Source of the DNA: Sacculina carcini
Lineage: Eukaryota > Arthropoda > Thecostraca > Sacculinidae
NCBI GenBank assembly: GCA_916048095.2
Contig: OU696594.1
Span: forward strand, 3,199,281 to 3,263,280
Length of the DNA stretch: 64,000 nt
Direction: 5' to 3'
The stretch's first letter is position 1; every line of letters begins with the position of its first letter. The translations under genes and the position numbers were made by a program. The notes under the pieces were generated by a model, which did no database searches, was not told the DNA's origin, and saw only the letters and a program-made list of their open reading frames with translations. Positions 1 to 64,000 of this stretch are shown piece by piece.

Positions 1-1110
1 AGTGTGTGTGTGTTGACGGTTGTAATGCAAGAAATGTAAAATGTAAAATGTTAATGGTTGTAGAGACATATCAAACAAGTTTAGCGGAGAAACGCCTAAT
101 TAAGATATCAGGTTATAGTGTTTTATCATTGAAAGTAATTATATCTATTGGATATATATATTGAGCACGATTGTGTAAAATATATTGAAAATATGTGGGG
201 CCTCACAAAATCCCTTCCTCAAAAAGCGACCCACGAATACATGAATACCAATATACCACAAACACACTGAAACATAAATAACATAGAAAACACGCGTAGA
301 ATTCATGAGGATAACCAGAATATAACAATTAAATATGTAGCAACAAATTGAAGCATATATATATATTTCACAGTAAATTGAAGATAAAACAACCCTCTCA
401 TCAGACATACACAAACAAACAAACAAACAAACCAGAAAGCTTGAAATGTCAGCAAATAATGACTTTGTCAGGAGAGTGGTGTTCGTGTGCTAGACACACA
501 CACACACATACACATACATACACATACATACAGATACACTCGGGCGAGATATTACCTGATACCAGGCTGAAGAGAGCAGTATGGTCGAGCGATCAATATC
601 TGCCAGTCTTGCGTCGATAACAAGACAAGAAGTCAGTTGATAATAGCATAAATCACTGACAGAACGGAAGAAATAGAAGATAGCGAATAAAAGAGAAGAA
701 CATAAAGGGAATGGAACAATATTAAATAGTATAGCATGAAGATACAAATATTACAGAGGTAGAATAGAAAATGTGACGAAATCATTGAGGAAATCAGACA
801 TCAGCAAAAATTTAGTCAAAGAGATGAAAAATGAGATAAAAGAACGAATTATGTTGAAGAAGACAACGGATGAAAGGAATATAGAAGCTAAGCGAGAAAA
901 TATTCCAAGATGACGAAATTAAAGAGTAGGATAATGGAACAGAAACACTGCCACACACACTGACTATAAAGCACACGACACACCAACAATAGCTGAAGAC
1001 GACACAGAAAAAAAGTTACGGAGAGAGCAGAGATGGAAAGAGAACAAAAAGAAAAACACACAAACAGAGGACACATAAAGAGAGATAAGGCAGAGTGAAA
1101 GGGATAGGAC
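1..1110. other. Non-coding stretch, probably SF1 intron
   Basis: No convincing coding region is seen. Because SF1 exon 2 at 3812-3970 is on the minus strand and ends with a splice donor, the DNA to its left should be SF1 intron 2, so this stretch is probably intronic. It holds a short CA/CATA microsatellite near 493-536. The short open frames here are low complexity or lack any recognisable domain. Confidence 0.4.
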
Positions 1111-2050
1111 GAGAACACAGAGAGAAAGAGAGAGAGCACAGAGAGAAAGAGAGAGAGCACAGAGAGAAAGAGAGAGAGCACAGAGAGAAAGAGAGAGAAC
1201 AGAGAGAGAAATAGAGAGAGAACACATAGAGAAAGAGAGAGAAAGAGAGAACACAGAGAGAAAGAGAACACAGAGAGAAAGAGAGAACACAGAGAGAAAA
1301 AGAGAACACAGAGAGAAAGAGAGAACACAGAGAGAAAGAAAGAGAACACAGAGAGAAAGAGAGAATACAGAGATAAAGAGAACACAGAGAGAAAGAGAGA
1401 ACACAGAGAGAAAAAGAGAACACAGAGAGAAAGAGAGAACACAGAGAGAAAGAAAGAGAACACAGAGAGAAAAAGAGAACACAGAGAGAAAGAAAGAACA
1501 CAGAGAGAAAGAAAGAGAACACAGAGAGAAAGAGAACACAGAGAGAAAGAGAACACAGAGAGAAAGAGAGAACACAGAGAGAAAGAGAGAACACAGAGAG
1601 AAAGAAAGAGAACACAGAGAGAAAAAGAGAACACAGAGAGAAAGAGAGAACACAGAGAGAAAGAAAGAACACAGAGAGAAAGAAAGAGAACACAGAGAGA
1701 AAGAGAACACAGAGAGAAAGAGAGAACACAGAGAGAAAGAGAGAAGACACAGAGAAAGAAAGAGAACACAGAGAGAAAGAAAGAACACAGATATAAAGAG
1801 AGAGAACACAGAGAGGAAGAGAGAACACAGAGAGAAAGAGAGAACACAGAGAGAAAACAGAGAGAAAACAGAGAGAAAGAGAGAGAACACAGAGAGAAAG
1901 AGAGAACACAGAGAGAAAGAGAGAACACAGAGAGAAAACAGAGAGAAAACAGAGAGAAAGAGAGAACACAGAGAGAAAGAGAGAACACAGAGAGAAAGAG
2001 AGAGAACACAGAGAGAAAGAGAGAGAAGACAGAGAGAAAGAGAGAGAGAG
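1111..2050. repeat. GA-rich minisatellite, about 0.94 kb
   Basis: Degenerate tandem copies of a purine-rich unit, roughly GAGAACACAGAGAGAAA with variants of about 15-21 bases. Purine bias on one strand is nearly complete, so all three minus-strand frames stay open for about 370 codons. These frames encode only Ser/Leu/Phe/Cys-rich low-complexity peptides and are not genes. Such a purine/pyrimidine tract could form triplex or non-B DNA, which is inference. Confidence 0.95.
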
Positions 2051-2237
2051 GTAGAGAGCCTGCAGCACACGCGACTGCCTCACACGCTGTGCCAGCGGTT
2101 GGCCCGCCAATATGCTGTCTGACTGGCTGACTGTGAGAATCACCTTTTATCAGGATCGGCTGATATTCCTAGATCGGTTGAGCGCAGTCGCCGCGTGAAG
2201 TCCTCAATCTGCAGTTGAACTGTGAGTGAGCGTTAGA

Positions 2238-2395
2238 CAAACACACACACACGCACGCACAAACACACACACACACAGACAAGGGCAGAGCCCAGGCTGG
2301 CGTTAGTTCTACATTTAAATATAAACACAACACACACGCGCACACACACAGACAAACAACCTGAACACACACGCACACACACACAGACACAGACA
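2238..2395. repeat. CA-rich compound microsatellite
   Basis: Two blocks of (CA)n with CG interruptions flank about 50 bases of unique sequence. There is no coding signal. Confidence 0.85.
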
Positions 2396-2540
2396 CGTGG
2401 ACATTAAGTTTGAGAGCCACTGCAGATGGGGACGACACACAAATGTGCGCCATCGACCTGCCGTGATGAAAGGCGGTACCTAGATTATAAGCAGCGCCAC
2501 ATTATTATACAATTATGTCACGTAATAATGTTTGTTTCAC

Positions 2541-2840
2541 TGCAATGTGGTGTATTGGTTAACACAACCGCCTCATAAGCGGGAGATCCGTGGTTCAAGT
2601 CCCGGCAGAGGAGACTTTCTTTGGGTGAATTCTATAATCAAACAGTCCCTGTCCACCCAGCAGTAAATGATGGTAACAGATATCAATATCTCTAATACGT
2701 CTTCCGTTCTTGTGGTGTCATAGCGTGGAGAGGGTCGGTTCTGTGGTGACAGCGAGCTGCACGGGGCACACCTGTGTGTGTTCATAAGCCTCGGATTCTT
2801 CCCGTGTAGCAGCTGCCACTTGAGGCCTTTAATCTTTAAG
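2541..2840 (+). mobile_element. tRNA-derived SINE, near full length
   Basis: The head resembles a tRNA: an A-box-like stretch near 2548-2558 and a good B box, GGTTCAAGTCC, at 2592-2602, so it looks like an RNA polymerase III-driven SINE. The body from about 2620 to 2840 recurs at 38779-39058 on the plus strand, and truncated and inverted at 4012-4203 and 59570-59640, which defines a family. This copy retains the tRNA-like head that the others lack. The 5' end is approximate and no clear target-site duplication is seen. It probably lies in SF1 intron 2. Confidence 0.8.
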
Positions 2841-3130
2841 ACAACATGCAATCTATTGAAAACTCCCAGGGTATTTTGAGATATTTGAAACGTATCTGCT
2901 GGCTGGCGTGGTGAAATAAGAAATTATAAGAAACTGTAAACCATAAGACAAGCGGGTAATGATCATACAAATAGTAAACAAATAAAAAAACACCAAACAA
3001 TAGATATAACATCATAAGACAATACAACAACAGGTATTGCAACGTACATCATATAATATACACAGCACAACAGTATATTAGCTATGCTTAAGTAATATCA
3101 ATCCACCAGCTACAAAGACTTGCTTAGCTC

Positions 3131-3805
3131 TGTGTGTGTTTGTGTGTGTGTGTATATGAATACACACACACACACGCATACAGACGCACAAACACACACA
3201 CTGATACACACACGCACACACTGATACACACATACACTCACACAAACACACACTGATACATATACACACTCACAAACACACACTGATACACACACTCACT
3301 CACAAACACAAACGCACACTGATACACACACACAAACACACACTGATACACAAACACACACACTCACTCACACATACACTGAAACACACACTCACACACA
3401 CACACACACTGATACACACATACACACACACACACACACACACTGAAACACACACACACACACACATACACTGGAACACACACTGATACACACACACACA
3501 AACACACACTGATACACACATACACACACACAAACACACACTGATACACAAACACACACACTCACTCACACATACACTGGAACACACACTGATACACACA
3601 CACACAAACACACACTGATACACACATACACTCACACAAACACACACTGACACACACACACACACAAACACTGAAACACACACAGGACACATACACACAC
3701 TCACACATACACTGATACACACACTCTCACACACTGATACATACACAGACTCACACATACACTGAAACACACTCACTCACAAACACACACTGATACACAC
3801 ACAAC
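3131..3805. repeat. CA-rich minisatellite next to SF1 exon 2
   Basis: Compound array of (CA)n blocks separated by CTGATA, CTCACT and CTGAAA spacers, giving a higher-order pattern such as CACACACTGATACACACA repeated many times. It begins at the splice donor of SF1 exon 2. Long minus-strand frames rich in Cys, Val and Ser are artefacts of the repeat. Confidence 0.92.
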
Positions 3806-3811
3806 ACTCAC

Positions 3812-3970
3812 CGAGATAGGCTTGTTCGTGCGTTTTGTCGAGATTGGCCGGCAGTACGGTGGGCATGCCAGGAATGAATGTTTTCTCGGCATCATCGGCC
3901 GCCCAGCGCGAGCGCCGTTTCTTCTTGCCGCTGGCTGAGATGATCGATGAGTCGGCGTCTGTGTCGCCAT
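3812..3970 (-). CDS. SF1: Splicing factor 1 (SF1/BBP), coding exon 2
   Basis: This 159-base exon (53 codons, phase 1 at both ends) encodes the N-terminal region of SF1, the branch-point binding protein that recognises the intron branch site with U2AF2 during early spliceosome assembly in the nucleus. The peptide contains KKKRRSRW, the UHM-ligand motif in which the Trp inserts into U2AF65, then KTFIPGMPTVLPANL, the highly conserved SF1 stretch before the helix-hairpin. The minus strand reads ...tgtag|ATGGCGAC at the acceptor and CTCG|GTGAGT at the donor. The split codon joins exactly to exon 1. The following exons, which would hold the KH-QUA2 and zinc-knuckle regions, are not in the window and must lie to the left, so intron 2 is at least 3.8 kb. 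Confidence 0.93.
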
Positions 3971-4011
3971 CTACACACACACATACACATACACACACAC
4001 AGTTAACAGTC

Positions 4012-4203
4012 TCAAGTGACAGCTGCTACACGGGAAGAAGTCGAAGCTTATGAACACACACAGGTGTGTCCCGTGCAGCTCGCTGCCACCGCAGAACCGA
4101 CCCTCTCCACGCTATGACGCCACAAGAACGGAAGACGTATTAGAGAGGACCACCCAGAATGCATGACACAACTCATGACTGATATCTGGTACCATTTACT
4201 GCC
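4012..4203 (-). mobile_element. SINE copy in SF1 intron 1 (5' truncated)
   Basis: The reverse complement matches the body and 3' end of the SINE at 2541-2840 and, more closely, the copy at 38779-39058, including the CAGTCATG...GTGTCATGCATTCTGG segment missing from the 2.5-kb copy. The tRNA-like head is absent. It lies within the 691-base intron between the two SF1 exons, antisense to neither exon, on the same strand as the gene. Confidence 0.8.
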
Positions 4204-4661
4204 TGTAATTAACTCATTAACCGGCTATCATAAAATTAACCAGGTTGGCAAATTGAAATTATCTATATTTTTTTCATATATACGCTCATTATAAATGATG
4301 AAATAGGAGTAAATAATTTACTATGTTATTTTCTGTGATTTTCAGGATGATCTAAAAATAGATTACTGCCGAAGAGAGTCGTGGGGTAAACCGGGGTATA
4401 ATGAGATTATAGTGGCTGTCTTTCAAATGTCTGTCATTTATCAATAGCATGTCTGCACACTGTGATCTAACTATGATTTCAAATACGATAATTACAAGGT
4501 TAAAATATTATAATACATCAAGCATAATGATTATCCAATGAACAATTTTATGAGAAAAATGGCTTAATTTGGTGATGTCTTTATATATATATATAATAAA
4601 AAGCCGACTAATGAATCGATAATTATAAAATTATTATTATTATTATTATTATACGTCTTAC
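4204..4661. other. Remainder of SF1 intron 1
   Basis: AT-rich intronic sequence between exon 1 and the SINE, with short (TA)n near 4582-4594 and (TTA)n at about 4631-4652 directly beside the donor site. No further feature is visible. Confidence 0.6.
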
Positions 4662-5121
4662 CGCTGCCGTTGCGTCGTTTCAGCGAGATATCATCGTTGA
4701 TTGGCACGAGGGCTGTTTCTGTGACATGAGGCGGCGGTGGTGGTCGTATTCTGTTGTAGCTGCCTATTGCTCCTCCTCCTGCTGCTGCTGCTAGCCCGGC
4801 CGCCCCGCCGCTGGCCCAATCCAACACCGAGCCCGTGTTTCCAGCCACACCGGACGCTCCGAACGAGTGATTCAGCGGCACCATGGAGGTGCAAGACGCC
4901 GCAGCAGCGGGCTGTGGCGGTTGGTATTGATACTGTTGTTGTTGTTGTTGTTGTTGTGGTGGTGGAAGAGATAGCATTGGTGGTTGAGTAGCCGAGTTGG
5001 AAGATCCACCTGTCAGATAGGAAGGTTTGAGCAGCGAGCTGCCCGACGGAGGCTTCACACCGCTGCCCAGCAACGGATTGAGTTTGGTCAGTCTGACCGT
5101 GTTAGCACCCGAACCGGCCAT
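4662..5121 (-). CDS. SF1: Splicing factor 1 (SF1/BBP), coding exon 1
   Basis: The start ATG at 5121 opens MAGSGANTVRLTKLNPLL and the exon runs 460 bases (153 codons plus one base) to the donor G|GTAAGA. Joining to exon 2 completes an Asp codon and keeps the frame into the U2AF-binding motif. The peptide is low complexity: an eight-Gln run followed by YQYQPP near residues 55-70, Ala and Gly runs, and a PPPPP block near residue 127. This is longer than the short N-terminus of vertebrate SF1, so it looks like a lineage-specific disordered extension. It ends with an SLKRRNGS stretch close to the KKRRSRW motif. No TATA box is obvious upstream. The start is the first ATG of the open frame; the transcription start is unknown. 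Confidence 0.85.
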
Positions 5122-5833
5122 ACTTCAGTGTCAACTCAGCAGAAAAACACGAAAGTGCCACAACTGAAAGAGAACATTTGAAATGACATTTGTCAATGCT
5201 GTAGTTACAGTAGAAGATCTATTTGAACGGCATGTAGTTCTATTTTCAAACCTTCCCTCGTAGTGTCGTTCAATTAGAGAATGCCGCTCTATTTTTCCAC
5301 TAGCTGGTCAAAATTTTCAGAAGATACGGTGAATTTTATGGATGACAAAAAGAACCAGGTAATGTATGCATATTTATTTAATAAGAAAAACAAATACAAG
5401 ATGATTACTGGTAAATAATGATAAATTAACTAATAAAAATCAGTCAGTCATAGCTATTGCCAAAAGAGAATTTATCAAAGTAATGTTTAATTAGATGTGT
5501 CGTTCTATTAGAGGTTCTCCCGCACAAACTCAAATAGAGCTATTTCAACTATTTCACTAAATGAAGCCGAGAAAAATCCACTCTGAGTGACCCAACAATG
5601 CAAAATCACCAAAAAACAGCTTCATATCCTCGAACTGTATCCTGTAAATATCCTTTATAACTACTATAACTACTGTAATTATAACATATATAACTACTGT
5701 CAATGCACGATAAGACCCATGTGTCTTCCAATAATAAGTATGTTGATTTTGTATGTGTCTTTGTGTGTGTGTGCGTCCAAGTGTATGTTCGAGCAAGTGT
5801 GAGATTTAGTGTTGTTCGTTGTGACATGTCGGT
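5122..5833. other. SF1 upstream region, no gene seen
   Basis: This should include the SF1 5' UTR and promoter on the minus strand. No TATA box or long open frame with recognisable content is seen. Confidence 0.4.
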
Positions 5834-5898
5834 GTCACGTGACTCGTACACTTAAAGGTTATAAAAGCGCTGTGTTGCATCGTGAGGGCGCAGTCAGT
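5834..5898 (+). promoter_or_regulatory. Candidate TATA promoter with palindromic E-box
   Basis: A perfect palindrome GTCACGTGAC (E-box core CACGTG) at 5834-5843 is followed by TTATAAAAG at 5859-5867 and an initiator-like TCAGT at 5894-5898, about 35 bases downstream of the TATA box. This spacing fits an RNA polymerase II core promoter on the plus strand. No recognisable coding region follows: the 119-codon frame at 5926-6285 has no known domain. It could be a decayed LTR promoter or the promoter of an unrecognised transcript. Confidence 0.35.
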
Positions 5899-6855
5899 GA
5901 CCAGTTGCGGCCGTGAGAACAGCGCTTGAGTCAGTGGTGGTGCAAGATTGGTGTATTGTTAAGCGTGTGTGTGTGCGTGCGTGCGAGTGTACAAACACAA
6001 TATACCGGTGTTATATTTGTGATTGATTGGGCAAAATGGTCATTTGCTTTCAACTGTCAGATACGCCTCATTCAGATGCATACATGCGCAATTTCGGCTA
6101 ACGCTCGGTGTTGCCAAAAAATGTATAAACCCCACAAATGGTATGTTGGCCAAAATAGTCCCCCTAGGCTCGTAAAGGAGACAGGAGATGTGAAACAATA
6201 TTTTAGAATTATTTCATTAAGTAACAAGAGCGCTGATAATGCGGATCTTCACCATTTCTATCTCGCTCTTCTCCAACAAGATTGAAATAGATCAACGCTT
6301 ACATTTACGAAGTTACAAGTACTTCACCGTATTAAGTGCTCTACCAAGTGAAAAGCGCATGCATTATATTGTAGAAAAATATCCACAACATATTTTCTCT
6401 CGAGCCGAGAGTGCAAGCTTTCAGATAAGCCCATGAAAATTAGGCGCATTCAATGCCGGACAATTACAGCAAACCGTACGAGAACTAACAACGCCAGCTA
6501 AGCTATCCATGGAAAACACAAAATCAAACGAATATGTGAGACGTTAGACAAAAACTTGTTTGTATCTGATGAAATGCAAACAAAATACATTTAAACTCAC
6601 ATGTTTCCGACACCAAATGAGATAAAGCGCCTGCTAGCAATTCCTATGTGATTTGCCAACGTTCAATATGGCGTCGAATAGTGCAGGAAATTATGTGTAG
6701 TGTTCATACACAAGTTCCTCACAAAAACAGTACTTCGCTATTACACAATTTTTACCGGTAAATTCACTTAAAAATTACTAAAAATGATTTACAAGATGAG
6801 ATATATGATTTGTTGTGCTTGAAACGTCATCACTTATTGTCTTTGCAACAAAACG
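5899..6855. other. Unassigned non-coding stretch
   Basis: Contains a short GT microsatellite near 5963-5984 and two overlapping open frames of 119 and 65 codons (5926-6285 and 6239-6436, both plus) whose peptides I cannot relate to any family. No RNA gene is seen. Confidence 0.4.
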
Positions 6856-7062
6856 AGTGTGGCGCAGTGGATACAGCGGTGATTGGTGTGATGCTCAGTT
6901 CCGTGTTGGCGTGCAAGATGTTATCTTGCTTTTGTTGACATTGGACTGACCAGACTTATATTTTTCCTTACTTGGTGAGTTTATTTGTATCGTTTCCTTC
7001 TCTTCTGCTCTTCATCGTCATCTCTCCCTCGCTGCAGCATCTGACCGCAATATCGTGTAAAT
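6856..7062 (+). repeat. SINE-like repeat (second family)
   Basis: Begins with a tRNA A-box-like TGGCGCAGTGG at 6860-6870 and a weak B-box-like stretch about 36 bases on. The downstream 160 bases recur at 35878-36053 almost unchanged, and in shortened form at about 20985-21136, 25088-25239 and 29203-29327, where they form the right edge of each viral unit. Its end, CGCAATATCGTGTAA, is the insertion point of a LINE at 7063 and of another at 36054. Confidence 0.6.
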
Positions 7063-7357
7063 TCAATTCAATTCAATTCAATTCAATGTATTTGTTATAG
7101 CGCCTGTCATACACGGGCGCGCAGCAGCTAAACAGTATGTACAAGCGGACAAAGCTAAACAGTTATTACAGAAACAATAAAAAGAACACATGAATGAATA
7201 AATATAACACGATTCAAATAACACAATGAACACATTTACACAATGAGAAGAACACATTGAAGAGTGATTGAAGAACACAATAACAGAGTACAATGAACAT
7301 AATTAGACTAAAACATAGATAAACACAAACATACATGCATTCCCGCTCACACACATA

Positions 7358-10054
7358 TCAGAGAGAGGCAAAAGGAGTCAAGGAATGAGTCACGGGATCA
7401 AAGGAAATTTCGACAAGATGTTTACGTAGAGAAGAGGTAAAAGATCGATACGTGAGCGAGGAGGTGATATGAGAAGGGAGCGAGTTATATAATCGAGGAC
7501 CGTAGAACGAGAACGATTTAGAAGACCAGGCAGATTCATTGAGGGCGCGAGGACAGCATAGAGGAGCAGAATGACGGGAAGTGGGATTAGAAGAGGGATA
7601 GAGCAGATCAGAAAGATATAAAGGTTGATTAGGAGCATGTAAGAGTTTGAATATTATGCAGCAGATTTTGAAGTGAATGCGCGATTTAATAGGAAGCCAA
7701 CGGAATTGAAACAGAAAAGGAGAAGTATGGCGACAGAAGATAGGATGCAAAACAAAACGACAGGACTGATTCATTACGCGCTGAAGAATTTTTAAAGAAT
7801 AATTAGGACAGCTGAAGTGGAGTGAGTTGCAGTAGTCGAGCCTGGAGAAGATAAGAGAATGAATAAGCTTGATTGCAGAGGGCTGATCGAGACAGGGACG
7901 GATGGGATAAAGCGAGCGAAGAATCAAGCGACAAGTGCGAGCTGTAGAAAGGATATTGGTTGAGAAGGAAAGGGAAGAGTCAAAAATAACACCGAGATTT
8001 TTAACAGTCACTGAAAGAGACAAGGGGAGGAAAGGAGGAGCAATACGAGGAGGATGAAGAGCGATAAATTCAGATTTAGAAGTGTTCAAGAGGAGGCGAC
8101 GTGAGGAGGTCCAGGTCGAGATAGCAGAAAGTACGTCAGACAAGGTATTAGGATGCGAGAGAGAGCAAGGGAGATAGAATTGGATATCGTCTGCATAAAT
8201 ATGGAAAGGAATGGAGTAGCGCCTAAGGATGGGACAAAGAGAGGACATGTAGACATTGAAAAGGAGAGGACCAAGAATAGAGCCTTGAGGAACACCGGAC
8301 TTAAGAGGGAGCACAGTGGAAACGGAGGAATTGAACTTAACAGAAAAAGTGCGACCATGCAAGTAAGAACGAAGTAGTGAGAGAGCGGAATGCGAGACAC
8401 CGAGATGGAGGAGGTCATCGATGAGAATAGAATGATCAACCAAGTCAAAGGCAGAGCTCATATCAAGTAGAACTAGAAGAACAGAATGACGATAAGAGAA
8501 GGAGGAAAGAATACCTTGGGAGACAGAAATGAGAACGGATTCAGTAGAATGACCAGGGCGGAAACCGGATTGGTGAGAGTCAAGAGCATTGCAGACATAA
8601 GGGGATAACTGAGAGAAAATTGCAGATTCGAGGAGTTTGGAGGAAAAGCTGAGGAGGGAGATAGGACGATAGTTACTACATAAAGAAGGATCGAGAGAAG
8701 GTTTTTTGAGGATAGGATGTACATGGGCGTGCTTGTCGGCAAGAAAATCACCGTGCAAGAAAGAGGAGTTGACTAAGTGAAGTAGGTAAGGAATCAAGGA
8801 GTTGAAGGATGGAACAATAACTCGGAAATTAATGGGATCAGCAGGAGAGGAAACGAATTTACATGTGGACAGGAGAGAAAGGAAGTCGGAGAGGACCAGT
8901 TGAGAAAAAGACGAGAGCTGGCAGTGGGATGTAGTACGAGAGAGAGGGACATTCACGAGAGGGATTTTAGATTGCGCAGATACAATTTTGTTCACGAAGT
9001 AGGAAGAGAGTTCGTCAGCAGTGAGAGAAGAACTAGCAGAGGGAGGACGGAGACCGCAGAGAGAGTTGAGTATATTCCAGAGGGCTTTGGGAGAGCGAGA
9101 TAGAGAGGAAAGGCGTGAGGAGTAGTAAGCTTGCCTAGCAGAGGATAGGGAGGAAATATAGTTAGAACGAGCAGAGCAAAAGGCCGACCAGTCATCCGCG
9201 AGCCGAGTGCGTCGCCAGATACGCTCCAAAGCACGGAGACGGCGCTTAAGACAAGTAAGAGAGGGACAGCTCCAAGGAGAAACACGAGGACGGTGAGAGC
9301 GGAACGAGAGAGGAAAAATGAGGTTATTGATATCAGACAAAGTGGAGTATAAGAAGGGATAAATTGAAGACGGAGGGAGTGAGTGAAGAACATGCAAAGG
9401 GAAATGGTTAGATAGAAGATTGTGAAACGTAAGAGGATTAAAATTCCTGAAATTTCTGAAAAGGGTGAATGCTGGTGGAGGATTAGAGGATTTACACGCC
9501 GGCAATGACGTAAGGATAAGACTGTGGTCAGAGAAGAGAGGATCAGGAGGAAGAACAATGACTTCGGATGGCGGTACATCAGAAGAAAGAACTGGAGAAG
9601 GGAAAAGGACTAGATCAAGAGAATGACCCGATGTGTGAGTGGGAGAGGAAACAGGGGAGACTAGACCATGAGAATCAAGAATAGAAATGAAAGTCGATGC
9701 GAAGGAGGAGCGAGAGGGACAGTCAACCCAAAAGTTAAAGTCACCAAGGATAATGAAACGGCTGGAGAAAGAAAAAACTATAGCGTCAAGGAGCGAGGAG
9801 AATTCAGAGAAGAAAAGAGGAGTAGACCGGGGGTGATTATGCCGGTAGATAACGAGAATACAGAATTTATGAGAGGAGCGACTTGATGACATACAGAGTG
9901 GAAGAAATTCGAAAGAAGAAGGAGGAGGAATGGGATCAGATAAGAGAGACATTGGAAGAGATTTGGAAAAGATGCAGCCCACTCCACCACCAGAGAATTT
10001 AGAATCAGAACGAGATTTGTGAAGAAAAGAAAAGTTAGAAGGAAGGTTAGCCAT
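7358..10054 (-). CDS. LINE ORF2: APE endonuclease and reverse transcriptase
   Basis: 898 codons from the first Met; the open frame and endonuclease homology continue upstream to about 10190 (LNIRS and CLAETWL), so the true start is upstream or not a Met. The APE-type endonuclease nicks target DNA: GDFNFWVD and SDHSLI carry its metal-binding Asp and catalytic Asp-His. The reverse transcriptase has NYRPISLL, LLDMSSAFD (first catalytic Asp), SGVPQGSILGPLLFN and HIYADDIQF (YADD), followed by LINE-type thumb motifs such as KNLGV. No RNase H follows, in keeping with CR1/L2. It would act in cis on its own RNA by target-primed reverse transcription. No internal stop is seen. The composition is Ser/Leu/Pro-rich, reflecting a strongly pyrimidine-rich coding strand. 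Confidence 0.85.
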   Translation of the reverse strand: MANLPSNFSFLHKSRSDSKFSGGGVGCIFSKSLPMSLLSDPIPPPSSFEFLPLCMSSSRSSHKFCILVIYRHNHPRSTPLFFSEFSSLLDAIVFSFSSRFIILGDFNFWVDCPSRSSFASTFISILDSHGLVSPVSSPTHTSGHSLDLVLFPSPVLSSDVPPSEVIVLPPDPLFSDHSLILTSLPACKSSNPPPAFTLFRNFRNFNPLTFHNLLSNHFPLHVLHSLPPSSIYPFLYSTLSDINNLIFPLSFRSHRPRVSPWSCPSLTCLKRRLRALERIWRRTRLADDWSAFCSARSNYISSLSSARQAYYSSRLSSLSRSPKALWNILNSLCGLRPPSASSSLTADELSSYFVNKIVSAQSKIPLVNVPLSRTTSHCQLSSFSQLVLSDFLSLLSTCKFVSSPADPINFRVIVPSFNSLIPYLLHLVNSSFLHGDFLADKHAHVHPILKKPSLDPSLCSNYRPISLLSFSSKLLESAIFSQLSPYVCNALDSHQSGFRPGHSTESVLISVSQGILSSFSYRHSVLLVLLDMSSAFDLVDHSILIDDLLHLGVSHSALSLLRSYLHGRTFSVKFNSSVSTVLPLKSGVPQGSILGPLLFNVYMSSLCPILRRYSIPFHIYADDIQFYLPCSLSHPNTLSDVLSAISTWTSSRRLLLNTSKSEFIALHPPRIAPPFLPLSLSVTVKNLGVIFDSSLSFSTNILSTARTCRLILRSLYPIRPCLDQPSAIKLIHSLIFSRLDYCNSLHFSCPNYSLKILQRVMNQSCRFVLHPIFCRHTSPFLFQFRWLPIKSRIHFKICCIIFKLLHAPNQPLYLSDLLYPSSNPTSRHSAPLCCPRALNESAWSSKSFSFYGPRLYNSLPSHITSSLTYRSFTSSLRKHLVEISFDPVTHSLTPFASL

Positions 10055-10309
10055 GAAAGATGGAATATCAGACTCAAATAGCCAGGTTTCGGCTAGGCAG
10101 AGAATTGAAAGGACATGAAAGCAGAGAAGGTGGTTAAGGTAGGTGAATCTGTTTCGACAAGATCTTATGTTAAGGAAACCGATAGAAAAAGATGAAGAAG
10201 AGCATGAAGAAGCAGCAGGTTGAACATCAGGTGAGGAGTTGGAAGAATGGTGAAAGGAAGGCGAGGGGGCAGAGGAACGGGACGACGGCGCGGATGGAAG
10301 GGAAGGTAG

Positions 10310-11434
10310 TCAGGCGGACGATTGAAGCGAGGACGATGAAGAAGGAAGAGAGGAAGGTGGAGAGGACAAAGCCACAGTCGAGGGATGGAACAGGAGGTCA
10401 TCAGAAGTGGCAGTGCGCAAACGAATAGATTCGCGAACAGAGACAAACGAAGGACACGACGAGAGAAACGATGAGTGCGAGTGGGGGCGAGACGAGACTG
10501 CGCAGTTATTGCACTTCGGCGGCGCTGTGCGGTCGCAGTTGATAGAGCGATGAGAGCCAGCGCAATAGCCGCAAATTTCCGCACGCGAACATTTGACCTC
10601 ATTGTGGCCTAGTCCAGCACAGCGGGCACACCGGGCCACCCAAAAGCGATCATACACGCGACACGAACACAGCTCCACGAACAGTCTGTCACCAACGGAC
10701 GTAAGGGCAGCGCGAGCCGACGGAGTCACCGACAGAACCGCATGTTGGGAGTTGTGCCTAACGCCAGTGAAAAAAAGGAGACGCAAATCACTATCAGGTA
10801 TCCCAGCAAGGGCAGTGTTTTTACGGCGAAGGTGATCGACAAACGTAGATGGCTCCAACCCCATAGGGATGTTCGCTACCGTAACCTTGGGACGAAGTGG
10901 CGCAACCCTGGGCAGATGAGCGTCGACCTGCGGAATGGCCTCACGTACGCAGTGAACGGCACGCGCCGCATCGCTAGACGAGGAGCAACGAAGGACGAAG
11001 CCACCATTGGCCGCACGCCGGGACGACTTGATCGGAATATCGCACAGAGCGGAGGCAACCTTGCGCGGACAGACCGGCGATTTATCACGGGATTTTAGAA
11101 CCACGGTGTGAGTGGGTCTCGCTGGTTGATTTTCTGTCGCTAGTGGTGCAAATGGCCGAGATGATGAGTGAATCGAGTTGAGTGTCGACTCAACTCCCGC
11201 AAGACGGTCTCGGATACTGGACACGCTGTCGGAAAGGTTAAGGGCGAATTTAGCCTTTGTCAGGCATGGCGAGCAGACCCAATTTACCTGTTTGATCATC
11301 TCAGCCCGGATGCCCACAAGGGATGCGCATTTTATGTGGGCCCAGCCGTCGCAAAGGGAACAACCGATCCACTTTGAGGAGTCGCCACTGGAGGACTTGC
11401 AGACGTAGCATTTGTCCTGATCGCCGCATGACAT
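10310..11434 (-). CDS. LINE ORF1: PHD-like and CCHC zinc-finger protein
   Basis: 374 codons from MSCGDQDKCYVC. Residues about 9-58 form a PHD-type zinc finger (CYVC, CSLC, WAHIKC, WVCSPC), as in ORF1 of several CR1-clade elements. The C-terminal third has knuckle-type motifs (CARCAGLGHNEVKC, CGYCAGSHRSINC), expected for an RNA-binding Gag-like chaperone. It precedes ORF2 on the same strand. An earlier in-frame Met at 11536 exists, but the PHD finger follows directly after the Met at 11434, which I prefer. The Ser-rich C-terminal tail is low complexity. Confidence 0.75.
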   Translation of the reverse strand: MSCGDQDKCYVCKSSSGDSSKWIGCSLCDGWAHIKCASLVGIRAEMIKQVNWVCSPCLTKAKFALNLSDSVSSIRDRLAGVESTLNSIHSSSRPFAPLATENQPARPTHTVVLKSRDKSPVCPRKVASALCDIPIKSSRRAANGGFVLRCSSSSDAARAVHCVREAIPQVDAHLPRVAPLRPKVTVANIPMGLEPSTFVDHLRRKNTALAGIPDSDLRLLFFTGVRHNSQHAVLSVTPSARAALTSVGDRLFVELCSCRVYDRFWVARCARCAGLGHNEVKCSRAEICGYCAGSHRSINCDRTAPPKCNNCAVSSRPHSHSSFLSSCPSFVSVRESIRLRTATSDDLLFHPSTVALSSPPSSLPSSSSSLQSSA

Positions 11435-11560
11435 CGTTCGTATTACTCGAAATGTCCGCAACACCGCACGAATGACGCAATTAAACCGCAACGAGTCCAA
11501 GGACGCAAAAAGCAGCAGCAACGAGCCACAGACCAACGATTAGCAGATTAGCCTTTGATA

Positions 11561-11816
11561 TGCTGATCACAAAACTCCGCCGGTACGATCCAAATCGGAA
11601 ACCAATGCGCAGCAACAAAAGCGATCGCCTCAACCACCGAAATACAACTCATAAACAAATCCAACATAAATAATTATTGAATTTGGAGATAATTATATAA
11701 GTTCACCTCACCAGCCTCAGATTACTTGGGTCAAGAAAACCCCATACGATGAATAATTGCCTAATACCTTGGTCAGTTGAACAACACAAAGCGCTCAGCT
11801 GATTGGAACCAACTTT
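11561..11816. other. Short stretch between two LINEs
   Basis: No coding or repeat signal recognised; it may include the 5' UTR of the minus-strand LINE and old flanking DNA. Confidence 0.4.
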
Positions 11817-12181
11817 TAACATCTACTTCGTGTTACCTTATCTTGCCTATGCCCTCTCGTTTTTGCGTATACTTTTGTTTTTGCTTGTGTGCACTTACAT
11901 TTTATTTCTAGCTTATTTCTTTCTGGTCCCTTCGCGCCCTTGTATCATGCTGGCGCTATACGTTTGTTGTTGTTTTTTCTCTTTGTCCCTTTTTTGGTTA
12001 ATTTGGGTTTTGAAGATTCGGGGACTCGCATGGTCAGGGGATGACCCGACCAGGCGAGACGGAAGCACCAGGTCCCCCTGGGACCTGGGAGGGGCGCAAG
12101 AGGCGTCGAGGGAGGAAACTTAGTTCTACGGAGCATCACTCTGATGATTCCTGTCGGAGTGATTGATTCAATGGTAATGAC

Positions 12182-13456
12182 TTGGCATCGAAATCGGATA
12201 TGAAGGCGGCTAATTCAAAAGGGAAGATGACCACTGAAAACGTAAATGGAAACGCTGTACCCAAGGAACGTGAGTCTAAAACATCATACGTAGACCCAAA
12301 CGGCTCTTACGTAGTGATCTATTCCACCAATGATAATTTTTCGTTCAAGCGCATTGGTTATTTTTGGCCATGTGCTCAACTGTAGTGCTATTTTGGCAAG
12401 GTTAAATTTGAATGTCAGACGCCGTTCGATGGGTCTCTCATTGTGAGGACCAAAAACGAGAAACAAAGTCGTAGGCTGTTGAAATTGACCGAGTTCTGCC
12501 AGCAACCAGTTATTGTCACCACTGACAACATCCGCAACTCATCGAAGGGAGTGATTTTCGCTACTGAGTTGCGTGATCTCGCTGAAGATGCTATCTGTGA
12601 AGGGCTAAGTTCTGAGGGAGTGAGCAGCGTGCGTCGCGTGACATCATTCCGCGATGGTCAGCGCAGACCCACGCCGCTGCTCATTCTTACTTTCAACACT
12701 GCCACCAGACCAACAGAGCTATTCGCTGGCTACATAAAATATGACGTTCGAGTTTTTATACAAAATCCGCTCAGGTGCTTCAAATGCCAGCGGTATGGTC
12801 ACGGATCCCGCAACTGTCGCGGTGAGGCTTTGTGTGCACGGTGCGGCGAATGCGAACACGGTGATCAGCCGTGTACCGCTGCCCGTCACTGTGTGAACTG
12901 TCGCAGCACAGAACACTCCGCCGGACATAGTGACTGCCCAGTGTGGCAAAAGGGAAAAAAGATTTGTGCTATCCAGGCCAACCAGGGAATTTCTTTTATT
13001 GAGGCGAGAAAAATGTACGAGAGGCAGTGTCCACAGACACAGCTGTCCTACGCAGTTGCGACCAGCACACCGGTCGAACGCGTCTCAGTGAGTGTGCAGA
13101 CTGATCCCATTCCTCAGCTGCCGCCACTGATGAAAGCCCAGCGAATGCAAACATCGACAACAGAACAGTGCCAAACCCAATCCACTGGAACAGCACAAAT
13201 ACCACCGGTCCTTAAAAAGTTCAGTGCCACCACCAACAATATCAGTGTGACCAAACCATCCACAAGTACCGCTAATTGTGTCCAGGACCACAGTTACAGT
13301 GGTCAGAAAAAAGCGGCGGCAAAGCGCTCGTCGCGCCGACGGTCCAAGTCGGCAACCCCCGACATCAACATTGTCGATGTGCCTCCTGATGACCCGGGGA
13401 GCACGACATCGTCGATGTGCCCGCGGATGACCGGGGGAGTATCGCATCATAGTTTT
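12182..13456 (+). pseudogene. I-type LINE ORF1 (Gag-like, CCHC), copy 1
   Basis: The N-terminal piece (12182-12385) is cut by a TAG after ...CAQL; the frame reopens and continues from 12443. The main part has three zinc-knuckle motifs in the arrangement CFKCQRYGHGSRNC, CARCGECEHGDQPC and CVNCRSTEHSAGHSDC, typical of ORF1 in the I/Jockey group, where it binds element RNA. It continues with a Ser/Thr/Gln-rich region and a basic SSRRRSKS block. In this copy the frame runs on into the endonuclease start (MLQWNCRGL near 13507), whereas copy 2 has an ORF1 stop just before it. Confidence 0.75.
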
Positions 13457-13479
13457 TTATTTTTAAAATATTTCAAAAT

Positions 13480-15775
13480 GACGAACGAGTGCAATAATTT
13501 ATTCATGCTGCAATGGAACTGTCGTGGGCTCGTATCAAAATGGGCCGAGTGTGAACAATTATTTTATCATCGCTCACCCATTATCATCGCCCTTCAAGAA
13601 ACGTGGCTCCTTCCCACTTATCAGTATGACCTCTCGTTGAGAGGATATTCGTTATATAGGGATGATTTCGTGGGTTCCGGACGGCGCAGAGGCGGTGCGG
13701 CGCTGTACATCAGGAACCGCATCCCTCAGAAAGCTCTGGCCGTGTAGCATAGCGAGAAATTTCAAACATCAGAATGGGTTTCGGCAAGAAAGAATGCACT
13801 CTCGTGGTGTACCTCGACCTGACAAACGCATATGACAGTGTCATCCCAGACATCCTCCTTCATAAATTGTATTATATGGGTTTCAGGGGACATTTGGCAG
13901 CCTATATAAAGAGTTTCATTTCAGGTACCAGGTGGTTTCGGGTGAGGTGTGGCAGTGTCCTATCAGATTGGCACTCATCAACAAAGGGTCTGCCCCAGGG
14001 TAGCTGTTTGTCTCCACTTTTATTCAATATAATGTTAAATGATATATTCAATGAAGTATCCACAGGTGTATCGTACTCCTTGTATGCGGATGACAGCGCC
14101 ATTTGGACCAGTGGTAGCAATGTGTGCGCCATGAGCTCTCTTCTGCAGGCAACGTTGGACATGCTCTCATCCTGGGCTGACAGAAATGGCCTCGGGTAGA
14201 GTATGAGTATGAGTTCTCGGGTAGAAAGTCAGCCGCTGTGTTGTATACGGTCGACAACTTCCGAACTGGTCCCTTACTCTCACTGACAGGGGAACCAATA
14301 CCGTACAGCGAATCTCACAGGTTTCTAGGTGTCACGCTGGATAAGAGGCAACACAGCAATATGCAGCAACACATACACCGGCTACGAGCACGATGCGCGA
14401 AGAGGCTCAATGTGATGCGAGTCATTGCGGGTACATGTTACGCTGGCGGTAGCACATCCGTGTTGCAAAGAGTCTACAAGGCCTTGCTATTACCCGTCAT
14501 AGATTATGGTGTGCAGGTGTACTCCTCCGCAAGCCCGTCGAGTCTGAACCAGTTGGAGACCATTCAAAACGAAGGTCTCCGATTGATCTCCGGTGCTTTC
14601 AGGTCATCACCAGTCGAGGCCATGCGCGCATACACAGGCATCCCGGCACTGGACGTACGGAGAACAAAACTCATGTTACGATATGCTTTTAAAAATTTTA
14701 TCCGCGCGAATAATTTTAGTCGATCGATTTTAGATTTCAATCCCATTCCATCCAATCAGCACATCAAGAGACATCGTATACTGGCTTCTACTTTGTCGAG
14801 AAGGGTCTTAGCTGAGTCGGTTAAGATAGGCGTATCGGTGGCAAATGAGATGCAAATACGTCCGTCCCCTTTACCTGCACCATGGGCAATGCGTACTCCT
14901 GTGACCAGATATATATTCACAGAGAAATCTGAGTCAATAACTGATTACGGGGTTCAGGACCGGTTCGCAGAATTTTGCCATAACAACAGTGGGTACTTTC
15001 ATATTTACACCGATGGATCCAAACGAGAGGACAAGGTGGGATGTGCCGTGGTGGTAAGGCACGGGCTTCATGGGTACCAGGAAGTTTTCCGTTACCGCCT
15101 GTCTTCCTACGTCACGGCCTTCCACGCCGAAATGTACGCCCTTTTTAAAGCTTTTGAATACGTCGAGAGACATTATTATACCAAAGTTTTTGTCATTTCG
15201 GATTGCAAGTCGGGACTCCAGCATATCCCTCATCACCTGATTTTATTCATCATTGTATTTTATATCTTTTTAGACACATCGTGACAGCTGGCAAAATTTG
15301 TGGTTTGGTGTGGGTACCGGCTCACCGTGACATTACCGGTAACGAGGTGGCTGATGCCGAAGCCAAGCGTGTTCTGGGTGAGGACGAGGTACAGCCGTAT
15401 CCTTTGAGTACGGTCCTAACAAATTTGTTAGTCGACGATCACATCCGAGCGTTTGTTAGACTGGACTGGCAACAGAAACGGCGTCAATTGAAGCTGGGCG
15501 ATGTTACTGGAGATATAGGCCCCAGGTCATCAGTGAGTTCTTTACCTCGAAGAACGGAGGTCGTACTGACTAGACTTCGTCTCGGTCACTCCAGATTGAC
15601 TTACGGGTACATAATGCAACATACTCCACCTCCCCACTGTTCATATTGCAATGCCGTCCTATCCATAGATCATGCACTTCTATACTGTACACGGTATGAT
15701 GAGCATCGCGAGCCATTACGCCGGTATTGCCGCCGTAGAAGCCTACCGTTCAACAGGAGAGTTTATTAGGAACAA
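13480..15775 (+). pseudogene. I-type LINE ORF2 remnant (EN start, RT, RNase H), copy 1
   Basis: The endonuclease start (NNLFMLQWNCRGL, IIALQETWL) runs to about 13772, then the deletion joins it to RT: VVYLDLTNAYDSV (first catalytic Asp), KGLPQGSCLSPLLFNI, and SLYADDSAIW (YADD). A stop at 14197-14199 follows NGLG. RT thumb and C-terminal parts continue at 14238-15284 (HRFLGVTLDK). RNase H follows: IYTDGSKRED (first Asp), FHAEMYALFKAFE (Glu), VISDCKSGL (second Asp), then after a frame break WVPAHRDITGNEVADAEA. The end, with CSYC...HALLYC, looks like the usual C-terminal zinc motif. It is an inactive copy. Confidence 0.75.
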
Positions 15776-16217
15776 ACAACCCCTCTCTTCTCAAACACCT
15801 CGTTGACTTTGTTTTCCGAACAGGTATAGCCGACAAACTATGAGGAAATTCGGTGAAAGCTTTAAACCATATGATAGTTTTATAAATTTTCAGCATCACT
15901 TTCACATATCACCATTTCAACCTTTCTTTTATCGTCTCCTTTTAGAATCCTTGACATATGACTGACGTTTGTGACTGACGAATTATTGTGCAGCGCAAAG
16001 TGGTTGGAACCGGCCGACGCGCTCTATCAAGCAACAACAACAACAACGGTGTGATGTGTGTGTGTCGTTTTCCATTTCTCTTTCTGAAGTATAGTCATTT
16101 GGGGCAAATGGTGATTTGATCATTTTGGGTGTAAACATTATTTTGGCCTTAGGAGAGTTGGAATCACTATGGACAAGAAATGAGTGGATGAACTATTAGA
16201 GCATTCGTTTGCGGTCA

Positions 16218-16969
16218 TATAACAAAGTTATAATCAGACCAGTTTTCTATCTGTCAGTTTACTCAGTTTTCTTTCTCTCTCCTTCTCAGTTTACGTTCGC
16301 GTTCTTTCGCGGCCTGCTTGTGCAGCTGTCGTTAGGCTAATTTATGTGTTAGGGTGACGTCAGTAGTACACTGCCCCTGATATGCTTGGCAACGTGTGAC
16401 CGTTGATTAATTATCTTTTTTGTATGTCTGACTTGGCTGAGCAGATCCTGGCAACACGCCTGTGTACTGTCAGATCGTGTTTAGAAATAGCTCGCAACTA
16501 GGTTGGCAGCCGAACTGTTTGCCCGGTGAGATTCAGTGTGGCACATTGAGCCGACGACCTGTGGTCGTGGGTATATATACCTGTGTTGTACTAACAATAA
16601 GGGGGATGATACTAGAGACTGGAGACGCTAGAGATACTAGGTTCACTAACGATAGGGCAGTCAAGATGTGACACTAACAACAGGGGTACTTTGGCTGTGC
16701 TTGTTGGTGGGTCAGTTAGTTTGGTTGGACTGTCGACGTGCGAGATAGGACTCACCACTCACTCAGGCAAGCCGTAATTAATTCATTAGATTTAAGAATA
16801 ACTTTAACGTAGATTGACTGATTGCTGAAAATATACAATTCAACTTCGACTGGGTGATCATTATTTGTTATCGCGGAACACAACATCAAGAGGAACTATC
16901 AAGACTTCACGATCAGCCAAACGAAGATCAACATAACAACATATAATTATTATTATCACAACCGTTACA
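16218..16969 (+). mobile_element. LTR, copy 1 (752 bp)
   Basis: Matches 48216-48879 along its length and 42445-42935 for its first part. It starts TATAACAAAGTTATAATC and ends in ...CGTTACA, followed by TT and a primer-binding-site-like TGGTGCCGTGACCC. A TATA-like GTATATATACC lies near 16570 and a CRE-like GTGACGTCAG near 16353. The LTR is followed by only about 50 bases of leader before the viral sequence of unit 1. Confidence 0.75.
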
Positions 16970-16971
16970 TT

Positions 16972-16989
16972 TGGTGCCGTGACCCGGAT
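16972..16989 (+). promoter_or_regulatory. Primer-binding site of the LTR element
   Basis: TGGTGCCGTGACCCGGAT begins with TGG (complement of a tRNA CCA end) two bases after the LTR terminus, the normal position of the minus-strand primer site. The tRNA species was not determined. The leader continues to about 17020, where it meets viral sequence. Confidence 0.6.
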
Positions 16990-17020
16990 ATCGCCGCCTC
17001 GCACGGTGGCCAGGTGCCAC

Positions 17021-18883
17021 AGATTGAATCTACTCGCAGCTCTCATGGCCGCAGAGGGCGGTATGTCCTTTATCGGGTTGCGAAATCTCAAAGCCAGCAC
17101 TGTCCGCTGAATATAGCCCACCACACCGTCGTAGTCGAAACTCCTTCTCAAAAACTCTCCCCTGGACCTGCTGAAGTGCGTTTTGTTGGCGTTGACCTCG
17201 TAGCCCAGGAGTTCATAATATTCACAAATCTTGGCCGCATCGCTCAGTTTCTGTACTCCAAACAAAATGTCGTCGCCCTGTGCTACCACCTTACAGACGG
17301 AGATCTGGCGACCCTCGCGCTCATTTATGATTCTCAAGATGGCACGGAATGAGCAGATGTTGAGTAGCGTGTCCAGTAGCGCGGTCCAACGCCACCCGCT
17401 AGGGATGCCGTTTCCCCACTCCCACTGAGTAGAACCCAGCTTGACTGACGGACACAGGTCCCTGAAGCTACGCATCAAGCTATCCCAGACCGCTTGGTAA
17501 CCTTCCAGGTCGACCCCGTCTACCGCCATTCTCCTACTCGTCTCTTCCCGCAGTGTGTCAAGCATGCGCAGAATCGTCGTCTTAGATTGGTTATAGTCAA
17601 ACCGGGACTGGTCGAGTGGCACCTTGATCCACCGGGTGTCACGCATGAATCGGACCAGTTCCTGGTCGATCTCCTCGTTTCCTCGGTTGCCCGCGAACAG
17701 TGTGGAGGTCTTGCTCCCGTAGAAGCCGCCCTCCACGACTTGACTCAGAAAATCCATCTTACGGAACACCGCGTTGCCGGCCTTCACCACCCCTCTCACC
17801 TTGCCGGCCTCGCTCTTCTGCAATACAGACAGGGTGTCCCGTATATCCGTCTTGAGATCGTTAACAATATCATCGTCGCTGTACACCACCGCGTCATACG
17901 CCTTTTGCCTGCCGGCGCGTTTGCGTTTACCATCTACATCACAATACGCCACCTGTCCGTCACCGGCCCTGCCGCGGGTCCAGCTGCCGGCGTGCGCCCA
18001 GTCTCCGATCCCAAGCAACCTGTCTTGCGGCGGCGTGGTCCACTCATCACCCATCAGCCGTTTAAGCTCATCCGCCATCATCTGATCGAACGCCTCGCTG
18101 CTCAAAATGCTACCCCCGCTCGGCCTGGGCGTCACCAGCCATCTCTTGCTACTGTCCTCCAGGGCGCTCAAACCTTCATACTCTCGGTACCCCCAGAAGG
18201 TTTCCCAATAGCAGAAGTCGCGCCAACTTACGCTGATGTGGTCTCCCCCCAGCTTCGCGGCTGTGGTGACTTCTTTTAATCCGGCTGCTATATCCAGGTG
18301 ACATTTGCCGCTGAAGATCTCCTCGTACAATCGAAATACCCTCCAGATGTTCGAGGCACGGCGCGCACCTACCAGGGCCAGAGCCAGATGCATAGAATCG
18401 AAAAAAAGAGAGGTCACGGTGCCGCAAAAACCGCACCCGACGCACTCTGCATGGCCCTTTTTTCTCTTGTGTATACGGAATCGTAATAAGGAATGTTGGA
18501 ACGTATCTCCGCCGTAATATAAACCCCCAAAACGGTTCACCACGAGTACAGCTTTGACATTTCTTTCGCTCCTTGTTGACAGCACTGCCCACTCTCGCCA
18601 GCATGTCAGGGGAGACGAATCGCCTCCACGACCAGCTCGAGTCCAGCTCGGCAGTTAGTCCTGGGGCGCCTGGTGATCTGGGTGGAACCGGGCAAGCGCC
18701 GGATCCGCCCCGGGCTTGGGCACCGGAGCCCCGTCCTCTGCAGTCGGCAGAGAGGCCCCCGCTGCAGTTTCCTGTTGTTCCGTAGCCTCCCTGCTCACAC
18801 CCGCCCCCCTCCCGGGGCCGCCGCGGTTTTTTCGACCTTGGCACGGAGCAGCTCTGTGCATGTCGGCCATGTCTGAACGGCAC
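17021..18883 (-). pseudogene. Viral RNA-dependent RNA polymerase, unit 1
   Basis: Palm-domain polymerase of a dsRNA virus. The core frame covers 17021-18585 and shows motif A DQSRFD, motif B SGWRWTALLDTLLN, motif C QGDD, motif D LLGYEVNANKT and motif E EFLRRSF, with an upstream F-like KVRGVVKAGN. The N-terminal part lies in another frame (18176-18883), the -1 frame of the capsid ORF, because this unit has one extra A near 18533, so the product is broken. At the C-terminus the frame leaves viral sequence at 17021 and reads into retrotransposon leader. The viral 3' end is therefore truncated about 80 codons after motif C. Confidence 0.85.
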
Positions 18884-20187
18884 TGTGCCATTATCGATTC
18901 GGACGTGATGGACGCGTAATACTCAAACCTACTGGCGATCTGATTGCGAGGTGTGACTACGTCCGTGATCATCGAGGACATCGCCTCTCCCGCCATCGCC
19001 AGTGCGTAAATACCTTCGTCATCGTACATGTATCGTCTAATGTTCAGGCCCCACGTCACGTACGCGTCGCGTGTGGCTGCATTCGGGCGTGAAGGCTCCC
19101 ACCCGGCTCTGTTGTATAGCTCTCTGGTCACGCTCCCTTGCCACTTGAACGCCAGTCCTGCATTTGGCCGCCTGTTAACGGAGGACAGATAGGTCAGATG
19201 CCTGGCACAGGTCATGACCCGTAATCTGTCGACGATGCCACGAGCATTCTCCGTTGCGGCATCTAGCGACACAGGGGCGGGGATCGCCCACCGGGCCATG
19301 ACCCCGCCGATAGCGGCGCCACTCTGCCATGTCCACAAGGACCGCAAAGACTTGTCCGCCGGGCCGGCGGCGTTGAGAGTCATTTCTGAGTAGACGTCGC
19401 GGCGTCGGCCTGTAGCAGTGGGTTCTATCTCACGCGCCGTGGACGCCGTCCAGGTAAAACGGATAAATTCTGAATGAATTTTCTCCTTTATGAAATTTGG
19501 CAATGATATGCCGTTCCCAGATGTTCTTAAGATGAATGCCATGGCCTCATCGCGGCGGCCCGCGGGTACCATCCACGGCACGGCAACTTCGTCCGTCACG
19601 ACTGCGTAGCTCTTCCACACTTCTAAGAGACTGCGCATGGAGTGCCCTCGCAAGACCGCGTCGCGGGTGCCGGATTCGCGGACACGGTCAAGTAGATGAT
19701 TATCTTCATCATTGAAGACTTCGTACTGAATCACTCTAGCTCCAGTCAAGATCTCGACGAGCGGATTCCATGAGCCTACCCCGAACGCTGGGTGATTCAT
19801 CGCGTCATCACGGCACAATGGCACGTGGTCCAGCGAAGAGACGGAAGAGTCTCGGAGGTAGGTAGCCTCCTGGGGACCAGTGATAGGTCTAGGCCTGGTG
19901 CCGTGCATCCGCTTGGAGAACCAGACAGGTGCGTTGGTTGTATATATTGTCTCTGGGTCAGTGCCCGGCGGCGGTGCCGCGAGCCGAACGGCCTCTGGCT
20001 GCGGCGCCCACCGCATGATCAGCGAGGCTTCCAGCACCGCGATCTCGGCCCAGTTGACCGGATAGCCTTGCCGGGAGGCCACCACTCTGGGGGAGAACCA
20101 GTCTTCGAAGGGTTTTTTTGGGTCTCGGAACTGGACGTTATGTCGCGTCTGATCATATCTAACAGCTCATGTGCGTCGATGGGAGCC
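18655..20187 (-). pseudogene. Viral capsid-like protein, unit 1
   Basis: Open from 20085 to the stop at 18655 (476 codons). The first 36 residues seen in the other units are out of frame here because a T run near 20113 is one base shorter. I identify it as capsid by position only: a large ORF 5' of, and overlapping, a polymerase in the -1 frame, as in monopartite dsRNA viruses. No sequence motif proves it. The C-terminal part is Gly/Ala/Pro-rich and unlike a folded domain. This is the only unit where the capsid frame stays open past the C-rich run to the end at ...FHPDHQAPQD. Confidence 0.75.
18826..18832 (-). promoter_or_regulatory. -1 ribosomal frameshift slippery site, unit 1
   Basis: The minus strand reads A AAA AAC, a canonical X XXY YYZ heptamer. 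The capsid zero frame reads CGA AAA AAC, so AAA and AAC occupy the required codon positions. The frame entered after a -1 slip is open across the capsid stop toward the polymerase. Directly downstream is a very GC-rich stretch (CCGCGGCGGCCCCGGGAG) that could form the stimulatory structure. The same heptamer is present in units 2-4. Confidence 0.8.
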
Positions 20188-21139
20188 ACGCCATGTCTGT
20201 CTTTCCCGGTATCCGCATCCCTGTATGTAACAGGCTTGAGAGTGTACGCAATAAACTGGGGCTTTTTCTACGTTCGTTACGTATGTACGTTTCTACTGCA
20301 GCGAACGCAAATACGGTAGGGACACTACCCGTGTATTATCGCCATCTCTCTTGACAAGCGAATTAATTCGGCACTGGTTGAGCTTACACGCACGCTAAAC
20401 TATAGGTCGTTGACCCCACCGGTCACGTGCGGTCATAATGTTCCTTGCGCCAGGCGCGTGGTGCCTACACTACGTATGCTCAGGTTTTACATCAAGGCTA
20501 TACAACAATTACTAAAAGTCAATGTACGTACAATAATGCATATCATATCTGCACATATCATATCTATCATATCATACCGAATCATATCTGCACATATCTA
20601 TGTATGCAGACTTCATAACAACAACAAATTTATTTTGTATAGCGCGCAGAGGCGCGAAATGGTATAAAATAATTGGACGAAAGAAAACAAAATTAAGTAG
20701 CTCAGTACGATGCATGGATATGTAATCCGTATAGAATATGTGAGACTGAATGACACTGCTTGATCTTATATTGTGTTCTTATACTGTTCTATCTGCTAAG
20801 GAAATTATATGAATGAGAGAAACAATGAAATAACTAAATTTTCAAATGTGGAAATATAGCGAAACTCTAGATAGCGAGCAGCTGGCAAGCCTACATTTAT
20901 GGTACGTCACTGGAAACGTCATCAGTGACGTCACGCTAAAGGAAAGAGTATGGGATAAATTTAGACATTGTGTCTCAACCTCGTTCAGTTCCGTGTTGGC
21001 GTGCACGATGTTATCGCGCTCTTTTTGACATTGGACTGACCAGACTTCTTTTTGACTTGGACTGACCAGACAGAGATATCTTTTTCCTTACTTGGTGAGA
21101 TTGTTGCTTGTTTATTTGTATCGTTTCCTTCTCTTCAGA
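20188..21139. other. Spacer 1: viral 5' region, LINE tail, SINE-like tail
   Basis: Left part: sequence upstream of the capsid ORF, with an open but ATG-less frame for about 30 codons. Middle: ATCATATC-type simple repeats near 20537-20600, then AACAACAACAAATTTATTTTGTATAGCGCG at 20620-20648, resembling the 3' end of CR1-like LINEs in inverse orientation. A 9-bp inverted repeat with CRE-like TGACGTCA lies at 20904-20931. Right part from about 20985: the SINE-like repeat also seen at 6880-7062, here with an imperfect internal duplication of GGACTGACCAGAC, cut at CTCTTC where the next viral unit begins. No gene seen. Confidence 0.65.
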
Positions 21140-22722
21140 AGATTGAATCTACTCGCAGCTCTCATGGCCGCAGAGGGCGGTATGTCCTTTATCGGGTTGC
21201 GAAATCTCAAAGCCAGCACTGTCCGCTGAATATAGCCCACCACACCGTCGTAGTCGAAACTCCTTCTCAAAAACTCTCCCCTGGACCTGCTGAAGTGCGT
21301 TTTGTTGGCGTTGACCTCGTAGCCCAGGAGTTCATAATATTCACAAATCTTGGCCGCATCGCTCAGTTTCTGTACTCCAAACAAAATGTCGTCGCCCTGT
21401 GCTACCACCTTACAGACGGAGATCTGGCGACCCTCGCGCTCATTTATGATTCTCAAGATGGCACGGAATGAGCAGATGTTGAGTAGCGTGTCCAGTAGCG
21501 CGGTCCAACGCCACCCGCTAGGGATGCCGTTTCCCCACTCCCACTGAGTAGAACCCAGCTTGACTGACGGACACAGGTCCCTGAAGCTACGCATCAAGCT
21601 ATCCCAGACCGCTTGGTAACCTTCCAGGTCGACCCCGTCTACCGCCATTCTCCTACTCGTCTCTTCCCGCAGTGTGTCAAGCATGCGCAGAATCGTCGTC
21701 TTAGATTGGTTATAGTCAAACCGGGACTGGTCGAGTGGCACCTTGATCCACCGGGTGTCACGCATGAATCGGACCAGTTCCTGGTCGATCTCCTCGTTTC
21801 CTCGGTTGCCCGCGAACAGTGTGGAGGTCTTGCTCCCGTAGAAGCCGCCCTCCACGACTTGACTCAGAAAATCCATCTTACGGAACACCGCGTTGCCGGC
21901 CTTCACCACCCCTCTCACCTTGCCGGCCTCGCTCTTCTGCAATACAGACAGGGTGTCCCGTATATCCGTCTTGAGATCTTTAACAATATCATCGTCGCTG
22001 TACACCACCGCGTCATACGCCTTTTGCCTGCCGGCGCGTTTGCGTTTACCATCTACATCACAATACGCCACCTGTCCGTCACCGGCCCTGCCGCGGGTCC
22101 AGCTGCCGGCGTGCGCCCAGTCTCCGATCCCAAGCAACCTGTCTTGCGGCGGCGTGGTCCACTCATCACCCATCAGCCGTTTAAGCTCATCCGCCATCAT
22201 CTGATCGAACGCCTCGCTGCTCAAAATGCTACCCCCGCTCGGCCTGGGCGTCACCAGCCATCTCTTGCTACTGTCCTCCAGGGCGCTCAAACCTTCATAC
22301 TCTCGGTACCCCCAGAAGGTTTCCCAATAGCAGAAGTCGCGCCAACTTACGCTGATGTGGTCTCCCCCCAGCTTCGCGGCTGTGGTGACTTCTTTTAATC
22401 CGGCTGCTATATCCAGGTGACATTTGCCGCTGAAGATCTCCTCGTACAATCGAAATACCCTCCAGATGTTCGAGGCACGGCGCGCACCTACCAGGGCCAG
22501 AGCCAGATGCATAGAATCGAAAAAAAGAGAGGTCACGGTGCCGCAAAAACCGCACCCGACGCACTCTGCATGGCCATTTTTTCTCTTGTGTATACGGAAT
22601 CGTAATAAGGAATGTTGGAACGTATCTCCGCCGTAATATAAACCCCCACACGGTTCACCACGAGTACAGCTTTGACATTTCTTTCGCTCCTTGTTGACAG
22701 CACTGCCCACTCTCGCCAGCAT
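21112..22722 (-). pseudogene. Viral RNA-dependent RNA polymerase, unit 2
   Basis: Longest uninterrupted polymerase frame of the array (536 codons from an internal Met). Positions: F-like region 268-285, motif A DQSRFD 331-336, motif B SGWRWTALLDTLLN 402-415, motif C GDD 443-445, motif D around 465-475, motif E 484-489. All catalytic residues are present. The last nine residues (LKRRKRYK) come from the flanking SINE-like repeat, so the true viral C-terminus is missing. Relative to the capsid, the C-rich run near 22927 is one base shorter than in unit 1, so the frame reached after a -1 slip does not connect to this ORF; the unit is broken there. Confidence 0.88.
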
Positions 22723-22912
22723 GTCAGGGGAGACGAATCGCCTCCACGACCAGCTCGGGTCCAGCTCGGCAGTTAGTCCTGGGGCTCCTGGTGATCTGGG
22801 TGGAACCGGGCAAGCGCCGGATCCGCCCCGGGCTTGGGCACCGGAGCCCCGTCCTCTGCAGTCGGCAGAGAGGCCCCCGCTGCAGTTTCCTGTTGTTCCG
22901 TAGCCTCCCTGC

Positions 22913-24292
22913 TCACACCCGCCCCCCTCCGGGGCCGCCGCGGTTTTTTCGACCTTGGCACGGAGCAGCTCTGTGCATGTCGGCCATGTCTGAACGGCAC
23001 TGTGCCATTATCGATTCGGACGTGATGGACGCGTAATACTCAAACCTACTGGCGATCTGATTGCGAGGTGTGACTACGTCCGTGATCATCGAGGACATCG
23101 CCAGTGCGTAAATACCTTCGTCATCGTACATGTATCGTCTAATGTTCAGGCCCCACGTCACGTACGCGTCGCGTGTGGCTGCATTCGGGCGTGAAGGCTC
23201 CCACCCGGCTCTGTTGTATAGCTCTCTGGTCACGCTCCCTTGCCACTTGAACGCCAGTCCTGCATTTGGCCGCCTGTTAACGGAGGACAGATAGGTCAGA
23301 TGCCTGGCACAGGTCATGACCCGTAATCTGTCGACGATGCCACGAGCATTCTCCGTTGCGGCATCTAGCGACACAGGGGCGGGGATCGCCCACCGGGCCA
23401 TGACCCCGCCGATAGCGGCGCCACTCTTCCATGTCCACAAGGACCGCAAAGACTTGTCCGCCGGGCCGGCGGCGTTGAGAGTCATTTCTGAGTAGACGTC
23501 GCGGCGTCGGCCTGTAGCAGTGGGTTCTATCTCACGCGCCGTGGACGCCGTCCAGGTAAAACGGATAAATTCTGAATGAATTTTCTCCTTTATGAAATTT
23601 GGCAATGATATGCCGTTCCCAGATGTTCTTAAGATGAATGCCATGGCCTCATCGCGGCGGCCCGCGGGTACCATCCACGGCACGGCAACTTCGTCCGTCA
23701 CGACTGCGTAGCTCTTCCACACTTCTAAGAGACTGCGCATGGAGTGCCCTCGCAAGACCGCGTCGCGGGTGCCGGATTCGCGGACACGGTCAAGTAGATG
23801 ATTATCTTCATCATTGAAGACTTCGTACTGAATCACTCTAGCTCCAGTCAAGATCTCGACGAGCGGATTCCATGAGCCTACCCCGAACGCTGGGTGATTC
23901 ATCGCGTCATCACGGCACAATGGCACGTGGTCCAGCGAAGAGACGGAAGAGTCTCGGAGGTAGGTAGCCTCCTGGGGACCAGTGATAGGTCTAGGCCTGG
24001 TGCCGTGCATCCGCTTGGAGAACCAGACAGGTGCGTTGGTTGTATATATTGTCTCTGGGTCAGTGCCCGGCGGCGGTGCCGCGAGCCGAACGGCCTCTGG
24101 CTGCGGCGCCCACCGCATGATCAGCGAGGCTTCCAGCACCGCGATCTCGGCCCAGTTGACCGGATAGCCTGGCCGGGAGGCCACCACTCTGGGGGAGAAC
24201 CAGTCTTCGAAGAGTTTTTTTTGGGTCTCGGAACTGGACGTTATGTCGCGTCTGATCATATCTAACAGCTCATGTGCGTCGATGGGAGCCAC
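22913..24292 (-). pseudogene. Viral capsid-like protein, unit 2
   Basis: 459 codons in frame from VAPIDAHELLD (codon GTG; no ATG is in frame upstream before a TAG). The slippery heptamer is at codons 449-450. After it the frame ends early at GGGRV because of the shorter C run near 22927; in unit 1 the frame continues about 54 codons further. This unit also lacks 15 bases present in the others (residues AGEAM), lost between two CATCGCC direct repeats near 23095, which looks like slippage or sequence-directed deletion. Function is inferred from position only. Confidence 0.75.
22943..22949 (-). promoter_or_regulatory. -1 frameshift slippery site, unit 2
   Basis: AAAAAAC on the minus strand; the capsid start at 24292 lies exactly 448 codons before the AAA at 22948, confirming the zero-frame register of the heptamer. 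Confidence 0.8.
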
Positions 24293-25242
24293 GCCATGTC
24301 TGTCTTTCCCGGTATCCGCATCCCTGTATGTAACAGGCTTGAGAGTGTACGCAATAAACTGGGGCTTTTTCTACGTTCGTTACGTATGTACGTTTCTACT
24401 GCAGCGAACGCAAATACGGTAGGGACACTACCCGTGTATTATCGCCATCTCTCTTGACAAGCGAATTAATTCGGCACTGGTTGAGCTTACACGCACGCTA
24501 AACTATAGGTCGTTGACCCCACCGGTCACGTGCGGTCATAATGTTCCTTGCGCCAGGCGCGTGGTGCCTACACTACGTATGCTCAGGTTTTACATCAAGG
24601 CTATACAACAATTACTAAAAGTCAATGTACGTACAATAATGCATATCATATCTGCACATATCATATCTATCATATCATACCGAATCATATCTGCACATAT
24701 CTATGTATGCAGACTTCATAACAACAACAAATTTATTTTGTATAGCGCGCAGAGGCGCGAAATGGTATAAAATAATTGGACGAAAGAAAACAAAATTAAG
24801 TAGCTCAGTACGATGCATGGATATGTAATCCGTATAGAATATGTGAGACTGAATGACACTGCTTGATCTTATATTGTGTTCTTATACTGTTCTATCTGCT
24901 AAGGAAATTATATGAATGAGAGAAACAATGAAATAACTAAATTTTCAAATGTGGAAATATAGCGAAACTCTAGATAGCGAGCAGCTGGCAAGCCTACATT
25001 TATGGTACGTCACTGGAAACGTCATCAGTGACGTCACGCTAAAGGAAAGAGTATGGGATAAATTTAGACATTGTGTCTCAACCTCGTTCAGTTCCGTGTT
25101 GGCGTGCACGATGTTATCGCGCTCTTTTTGACATTGGACTGACCAGACTTCTTTTTGACTTGGACTGACCAGACAGAGATATCTTTTTCCTTACTTGGTG
25201 AGATTGTTGCTTGTTTATTTGTATCGTTTCCTTCTCTTCAGA
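24293..25242. other. Spacer 2, same content as spacer 1
   Basis: Essentially identical to 20188-21139, including the CRE-containing inverted repeat at 25007-25034 and the internally duplicated SINE-like tail. No gene seen. Confidence 0.7.
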
Positions 25243-26825
25243 AGATTGAATCTACTCGCAGCTCTCATGGCCGCAGAGGGCGGTATGTCCTTTATCGGGT
25301 TGCGAAATCTCAAAGCCAGCACTGTCCGCTGAATATAGCCCACCACACCGTCGTAGTCGAAACTCCTTCTCAAAAACTCTCCCCTGGACCTGCTGAAGTG
25401 CGTTTTGTTGGCGTTGACCTCGTAGCCCAGGAGTTCATAATATTCACAAATCTTGGCCGCATCGCTCAGTTTCTGTACTCCAAACAAAATGTCGTCGCCC
25501 TGTGCTACCACCTTACAGACGGAGATCTGGCGACCCTCGCGCTCATTTATGATTCTCAAGATGGCACGGAATGAGCAGATGTTGAGTAGCGTGTCCAGTA
25601 GCGCGGTCCAACGCCACCCGCTAGGGATGCCGTTTCCCCACTCCCACTGAGTAGAACCCAGCTTGACTGACGGACACAGGTCCCTGAAGCTACGCATCAA
25701 GCTATCCCAGACCGCTTGGTAACCTTCCAGGTCGACCCCGTCTACCGCCATTCTCCTACTCGTCTCTTCCCGCAGTGTGTCAAGCATGCGCAGAATCGTC
25801 GTCTTAGATTGGTTATAGTCAAACCGGGACTGGTCGAGTGGCACCTTGATCCACCGGGTGTCACGCATGAATCGGACCAGTTCCTGGTCGATCTCCTCGT
25901 TTCCTCGGTTGCCCGCGAACAGTGTGGAGGTCTTGCTCCCGTAGAAGCCGCCCTCCACGACTTGACTCAGAAAATCCATCTTACGGAACACCGCGTTGCC
26001 GGCCTTCACCACCCCTCTCACCTTGCCGGCCTCGCTCTTCTGCAATACAGACAGGGTGTCCCGTATATCCGTCTTGAGATCGTTAACAATATCATCGTCG
26101 CTGTACACCACCGCGTCATACGCCTTTTGCCTGCCGGCGCGTTTGCGTTTACCATCTACATCACAATACGCCACCTGTCCGTCACCGGCCCTGCCGCGGG
26201 TCCAGCTGCCGGCGTGCGCCCAGTCTCCGATCCCAAGCAACCTGTCTTGCGGCGGCGTGGTCCACTCATCACCCATCAGCCGTTTAAGCTCATCCGCCAT
26301 CATCTGATCGAACGCCTCGCTGCTCAAAATGCTACCCCCGCTCGGCCTGGGCGTCACCAGCCATCTCTTGCTACTGTCCTCCAGGGCGCTCAAACCTTCA
26401 TACTCTCGGTACCCCCAGAAGGTTTCCCAATAGCAGAAGTCGCGCCAACTTACGCTGATGTGGTCTCCCCCCAGCTTCGCGGCTGTGGTGACTTCTTTTA
26501 ATCCGGCTGCTATATCCAGGTGACATTTGCCGCTGAAGATCTCCTCGTACAATCGAAATACCCTCCAGATGTTCGAGGCACGGCGCGCACCTACCAGGGC
26601 CAGAGCCAGATGCATAGAATCGAAAAAAAGAGAGGTCACGGTGCCGCAAAAACCGCACCCGACGCACTCTGCATGGCCCTTTTTTCTCTGGTGTATACGG
26701 AATCGTAATAAGGAATGTTGGAACGTATCTCCGCCGTAATATAAACCCCCACACGGTTCACCACGAGTACAGCTTTGACATTTCTTTCGCTCCTTGTTGA
26801 CAGCACTGCCCACTCTCGCCAGCAT
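25215..26825 (-). pseudogene. Viral RNA-dependent RNA polymerase, unit 3
   Basis: 536 codons, nearly identical to unit 2, with all motifs A-E intact. It differs by substitutions such as Lys to Gln in the N-terminal RIHQRKK and Asn for Lys at DDDIVND. It has the same short C run (near 27030) separating it from the -1 frame of the capsid ORF, and the same chimeric C-terminus reading into the SINE-like repeat. Confidence 0.88.
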
Positions 26826-27015
26826 GTCAGGGGAGACGAATCGCCTCCACGACCAGCTCGAGTCCAGCTCGGCAGTTAGTCCTGGGGCGCCTGGTGATCT
26901 GGGTGGAACCGGGCAAGCGCCGGATCCGCCCCGGGCTTGGGCACCGGAGCCCCGTCCTCTGCAGTCGGCAGAGAGGCCCCCGCTGCAGTTTCCTGTTGTT
27001 CCGTAGCCTCCCTGC

Positions 27016-28410
27016 TCACACCCGCCCCCCTCCGGGGCCGCCGCGGTTTTTTCGACCTTGGCACGGAGCAGCTCTGTGCATGTCGGCCATGTCTGAACGG
27101 CACTGTGCCATTATCGATTCGGACGTGATGGACGCGTAATACTCAAACCTACTGGCGATCTGATTGCGAGGTGTGACTACGTCCGTGATCATCGAGGACA
27201 TCGCCTCTCCCGCCATCGCCAGTGCGTAAATACCTTCGTCATCGTACATGTATCGTCTAATGTTCAGGCCCCACGTCACGTACGCGTCGCGTGTGGCTGC
27301 ATTCGGGCGTGAAGGCTCCCACCCGGCTCTGTTGTATAACTCTCTGGTCACGCTCCCTTGCCACTTGAACGCCAGTCCTGCATTTGGCCGCCTGTTAACG
27401 GAGGACAGATAGGTCAGATGCCTGGCACAGGTCATGACCCGTAATCTGTCGACGATGCCACGAGCATTCTCCGTTGCGGCATCTAGCGACACAGGGGCGG
27501 GGATCGCCCACCGGGCCATGACCCCGCCGATAGCGGCGCCACTCTGCCATGTCCACAAGGACCGCAAAGACTTGTCCGCCGGGCCGGCGGCGTTGAGAGT
27601 CATTTCTGAGTAGACGTCGCGGCGTCGGCCTGTAGCAGTGGGTTCTATCTCACGCGCCGTGGACGCCGTCCAGGTAAAACGGATAAATTCTGAATGAATT
27701 TTCTCCTTTATGAAATTTGGCAATGATATGCCGTTCCCAGATGTTCTTAAGATGAATGCCATGGCCTCATCGCGGCGGCCCGCGGGTACCATCCACGGCA
27801 CGGCAACTTCGTCCGTCACGACTGCGTAGCTCTTCCACACTTCTAAGAGACTGCGCATGGAGTGCCCTCGCAAGACCGCGTCGCGGGTGCCGGATTCGCG
27901 GACACGGTCAAGTAGATGATTATCTTCATCATTGAAGACTTCGTACTGAATCACTCTAGCTCCAGTCAAGATCTCGACGAGCGGATTCCATGAGCCTACC
28001 CCGAACGCTGGGTGATTCATCGCGTCATCACGGCACAATGGCACGTGGTCCAGCGAAGAGACGGAAGAGTCTCGGAGGTAGGTAGCCTCCTGGGGACCAG
28101 TGATAGGTCTAGGCCTGGTGCCGTGCATCCGCTTGGAGAACCAGACAGTTGCGTTGGTTGTATATATTGTCTCTGGGTCAGTGCCCGGCGGCGGTGCCGC
28201 GAGCCGAACGGCCTCTGGCTGCGGCGCCCACCGCATGATCAGCGAGGCTTCCAGCACCGCGATCTCGGCCCAGTTGACCGGATAGCCTGGCCGGGAGGCC
28301 ACCACTCTGGGGGAGAACCAGTCTTCGAAGAGTTTTTTTTGGGTCTCGGAACTGGACGTTATGTCGCGTCTGATCATATCTAACATCTCATGTGCGTCGA
28401 TGGGAGCCAC
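27016..28410 (-). pseudogene. Viral capsid-like protein, unit 3
   Basis: 464 codons from VAPIDAHEMLD; contains the AGEAM segment missing in unit 2. It ends at GGGRV for the same reason as unit 2. Otherwise it is almost identical to the other capsid ORFs. The unbroken body of more than 440 codons in units 2-4 shows that integration or amplification is recent, or that the frame is constrained; substitution ratios would be needed to separate these. Confidence 0.75.
27046..27052 (-). promoter_or_regulatory. -1 frameshift slippery site, unit 3
   Basis: Same A AAA AAC heptamer in the capsid zero frame followed by the same GC-rich stretch as in the other units. Confidence 0.8.
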
Positions 28411-29330
28411 GCCATGTCTGTCTTTCCCGGTATCCGCATCCCTGTATGTAACAGGCTTGAGAGTGTACGCAATAAACTGGGGCTTTTTCTACGTTCGTTA
28501 CGTATGTACGTTTCTACTGCAGCGAACGCAAATACGGTAGGGACACTACCCGTGTATTATCGCCATCTCTCTTGACAAGCGAATTAATTCGGCACTGGTT
28601 GAGCTTACACGCACGCTAAACTATAGGTCGTTGACCCCACCGGTCACGTGCGGTCACAATGTTCCTTGCGCCAGGCGCGTGGTGCCTACACTACGTATGC
28701 TCAGGTTTTACATCAAGGCTATACAACAATTACTAAAAGTCAATGTACGTACAATAATGCATATCATATCTGCACATATCATATCTATCATATCATACCG
28801 AATCATATCTGCACATATCTATGTATGCAGACTTCATAACAACAACAAATTTATTTTGTATAGCGCGCAGAGGCGCGAAATGGTATAAAATAATTGGACG
28901 AAAGAAAACAAAATTAAGTAGCTCAGTACGATGCATGGATATGTAATCCGTATAGAATATGTGAGACTGAATGACACTGCTTGATCTTATATTGTGTTCT
29001 TATACTGTTCTATCTGCTAAGGAAATTATATGAATGAGAGAAACAATGAAATAACTAAATTTTCAAATGTGGAAATATAGCGAAACTCTAGATAGCGAGC
29101 AGCTGGCAAGCCTACATTTATGGTACGTCACTGGAAACGTCATCAGTGACGTCACGCTAAAGGAAAGAGTATGGGATAAATTTAGACATTGTGTCTCAAC
29201 CTCGTTCAGTTCCGTGTTGGCGTGCACGATGTTATCGCGCTCTTTTTGACATTGGACTGACCAGACTTATCTTTTTCCTTACTTGGTGAGATTGTTGCTT
29301 GTTTATTTGTATCGTTTCCTTCTCTTCAGA
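28411..29330. other. Spacer 3
   Basis: As spacers 1 and 2, but the SINE-like tail lacks the internal duplication (29263-29275 reads straight through), like the right end of the array at 35930-35950. No gene seen. Confidence 0.7.
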
Positions 29331-29964
29331 AGATTGAATCTACTCGCAGCTCTCATGGCCGCAGAGGGCGGTATGTCCTTTATCGGGTTGCGAAATCTCA
29401 AAGCCAGCACTGTCCGCTGAATATAGCCCACCACACCGTCGTAGTCGAAACTCCTTCTCAAAAACTCTCCCCTGGACCTGCTTAAGTGCGTTTTGTTGGC
29501 GTTGACCTCGTAGCCCAGGAGTTCATAATATTCACAAATCTTGGCCGCATCGCTCAGTTTCTGTACTCCAAACAAAATGTCGTCGCCCTGTGCTACCACC
29601 TTACAGACGGAGATCTGGCGACCCTCGCGCTCATTTATGATTCTCAAGATGGCACGGAATGAGCAGATGTTGAGTAGCGTGTCCAGTAGCGCGGTCCAAC
29701 GCCACCCGCTAGGGATGCCGTTTCCCCACTCCCACTGAGTAGAACCCAGCTTGACTGACGGACACAGGTCCCTGAAGCTACGCATCAAGCTATCCCAGAC
29801 CGCTTGGTAACCTTCCAGGTCGACCCCGTCTACCGCCATTCTCCTACTCGTCTCTTCCCGCAGTGTGTCAAGCATGCGCAGAATCGTCGTCTTAGATTGG
29901 TTATAGTCAAACCGGGACTGGTCGAGTGGCACCTTGATCCACCGGGTGTCACGCATGAATCGGA
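29303..29964 (-). pseudogene. Viral polymerase, unit 4, C-terminal half
   Basis: Catalytic half of the fourth polymerase copy, from just before motif A to the truncated C-terminus; motifs A (DQSRFD), B, C (QGDD), D and E are present. One change is visible after motif D (NKTHL instead of NKTHF). It is separated from its N-terminal half (32548-33478) by the retroelement at 29965-32547, inserted between the codons for Val and Arg about 14 residues before motif A. Confidence 0.85.
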
Positions 29965-31881
29965 TGGGCCGTCAGCCGGGTTGATGTTGGTCGGAATATA
30001 CATCATGCGGTACGGGAACTGGCGCACGTGCCGTAGAAACAACGGAGTCCAAGCTAGTGGCAAACGTCGCCGAGCCAAGTTATATGCCACCCCCACATTG
30101 TCAGTGGCAATGAGGGGGCAGCGCGCTCCGGCCCTGTAGGCTGCCACCAAGGCAATGAGGGCCGCGCGCAACTCGGCTAGGTAGATTTGCCGCGCTGTCA
30201 CCGGCAGATGTACGGTGAACTTGCGATGTTTGGTTGCAATGCCAGTGGCCTCTGTAGACGCGTCGCTAGCGACGATGGCATCTATTGGAGGCGGCATGTC
30301 CAGTGGTTTGGCATTGCGCAAGATGGGCACCAGCTGTGCCGCGCGAGCTGGGTAATGGAGAGTCGTAGTAACCAGGGCTGTCGGCAATCGCAGAGCACGA
30401 AGCACGAAGGCCAAATAGCCGGCGAGGCGTTGGCGCCACTCGAACGGCCGATGTGGTGCGGCGCGCAGGGCGACGGCCAGAGCCCGCCGGATGCCTGGTT
30501 GCAAATCGATTGTGGGCCGAGCCCCCAAGGTGAGGGCGAACCCGAGGAAGAGGAGCCGTTGGGTGGGCCGCCACACACACTTTGAGGGCTTCACGGCCAC
30601 CCCCATGTCGCGGAGGAATTCCTCAACGCAGTTCAGTTGGGGGGCCGGCCCCAACACCAGGAAGTCGTCGAGATAGGGGAGCACCCGCACCGGCGCGCAA
30701 GCACGTTCGATGGCCGAGGCCAGCGAACGGCTCACCGTTTGCATAAGCGCCGGCGCGGTGCTCAACCCCATTGGCAGTCGAGTCCATTCGTATAGCCGTC
30801 CGCGATATGCGACGCGGAGAAGGGCGGCCAGGCCCTCGTGGATGGGCAGTTGATAAAACCCGTGGCGTAGATCGAATTTGATGGCTTGCCACGAGGGCCG
30901 GCCATGTAGCACCGTCAATACGTCCGACACCGCCGGCAACTTCATTGTGAAGCGCGGCAAGTGGGCGGTTAATGGACTCAAATCGTAGAGAACGCGACAC
31001 GTGCCGTCGTCTTTCGGTATTGTAAATAGCCGGAAGGTGGGCCCGTGGCGGTCATACACTTCTCGTAGGATGCCGCCAGTGGTGAGCGAGGCCATGACGC
31101 GATCCATGGTGCGTGTGGCTCGGGTTACGTGCCAGTGATGGCGTTGACTCGTTGGAATGCGCGTGCGTAGACCTGTTGCCAGCATGCGTTGCACTTGTTG
31201 TGTATGGCGCGGGTCCGGCGGCATTGGTTCGAGTTCGCTGAAGTTTGGCGGCTGAACATCCGTTGGCGATGCTGTGTTGTCGGCGGATGTGTGAAGAAAA
31301 GCCAGCAGGCTCGGCGGCTCACCCGAGTCAGAGTCACCATGGACTGATCTCGGAGGCCTGGTCCGGCCCCGGCGTGCTTGTGGCTCATCATCGGAGCTTG
31401 TCGAAGTGTCAGAGGCTGTGTCGTTCATCTCGGGGTCGTCGAGTATGTCCCAAGGGGCCGACATGGACCGCCACCATGTGGGGTCGTCGGCGGCGCTATC
31501 CAGCGCATCCTCCGGGCCGGTATCGGGCAATTCCAGAGCCTCCAGCGCTTCCGCCGCCGCCGTGACGTCCTCCAGGCCCAAGGGGTCGTCGACTACGTCG
31601 GCGACCCAACTGGGGACGTCCGGCGACGGCGGTGGCTGGGCTGGCGGGTGCACGGTCGTCAAGTGGTGCGACCGGAGCAGCTCCACATCGGGGAGCGCTG
31701 AGTGAGGGACTTGCTCGGCTCGTTGCGCACCCGCCAAGAGCAAGTCCCACACGCCGTCCTCACTGGCGAGGGCGCGCTCGAGCGCGTCGACCTCGCCCAG
31801 ATTGGCCCGATCCGGCACTTCCGCGAGCCCCGCGACTGGGTCCGGCAGGGGCTCCAGCGGCCGAGGAACGGCGTGGCGCAT
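29965..31881 (-). CDS. Pol (reverse transcriptase, RNase H) of GC-rich retroelement, truncated
   Basis: About 640 codons of element sequence, then the frame runs into viral DNA. Residues 1-245 are acidic, Ser/Pro-rich and without known domains. RT spans roughly 250-450: RVLYDLSPL, KFDLRHGFYQLPI (catalytic Asp about 337), LPMGLSTAP, and YLDDFLVLG (about 403-411). A short RNase H follows: ASDAS (Asp about 540), AELRAAL (Glu about 570), ATDN (Asp about 594), ending NINPADGPS. This RT-RNase H layout with a compact RNase H recalls DIRS/Ngaro-type elements and, for the closing motif, hepadnavirus-like RNase H, more than Gypsy or BEL. I cannot decide without a phylogeny. The Pol frame is +1 relative to Gag. 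Confidence 0.75.
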
Positions 31882-32461
31882 GACTACGATCTTTGACGAC
31901 GTCGGGAGGGACCGGCAGTTGGAGACCCTGGATCTCTTGCACGCGAGATGATTGCCGAGCTGCGTCCCACCCGAGCAGTGCTGCAGTCAGAACCGTCACC
32001 AATCGTTGTTTGAAGAAGTGACGGTCTGCGTCGTCGAGATGATCGTAGTAGCGGCTTATTAGCAACAAGCATTCAATTTCTGCAATGTCGCGGCTACTCA
32101 GTTTGTAACGGTTGTCCCGTAAGTGAGCTTTGAGGCGGCGGGTCCAACCTTGAAGCACCTCGTCGGTGGGCAGGGTGGACGGAAGGCTGACGTCGTCGTC
32201 GTCCTTGCCGTCGCTATCCTCGTCGTCAGCAAAGGCTACGAGTTTGGCGAGCGACGGAGTGGTTCCCACAGCGGTGTCTTGCGTGATGCGGGCCGCTTGA
32301 AGTTCTTCGACCGCTTTAAAAAGCGGTTGGGCCCACAACGGTGCCTTATGCGGTTTACTCACCCGCCGTGGGTGTTGCGGCGTAGACAAATGCAACACTG
32401 GACCCTGTAATTCGGCTTGAGTATCGGCCGTGGGCGTAGCAGACGGATCTTGGGTCGCCAT
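31760..32461 (-). CDS. Gag-like protein of GC-rich retroelement
   Basis: 233 codons from MATQDPSATPTADTQ. The N-terminal part is hydrophilic with an acidic DDEDSDGKDDDD block near residue 80; the middle (TDEVLQGWTRRLKAHLRDN...) looks helical; the C-terminus is Gly/Arg/Ser-rich, plausible for RNA binding. It overlaps the Pol start by 122 bases. No CCHC knuckle is present. The Gag role is inferred from position upstream of, and overlap with, Pol. Confidence 0.55.
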   Translation of the reverse strand: MATQDPSATPTADTQAELQGPVLHLSTPQHPRRVSKPHKAPLWAQPLFKAVEELQAARITQDTAVGTTPSLAKLVAFADDEDSDGKDDDDVSLPSTLPTDEVLQGWTRRLKAHLRDNRYKLSSRDIAEIECLLLISRYYDHLDDADRHFFKQRLVTVLTAALLGWDAARQSSRVQEIQGLQLPVPPDVVKDRSHAPRRSSAAGAPAGPSRGARGSAGSGQSGRGRRARARPRQ

Positions 32462-32547
32462 CGACTAAGATAGTAGACGAGCTTGGCGGAGAGGCGCTAC
32501 AAAACTATGCGCACCTACTCAGTCTGTACACATCCACGGTTTCCACC

Positions 32548-33497
32548 CCAGTTCCTGGTCGTTCTCCTCGTTTCCTCGGTTGCCCGCGAACAGTGTGGAG
32601 GTCTTGCTCCCGTAGAAGCCGCCCTCCACGACTTGACTCAGAAAATCCATCTTACGGAACACCGCGTTGCCGGCCTTCACCACCCCTCTCACCTTGCCGG
32701 CCTCGCTCTTCTGCAATACAGACAGGGTGTCCCGTATATCCGTCTTGAGATCTTTAACAATATCATCGTCGCTGTACACCACCGCGTCATACGCCTTTTG
32801 CCTGCCGGCGCGTTTGCGTTTACCATCTACATCACAATACGCCACCTGTCCGTCACCGGCCCTGCCGCGGGTCCAGCTGCCGGCGTGCGCCCAGTCTCCG
32901 ATCCCAAGCAACCTGTCTTGCGGCGGCGTGGTCCACTCATCACCCATCAGCCGTTTAAGCTCATCCGCCATCATCTGATCGAACGCCTCGCTGCTCAAAA
33001 TGCTACCCCCGCTCGGCCTGGGCGTCACCAGCCATCTCTTGCTACTGTCCTCCAGGGCGCTCAAACCTTCATACTCTCGGTACCCCCAGAAGGTTTCCCA
33101 ATAGCAGAAGTCGCGCCAACTTACGCTGATGTGGTCTCCCCCCAGCTTCGCGGCTGTGGTGACTTCTTTTAATCCGGCTGCTATATCCAGGTGACATTTG
33201 CCGCTGAAGATCTCCTCGTACAATCGAAATACCCTCCAGATGTTCGAGGCACGGCGCGCACCTACCAGGGCCAGAGCCAGATGCATAGAATCGAAAAAAA
33301 GAGAGGTCACGGTGCCGCAAAAACCGCACCCGACGCACTCTGCATGGCCCTTTTTTCTCTTGTGTATACGGAATCGTAATAAGGAATGTTGGAACGTATC
33401 TCCGCCGTAATATAAACCCCCAAAACGGTTCACCACGAGTACAGCTTTGACATTTCTTTCGCTCCTTGTTGACAGCACTGCCCACTCTCGCCAGCAT
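32548..33497 (-). pseudogene. Viral polymerase, unit 4, N-terminal half
   Basis: N-terminal half of the fourth polymerase, up to the retroelement insertion point. The core frame begins around 33478 and, as in unit 1, an extra A near 33425 shifts it relative to the overlapping frame that starts at 33497. It matches the other units through the F-like KVRGVVKAGN region to GNRGNEE, then ends in inserted DNA. A T for A change near 32562 changes one residue relative to units 1-3. Confidence 0.85.
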
Positions 33498-33687
33498 GTC
33501 AGGGGAGACGAATCGCCTCCACGACCAGCTCGAGTCCAGCTCGGCAGTTAGTCCTGGGGCGCCTGGTGATCTGGGTGGAACCGGGCAAGCGCCGGATCCG
33601 CCCCGGGCTTGGGCACCGGAGCCCCGTCCTCTGCAGTCGGCAGAGAGGCCCCCGCTGCAGTTTCCTGTTGTTCCGTAGCCTCCCTGC

Positions 33688-35082
33688 TCACACCCGCCCC
33701 CTCCCGGGGCCGCCGCGGTTTTTTCGACCTTGGCACGGAGCAGCTCTGTGCATGTCGGCCATGTCTGAACGGCACTGTGCCATTATCGATTCGGACGTGA
33801 TGGACGCGTAATACTCAAACCTACTGGCGATCTGATTGCGAGGTGTGACTACGTCCGTGATCATCGAGGACATCGCCTCTCCCGCCATCGCCAGTGCGTA
33901 AATACCTTCGTCATCGTACATGTATCGTCTAATGTTCAGGCCCCACGTCACGTACGCGTCGCGTGTGGCTGCATTCGGGCGTGAAGGCTCCCACCCGGCT
34001 CTGTTGTATAGCTCTCTGGTCACGCTCCCTTGCCACTTGAACGCCAGTCCTGCATTTGGCCGCCTGTTAACGGAGGACAGATAGGTCAGATGCCTGGCAC
34101 AGGTCATGACCCGTAATCTGTCGACGATGCCACGAGCATTCTCCGTTGCGGCATCTAGCGACACAGGGGCGGGGATCGCCCACCGGGCCATGACCCCGCC
34201 GATAGCGGCGCCACTCTGCCATGTCCACAAGGACCGCAAAGACTTGTCCGCCGGGCCGGCGGCGTTGAGAGTCATTTCTGAGTAGACGTCGCGGCGTCGG
34301 CCTGTAGCAGTGGGTTCTATCTCACGCGCCGTGGACGCCGTCCAGGTAAAACGGATAAATTCTGAATGAATTTTCTCCTTTATGAAATTTGGCAATGATA
34401 TGCCGTTCCCAGATGTTCTTAAGATGAATGCCATGGCCTCATCGCGGCGGCCCGCGGGTACCATCCACGGCACGGCAACTTCGTCCGTCACGACTGCGTA
34501 GCTCTTCCACACTTCTAAGAGACTGCGCATGGAGTGCCCTCGCAAGACCGCGTCGCGGGTGCCGGATTCGCGGACACGGTCAAGTAGATGATTATCTTCA
34601 TCATTGAAGACTTCGTACTGAATCACTCTAGCTCCAGTCAAGATCTCGACGAGCGGATTCCATGAGCCTACCCCGAACGCTGGGTGATTCATCGCGTCAT
34701 CACGGCACAATGGCACGTGGTCCAGCGAAGAGACGGAAGAGTCTCGGAGGTAGGTAGCCTCCTGGGGACCAGTGATAGGTCTAGGCCTGGTGCCGTGCAT
34801 CCGCTTGGAGAACCAGACAGGTGCGTTGGTTGTATATATTGTCTCTGGGTCAGTGCCCGGCGGCGGTGCCGCGAGCCGAACGGCCTCTGGCTGCGGCGCC
34901 CACCGCATGATCAGCGAGACTTCCAGCACCGCGATCTCGGCCCAGTTGACCGGATAGCCTGGCCGGGAGGCCACCACTCTGGGGGAGAACCAGTCTTCGA
35001 AGAGTTTTTTTTGGGTCTCGGAACTGGACGTTATGTCGCGTCTGATCATATCTAACAGCTCATGTGCGTCGATGGGAGCCAC
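33688..35082 (-). pseudogene. Viral capsid-like protein, unit 4
   Basis: 464 codons from VAPIDAHELLD to GRGRV. The C-rich run here is C5-T-C3, versus C6-T-C3 in unit 1 and C6-T-C2 in units 2 and 3. So the premature end has the same cause but a different base is missing. Otherwise nearly identical to the other copies. Confidence 0.75.
33718..33724 (-). promoter_or_regulatory. -1 frameshift slippery site, unit 4
   Basis: Same heptamer and register as in units 1-3. Confidence 0.8.
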
Positions 35083-36053
35083 GCCATGTCTGTCTTTCCC
35101 GGTATCCGCATCCCTGTATGTAACAGGCTTGAGAGTGTACGCAATAAACTGGGGCTTTTTCTACGTTCGTTACGTATGTACGTTTCTACTGCAGCGAACG
35201 CAAATACGGTAGGGACACTACCCGTGTATTATCGCCATCTCTCTTGACAAGCGAATTAATTCGGCACTGGTTGAGCTTACACGCACGCTAAACTATAGGT
35301 CGTTGACTTCACCGGTCACGTGCGGTCATAATGTTCCTTGCGCCAGGCGCGTGGTGCCTACACTACGTATGCTCAGGTTTTACATCAAGGCTATACAACA
35401 ATTACTAAAAGTCAATGTACGTACAATAATGCATATCATATCTGCACATATCATATCTATCATATCATACCGAATCATATCTGCACATATCTATGTATGC
35501 AGACTTCATAACAACAACAAATTTATTTTGTATAGCGCGCAGAGGCGCGAAATGGTATAAAATAATTGGACGAAAGAAAACAAAATTAAGTAGCTCAGTA
35601 CGATGCATGGATATGTAATCCGTATAGAATATGTGAGACTGAATGACACTGCTTGATCTTATATTGTGTTCTTATACTGTTCTATCTGCTAGGGAAATTA
35701 TATGAATGAGAGAAACAATGAAATAACTAAATTTTCAAATGTGGAAATATAGCGAAACTCTAGATAGCGAGCAGCTGGCAAGCCTACATTTATGGTACGT
35801 CACTGGAAACGTCATCAGTGACGTCACGCTAAAGGAAAGAGTATGGGATAAATTTAGACATTGTGTCTCAACCTCGTTCAGTTCCGTGTTGGCGTGCACG
35901 ATGTTATCGCGCTCTTTTTGACATTGGACTGACCAGACTTATCTTTTTCCTTACTTGGTGAGATTGTTGCTTGTTTATTTGTATCGTTTCCTTCTCTTCT
36001 GCTCTTCATCGTCATCTCTCCCTCGCTGCAGCATCTGACCGCAATATCGTGTA
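35083..36053. other. Right edge of the array: spacer 4 and complete SINE-like tail
   Basis: Spacer content as before, but the SINE-like repeat continues past CTCTTC into TGCTCTTCATCG...CGCAATATCGTGTAA, exactly as in the copy at 6886-7062. It marks the original right boundary of the viral insertion. LINE copy 2 begins immediately after, at 36054. Confidence 0.7.
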
Positions 36054-36418
36054 AACATCTACTTCGTGTTACCTTATCTTGCCTATTCCCTCTCGTTTTT
36101 GCGTATACTTTTGTTTTTGCTTGTGTGCACTTACATTTTATTTCTAGCTTATTTCTTTCTGGTCCCTTCGCGCCCTTGTATCATTCTGGCGCTATACGTT
36201 TGTTGTTGTTTTTTTCTCTTTGTCCCTTTTTTGGTTAATATGGGTTTTGAAGATTCGGGGACTCGCATGGTCAGGGGATGACCCGACCAGGCGAGACGGA
36301 GGCACCAGGTCCCCCTGGGACCTGGAAGGGGCGCAAGAGGCGTCGAGGGAGGAAACTTAGTTCTACGGAGCATCACTCTGATGATTCCTGTCGGAGTGAT
36401 TGATTCAATGGTAATGAC

Positions 36419-37696
36419 TTGGCATCGAAATCGGATATGAAGGCGGCTAATTCAAAAGGGAAGATGACCACTGAAAACGGAAATGGAAACGCTGTACCCA
36501 GGGTACGTGAGTCTAAAACATCATACGTAGACCCAAACGGCTCTTACGTAGTGATCTATTCCACCAATGATAATTTTTCGTTCAAGCGCATTGGTTATTT
36601 TTGGTCATGTGCTCAACTGTAGTGCTATTTTGGCAAGGTTAAATTTGAATGTCAGACGCCGTTCGATGGGTCTTTCATTGTGAGGACCAAAAACGAGAAA
36701 CAAAGTCGTAGGCTGTTGAAATTGACCGAGTTCTGCCAGCAACCAGTAATTGTCACCACTGACAACATCCGCAACTCATCGAAGGGAGTGATTTTCGCTA
36801 CTGAGTTGCGTGATCTCGCTGAAGATGCTATCTGTGAAGGGCTAAGTTCTGAGGGAGTGAGCAGCGTGCGTCGCGTGACATCATTCCGCGACGGTCAGCG
36901 CAGACCCACGCCGCTGCTCATTCTTACTTTCAACAGTGCCACCAGACCAACAGAACTATTCTCAGGCTATATAAAATACGACGTCCTAGTTTTTATACAA
37001 AATCCGCTCAGGTGCTTCAAATGCCAGCGGTATGGTCACGGATCCCGCAACTGTCGCGGTGAGGCTTTGTGTGCACGGTGCGGCGAATGCGAACACGGTG
37101 ATCAGCCGTGTACCGCTGCCCGTCACTGTGTGAACTGTCGCAGCACAGAACACTCCGCCGGACATAGTGACTGCCCAGTGTGGCAAAAGGAAAAAAAGAT
37201 TTGTGCTATCCAGGCCAACCAGGGAATTTCTTTTATTGAGGCGAGAAAAATGTACGAGAGGCAGTGTCCACAGACACAGCTGTCCTACGCAGTTGCGACC
37301 AGCACACCGGTCGAACGCGTCTCAGTGAGTGTGCAGACTGATCCCATTCCTCAGCTGCCGCCACTGATGAAAGCTCAGCGAATGCAAACATCGACAACAG
37401 AACAGTGCCAAACCCAATCCACTGGAACAGCACAAATACCACCAGTCCTTAAAAAGTTCAGTGCCACCACCAACAATATCAGTGTGACCAAACCATCCAC
37501 AAGTACCGCTAATTGTGTCCAGGACCACAGTTACAGTGGTCAGAAAAAAGCGGCGGCAAAGCGCTCGTCGCGCCGACGGTCCAAGTCGGCAACCCCCGAC
37601 ATCAACATCGTCGATGTGCCTCCTGATGACCCGGGGAGCACGACATCGTCGATGTGCCCGCGGATGACCGGGGGAGTATCGTATGATAGTTTTTAA
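36419..37696 (+). pseudogene. I-type LINE ORF1 (Gag-like, CCHC), copy 2
   Basis: N-terminal piece 36419-36622 ends in the same TAG as copy 1. The main frame runs 36680-37696 (338 codons) with the same three zinc-knuckle motifs (CFKCQRYGHGSRNC and following) and stops at GGVSYDSF. It would bind element RNA in a nucleoprotein particle. It is non-functional as a full-length protein unless the N-terminal stop is bypassed. Confidence 0.75.
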
Positions 37697-37714
37697 TTTT
37701 TAAAGTATTTAAAA

Positions 37715-38778
37715 ATGACGAACGAGTGCAATAATTTATTCATGCTACAATGGAGCTGTCGTGGGCTCGTATCAAAATGGGCCGAGTGTGAACAATTATT
37801 TTATCATCGCTCACCCATTATCATCGCCCTTCAAGAAACGTAGCTCCTTCCCACTGATCAGTATGACCTCTCGTTGAGAGGATATTCGTTATATAGGGAT
37901 GATTTCATGGGTTACGGACGGCGCTGTACATCAGGAACAGTATCCCTCAGAAAACTCTGGCCGTGCAGCATAGCGAGCAATTTCAAACAGCGACGTGTAC
38001 GATTATCGTTAATCAGAGTTTCATAGATGTTGTTTGCTTATATTCACCACCACATGTTTCATCACATGCACTCGATTGTCTTTTAAACAGTATCGTTTTT
38101 AGCACACATAATCGCGTTTTAATCGTTGGTGATTTTAATGCACATAATGCTCTATGGGGAAGCTGTTTAACGTCAGATAAGGGGCGGGTTGTCGAGCGTT
38201 TTATGGCTTGCAACCACGTAGCTTTAATGAATTATGGGTCCCCTACACATTATGATATCTCCACTGGTAGTTCATCGGTCATAGATTTGATACTCGGCTC
38301 ACCTGAGATTGTGCACTGGTTCGGGTGGTCAGCAGACACTGACCCGAGGTCCTCCGACCATTACCCAGTGTACTTGACGTCACCTCAGTGTGTTAGTCCG
38401 ACACAGTGGATTCCTGGCTGGAATGTGAGGCGGGCCAATTGGTTTTTATTCGGTGAATACTGCACTTGGGAACAGTGTGACGAGACTGAGGATGTCCAGG
38501 ATTCCGTCAACACTATAAATCTGTGTCTCCACCGCGCTGCAACGCGCTCGATGCCCTACATACGGCTGCCGCCCAAGAAACCCCCGGTGCCCTGGTTCAC
38601 AGACGAATGCCGCCAAGCGCTGGCTCGTCGGACTAGGGCATTGCGACAGCATAAGCGCCTCAACACGATACAATCCAGAATCCTATTTTGTAAAGAACGT
38701 GCGCGCGCTAGGAAAACATTGAGAAACGCCAAAATTGTTTCCTGGCAATTTTTTTTACATTCTTTTAATTCATCCACA
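37715..38778 (+). pseudogene. I-type LINE endonuclease domain, copy 2
   Basis: Begins MTNECNNLFMLQWSCRGL; a TAG at 37841-37843 replaces the Trp codon seen in copy 1, and a deletion near 37923 shifts the frame. The rest of the APE domain is clear: VLIVGDFNAHNALWGS, SSVIDLILGS, and SSDHYPVYL with the catalytic Asp-His pair. The frame at 37963-38850 continues to the SINE insertion. In life it would nick target DNA for target-primed reverse transcription. Confidence 0.75.
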
Positions 38779-39058
38779 TCAATACCCGGCGGAGCAGAAT
38801 TTCATTGGGCGAATTCTACAATCCCACAGTCCCTGTCCACCCAGCAGTAAATGATGTTACCAGATATCAGTCATGTGTTGTGTCATGCATTCTGGGGAGG
38901 TGGTCCTCTCTAATACGTCTTCCGTTCTTGTGGCGTCATAGCGTGGAGAGGGTCGGTTCTGCGGTGGCAGCGAGCTGCACGGGACACACCTGTGTGTGTT
39001 CATAAGCTTGGACTTCTTCCCGTGTAGCAGCTGTCACTTGAGACCTTTAAGCTTTTAT
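38779..39058 (+). mobile_element. SINE inserted in LINE copy 2
   Basis: Aligns with the SINE at 2541-2840 from the middle of the B box (AATACCCGGCGGAGCAG) to the 3' end (GACCTTTAAGC). It contains the segment ATCAGTCATGTGTTGTGTCATGCATTCTGG shared with the SF1 intron copy but lost from the 2.5-kb copy. It splits the LINE ORF2 between endonuclease and RT. Confidence 0.82.
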
Positions 39059-40131
39059 TTAATAGCTGTGATATGGCGCGGCATTAGGAGATTGAATGGG
39101 AAGCAAGTGCACGGACCGTCTCCTGTATTGTGTATCAACGGTGAGAGTGTGGCAGAGCCCAGAGCGGTGGCCAATGAGCTGGCTCGTCACTTTGAGGTCA
39201 TCACATCGGTGCACAGCAGTAACACGTCCAACGAACGTGTGGGGTCTTTTCACCCGCTGCCACCTGATGCTTTCCGCACTGCTTACTCCTTACAATACAA
39301 CAATAGCTTTACTCATCTAGAACTTGCTAGTGCAATATCCAGTCCGGGCGTACATCTGTTGGCCCAGATAATCTCCATTATGAGTTTTTAAAGTATGCGC
39401 CGCCATCTTTTATAAGTCATGTTTTATCATTTTTTAATCTTGTTTGGACATCGGAGACGTTTCCTATATCATGGAAGGAGAGCACAATCACTGCCATCCT
39501 CAAACACGGCAGACCGAATTTTTCACCTGCATCCTATAGGCCGATTACCCTGATGAGTTGTTTGGGGAAAACACTGGAGCGCATGGTGGCACACAGGCTG
39601 TCATATCTGGTGGAAACTCATCATTTATTGGACGAGCACCAGAGCGCCTTCCGCCCTGGTTGTGCTGCCACAGATCAGGTCGTGCGATTAGAACATGCCA
39701 TCATAATGGGTTTCGGCAAGAAAGAATGCACTCTCGTGGTGTACCTCGAGCTGACAAACGCATATGACAGTGTCATCCCAGACATCCTCCTTCATAAATT
39801 GTATTATATGGGTTTCAGGGGACATTTGGCAGCCTATATAAAGAGTTTCATTTCAGGTACCAGGTGATTTCGGGTGAGGTGTGGCCGTGTCCTATCAGAT
39901 TGGCACTCGTCAACAAAGGGTCTGCCCCAGGGTAGCTGTTTGTCTCCACTTTTATTCAATATAATGTTAAATGATATGTTCAATGAAGTATCCACAGGTG
40001 TATCGTACTCCTTGTATGCGGATGACAGCGCCATTTGGACCAGTGGTAGCAATGTGTGCGCCCTGAGCTCTCTTCTGCAGGCAACGCTGGACATGCTCTC
40101 ATCCTGGGCTGACAGAAATGGCCTCGGGTAG
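39059..40131 (+). pseudogene. I-type LINE reverse transcriptase, copy 2
   Basis: Pre-RT linker, then ASYRPITLMSCLGKTLE, a palm motif VVYLELTNAYDSV, KGLPQGSCLSPLLFN and SLYADDSAIW. The first catalytic Asp, present in copy 1, is Glu here (39748-39750), which should abolish or cripple activity. There is also a TGA at 39865-39867 and the shared stop after NGLG at 40129-40131. Confidence 0.78.
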
Positions 40132-40145
40132 AGTATGAGTATGAG

Positions 40146-41731
40146 TTGTCGGGTAGAAAGTCAGCCGCTGTGTTGTATACGGTCGACAACTTCCGAACTG
40201 GTCCCTTACTCTCACTGACAGGGGAACCAATACCGTACAGCGAATCTCACAGGTTTCTAGGTGTCACGCTGGATAAGAGGCAACACAGCAATATGCAGCA
40301 ACACATACACCGGCTACGAGCACGATGCGCGAAGAGGCTCAATGTGATGCGAGTCATTGCGGGTACACGTTACGCTGGCGGTAGCACATCCGTGCTGCAA
40401 AGAGTCTACAAGGCCTTGGTATTACCCGTCATAGATTATGGTGTGCAGGTGTACTCCTCCGCAAGCCCGTCGAGTCTGAACCAGTTGGAGACCATTCAAA
40501 ACGAAGGTCTCCGATTGATATCCGGTGCTTTCAGGTCATCCCCAGTCGAGGCCATGCGCGCATACACAGGCATCCCGGCACTGGACGTACGGAGAACAAA
40601 ACTCATGTTACGATATGCTTTTAAAAAATTTATCCGCGCGAATAATTTTAGTCGATCGATTTTAGATTTCAATCCCATTCCATCCAATCAGCACATCAAG
40701 AGACATCGTATACTGGCTTCTACTTTCTCGAGAAGGGTCTTAGCTGAGTCGGTTAAGATAGGCGTATCGGTGCCAAATGAGATGCAAATATGTCCGTCCC
40801 CTTTACCTGCACCATGGGCAATGCGTACTCCTGTGACCAGATATCTATTCACAGAGAAATCCGAGTCAATAACTGATTACGAGGTTCAGGACCGGTTCGC
40901 AGAATTTTGCCATAAAAACATTGGGTACGTTCATATTTACACCGATGGATCCAAACGAGAGGACAATGTGGGATGTGCCGTGGTGGTAAGGCACGGGCTT
41001 CATGGGTACCAGGAAGTTCTCCGTTACCGCCTGTCTTCCTACGCCACGGCCTTCCACGCCGAAATGTACGCCATTTTTATAGCTTTTGAATACGTCGAGA
41101 GTCATTATTATACCAAAGTTTTTGTCATTTCGGGTTGCAAGTCGGGACTCTAGCATTTATCACATCCCTCTTCACCTGATTGTATTCATCATTGTATTTT
41201 ATATCTTTTTAGACACATCGTGACATCTGGCAAAATTTGTGATTTGGTGTGGGTACCGGCTCACCGTGACATTACCGGTAAGGAGGTGGCTGATGCCGAA
41301 GACAAACGTGTTCTGGTTGAGGACGAGGTACAGCCGTATCCTTTGAGTACGGTCCTAACAAATTTGTTAGTCGACGATCGCATCCGAGCGTTTGTTAGAC
41401 TGGATTGGCAACAGAAACGACGTCAATTCAAGCTGGGCGATGTTACTGGAGATATAGGTCCCAGGTCAGCATTGACTTACGGGTACATAATACAACACAC
41501 TCCACCTCCACCTCCACATATTGCAATGCCGTCCTATCCAGCGTCCGTCCTATTGAGCATGTACTTCTAGAATGTACACGGTATGATGAGCATCGCGAGC
41601 CATTACGCCGGTATTGCCGCCGTAGAAGCCTACCGTTCAACAAGGAGAGTTTATTGGGAACAAATAACCCCTCTCTTCTCAAAGACCTCGTTGACTTTGT
41701 TTTCCGAACAGGTATAGCCGACAAACTGTGA
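40146..41731 (+). pseudogene. I-type LINE RT C-terminus and RNase H, copy 2
   Basis: RT thumb region (HRFLGVTLDKRQ) followed by RNase H: IYTDGSKREDN, FHAEMYAIFIAFE, then VISGCKSGL where copy 1 has VISDCKSGL, so a catalytic Asp is lost. A frame break follows, and WVPAHRDITGKEVADAEDK is read at 41220-41570. RNase H removes element RNA from the first cDNA strand. The C-terminal tail (YCRRRSLPFN) runs to 41731. Confidence 0.75.
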
Positions 41732-42112
41732 GGAAACTCGGTGAAAGCTTTAAACCATATGATAGTTTTATAAATTTTCAGCATCACTTTCACATATCAC
41801 CATTTTAACCTTTCTTTTATCGTCTCCTTTTATAATCATTGATATATGACTGACGTTTGTGACTGACGAATTATTGTGCAGTGCAAAGTGGTTGGAACCG
41901 GCCGACGCGCTCTATCAAGCAACAACAACAACAACAACGGTGTGATGTGTGTGTGTGTCGTTTTCCATTTCTCTTTCTGAAGTATAGTCATTTGAGGCAA
42001 ATGGTGAATTGATCTTTTTGGGGGTAAACATTATTTTGGCCTTAGGAGAGTTGGAATCACTATGGACAAGAAATGAGTGGATGAACTATTAGAGCATTCG
42101 TTTGCGGTCATT

Positions 42113-42444
42113 TCAATGTATGAATCGTCTTTCTACGTTAAAAAATGAATGTGTGACACCTCTAAAAACCTTTCAAAACATGTTGAACGAAACATTTGCA
42201 ATGTTTCAGAAAATTTGTCATTATTCACCACTTCGGACATATTTTCATCAAGTATTTGCCAAACCCAACATAACACAAACATTCTGGAGTCAACATTCGC
42301 GATCGCTTTAAGAAATTGGGGCAATTGGCTATAGCTATGTCTTTCATAGCATTTATATGGAATTACTGAATACACCGCATCATTCTGAATGTGGGGTGTT
42401 GTACGATCTGTGTGGGGGTAATTGTCGATCGGGGTAGCGATCGT
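42113..42444. other. Segment present after LINE copy 2 only
   Basis: About 330 bases between LINE copy 2 and LTR copy 2, absent after LINE copy 1 where LTR 1 follows directly. There is no coding or repeat identity that I recognise. The right edge AATTGTCGATCGGGGTAGCGATCG is similar, inverted, to sequence flanking LTR copy 3 at 48880-48955. Confidence 0.4.
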
Positions 42445-42935
42445 TATAACAAAGTTATAATCAGACCAGTTTTCTATATGGCAGCTTACTCAGTTTTCTC
42501 TCTTTCTCTCAGTTTACTTTCGCGTTCTTTTCGCGGCTTGCTTGTGCAGCTGTCGTTAGGCTAATTTATGTGGTAGGGTGACGTCAGTAGTACACTGCGC
42601 CTGATTTGCTTGGCAATGTGCGAAGTAGCTTGACAGTTAATTTATGACCTTTTTTGTACGTCTGACTTGGCTGAGCATCTCGTGGTAACACGCGTGTGTA
42701 CTGTCAGATCGTGTTTAGAAATACGAGATTGATTAGGTTTCTCGTAGATTGTGTCTCGGTTGTGTAGTCGCGCTGTTTGGCCAACTCGCATTGCTTGTGG
42801 TGTATGGTGCCAACGACGTGTTCGTGGGTATATAAACCGGGGTTAATAAGAATAGAGCAAGTCAGCCCGGGGGGTTGACTTCCGATATGCGACTTGCGAC
42901 GTAGGACTTCCCACTCACCCAAGCAGGCAGTTATT
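42445..42935 (+). mobile_element. LTR, copy 2, 3' truncated
   Basis: Same family as 16218-16969 and 48216-48879, starting TATAACAAAGTTATAATC and containing the CRE-like GTGACGTCAG. It is lost after the TTATTAATTCAT point, where a 21-bp tandem repeat starts. Confidence 0.7.
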
Positions 42936-42941
42936 AATTCA

Positions 42942-43018
42942 TGACAGAACACATTGACATTGACAGAACGGCAAGACACATTGACAGAACGGCAAGACAC
43001 ATTGACAGAACGGCAAGC
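42942..43018. repeat. 21-bp tandem repeat, about 3 copies
   Basis: Unit ACACATTGACAGAACGGCAAG repeated head to tail, with a partial first copy. It sits at the broken end of LTR copy 2. Confidence 0.85.
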
Positions 43019-43379
43019 GCTAAAACGGATCCAGGATATAGGAGTAAATATGGGTGATCAACGACAGAATACGTAGCTGACATTGTATAAGCGAAAGGCC
43101 GAAACCAACAATTATCAAAGTAAAAGTAAATAAATAACGACCCAGAACCAGACTATCTGGTAGATCGAACAAAATGGACGTCAAGCCAGCCAGGTGGCTG
43201 ACATATTGACACGCAGCGCACTGCGTGCGTACGTGCAAAGGATCGAGGGTCCGTATAAAAGAATAGGATCGAGGGACCGGCACGACGACGTATCCGTATG
43301 CGTATCCGTATCCGTATCCGACACCAATATGTTGAGAGTATGGCTGCAAAATATTTGTCTTCTCTTTGTAGATTTATAA
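43019..43379. other. Junk between LTR 2 and Gypsy fragment
   Basis: No coding content. A CGTATC-type hexamer repeat lies at about 43289-43322 and forms the truncated 3' edge of the Gypsy pol frame, where it reads as an Ile-Arg repeat. Confidence 0.5.
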
Positions 43380-44838
43380 GATTGTTCGAGCTTCTGATAA
43401 TTTCTTCACAGTTATCCTCAATATCTTTATTTTCTGGACATGCCTCTATTGTACTACTCAATTGTGCCCCTGCGTAAGTATCAGAATCAATGAGGTTTAC
43501 TTCAGTTTCTTCTGTCGGAAATCTTGATAGAGCGTCTGCAACAATATTCTTTGATCCTGGAATATATTCGACATTACATTTATATTCGTCCAGCATGATA
43601 GCCCATCGTTGTATGCGTGGGTTCCTCATTTCAGATGTAAAAAGATGTTGCAACGGCTTATGATCACAATATACGGTGAATTTAGCTCCATACAAATAAG
43701 GTCGAAATTTCTGACAAGAGTACACAATGGCATAAGCCTCTTTCTCGATTATCGGCCAGTTCATCTGTGAGTTAGATAGCTGATGTGACAGAAACTGAAT
43801 CACCCTTTCTTGTCCATTATCTGTTTCTTGTACTAATGCACTGCCTATTCCAACATCTGAAGCGTCCGTGTATAATTTGAATAGCTTGTTCATGTCTGGG
43901 TAATGTAGTATTGGTGATTCTGCGAGAGCAATTTTCAATTGGTCAAACGCTTTTTGACACTGACGTGACCATTCAAAGCGTGCATGTTTCCGTGTTAAGG
44001 ATGTTAATGGTTTACTAATTTCCGCAAATTTTGATTTGAATCTTCTGTAATAACTGGCTAATCCGGTAAATGAACGAATGTCTTTTACTGTTCTTGGAGT
44101 TTGTAATTTATATAGTGCTATAACTTTGTTAGGATCCGGTTTAATACCACTGGGTGACACTACGTGTCCTAAATAATTAATTTCTGGGCGTAAAAATTCA
44201 CACTTTGACTGCTTTAATTTCAACCTGGCCTTTTTGAGCCGTTCAAATACAATATTCAAGTGCTCTAAATGTTCCTCGAATGATCTTGAGAATATTATTA
44301 TATCGTCCATATAAGCAATACAAAATTTATACTGTATTCCGTGTAGTACAGTATTCATCAGTTCTGAAAACACCGATGGTGCGCAAGTATGTCCAAACGG
44401 CACACAAAACTCAAAACTCCACTCAAAACTCCCTAAGAAACAAGTAAATGCTGTCTTTGGAATTGAATCCTTGTGTACTGGAATCTGGCAATATTCTGAT
44501 TTTAAATCTAGTGAAGTGAAATACTTTGATCCTCCGAGAGATGCTGATATTTCATCGACCCTGGGCAATGGATACCCACTTTTCTTTGTGACCCTGTTCA
44601 GTTTCCTATAATCAACACATAATCTGAGTGATTCATCTTTCTTTGACACTAATAAAATTGGTGATGCCCAGGGTGATTGGGATGGCTTAATTAGATTAGC
44701 CTTCAATAATTCGTTCAAATGTTCCTCCATAAATTGTCGCTGGCTATACGGTAATCGGTACGGTTGTTGTTTGATGGGTTTGGGGTTATCGTCAGTATCT
44801 ATTTTAATTTCCATTAGGTCAGTTTTTCCAAAATCCAT
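43380..44838 (-). pseudogene. Ty3/Gypsy Pol: RT and RNase H, truncated
   Basis: Open from 44838 leftward. RT: KQQPYRLPYSQRQ, ASPILLVSKKD, LRLCVDYRKLNRVT, TSLDLKSEYCQIPV (first catalytic Asp), FGHTCAPSVF and IAYMDDIIIFS (YMDD). Connection: SFTGLASYYRRFKSKFAEI. RNase H: LYTDASDVGIGSALVQ, EKEAYAIVYSCQKFRPYLYG, VYCDHKPL, and GSKNIVADALSRFP. The usual integrase is missing: the frame ends in a hexamer repeat near 43320. Typical Gypsy order with protease and Gag pieces to the right on the same strand. Confidence 0.88.
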
Positions 44839-44921
44839 GTTTTATTTAGCAAATATATCTATATTTTGTTCTAACAATTGAGCAGTTTTCTCTTTCTGTG
44901 TAGCAGTCAAAGGATTCATAT

Positions 44922-45779
44922 TTACTTCTGTCTTTCATCTGTTTTACATTCCCTGCCCTGCTTCACCTCTGCTACATTGAAATTTTGGGTTGATTCTCCA
45001 TAACCAATTACTTGATAAGCTGTTAAGCTCAGTCGGCGAGTGGAATAATTAACAAAGGAAACGGACACACAATTATTCGTGATACTTGTCACTGTTTGCT
45101 TCACTTGTAGCAATGGCTCCATATTGAACGGATATAACTTATGATCCGGTGTTATCACAAGTTCATTACACTTATTATCCCAATTTTCGATATATGCGTC
45201 AAATATAGTTGTGCAAGTCATAGGATCAATTTTTACAGAATTTTTTAGTCTTATCAAGTACTTATTTGGTGCATTTAGAACCGACTTTGACACTGACGGT
45301 ATTGTACTACCTAGTATTTTTAACGTGTATGTTTCTAAGTCCAGTTGTACATTAAATTGGCGGAAGAAATCTGATCCTAGAATGCAATCATACTTCAAGT
45401 TCTCTACCACTCTAAAATCATATTCAGTATTAAATTTAGCAAGACAGATGGGTAATTTAATACTTCCAGCATTTTTTAGTCTTGTTCCGGTTATACTAGC
45501 TAAGCGTACGGCATCGTCGAGAATTATTTTATGTAATTTATTTAATTTCATCACTATTTCTTTTGATATTATTGTTACGTCACACCCAGTATCAATCAAT
45601 ATGTAAATTCGCTTGCCTCCTACATGTGCATAACACATTGGTGTATTATTATTCATATTAATATTACCAAACAAATGTTCACTGGGTTTAGAAGTCTGAA
45701 CCACATACTGACCAGTTTCAATAGCGGTTTTCTTTAGTTTTCCGATTGATTTCTTACTGGCATCATAAGAGCCCTGCAA
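44922..45779 (-). pseudogene. Ty3/Gypsy aspartic protease region
   Basis: 285 codons. The retropepsin active site is IYILIDTGCDVTIIS, followed by the flap-like and YDCILGSDFFRQFN (the ILG motif). It would process the Gag-Pol polyprotein. It is separated from the RT frame by a short interval with stops, so the element is damaged or uses recoding; the former is likelier as the integrase is also missing. Confidence 0.8.
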
Positions 45780-46004
45780 TGTTGTCTAGTGTGACCGATT
45801 CTACCACAGTGTTGGCATTTTGGTCGTCCGTCTGGGGTCCATGAATATTTTTGTGCAGCCTGGAAATTTCGAGGCATTGTTCTTTGCTGATTTGGTTGTT
45901 GGTTCCAATATATATTAATCGGTGGTGGTGGTGGTCCACGCTGCGGATATTGCTGTAAGTTATGTCTCTGTGGTCTGATATCCTCGGGTCTAGTATTTAT
46001 ATTT
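45734..46004 (-). pseudogene. Ty3/Gypsy Gag C-terminus (CCHC)
   Basis: Short frame with CQHCGRIGHTRQHC, a nucleocapsid zinc knuckle that binds element RNA, preceded by a Pro/Gln/Asn-rich stretch. It overlaps the protease frame. Its N-terminal part is cut off by the LINE ORF1-only insertion whose (TTG)n tail lies at 46005-46020. Confidence 0.75.
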
Positions 46005-46950
46005 AACAACAACAACAACAAGCGTGTATTTGATATAGCGCACTAATCAACAAAGGCGCGATAAACATGAGATAATTGATATGATGAAACATGAGATACA
46101 AGATAATAATTACATCAAAACGGAAGCTCAGAAAGAAGAAAACAAGAGCTAGCAAGGACAAAAATATAACAGGAAAGATAAACACCGGATTATTTTATGC
46201 TGAAAAAACAACCACAAAGACATGAACAGACACATTACTTTATATAGACAAACACTCCTCTCACTTTCACCGCGACAGTGTTCTTCTCTTTCTTGTAGTA
46301 TACGTACCCGTTTTTCGTGAAGGTGGTGTACAGGGTTTTTTCTCTCTTGATCGCCAGTAGTTCTCTCAGCAGACCAACTTTTTGCGCCTCAAGGCATTCG
46401 TTGACATAGAGATGTTTACCTTTCAGCTCCGTTCTGCGAGTGTAGATTTGTTCACGCAGACTCCCGACACCGGCTCGTACAAATCTCACAAGCAGCCTCG
46501 GCGTCCGTCCTGGTAGCTTTTGAACTCGCTCGATGTCGAATGGCGACACTCTTATATCAGGAAAGGCCGCATGAATCACACCACAGGCTTCTTCCACTGG
46601 GTTAGCTGGCCGGCTTGCTTTGTGACGTGATATATTCTTGCCGGAGAGCACTAGAGCTGGAAGACGCTCCTGCACCTCCATGTCCTCAATTTTGGCTTCC
46701 ATTCTGGCAAGACGAGACTCTTCTTCTTCAAGTTGACGTTTCATCTTCTCTAGCTCCTTGTCTTTTTCTTCCTGGTGCTTCTCCAAGTCCGCGATCCGTT
46801 CCGAGAACGATTCTAATTTTTTTCAAGAATTTCTCGGAGTTTTGCCATCTCGCTTGCAACGTAACTTGAGATCTTCGATTCGAAACTTGCGATGGCTTCT
46901 CCGAAAATTTTTTTCATATCAACATCTTCAATCTTCTTTGGAGCCATATT
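46005..46950 (-). mobile_element. ORF1-only LINE derivative
   Basis: Minus-strand insertion with a (TTG)n tail at 46005-46020 preceded by a TATATCAAATACACGC segment like other CR1-type 3' ends in this window, and a body made almost entirely of an ORF1. No endonuclease or RT is present, so it resembles a non-autonomous ORF1-only LINE derivative or a deletion product. It interrupts the Gypsy Gag. Confidence 0.6.
46235..46947 (-). pseudogene. LINE ORF1-like protein, coiled coil plus RRM-like
   Basis: Starts MAPKKIEDVDMKKIFGEA at 46947; a one-base shift in an A run near 46823 stops that frame, and the rest reads from 46786 (183 codons). A strongly charged coiled coil (EKHQEEKDKELEKMKRQLEEEE) is followed by an RRM-like region (LLVRFVRAGVGSLREQIYTRR, LYVNECLEAQKVGLLREL) that resembles the L1/Tx1-type ORF1 or baculovirus FP-like fold. 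Such proteins trimerise and bind element RNA. Confidence 0.65.
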
Positions 46951-47021
46951 TTTGATAGTAGAATGTTAATACGTTTCGTAAGCTGTTTTGTTGCCCTCAG
47001 CTGGCGGCGCTCTGCACTGCT

Positions 47022-47936
47022 TCAAGCTGTGTCCCTTGCGACCACAACGCGGGCAGCAGCGTGACAACGCGGGCACTGCTTCATGAAGTGGGCCGTGGAA
47101 CCGCACACATAACATCCTTTTTTCTGTGCGGCCGTCGTCGTCACCGATCCAGACCGGTTGGCCTGCTCTCTGAGTCTACCTTGCTTCACGGCTGCCACCG
47201 CCATGTCTGACGAGGATATTCTCTCAGCGCCCTCTATACTACTCACGGTAAATACCAAATCATCACCTTTTTCTTCCGAATATCCACGCTTCATCGGAAT
47301 GCCCTTTTCAGCGAACACCTTCTTCGTCTCGATCAGTAAACGACGTCCGGTACTTTCTACAGTCACATCCTCGTTGGAAAGCCATAGTTTGATTCTGGTT
47401 TGGACGGCGCGCGGCAGCTGGCCTATAAAAAGCGACATCAACACAGACTTTCCCGCTTGAGCGTCTCTCGCTCGTTTTTTGAGTGCGAAGTAGAAATCAT
47501 CCAGCTGCTCCCCTGGTTTCCATTTGTACGCACACAGTGCCTGCATGCAGTCGTACTGATCTGACGGACTATCCAGCGTTGCGCACAATATTTCAAATGC
47601 TTCGGCCAACGATGACGCCTCATCCACCACTTCACGCACGAGTTCTCTCTCCGCTGTTCGTCTGTTAATGAACGCCGGTAGCATGCCGATGGCTAACCTT
47701 TCTCCATCTGGCCCGCGGCATAAAAGGCTGCTTACGGCTGCGATGAACAAAGGCTTCCACTCTGCGATGGATTCTTGCCCTTTCAGGGGTGGCACAGGCA
47801 AATTCAAGTGGGACTGCCACGCATTCATGCTGGTTGGACCACACACCACGCCTGATTCCACATTACTCACCCCTGATCCGGCTCCTTGAGTTCGCGGATT
47901 CTTACTATCCAACATATCACTGTTGCTTTCAGCCAT
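47022..47936 (-). CDS. LTR-retrotransposon Gag with zinc knuckle
   Basis: 305 codons from MAESNSDMLDSKN (an earlier in-frame Met at 47984 is possible). The middle is a Gag-type domain (WQSHLNLPVPPLKGQESIAEWKPLF..., CAYKWKPGEQLDDFYFALKK), ending with one CCHC knuckle CYVCGSTAHFMKQC. It would package element RNA. No protease or RT of the same element adjoins: on the left is the ORF1-only LINE, and on the right LTR copy 3 in the opposite orientation. The frame is intact. Confidence 0.72.
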   Translation of the reverse strand: MAESNSDMLDSKNPRTQGAGSGVSNVESGVVCGPTSMNAWQSHLNLPVPPLKGQESIAEWKPLFIAAVSSLLCRGPDGERLAIGMLPAFINRRTAERELVREVVDEASSLAEAFEILCATLDSPSDQYDCMQALCAYKWKPGEQLDDFYFALKKRARDAQAGKSVLMSLFIGQLPRAVQTRIKLWLSNEDVTVESTGRRLLIETKKVFAEKGIPMKRGYSEEKGDDLVFTVSSIEGAERISSSDMAVAAVKQGRLREQANRSGSVTTTAAQKKGCYVCGSTAHFMKQCPRCHAAARVVVARDTA

Positions 47937-48215
47937 GATCACAGTAACACTGATTAATCTTGATTTAATGTCGTAACGAGACAAATGACTAATCGTTGAG
48001 CAATAATAACGATGATGTATTCATAAGAAATCAAGATTAATTAAAGATACTATAGATCACACAACAATGACAAACGCCTGGAACAATAACAACGTACACC
48101 AAAGCTGTCAGACTTGTGTTATGCCAGAAACCGCCAAGAATGGTACAATAAGCCAAAGGGTACATTCTCACACCAGATCGGGCCACAATAACGACAAAGG
48201 GTTAAAAGACTGCGA

Positions 48216-48879
48216 TATAACAAAGTTATAATCAGACCAGTTTTCTATCTGTCAGTTTACTCAGTTTTTCTTCTCTCTCTCTCTCAGTTTACTTTCGCGT
48301 TCTTTTCACGGCCTGCTTGTGCAGCTGTCGTTAGGCTAATTTATGTGGTAGGGTGGTGTCAGTAGTACACTGCGCCTGATATGCTTGACAATGTGTTAAG
48401 TAGTTTGACAGTTAATTTATGACCTTTTTTGTACGTCTGACTTGGCTGAGCATCTCGTGGTAACACGCGAGTGTACTGTCAGATCATGTTTAGAAATAGC
48501 TTGTGTCCCGGTTGTGTAGTCGCGCTGTTTGGCCAACTCGCATTGCTTGTGGTGTATGGTGCAAACGGCATGTGGTCGTGGGTATATCAACCGGGGTTAA
48601 TAAGAATAGGGCTTGACTTGCTACTTGCGAGGTAGGACTTGCCACTCAGCCAGGCAGGCAGTTATTAAGTCATCATTATGGTATTAGGTTCAGGACTTAT
48701 TAAGTTTTAAGAGTAGATTTGACTGGTTGCTGAAAATACACAATTAAACTACGACTGGGTGACTATTGCTTGTTATCGCGGAATACAACATCAAGAGGAA
48801 CTGTCAAGACATCACGATCAGCCGAACGACGAAGACCAAGATCAACATAACATCTCAACAACGTATTGGTGTCGTTACA
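48216..48879 (+). mobile_element. LTR, copy 3 (664 bp)
   Basis: Starts TATAACAAAGTTATAATC and ends GTCGTTACA, like LTR copy 1. No primer-binding site follows, so this is a solo LTR or 3' LTR. A purine-rich AAAGGGTTAAAAG just upstream (about 48195-48208) could be a polypurine tract. It is oriented opposite to the Gag ORFs on both sides. Confidence 0.7.
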
Positions 48880-49020
48880 ATCGTCAATTGCCCCACACCG
48901 ATCGTAGTATGCCACATCCTCGATTTTTATTTACCACTATAGCGATCGTCAATTGCCCACAAACGCGAGCATATATACATTGATGTTTTGTGTGGTTGGG
49001 AATGTGTGTATGTGCGTATG

Positions 49021-50010
49021 TCATCGCCGGGTGTTCTGGGCACATGTGGTCAGGGCGCACGGATGTCGACCAGATGTTTCCCTCGATGGCTGCTTGAGAG
49101 TTCGCTTGACTCCTGGGTGTCCCATCTCGTGGTGCACCCTGCGGATGTGATCCTCTGGTTTCACTATCACTGCGCAACATGATACTGCGTGCTCATTTTC
49201 ACATGCACATCTGTTTTCTAGCCATTTCCTGGGCACACGAGTAAGTCGATCTGCCTTGTTTTCTTTCGATGAAACCAGCTTTACGCTCACTTTCAACTGA
49301 TACTCGTCAATGAGACATTTGACAATATCCAGTCTTCTGCGCACGAGCATTTCTCCGGCCGCTTTTGTGCGCAGACGCGATTTATCACTCAAAAGATCAG
49401 ACGTCCGTCGAGCAACAGTCTCAGAATCAGTCATCTGCTCAATTTCGTTAAAGTGCCACACAAGCGCCAAATTTAGACCTTTTATGACTGCCTTTAGTTC
49501 TGCCATGTTAATGTGCTGTACGTTGTTTTTCCTCAGCCGGCTACCGTCCTCAACAATCTCGCCATCCACCTCGATTGCAGCTCCAAGAGCAAGGTAGCTT
49601 GCATCGACCCACACTCGAGCTTTTTCTCCTCGCACCGCCCATCGACCACGCACAGGGTCATGTTTTGCCAGATCAGTCGAGACGCTTTGGAGACACTCTT
49701 GAAGAAATTCACTTTTTATTTCTTCATCCCATGAACTGCTGCTTTCACTTGCGATTCTCTTGATATATGCAGTCGCCACACGTGACCACCCACAAACTGG
49801 ATAGTGCTCTGTCCATTTGCTGCAGACAGAAAACACCGTCCGACGCGTCACGCGTTCAGGTAATGTACACACACCACCGTCACGCGACCATATCAATTCT
49901 TGGTCTTCCTGTGAAACCCACAAGCCCAGAAGCCTAGTCCCAGCTTCGACGCTCTCACTGTCCTTACACACCAATCCATGTTCACACAAATTTTTCCTCG
50001 TGCTCAACAC
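49021..50010 (-). pseudogene. LTR-retrotransposon RNase H and integrase N-terminus
   Basis: 329 codons. RNase H: VWVDASYLALGAAIEVDG (Asp), HINMAELKAVIKGLNLAL (Glu), MTDSETV (Asp), then SSKENKADRLTRVP. It is followed by an integrase zinc-binding start, HIRRVHHEMGHPGVKRTL, and is then truncated before the catalytic core. It continues the same element as the RT frame to the right, in a different frame. The element lineage (Gypsy-like versus other) is unresolved. Confidence 0.75.
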
Positions 50011-50686
50011 TGACCAAATTTTTATTTACCAGCATATCGTCAACATACGGGACAACTCCTGATTCAACCCGCGCATCCAATTTAATCACGGTTTTGAGCA
50101 CTGCCTTCAAAATCAACGGAGCTACATTCAACCCAAATCCCAATCTTGTAAGACAGTATCTTCCACCTTTAATCATTACAGTTTGATATGGCCACAAACT
50201 AGGATGAATTCTAATCTGCAAATACGCCTTCTTCAAATCCAAGACAGCAACATTATCTCCTAACCTCCTCCAGTTCCTCAAAACATCAGCACAAACATCA
50301 GCGTCCCTGGTATGAGCATCTGTGAAATAATTCAACTCCCTGAAGTCCATTACTGGTCTTACCTTATTCCGCTGCGGCACAGCCATCAGCGGTATCAGTC
50401 CCCTCGCAGGGCCAAGTCTTCCTTCGTCGTACTTCACGAGCCAGCCATTCTCCATCCAACACCGTAACTCGTCATCAAAAGCCCCTTGAATACCAGCGTC
50501 CAGGCGATACGACTCCACATGGTTTTTCAAAACACTCGGACCTTCTCCGCCAGCCCACTTCCATTCCGCTGTCCACGATTTGTGTGACGCGTCATATACA
50601 ACTGTAAAATCTGTCTCGTCGACTTTCAGGTTCTTATTGCAAGGAATCATCGTGCAGATCATGGCGCGCTCCACATGCAACACCAA
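49982..50686 (-). pseudogene. LTR-retrotransposon reverse transcriptase
   Basis: RT fingers and palm: LIPLMAVPQRNKVRPVMDFRELN, NVAVLDLKKAYLQIRI (first catalytic Asp), RLGFGLNVAPLILKAVL, and VVPYVDDMLV (YVDD). It overlaps the RNase H frame at its end, which indicates a frameshift lesion near 50000. The upstream protease ORF overlaps it by about 50 bases. Confidence 0.8.
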
Positions 50687-51107
50687 ACACTGGCCTTAAG
50701 TCCGCTGACAATGAAAGACCACCCATCAGCGACATAGCATCTAGTCCAGCCACAAAACGATAATCGAACAAGCACTCTGTAACCACAATAGCTTTTAGCT
50801 CAACTGATTTACCGTCCACGCGCAGCACTACGTTACTCTCCCCTGCGCACCGAATCATCCCTCCATTCATTGCGTACACACTGACGGTCGACCTGTCAAC
50901 TTTTTTCCCGCACAATGACATGTGTATTAAGCTTCTGGTGCATCCGGTATCAACCAGCACTGGACAGGACACACCGTTTACCTCGTCGACGACAGTCACA
51001 AGCACCTTGTGTATTGTTTTGGAGAGGAGGCTGGCGCACACCGCCTCTCCTACTCGTTTAACGGGCACGACGCCTGCACATGTCCCTTTTCTCCGCATCG
51101 ATAACAC
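50634..51107 (-). CDS. LTR-retrotransposon aspartic protease
   Basis: 157 codons. The active site is CPVLVDTGCTRSLIH, with a second conserved part FDYRFVAGLDAMSLMGG. It overlaps the preceding Gag by 58 bases and the following RT by 53, a layout consistent with recoded or decayed Gag-Pro-Pol frames. Confidence 0.72.
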   Translation of the reverse strand: MLSMRRKGTCAGVVPVKRVGEAVCASLLSKTIHKVLVTVVDEVNGVSCPVLVDTGCTRSLIHMSLCGKKVDRSTVSVYAMNGGMIRCAGESNVVLRVDGKSVELKAIVVTECLFDYRFVAGLDAMSLMGGLSLSADLRPVFGVACGARHDLHDDSLQ

Positions 51108-51880
51108 GTGATGTTTCCAAACGACTTATTGCTCCTACAATTTCTCGATATATGACCTACGCGACCACAATTAAAACATTTGGGGCCTGCTCCAAGTACA
51201 CAATTCGTCGTTGAACTCAAGCCGGGCGCCACGCTGCTCATATCTGAATGAATTGTCCTTGCTCTCTCAATGACCTCTTTGAACATCATCCCATCCAAAT
51301 TGGCATTCGCCACTTCTACTTCTCTCACCTTGACAGGTAGACCCCTGACGAATGCATACCTCAACGTGATGTCTGCAGTGATGCCACAACAGGTGCCCAA
51401 CTTCTCCTGGTCCGATGCGAACACATCCACAACCTCACCGTCCCGAAGTTTACGGTCCACGAATCGGTCCAGAGACACATACGGGTCGGCCCCAAAAGCT
51501 CGCTGTAGCGCAAGACATACCTTATCCATGTTGAGCTGGTCGTCAGAGCTGAGACGATCAACTACGGCTTAAGCATTCCCGGTCAATCTCATCATGACGA
51601 CTGCTGCCACATCGGTGACGCCTCTCAGCCGACACATCTTCCTCACCTTTCCGAGCCACTCTGACGGGTCGCTTTTGCCGTCATACTCAGGTATAAGCCG
51701 AATGTCAAGTGATGAACTCCCACCGACGACTTGTGACTGCAGCATCTGTTCAGTTCGCTCCATGTAGCCGAAATAGTTTGTAGAAAATGTAATGAGTATA
51801 CAAAAAAACAATATCACACCAGAAAACCTCACAATGAATATAATACACCAACACAGAAAAACACAACACTCAAACGCCAC
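51050..51880 (-). pseudogene. LTR-retrotransposon Gag with two zinc knuckles
   Basis: Two pieces: 51569-51880 (IRLIPEYDGKSDPSEWLGKV, a Gag N-terminal pattern), ended by a stop after LTGNA, and 51050-51529 with two CCHC knuckles CFNCGRVGHISRNC and CYRCGEKGHVQASC. The stop at about 51570 breaks it. It heads the minus-strand element running to 49021; its 5' LTR was not recognised to the right. Confidence 0.78.
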
Positions 51881-51899
51881 TCAACGCGAAACTTCAAAT

Positions 51900-54240
51900 A
51901 CATAAGCACAATTTCACATCAAACTCAAATAATACATGTACATTAAAGTTAAACAATACATGCACAGAAGTTCACCTCAATATATAGCAAATTCATACAT
52001 ACAATGGATAGAAGTAATGAAGTAATGTGATGACAAAAAGTGTTGAGATAATGTGATGTAATTGGAAATCACTTGTCGGTGAGCGGTTTGGTTTAGGTGT
52101 GCATATGTATACGGATATATGTGTGTGTGAGTATGTGTGCGTGCGGCTGGTCAATGCCACCCAGATACAGGCCCTTTCACGAAAGTATGACGTCATCGAT
52201 GGCGGTCGCTTGACTCGTACGGGCGATACGCGTTGTTATTAGAAATTGTGCTTAGTGCGGGTGTTTGATTTTCATTCCGGCTCAATTAAGTTTGAAAATC
52301 ATGTTACCAACATAAGAAGCTTCAAATACAATTGCAAATAGAATAACTGAATATATTATAAGCCCGTGATTATGTGCATTTATAAGTGTAATTTAAGGTA
52401 CATATCTATGTGTATAGACTGGTTATTCGAGTGCCAACATAAGGCACTGTTGTGTTTTAACAGATAAAATACAAATAGCATCAGAGAGTGCCGTTGTAAA
52501 GGCCAAACTCTCGTCTCTGATCTGATCTGAACGCCACCTAGATACAGGCTCTTCCACGAAAATATGACGTCATCTCCACGTTGCAGTGTACTGGCGATTG
52601 TTTCAACTGTCAGTCAATGCAGTTGCACGCTACCGAGCCCACGTGGTTAGTGTTCTCATGTGTTTAGTGTTTTATCGCGTGCTATTCTTGGCGATAATTG
52701 ACGTGTTTAGTGATTTTAACTTCATTGTGATTCAGAGGGAAGTGTGAATTTGTCAAATTTCGTGTCAAGTGTGATTTGTATAGCCACTTTGTGTTCATCA
52801 CACGGATGATTCTGGACATCATCCTGGACATTTTGATGCAGTCAGAGGTTTCGGTTAAGTGGATATATTCAGTAAAATATGTACATCTATTCGTATTTAT
52901 GTAGTTTTCTCTTAGTTAAATACGTTACACCAATAAGGCCATATATTTTCATATGAACATCAAATGTTTGCACAGTTTAGTGTTTGAGTATCGATTTTTC
53001 GTCCAGCTAGATTATATTTGGATGCAGTTTTTGAAATGCTTATATTATAGGAATTGGAAATCTACTTGCGGTACGGTTATATCACTGTAGTGAGATTCGT
53101 TTTAGTATGTGTGGGCTTAATTGTCTTGTATTGTATTTGCTAGCTTGGAATTATGCCCAGTGTTCGCAAGGTGCTGAATTCACAGTGTTGTGTTCGCATG
53201 GTGCTGACGAGGATTGTAGATATCACGTGGTGGATATCGAGTGATCTGTTGGTGAATGGTGCGGTCTTGTGAAACAGTGATACCCCACGTGCGTCTCTCT
53301 TTTAGTACACGTGTATCTGTTCCTATGTGCGTGCTGCAGTTTATTGAATTATGGCGTTCACATCCCCATGAATAATTTCAGTAATAACTAGGGCTATCAA
53401 AAATTAACCTATAAATATAAAAAAGTATACTTATTTTCATGAAAAGGTAACTTAAAATATCCCTGTGCTGCTTCGGAAGGCTAAATTCTTGTTAATGCTC
53501 ACAAAGCTCTATTTCTCCTCTTAGGGTTTGGTGATATTCCTACAACAAAACACCAAAAATCATCCCAATACAGGCGAAACACAATGTTAATACATTAATA
53601 TATATTCAACAAGACAATCGAATTTATGAGCTGCATAATTATTTCATATGTGTGTTGATAATTTCATGACAGTGAGTCTGTGAGTGACAGTGATCTGTGT
53701 CCAGTTGTCACGTGATTCAGCTTTTTACTTTGCGCCAATATGTATGTCTGTGTGTGCGTGAACATTGTATGTATGTGAGTGTCCACGTCTATATGTAAGA
53801 ATAATTTGCTGACTGTATGAGAGGGCACTGATTCGTCTCTTGTGTTCAACCGTGGGAAAATGACACTGTATCACGCTGCAAACATCACATGATATTCCCT
53901 GTCTCGTGCGTATTATTATTATTATTATTAATTACAGGCAAATCCAGTAGCATGGGAAGAGTGCAAGCACTATTACCACCCTAAGGTGGCCCCATGTAAC
54001 GGAAGCGCCCAAAAGATTCAGAGAGAAAGAGAGTTCGAAGAGAAAGAAGTCTAGAAAGAGAGTTGGAAAGAAAATAATAAATAAATAACAATAAATAATA
54101 AACCATCATCCGATAACAATCCATAATGTCACTCCGCCCACGTTCCTCAATAAATAATAACAATCAACAATAAATATGTGATTCATTAAAAAACAGCCAT
54201 AAATAAATAAGAATAAATATTAATAAATAAGTAATAAATA
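51900..54240. other. 2.3 kb with no gene seen
   Basis: No coding frame with recognisable content. Two near-identical segments of about 44 bases, CCACC[C/T]AGATACAGGC... through a CRE-like TATGACGTCATC, lie at about 52157-52200 and 52531-52575. A (TTA)n run lies at 53910-53930. Parts are GT-rich. Confidence 0.5.
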
Positions 54241-54289
54241 ACAATCAAGAACAATACATATGATTCAAATAAGAAACATCCAACAATAA

Positions 54290-54600
54290 ATATAAATATG
54301 ATTCATTAAGTAACAACAACACAAATAAATATGATTCAATGAACAATAACACCAATAAATATGATTCAATAAACAACAACAACAATAAATATGATTCAAT
54401 AAACAGCAACAACAATAAATATGATTCAATAAACAACAACAACAATAAATATGATTCAATAAACAACAACAACAATAAATATGATTCAATAAACAGCAAC
54501 AACAATAAATATGATTCAATAAACAACAACAACAATAAATATGACTCAATAAACAGCAACAACAATAAATATGATTCAATAAACAACAACAGCCAACACT
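54290..54600. repeat. 30-bp AT-rich minisatellite
   Basis: About nine copies of AATAAATATGATTCAATAAACAACAACAAC (internal AAC/AGC variants), open in both strands' frames as low-complexity peptides. It lies just past the 3' end of the 2A-containing LINE on the minus strand, so it may have grown from that element's tail; this is inference. Confidence 0.9.
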
Positions 54601-54739
54601 GAGTAAAAGTATAATTTAATAAATAACAACAACCAATAATAAATAGTAATAAATAGAGAGTAAAATAGGAATAAATATAAATAAATAGAAAATAAATAAC
54701 AATAAGCATGAATAAATAACAATACATATGAATAAATAT

Positions 54740-57700
54740 ACAATTAATAAGACTCAACAGTCAATTCCGCTCTTTCAGTAGCATTTCATTTACTTTGGCC
54801 TTGAATTTGTTCAAATTGTTCTGCGAGAAAGCCTCCTCCTTCAACGTGTTCCAAGTAGACACAGTGGCCGGAAGAAAGCAACGTTGGTATTGTTTTGTAC
54901 GACAACGAATTGGAGCCATGCACTGGGAATGTTGTTTGGATGTAAACCGTGTGCTTCTTGCTGCCACGAAATCATCAGGAATTGACTTGCTCATCGGATG
55001 ATGGTCGTTGAGCTTGATCTTGTACAGCATGCACACGCTGCTGACCTTTCGACGATGGCAAAGATCACCAAGAACCAAGTCACCACAGAGGAACTTGCAA
55101 GTTCTAACAACTCTGTTGATGAGATTGAGGTGACAATCCGCAGCAGAAGACCACACGGGGGCGCAGTACTCCAGAATTGGCAAAATGAAACAGCGAAAAC
55201 AACTTTTTGAGATTGTGCTGCTACCGAACATCCGATATGCCTTTCTTATAATTCCCAGTTTCCGCGATGCCGAACAAACTAGCTTCCGAATGTGACTCTC
55301 AAACGTCAGCTTTGAGTCTACATGTACTCCCAATATTTTGAGCTCATCACACACGTTGACTTGGGCGTCATTTATGAGGATAGCTCCATGTGAAGGCTGA
55401 ACGGTACGTGACCTAGAAACCAACAAGCATTTAGATTTAGAAGTGTTCAGCATCATATTCCACCTCTCACACCACTTCAGGACGCTGCTGAGATCGTCGT
55501 TGACCGTTTGACGCACCTGTGGTTTGTCCGAAGGAGATGAAATTACAGCCATCAAGGTGATATAATCAGCATATCCATATACAGGGTTGCGTGTGGTTGT
55601 GTACAGGTCAGCGGTGTAAATGTTGGACAAATGTTGTAAATGCGGGACACCGGACGCAATGCTCTGCCAGCCACTGTATGATCCATCGATGGCAACACGT
55701 TGTACGCGATTGGATAGAAATTGATGCAAAACACTTGGCAAACGGCCGCCGACTCCAATCTTTCTCAGTTTTTGCAACAAGCCCTGGTGGCTCACACGGT
55801 CAAATGCTGCCGAGAAATCCAACTGCACAATCCAGGCTTCACTGCCTTTGTCTAGCACTTGCTGGAGCTCATGCGTGATAGTAAGCAGAGCGTCAGTCGT
55901 GCTGAGTTTTTTGCGGTATGCAAATTGGTTTTCCGACAGCAGATTGTTGCTCTCCAGGTACTCGGACAGTCTGGAAGATATCAAGTGCTCGAATATTTTG
56001 GACAGAATCGGCGTAATTGATATTGGCCGGTAGTTTGCAACATCAGCTGAATTGGTTCCTTTTGGTATGGGCGTGATATTCGCAACCCGCCAACATGATG
56101 GAAACGAACCAGTCTTCATCAAGCGCCTGAAAAGAGCACTGAGCTTCGGAGCTAGAGTATCTGCCGTGTTCTTGAAAAATAGCGGAAACATATTCAGAGG
56201 GTCTGTTCCTCCGTGGGCATCAAGGTCTTTCATGAGATTCGCCACTTCTTTTGATCGGAAGGCAATGCCTTTGATTTTCGGGGCGAGGACAGATGAATCG
56301 TCAGACGGAATGGACCCTTGACATTGCTTGGTATTGAAGTAATCCATAAGCAACTCTGCCTTCTCTGTTGGGTTGATTTTGAGCTCACCGTTCGCTGAAA
56401 ATAAAGGAGGGACAGACAGGTCATGTCCAAACACTGACGATTTCAACGTTGACCACCATTTGTGGGCGTCATTGGCAGATGTTAGCTTCTCAGCAAGTTT
56501 CTTTGAGTGACGTGTTTCCGCTTCTGAATACACATGCTCAGCATGCCGTCTGGCCTCAGTGTAGACATTCCATGAATCGGCTGAGCGTGATTGGAGCCAC
56601 TTGTGGTAAGCCTCCTGCTTGGATTCACGTGCGCTGCGACATTCGTTGGTGAACCAGGCTTTGTCATCAGAGCGAAAACGTAGTTTTTTAGTAGGCACTC
56701 TCCTTGAGATGACATCGGTAATGTATTTGTTCAATGCATCGATGGGGCATTCCTTCTGCTGCAGATTTGAAACTTTAATTGCTTTCAATTCATCATTCAC
56801 CTTCACCCAGTCAACATTGTTCTTCATGTGCACGAGCCTTGAAATCGTGTAAGGAGAAACCTTCTGTCTCAATGTCAACTTCACGGACAGCGACGAGTGA
56901 TCTGAACTTCCTATTGGAGCTTCCACGTTTACACTCACGATATCTGAGACGTCTGTCATAACCAAGTCCAAACAGTTTCCCGCTTGATGTGTGGGACCGG
57001 ACACCATTTGGGAGCAGCCAGAAATGTTGCAGAAATCATATGCTGCTCTACCATGAGCGTCTGTAGGAGATGTCGACAAGAGCCACTCACGGTGATGGGC
57101 GTTCATGTCTCCCACAAATACAAATGCTGACTTGGTGTCCTTCTCCTGAATTGTTGACATGGCTGACAAGAGACATTCGTAGATAGAGTCGTTACTGTCT
57201 GGATTTCGGTAGGCTCCAAAGATGTAAAAATTCATCAAGGCGGTGTTGACACGCAGCAGCATAAATTCATGACAAGTGCAGTCGTGAGCTGTAATTCTCG
57301 TTGCTGAAAAGCCTTTGCGTACGTACACTGCCATTCCACGCCGCCTGTTTTTTGAGTCACGTTTGATTAGCAATGGCTTACTGAAACCTGGCATCAAGAG
57401 CTCAGATTGGTCCCGATAATCGGACACAAGCGTTTCGGCACAGATAACGATGTCCTTGGAGCGACTGGCTGCTGTCAAATCTCTGATGTTCTTATACAAG
57501 CCCCTGATGTTGGCGAAAAGTATATTTGAAAATCGTTTTTTTGGTCGAGCAGGACCGGGATTCATTTCAACATCGCCACACATCATCAGTAGAAACGACA
57601 AATCCACGGTGTGAGAAGGCACACACACAACGCAAAGCAGACATACAAATAAACACATAATGCACGACGCACGCGAACACAGAAACACAACACATAACAC

Positions 57701-58020
57701 ATGCATACGAAATTTCACAACAAAAAACAAGCATACAACACACACAATACAAAGCAAACATACACACAAGAAAAACACACACAAGAAATACACACACAAG
57801 AAAAACACTAGAAAACACATGTGAGAACAGTTTATTGAGAGCTCATTGTTAAACACATATCGCAAGGCAAAATGTCCAATCGGCGACCACAAAGACAGGG
57901 TATGAGAGCAACACAGAATTAGTTGGCACCTCAGTGCGAGGAAAGAGCTGGGCGCTGACGGAAAACGGGAAAACCGGCCGTTAGCCGTGGGGGCGGGGCT
58001 ACAATTTTCGGCCCGCCACA
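54740..58020 (-). mobile_element. CR1-like LINE with N-terminal 2A peptide
   Basis: One long frame carries a hydrophobic leader, a 2A motif, APE endonuclease and RT; no RNase H is present. The 3' flank is AT-rich with TTATTTATTC-type repeats. RT lesions mean this copy is dead, though the frame is still open for over 1000 codons. Confidence 0.8.
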
Positions 58021-58072
58021 TCAACAAAACAGACATGAGACAGAAAATAATACATATATCCATGAACAACAC
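54761..58072 (-). pseudogene. LINE polyprotein: 2A, APE endonuclease, RT (catalytically dead)
   Basis: 1103 codons (the caller's start is GTG; true start uncertain). Residues about 85-155 are strongly hydrophobic, Cys/Val/Phe-rich and internally repetitive. CGDVEMNPGP follows near residues 165-174. Endonuclease: NILFANIRGL, VFVGDMNAHHREWL, and SSDHSSLSV. RT: NYRPISITPILSKIFE, VQLDFSAAFDRVSH (catalytic Asp), then SGVPHLQHLSNIYTADL, where several residues of the usual PQGS...PLLFN motif are lost. The YADD box reads YADY (55562-55573), with the second catalytic Asp replaced by Tyr. Thumb: LKILGVHVDSKLTF. The intact frame with two catalytic defects suggests recent death or mobilisation in trans. 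Confidence 0.82.
57551..57601 (-). promoter_or_regulatory. 2A (StopGo) ribosome-skipping motif
   Basis: Encodes LSFLLMMCGDVEMNPGP, matching the D-V/I-E-x-N-P-G-P consensus at which the ribosome omits the Gly-Pro bond. It would separate the hydrophobic leader from the endonuclease-RT protein. 2A motifs at the N-terminus of CR1-type LINE ORFs are known from several marine invertebrates. Confidence 0.85.
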
Positions 58073-58139
58073 TTATATTTATAGACAAAGTTAATTTTTT
58101 TATATAAATTATGTATGTAAATAAATAAATATATATGTA

Positions 58140-58141
<2 letters not shown>

Positions 58142-58227
<86 letters not shown>
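58142..58227. repeat. (TA)n microsatellite
   Basis: About 43 TA dinucleotides in a row, within a wider ATA-rich stretch from 58120. Confidence 0.97.
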
Positions 58228-58229
<2 letters not shown>

Positions 58230-58231
<2 letters not shown>

Positions 58232-59569
58232 AATATAAATAAATTACGTATTGACAAGTGTTGCTGTGCAGTATCAAAGAGTAAAAGAGTAAAGATATAT
58301 AAAGAGTTCAGACGTTGTACTATCCCACGCTTCAAACATGTACTCTGGCCCATGTTAAATTATTAATATGAAGACAAAAGTCCAGCGTATCCAAAATCAT
58401 ATACATTACCAGTACCACATAATAGAATATAATAGCAATAGCGAACAAGTTGGCAATAAATAGCAAGCAAATGTAAACTTAGTAAGCAACATACATGTGT
58501 AAGCAAGCAAATGTAAAATTTTGACAGCCAAACAAATTGGACTGTTTTCATCTTCAGAGCTTATATATATCCAATTTTCCTTCTTTCCTTCTTCCTCGAT
58601 ACAGAACTAGTTAACCTCTCGTACTTGCCTGTATCCCATTGTTCATTTTGGATCGTTCTAAGATCATTGGGTGCAAAAAATAGTCCTGGTTTCTCTGAAG
58701 ATACTGCTCATTTTATTTAAATAATTTTGCGTTAGTGGACTATTTGTAATGTTATGACACCGTACAAAGACTCCAGATTGAGAAATGCATATTTTCATCC
58801 GTTGACTGATTCAGCTATGGATATCAGGCATTTAATTAGCGTTTAGTGAGATGGTTGGATGGATGAATGTCAGGCAGGAATATGGTCATTTTGGCTGTGT
58901 ATCACACATCACATATCACACAACATATGCGCTCTGTGAGATCACGAAGTATTGTGCCAATGAGTTGGGATTGTCGTGCATTATCACATCGAATCATATT
59001 TATTTATATTGATTTCATCAGATAATATTGATTTTATCACTTCAGACAATGTCGATTTGAAATATTTCACGTGTTCCGCGGAATACTTTCGTTAAATTTT
59101 TAAAGATGATGTTGATGTTGAACGTCTCATCTTTCGTATATGGACAACGAGGGCGGTGAAACAACAGATAAATAATTGAGGATCACCACTCTTTCAAGTT
59201 TTTTACCTATTGTAAAGCCAATTACATGATAAGTCACTATAATTTATTGTGTGCTATTTCAAATTGCTAGTTTTAGGGTCTGGTTCTCATTGATGAATTT
59301 TTTTTTTGAATGATCTCGAAGTTCTGCATAGTTTTGCTTTTTATTACTTGCGGCGTTTCTTAGCGCGACCCGCGGCGTCGCATTGTGTTGTTTGTGAGTT
59401 CAGCACATCAGACACGGGTCTCTTTGACAGCGAAGTCCTGCCGTCACAGCAAGCCAAGCAAAATGATGTAGGAGTAGAAGCATTCGACAAGATATGACTG
59501 ATATAGCACTGATATAATGACTGATACATTGAACAGGTGTGAAATTACAGTATTCAAAGGTAAAAGGTT
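58230..59569. other. 1.3 kb with no gene seen
   Basis: AT-rich, without recognisable coding, RNA or repeat features. Short open frames have no known domain. Confidence 0.45.
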
Positions 59570-59640
59570 GAAGGCCTAAATGACAGCTGCTACACGGGAA
59601 GAAGCCGAAGCTTATGAACACACACAGGTGTGTCCCGTGT
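59570..59640 (-). mobile_element. SINE 3' fragment
   Basis: The reverse complement reads CACGGGACACACCTGTGTGTG...TTCCCGTGTAGCAGCTGTCA, the 3' part of the SINE family at 2541 and 38779. Confidence 0.7.
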
Positions 59641-59846
59641 TATTATTCTAAATTGTAACGCCGGCGATGCTTAAACTAATTTGTCTGCAACGGGTTCTAC
59701 TGAAACTTTGTGTGAATTTTTCAATTTCATCTTTGTTTTTTGTTTGAATATATTTGGTTGATAATTTCTGTCTTTATCTATCATATAGTATGCTGAATGA
59801 CCTTCAAATAAACGAATTACGGATCGATCGTGAATTACCCTACGAA

Positions 59847-59881
59847 AATCGTCATTTACCCCAGTGGGGTAAATGACGATT
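59847..59881. repeat. Perfect 16-bp inverted repeat
   Basis: Arms AATCGTCATTTACCCC and GGGGTAAATGACGATT are exact reverse complements separated by AGT. It lies inside an unassigned 90-codon minus-strand frame (59671-59943). Confidence 0.9.
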
Positions 59882-60093
59882 GCACCACTAAATTCAATCT
59901 CTATTGGAATAAACAAGATTTTCAAAAGGTTTGTAGTGGTCACCAGTTGTAGGGGTCACCAGTGGCCATCACCTCGGCATCACTGACGGAGTGTAGCCGG
60001 TGGAGCAATGTGGTGTAGCTCTATAGTTGGCTAACAAGAGATGAACACGTTCCATGCTGCCGTCGTGGTGGTCCTGCAAACAGGATTTCTACG

Positions 60094-60590
60094 TTATATT
60101 GAACCGTTCAATTGCCCCGTTTCCTTGAGGTTAATAGACTGAGGCTCGGTGGTGTCTCGTTTCTCGAGGTAGTGTTTAAACTCATCGCTGGTAAACTGAG
60201 TGCTGTTGTTGGTGACAAGCGACTCAGGGTACTCTTCGCGAGACCAAACGACGTCCAGAAAATTTCTGACGTTCGCTGTTTCGATGGAAGCCATTATACC
60301 AACCTCGGCCCACTTGGAAAAATAGTCACGGCGTACCTGCAGCTAGCTGGTGCAGACCGTATTGGACCGACGATGTCGAGTCCTAGCTTCATCCAAGGTC
60401 GTTTCGGTAGTTTTACAGGCTGCAGAGGCTTTCTTTCTGCTGTCGTTCTTGAACAGCTGCTGAGGACATTGTCGCTGCGACTGCATCGCTCGCACTGAGA
60501 AACCGTTTGTGAGACATCAGCACCGAAAACAGGCCACCAAGCGAGGGTGCGCAGAAATTGTTTGGTCGTGTGACGAATGTGCTTGCTCAA
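60094..60590 (-). pseudogene. Gypsy integrase fragments
   Basis: The zinc-binding N-terminus HIRHTTKQFL...WWPVFGADVSQTVSQCERC (HHCC type) is followed by the start of the catalytic core (MKLGLDIVGPI). After a frame break come LDVVWSREEYPESLVTNNSTQFTSDEF, which carries the second core motif with Asn where the catalytic Asp of the usual TDNG/SDNG box is expected, and a Glu-poor end. Integrase joins element DNA to the host chromosome; this one is not functional. Confidence 0.75.
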
Positions 60591-61468
60591 GATACTGCTG
60601 ACGCAGACTGTGGTACGGCTACTTGTGATGCCGCCCTGATCATCAGCTCGCCGTCGGTAGAAATATCGTCTTTGAGTGGAAAGAACGGCTTGACGGCTGG
60701 CTCACAGTCTTGTGCAGACTTGGGGAAACCGTGGCGTATGCAGTGCAGTAATACAGCCAATTGAGTGTCATCCAGCGATGCTGTGCGTAGCTTCTCTCGG
60801 CACGCAGCTTTATCCTTCGGACAACAACGCGACGACCTCATAATCCTCGTCAACAAGCGATCCAAGAGTCGCTGGAAAGCGGCTCCAGCGTACGCGAGTC
60901 CAAAGGGGACTCGACGGAAGTGGAAACCCCCGTCGTGCGTTATAAACGCCGTTATATTCTTGGATTGAGGGTCCAGTTCCATCAGATGATACGCGCAGCG
61001 CACTTGAGAGAAAACGTTCGCGTTTAGCTGCGACTGGAGCTCCTCCAAAGTCGGCAGAGGGTGCACCTCGTCGACAATCTGGCTAGTGGATACGTTGTCC
61101 GGACCAGTCCGTTTTGTGTTTGCCCTTCGTACGTCCTGGTTAGGCGCCGATGACTGACATACGTTTGCCCAGTGTCCTTCGCCACCACATTTGTTGCACG
61201 TCGATCTTCTTGCCGGGCAATGTTGTTGTCTGGGCGCGCTGTGGCATCGTCCACAGTGAGTGCAGGGTGTTGGCGCACGCGCAGGCGTGTGACTGTCATC
61301 CGGCTTGCTTTCGACGTTGACCTTGTTTGTTGTGTCCTGTAGTGCACCATCGTCCTTGGCCGCCGTCCGTGTTTGTACTGATTGTTGATGTGACAATTCG
61401 TAAGCAGTGGCAACGGCGAGAAGAGAATTCAATCTTAGACCCGAATATTGTACAAATTTCCCACGCAA
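60587..61468 (-). pseudogene. Gypsy Gag knuckle fused to RT fragment
   Basis: 293 codons. The Gag C-terminus carries CTHCGRCHSAPRQQHC and CNKCGGEGHWANVC. It continues directly into LPTLEELQSQLNANVFSQVR, then RT pieces AYHLMELDPQSKNITAFITHDGGFHFRRVPFGLAYAGAAFQRLLDRLL, which span the region around the first catalytic Asp (here Glu-Leu-Asp) and the PFGL box. The protease and the YxDD part are missing, so two or more deletions have joined these parts in frame. Confidence 0.72.
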
Positions 61469-61518
61469 ACGTGGGTGGCGTGTGTGTTCGACGACCTGAG
61501 CTCTGATGAGTTATTCAG

Positions 61519-62007
61519 TCAAGTCGCCGAAGCTGAACTTCGCCGCCAACACTCGAAGCACCGACACGTAGTCGCTTGTAGACTCTGTGTCGGCTGCCTG
61601 CGCTGCCGGAAGTTGAACCGTTCGACGATCACAATGATCTTGGGAGAGTAGTGCGCACCGATTGCCTTCTTGACTTGGTCGTAATTGCTCTCATTTTCAC
61701 GCTTCACCTTCGGTGGCAGACTGAGATATGCTCGCCGTGCCTCGTTGCCAAAACATTGAATGAGCATCACTTTGCGTCGGTCGTCACTGAAAGTTTCGCC
61801 TCCGATAGCTAGCATATAGTTTTCGGAGTCGAAGAGCCAGCTAGACCATGGAGATTGGGGTGTACCCGGGTTTTGCAGGAACGGGTGTGGAGTGCATTTG
61901 CCTTCCATAACAAATATCCAAAATACGAACAATATAAAAACACGTGGGAAAAAACTCGTCGCCAATTTGCACTGCCGATGGTAATTGACAACCCCCTTAA
62001 CGACCAA
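61519..62007 (-). pseudogene. Gypsy Gag N-terminal part
   Basis: 162 codons with a Gag-like core: NPGTPQSPWSSWLFDSENYM, DDRRKVMLIQCFGNEARRAYLSL, VKKAIGAHYSPK, VERFNFRQRRQ. The true start is probably the Met of MEGKCTPHPFLQNPG. The frame is lost near 61520 before it reaches the knuckle-containing part. Confidence 0.68.
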
Positions 62008-62593
62008 AAACCCAATGTATTAAGTCACAACAACAAATCAACCCAAGACCTAAACCAAATAATCATACACATCCCATAAAGTTGTTGTTTTCGTTAGGCG
62101 CTTCGGTCGGAATGGACCATTTCGCGCCGTTTACCAATTAGTGTTGGATAAGGATAAAATCAGGTTAAAATCTCAATTTATATTCTCAATCTCAGGATAA
62201 AATCTCAATTTAGAGAATGATTTGAATGGAGTAAGATTAATAATGATGATGGAAATGGATTGAAAACTCAATGATTGTAAAACTGTCGCAACGTAGAATT
62301 TGATGTCATTTCGGGTCGGTTTGTTCCGGTTCGTAGTCGCATAGTGCGTCTTAGGTTGACGTGCACTTCCTCTACGGTATATCGGTGAGTCTTGACCCAG
62401 TTAAAACATGACCATGGCCTTTTCAATTTCCGAGTGGTTCGGCTTCAGTATGGTTTCTATTGTGATGGGAATGTTTCTTGCGAGACGTGCATTGATTATA
62501 AGAGTGCGAGCAGACGCGTATTTCTGACAATGTAAAATGATATGGGGAATCGTCACACGGCAATGGCATGCGTTGCACAGCGGCGATACCTGC

Positions 62594-63545
62594 CTAGCCA
62601 GGAGGTAGCGGTGCGTCAGGTAGCGGTGCCGTGTGCCCCAGTCTCAACCGGGCCACTGCTCGTTCTAGTGGTATTTTCCCAGATACGGTAGAGGACCATG
62701 GCCCCGGCACTTCGGTGGTCTTTGGTAGCAAATATCTGTTTCCGAAATGCTTCCATGTTGTGCGTATTGTGGCGTTCACTTGTCGTCTTATAAGGTTTTT
62801 TATATTTGATTTTGTTCTGGTGAAAAACACTGATCGGCAAGTTCAACGCTGACTTGGCTTCTCTATCTGCTGCCTCATTTCCGCGTATGTTATTGTGACC
62901 TGGCACCCATTAATATGTTCATTGTTGGCCGTGCATTTCCATATCCTATTACCTTCTAAAATTTGTTGAGAAATTAAATCGATGTGCTGGTGTTGAATAG
63001 TTAAAATAGCGGATTTGGAGTCTGAAATATGATTGACTTCGGGAAACTGGCTTCCTTGCACCATTTGGTTGTCTTGTGAATGGCGTAGGGTTCGGCGTCA
63101 AAGACAGACGCCCAATCTGGCAGGCGGTAGTGATTGATTTGTGCCGGTGCATGTTTGCGAATTTTTCGCCGCTTTGCCGGAAGGGTAAACAGCGCATGCC
63201 GTGCGGCCGTCTGCTCGAGCCGTCGGTGTACACGAAGATTGAATCAGGGTTTTTTGCTCTCACTTTGAGGAACTCCTGTCTTGTATATGCATCATTTGTT
63301 GTTTTGTGTTCACACAGGTATTTGACTAGAGGGCGCGTTATTGACCATGGCGGTGGCATCACTGGCTCTGAGTATGATACATCGCCGTCGATCTGCAGAT
63401 ACCGCTTGGCTTGCCGGCCTCTGGTGCCTATGTTCTGGACGAACTGTGGTCGTCGCTGAGTTGTAAGATAAGAAGGAGTTTTCGCAGCAATGTGATGTAC
63501 TGGGTGAGTCTTCCGGCTGATTTCCCTTGTGCTAGAGTGGAGCAT
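62594..63545 (-). pseudogene. LINE RNase H and C-terminal region
   Basis: Three frames must be joined: SIFVYTDGSSRRP (first Asp) in 62949-63545; the middle near 62843-63064 with VNHISDSKSAILTIQ (second Asp); and PGHNNIRGNEAADREAKSAL (final His/Asp) in 62616-62906. A C-terminal piece RAVARLRLGHT follows. The pattern of RNase H after RT points to the I superfamily. Several frameshifts make it inactive. Confidence 0.72.
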
Positions 63546-64000
63546 GTGTGCTTGACTTGAGCTGCCGTGACTTCAATGGGTACGTCGAAATGGTCGCTTT
63601 GTAGGTTTGCTCCGGAGTCCGGTTCCGGAGTCTGATCGGCCGTTGATAACACAGCGCTGACGAGACAGGCGTAGCTGCCGTCACCCTGTTTGTGGTGATT
63701 GATGACCGATCCGATAAACCGCCTGCGTGTGGCTGGCTTCCTCACTGCGGACCACTGAAGTCGGTGCTGTGTGTTGTGTTGGGCTGCTTTTGTCCATATA
63801 CGTAGGCTCAGTGTGCATACTAACATCGCATGGTCAGAAGGGATGCAGCAGGAGCAAATGCAGGACACTTTCTTTAGCAGGCGACACCAGTGGCGCTGTA
63901 CAAACACATAGTCCAGTCTGGCTTTTCTTCCGTTGGGCCCGAAAAACGTTGGGATGTGCGATTGGTGTTGCTTGCATCACTCCATTTGCTGCCACGAGAT
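63428..64000 (-). pseudogene. LINE endonuclease C-terminus, partial
   Basis: At the right edge the minus strand reads FFGPNGRKARLDYVFVQRHW, then SDHAMLVCTLSLR with the endonuclease Asp-His pair. A linker (FIGSVINHHKQGDGSYACLVSAVL) follows. The frame overlaps the RNase H-side frame at 63428-63545, where the RT region has been deleted. The N-terminal part lies beyond the window. Confidence 0.7.

Follow-up and report, generated by a model that had tools for sequence, protein, structure and literature searches.

A fourfold tandem array of a truncated toti-like viral element beside an LTR-type primer-binding site in the genome of Sacculina carcini

The entry into cellular genomes of RNA viruses that lack a reverse transcriptase has mostly been inferred from neighbouring retrotransposons, and Geuking et al. 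reportedly worked on LCMV and IAP in 2009. The locus described here, part of a 64,000-nt stretch of the Sacculina carcini genome that was analysed as a whole (the window), raises two questions: by what route did virus-like sequence enter this DNA, and how did it come to stand there in four nearly identical copies? We consider it probable that a toti-like fragment was captured by an LTR retrotransposon at the second strand transfer and was then duplicated in place to four copies.

Four units of a truncated toti-like element

Self-comparison yielded four direct repeats spanning 17021-35999, arranged head to tail with the virus sense on the minus strand, in agreement with the four nearly identical tandem units about 4.1 kb apart described in the earlier note. 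The units start at 17021, 21140, 25243 and 29331, with 35999 as the final shared base, and units 1, 2 and 3 are 4119, 4103 and 4088 nt long, respectively. Pairwise, units 1-3 differ by 8-10 substitutions, and for unit 4, whose two pieces were compared separately, the counts against units 1, 2 and 3 are 1 + 9, 1 + 13 and 1 + 15 substitutions, respectively; identities across all pairs are 99.57-99.84% with indels left out, and lengths differ between units by 15-30 nt. On the minus strand each unit begins with about 0.87 kb without recognisable viral sequence, followed by an ORF of 485-490 codons and an overlapping RNA-dependent RNA polymerase (RdRp) frame; the virus-like portion of a unit comes to no more than about 3.2 kb. 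The features of the array are:

17021..21139, minus strand: unit 1, with small indels that put its frames out of step with those of units 2 and 3
21140..25242, minus strand: unit 2, with the upstream ORF (22916-24370, 485 codons) and the RdRp frame (21115-23007, 631 codons) open
24371..25242, no strand assigned: part of unit 2 that is not recognisably viral, 872 nt, with counterparts in the other units; the viral end lies within or before it
25243..29330, minus strand: unit 3, with the upstream ORF (27019-28488, 490 codons) and the RdRp frame (25218-27110, 631 codons) open
29331..29964, minus strand: unit 4, RdRp-end piece
29965..32547, minus strand: later insert in unit 4, with a reverse transcriptase and an RNase H-type domain
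32548..35999, minus strand: unit 4, upstream piece, with the upstream ORF (33691-35160, 490 codons) open and a small frame-shifting indel in the RdRp
35878..36055, plus strand: host repeat with a second copy (90%) at 6895-7061, passing the breakpoint only where the array ends on the right

The Pfam families RdRP_4 (1.2-1.4e-13) and RdRP_1 (1.6-6.8e-10) matched in all four units, and 75 homologues at E<=1e-3 were found among 7997 scored candidates from the protein database. The best match, P0001, is 53% identical with 96% of the query covered and is encoded on a 7120-nt contig. Homologues with virus names are toti-like viruses, by name nearly all insect-derived (Shuangao, Hubei 20, Hubei 21, Solenopsis midden virus and Linepithema humile toti-like virus 1, together with Corcyphos virus 2 and one 'Totiviridae sp.'), and seven homologues are named from two moth genomes, those of Scirpophaga incertulas and Arctia plantaginis. 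A quick tree, built from 73 of the 75 homologues and the array RdRp (74 rows) and taking in only four moth rows, joined the array RdRp and P0001 with an SH-aLRT of 100, while these four moth rows fell apart. The database search suggested in the earlier note thus places the polymerase with viral toti-like RdRps and not with retrotransposon proteins. That note had read motifs A-E in it; DQSRFD, SGWRWTALLDTLLN and QGDD were found and align with those of relatives, and it is for these three that the motif reading stands, in an RdRp that Pfam and the homologues show to be genuine.

The further suggestion that the units are near-complete genomes did not hold. Even at its longest (left) edge, the array RdRp ends at about residue 525 of the 789-aa P0001, about 264 residues short; within the units the reading departs from the virus after SRFN, and the upstream ORF has just 485-490 codons. 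The contigs that carry P0001 and six named virus relatives measure 6659-7804 nt. Judged by the lack of a full RdRp, the units are not complete toti-like virus genomes; by the homology of their RdRp to those of insect toti-like viruses, they are a non-retroviral, toti-like endogenous viral element (EVE). The element sits in cellular DNA, with retrotransposon sequence on both flanks within one contig. Among viral contigs, 43 pattern matches checked by tblastn included no relative.

The upstream ORF occupies the place of the capsid gene, and 'capsid' is used for it as a label by position. It had no match at E 10 in either PDB or Pfam, and none of 7995 scored candidates from the protein database reached E<=1e-3 in a search whose length filter shut out full-length capsids; against the moth protein P0067 the best E was 0.53, and a single-sequence AlphaFold model was unusable (mean pLDDT 31). 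A -1 frameshift between the two ORFs was weighed: their 95-nt overlap has an A AAA AAC heptamer, but the RdRp frame of unit 2 is +1 relative to the upstream ORF.

Joints, edges and reading frames of the array

All three internal joints are identical, reading ...CCTTCTCTTC, AGA, AGATTGAATC... Only at the left array edge do viral codons continue past the repeat breakpoint, as LWHLATVRGGD (LWHLATVRGA in P0001), and only at the right edge does the host repeat continue beyond the breakpoint at 35999. Viral codons past the one breakpoint and host repeat past the other indicate one insertion with both its flanks, duplicated in situ, the duplicated segment running from 31 nt inside the viral end to within the adjacent host repeat. 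From these edges, the array is evidently an in-place duplication of a single insertion and not a viral concatemer. The idea of a recent tandem amplification of a non-retroviral dsRNA-virus element, put forward in the earlier note, is supported and can be refined accordingly to the duplication of one insertion where it stood.

The insert in unit 4 (29965-32547) matched Pfam RVT_1 (4.7e-14) and DNA_pol_viral_C (3.2e-7), and its features suggest a DIRS-like element; a target-site duplication was looked for at the insert and none was seen. Elsewhere in the window, a LINE ORF at 54764-58072 had 177 homologues.

Units 2 and 3 are the only ones in which both the upstream ORF and the RdRp frame stay open. 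The frames of unit 1 are put out of register by small indels, yet open stretches as long as 503 and 597 codons persist; in unit 4 the RdRp frame is broken by a small indel and by the 2583-nt insert, and the upstream ORF is intact (490 codons). In its virus-like part, unit 2 can be read for up to 622 codons without a stop, as against a maximum of 350 and a mean of 179 in 200 dinucleotide shuffles. Between units 2 and 3, four of the five codon differences in the RdRp frame are replacements and one is silent; between units 3 and 4, the upstream ORF shows four replacements and two silent changes among six. These differences show no sign of conservation at the protein level, in numbers too small to test selection or to prove neutrality, and the open frames are explained sufficiently by the recency of the duplication alone.

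The junction with the LTR-like repeat and how it may have formed

Three adjoining features make up the left edge of the array:

16218..16969, plus strand: LTR-like repeat, 752 nt, with a TATA-like box at 16572 and the end GTTACA; it faces the array, in antisense orientation to the virus
16972..16989, plus strand: putative primer-binding site (PBS) TGGTGCCGTGACCCGGAT, 18 nt, of tRNA-His type, with one mismatch to the HERV-H PBS and tRNA-His
16990..17020, minus strand: single-copy RdRp end, outside the repeat unit and abutting the PBS, reading LWHLATVRGGD after SRFN

A three-copy alignment within the window gave two other, partial copies of the LTR-like repeat at about 42442-42949 and 48213-48880. 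The repeat begins with TATAAC instead of the usual TG, and within the 64-kb window neither a target-site duplication nor a complete element of the family was recognised; at the far side of the array no second LTR was recognised in the 872-nt non-viral part. The virus is therefore not enclosed by two LTRs and a target-site duplication, and a single LTR-like repeat stands at its left edge. We also considered the LTR as part of the minus-strand Gypsy-type ORFs at 43153-45779, an assignment that was rejected since the three-copy alignment and the polarity of the PBS favour a plus-strand LTR of another family.

The end of the LTR-like repeat is separated by TT from the 18-nt PBS, which has one mismatch to the tRNA-His PBS of HERV-H (PMC3253121) and one to the terminal sequence of human tRNA-His (PMC12217144), both of them human comparisons that may not represent the tRNA of this host. 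It occurs once in the window at <=3 mismatches, with a chance expectation of none. Past the 18 nt the complement of tRNA-His would continue TCGAACC, whereas the array continues with viral ATCGCC. Relatives at this edge of the RdRp carry WHL, WML or WQL followed by RG in all of the 12 rows listed; 5 of these 12, P0001 not among them, also have D two residues further. Support for the final two viral codons (GD) is weak, and the viral edge is therefore exact or up to 6 nt (two codons) off. With the PBS ending at 16989 and viral reading from 16990, viral and LTR-element sequence meet directly, within 0-6 nt, in the order LTR, PBS, RdRp side nearest and capsid side farthest, the viral part being antisense. 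In the available part of one source (PMC13191261), plus-strand strong-stop DNA of HIV-1 is described as stopping mainly before m1A58, i.e. after 18 nt, and tRNA-His is among the primer tRNAs listed there as having m1A58.

These features suggest the following course of events. An LTR retrotransposon with a tRNA-His primer would have been reverse-transcribing in the presence of the mRNA of an arthropod-type toti-like virus. Its plus-strand strong-stop DNA would have halted directly in front of the blocked A58, after copying 18 nt of the tRNA, and, unpaired with its own minus strand, would have been extended on viral sense RNA from within the RdRp gene toward the capsid side, giving an LTR-PBS-viral antisense chimera. 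An RdRp nearest the PBS and a capsid side farthest from it are the order and polarity predicted by extension on viral mRNA. The chimera, to judge from the present structure, came to be placed in a retrotransposon-rich region, where a segment of 4.1 kb was duplicated in place, with 3 nt of filler at the joint, up to four copies, presumably through initial end joining and subsequent unequal exchange; the reverse-transcriptase element that splits unit 4 arrived after the duplication. This model of capture rests on one junction.

The main rival of capture, which we judge unlikely, is a chance neighbourhood: the viral insert would be the work of a separate reverse transcriptase, an LTR element would have jumped into it or next to it, and the interior of that element would have been lost by a deletion with one breakpoint that happened to coincide with the PBS edge. 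Such a history would suit a region full of nested, broken retroelements, in which 13 of 20 flanking ORFs scanned had retroelement-type Pfam matches at E<=0.01 (some of them under Pfam's own cut-off) and the LTR copies of the window are fragmentary too, but it requires the breakpoint to have landed 0-6 nt from the end of an 18-nt site. That the array was instead integrated preformed, as a viral concatemer or rolling-circle DNA, would agree with its head-to-tail arrangement and with the circular viral DNA and LTR hybrids reported from mosquito cells in the available part of PMC6797480; however, an identical non-viral stretch lies inside every unit and the outer units run into single-copy flank at both edges of the array, and for this continuity of the flanks we set a concatemer origin aside and give it hardly any credence.

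An assembly artefact, in which the assembler or the merging of haplotypes inflated a smaller number of real copies, might be suspected from the very high identity of the units (the copy number being that of the assembly), but seems quite improbable for units that differ by substitutions, by 15-30 nt in length and by a 2.6-kb insert in unit 4. Domesticated protein-coding genes maintained by selection are a very improbable reading despite the long frames that stay open in units 2 and 3 and the co-opted toti-like EVE reported from planthoppers in the accessible text of PMC10636211, since frames are shifted or split in two of the four units, replacements dominate among the differing codons and the RdRp lacks its C-terminal third. 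A protein function of the units is unlikely, and the earlier suggestion of an expressed capsid acting in defence finds no support in codon differences that are mostly replacements, though too few to test selection.

Possible role, significance and known systems

The LTR-like repeat, with its TATA-like box at 16572, is aimed into the array, so that any transcript starting from it would be antisense to the virus across all four copies. This orientation gives more substance to the antisense or small RNAs proposed in the earlier note and makes an antisense or piRNA output plausible. Antisense to the presumed LTR transcript and lying in a retroelement-rich region, the virus has the setting of an EVE in a piRNA locus; in Aedes, as far as the available text of PMC6797480 goes, retrotransposon-dense EVE loci yield antisense piRNAs. 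It is possible, though we lean against it, that LTR-driven antisense RNA over the four copies feeds a small-RNA pathway, the array being otherwise neutral. More doubtful is the fuller proposition that the locus is the record of a capture at the second strand transfer, with the strong-stop DNA halted before position 58 of tRNA-His, and was then kept as a fourfold antiviral small-RNA locus. Were it true, capture at the second strand transfer would by itself bring viral sequence under an LTR promoter in antisense orientation.

A junction at the edge of an 18-nt PBS, in the predicted polarity, indicates one definite step of reverse transcription and offers a signature that can be searched for, namely an LTR end followed by an 18-nt PBS and viral antisense. 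Capture by this route would explain a fragment that starts downstream of a promoter and in antisense, as antiviral small-RNA loci require, and if PBS-edge junctions recur among EVEs it would be a general route to an automatic, promoter-linked antisense memory of viruses. The array further shows that local duplication can raise the copy number of an EVE fast.

Capture of RNA viruses by LTR elements (PMC5177903) and tandem copies of totivirus-like capsid genes in yeasts (PMC2805616) are already known, as the available portions of these reports describe. In the literature covered, which included few subscription papers, no report announcing a viral junction at a PBS edge was found, an absence that is unproven, nor was the combination of such a junction with a fourfold, near-identical array.

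In eBxnv-1 of Bursaphelenchus xylophilus, a nodavirus-like RdRp in a Bel/Pao LTR element, a non-retroviral RdRp is likewise joined to an LTR retrotransposon, for which its authors propose copy-choice in reverse transcription; it differs in having two LTRs, a PBS and pol around the virus, a single locus and another virus family, and the part of its description available mentions neither a PBS-edge junction nor a tandem array, both of which are present here (PMC5177903). Virus fragments likewise adjoin LTR retrotransposons in the CFAV/Ty3-gypsy EVE and the LTR-virus vDNA hybrids of Aedes aegypti cells, where, in the text available, a flavivirus fragment lies by an LTR and gag and small RNAs have been shown, whereas the present locus is known from sequence alone (PMC6797480). 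The totivirus-like capsid genes of Debaryomyces hansenii and Pichia stipitis likewise underwent tandem duplication following integration, but derive from yeast viruses, number two to four copies, are divergent in P. stipitis and are expressed, and their description, in the portion available, has no LTR edge such as bounds the array here (PMC2805616). In three planthoppers, toti-like EVEs are reported to be ubiquitous (PMC10636211). The moth-genome RdRps of Scirpophaga incertulas and Arctia plantaginis belong, with P0001, to the same broad RdRp group as the array, and in P0028 RdRp pieces stand head to tail, those matching residues 171-517 of P0002 preceding those that match 9-180.

Retrotransposons around and within the array

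The block formed by the LTR-like repeat (16218-16969, plus strand) and the adjoining array of four toti-like virus-derived units is bracketed by one copy of a non-LTR retrotransposon on each side, the two copies sharing 94-97% identity across their matched parts. Mobile elements noted in the region, together with a short repeat, are as follows:

7060-7087: AATTC repeat
7358-11536, minus strand: adjacent LINE-type ORF (898 aa, with reverse transcriptase) and PHD finger ORF (408 aa)
11818-16218, plus strand: non-LTR retrotransposon, left copy
29965-32547: insert splitting unit 4 of the array; ORF with reverse transcriptase and RNase H-type domain (Pfam RVT_1, DNA_pol_viral_C)
36054-42111, plus strand: non-LTR retrotransposon, right copy
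54761-58072: long, open LINE-type ORF (1103 aa; endonuclease and reverse transcriptase)

The insert in unit 4 has a GC content of about 64%, no target-site duplication was seen around it, and from its features we take it to be DIRS-like. The 1103-aa ORF shows 57-58% identity to its best homologues among the matches listed, and the adjacent 898-aa and 408-aa ORFs perhaps constitute a single element.

Dispersed and simple repeats

Copies of a dispersed repeat were found at 2595-2837, 4003-4202, 38779-39057 and 59561-59639. An Rfam tRNA match (2541-2613, 39.7 bits), for which ARAGORN made no tRNA call, overlaps the beginning of this repeat, which is perhaps a tRNA-derived SINE. Simple repeats form long tracts at 1111-2047, 3162-3811, 54281-54591 and 58101-58241, and spurious long ORFs arise from some of these.

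Viral frames and a moth homologue

In unit 2 the upstream ORF, in the capsid position, and the RdRp frame overlap by 95 nt (22913-23007). Despite an A AAA AAC heptamer inside this overlap, the RdRp frame lies +1, not -1, relative to the upstream ORF. Outside the window, a single predicted protein of the moth Scirpophaga incertulas (P0028), homologous to the array RdRp, contains head-to-tail RdRp pieces; possibly a toti-like endogenous viral element was tandemly duplicated there independently.
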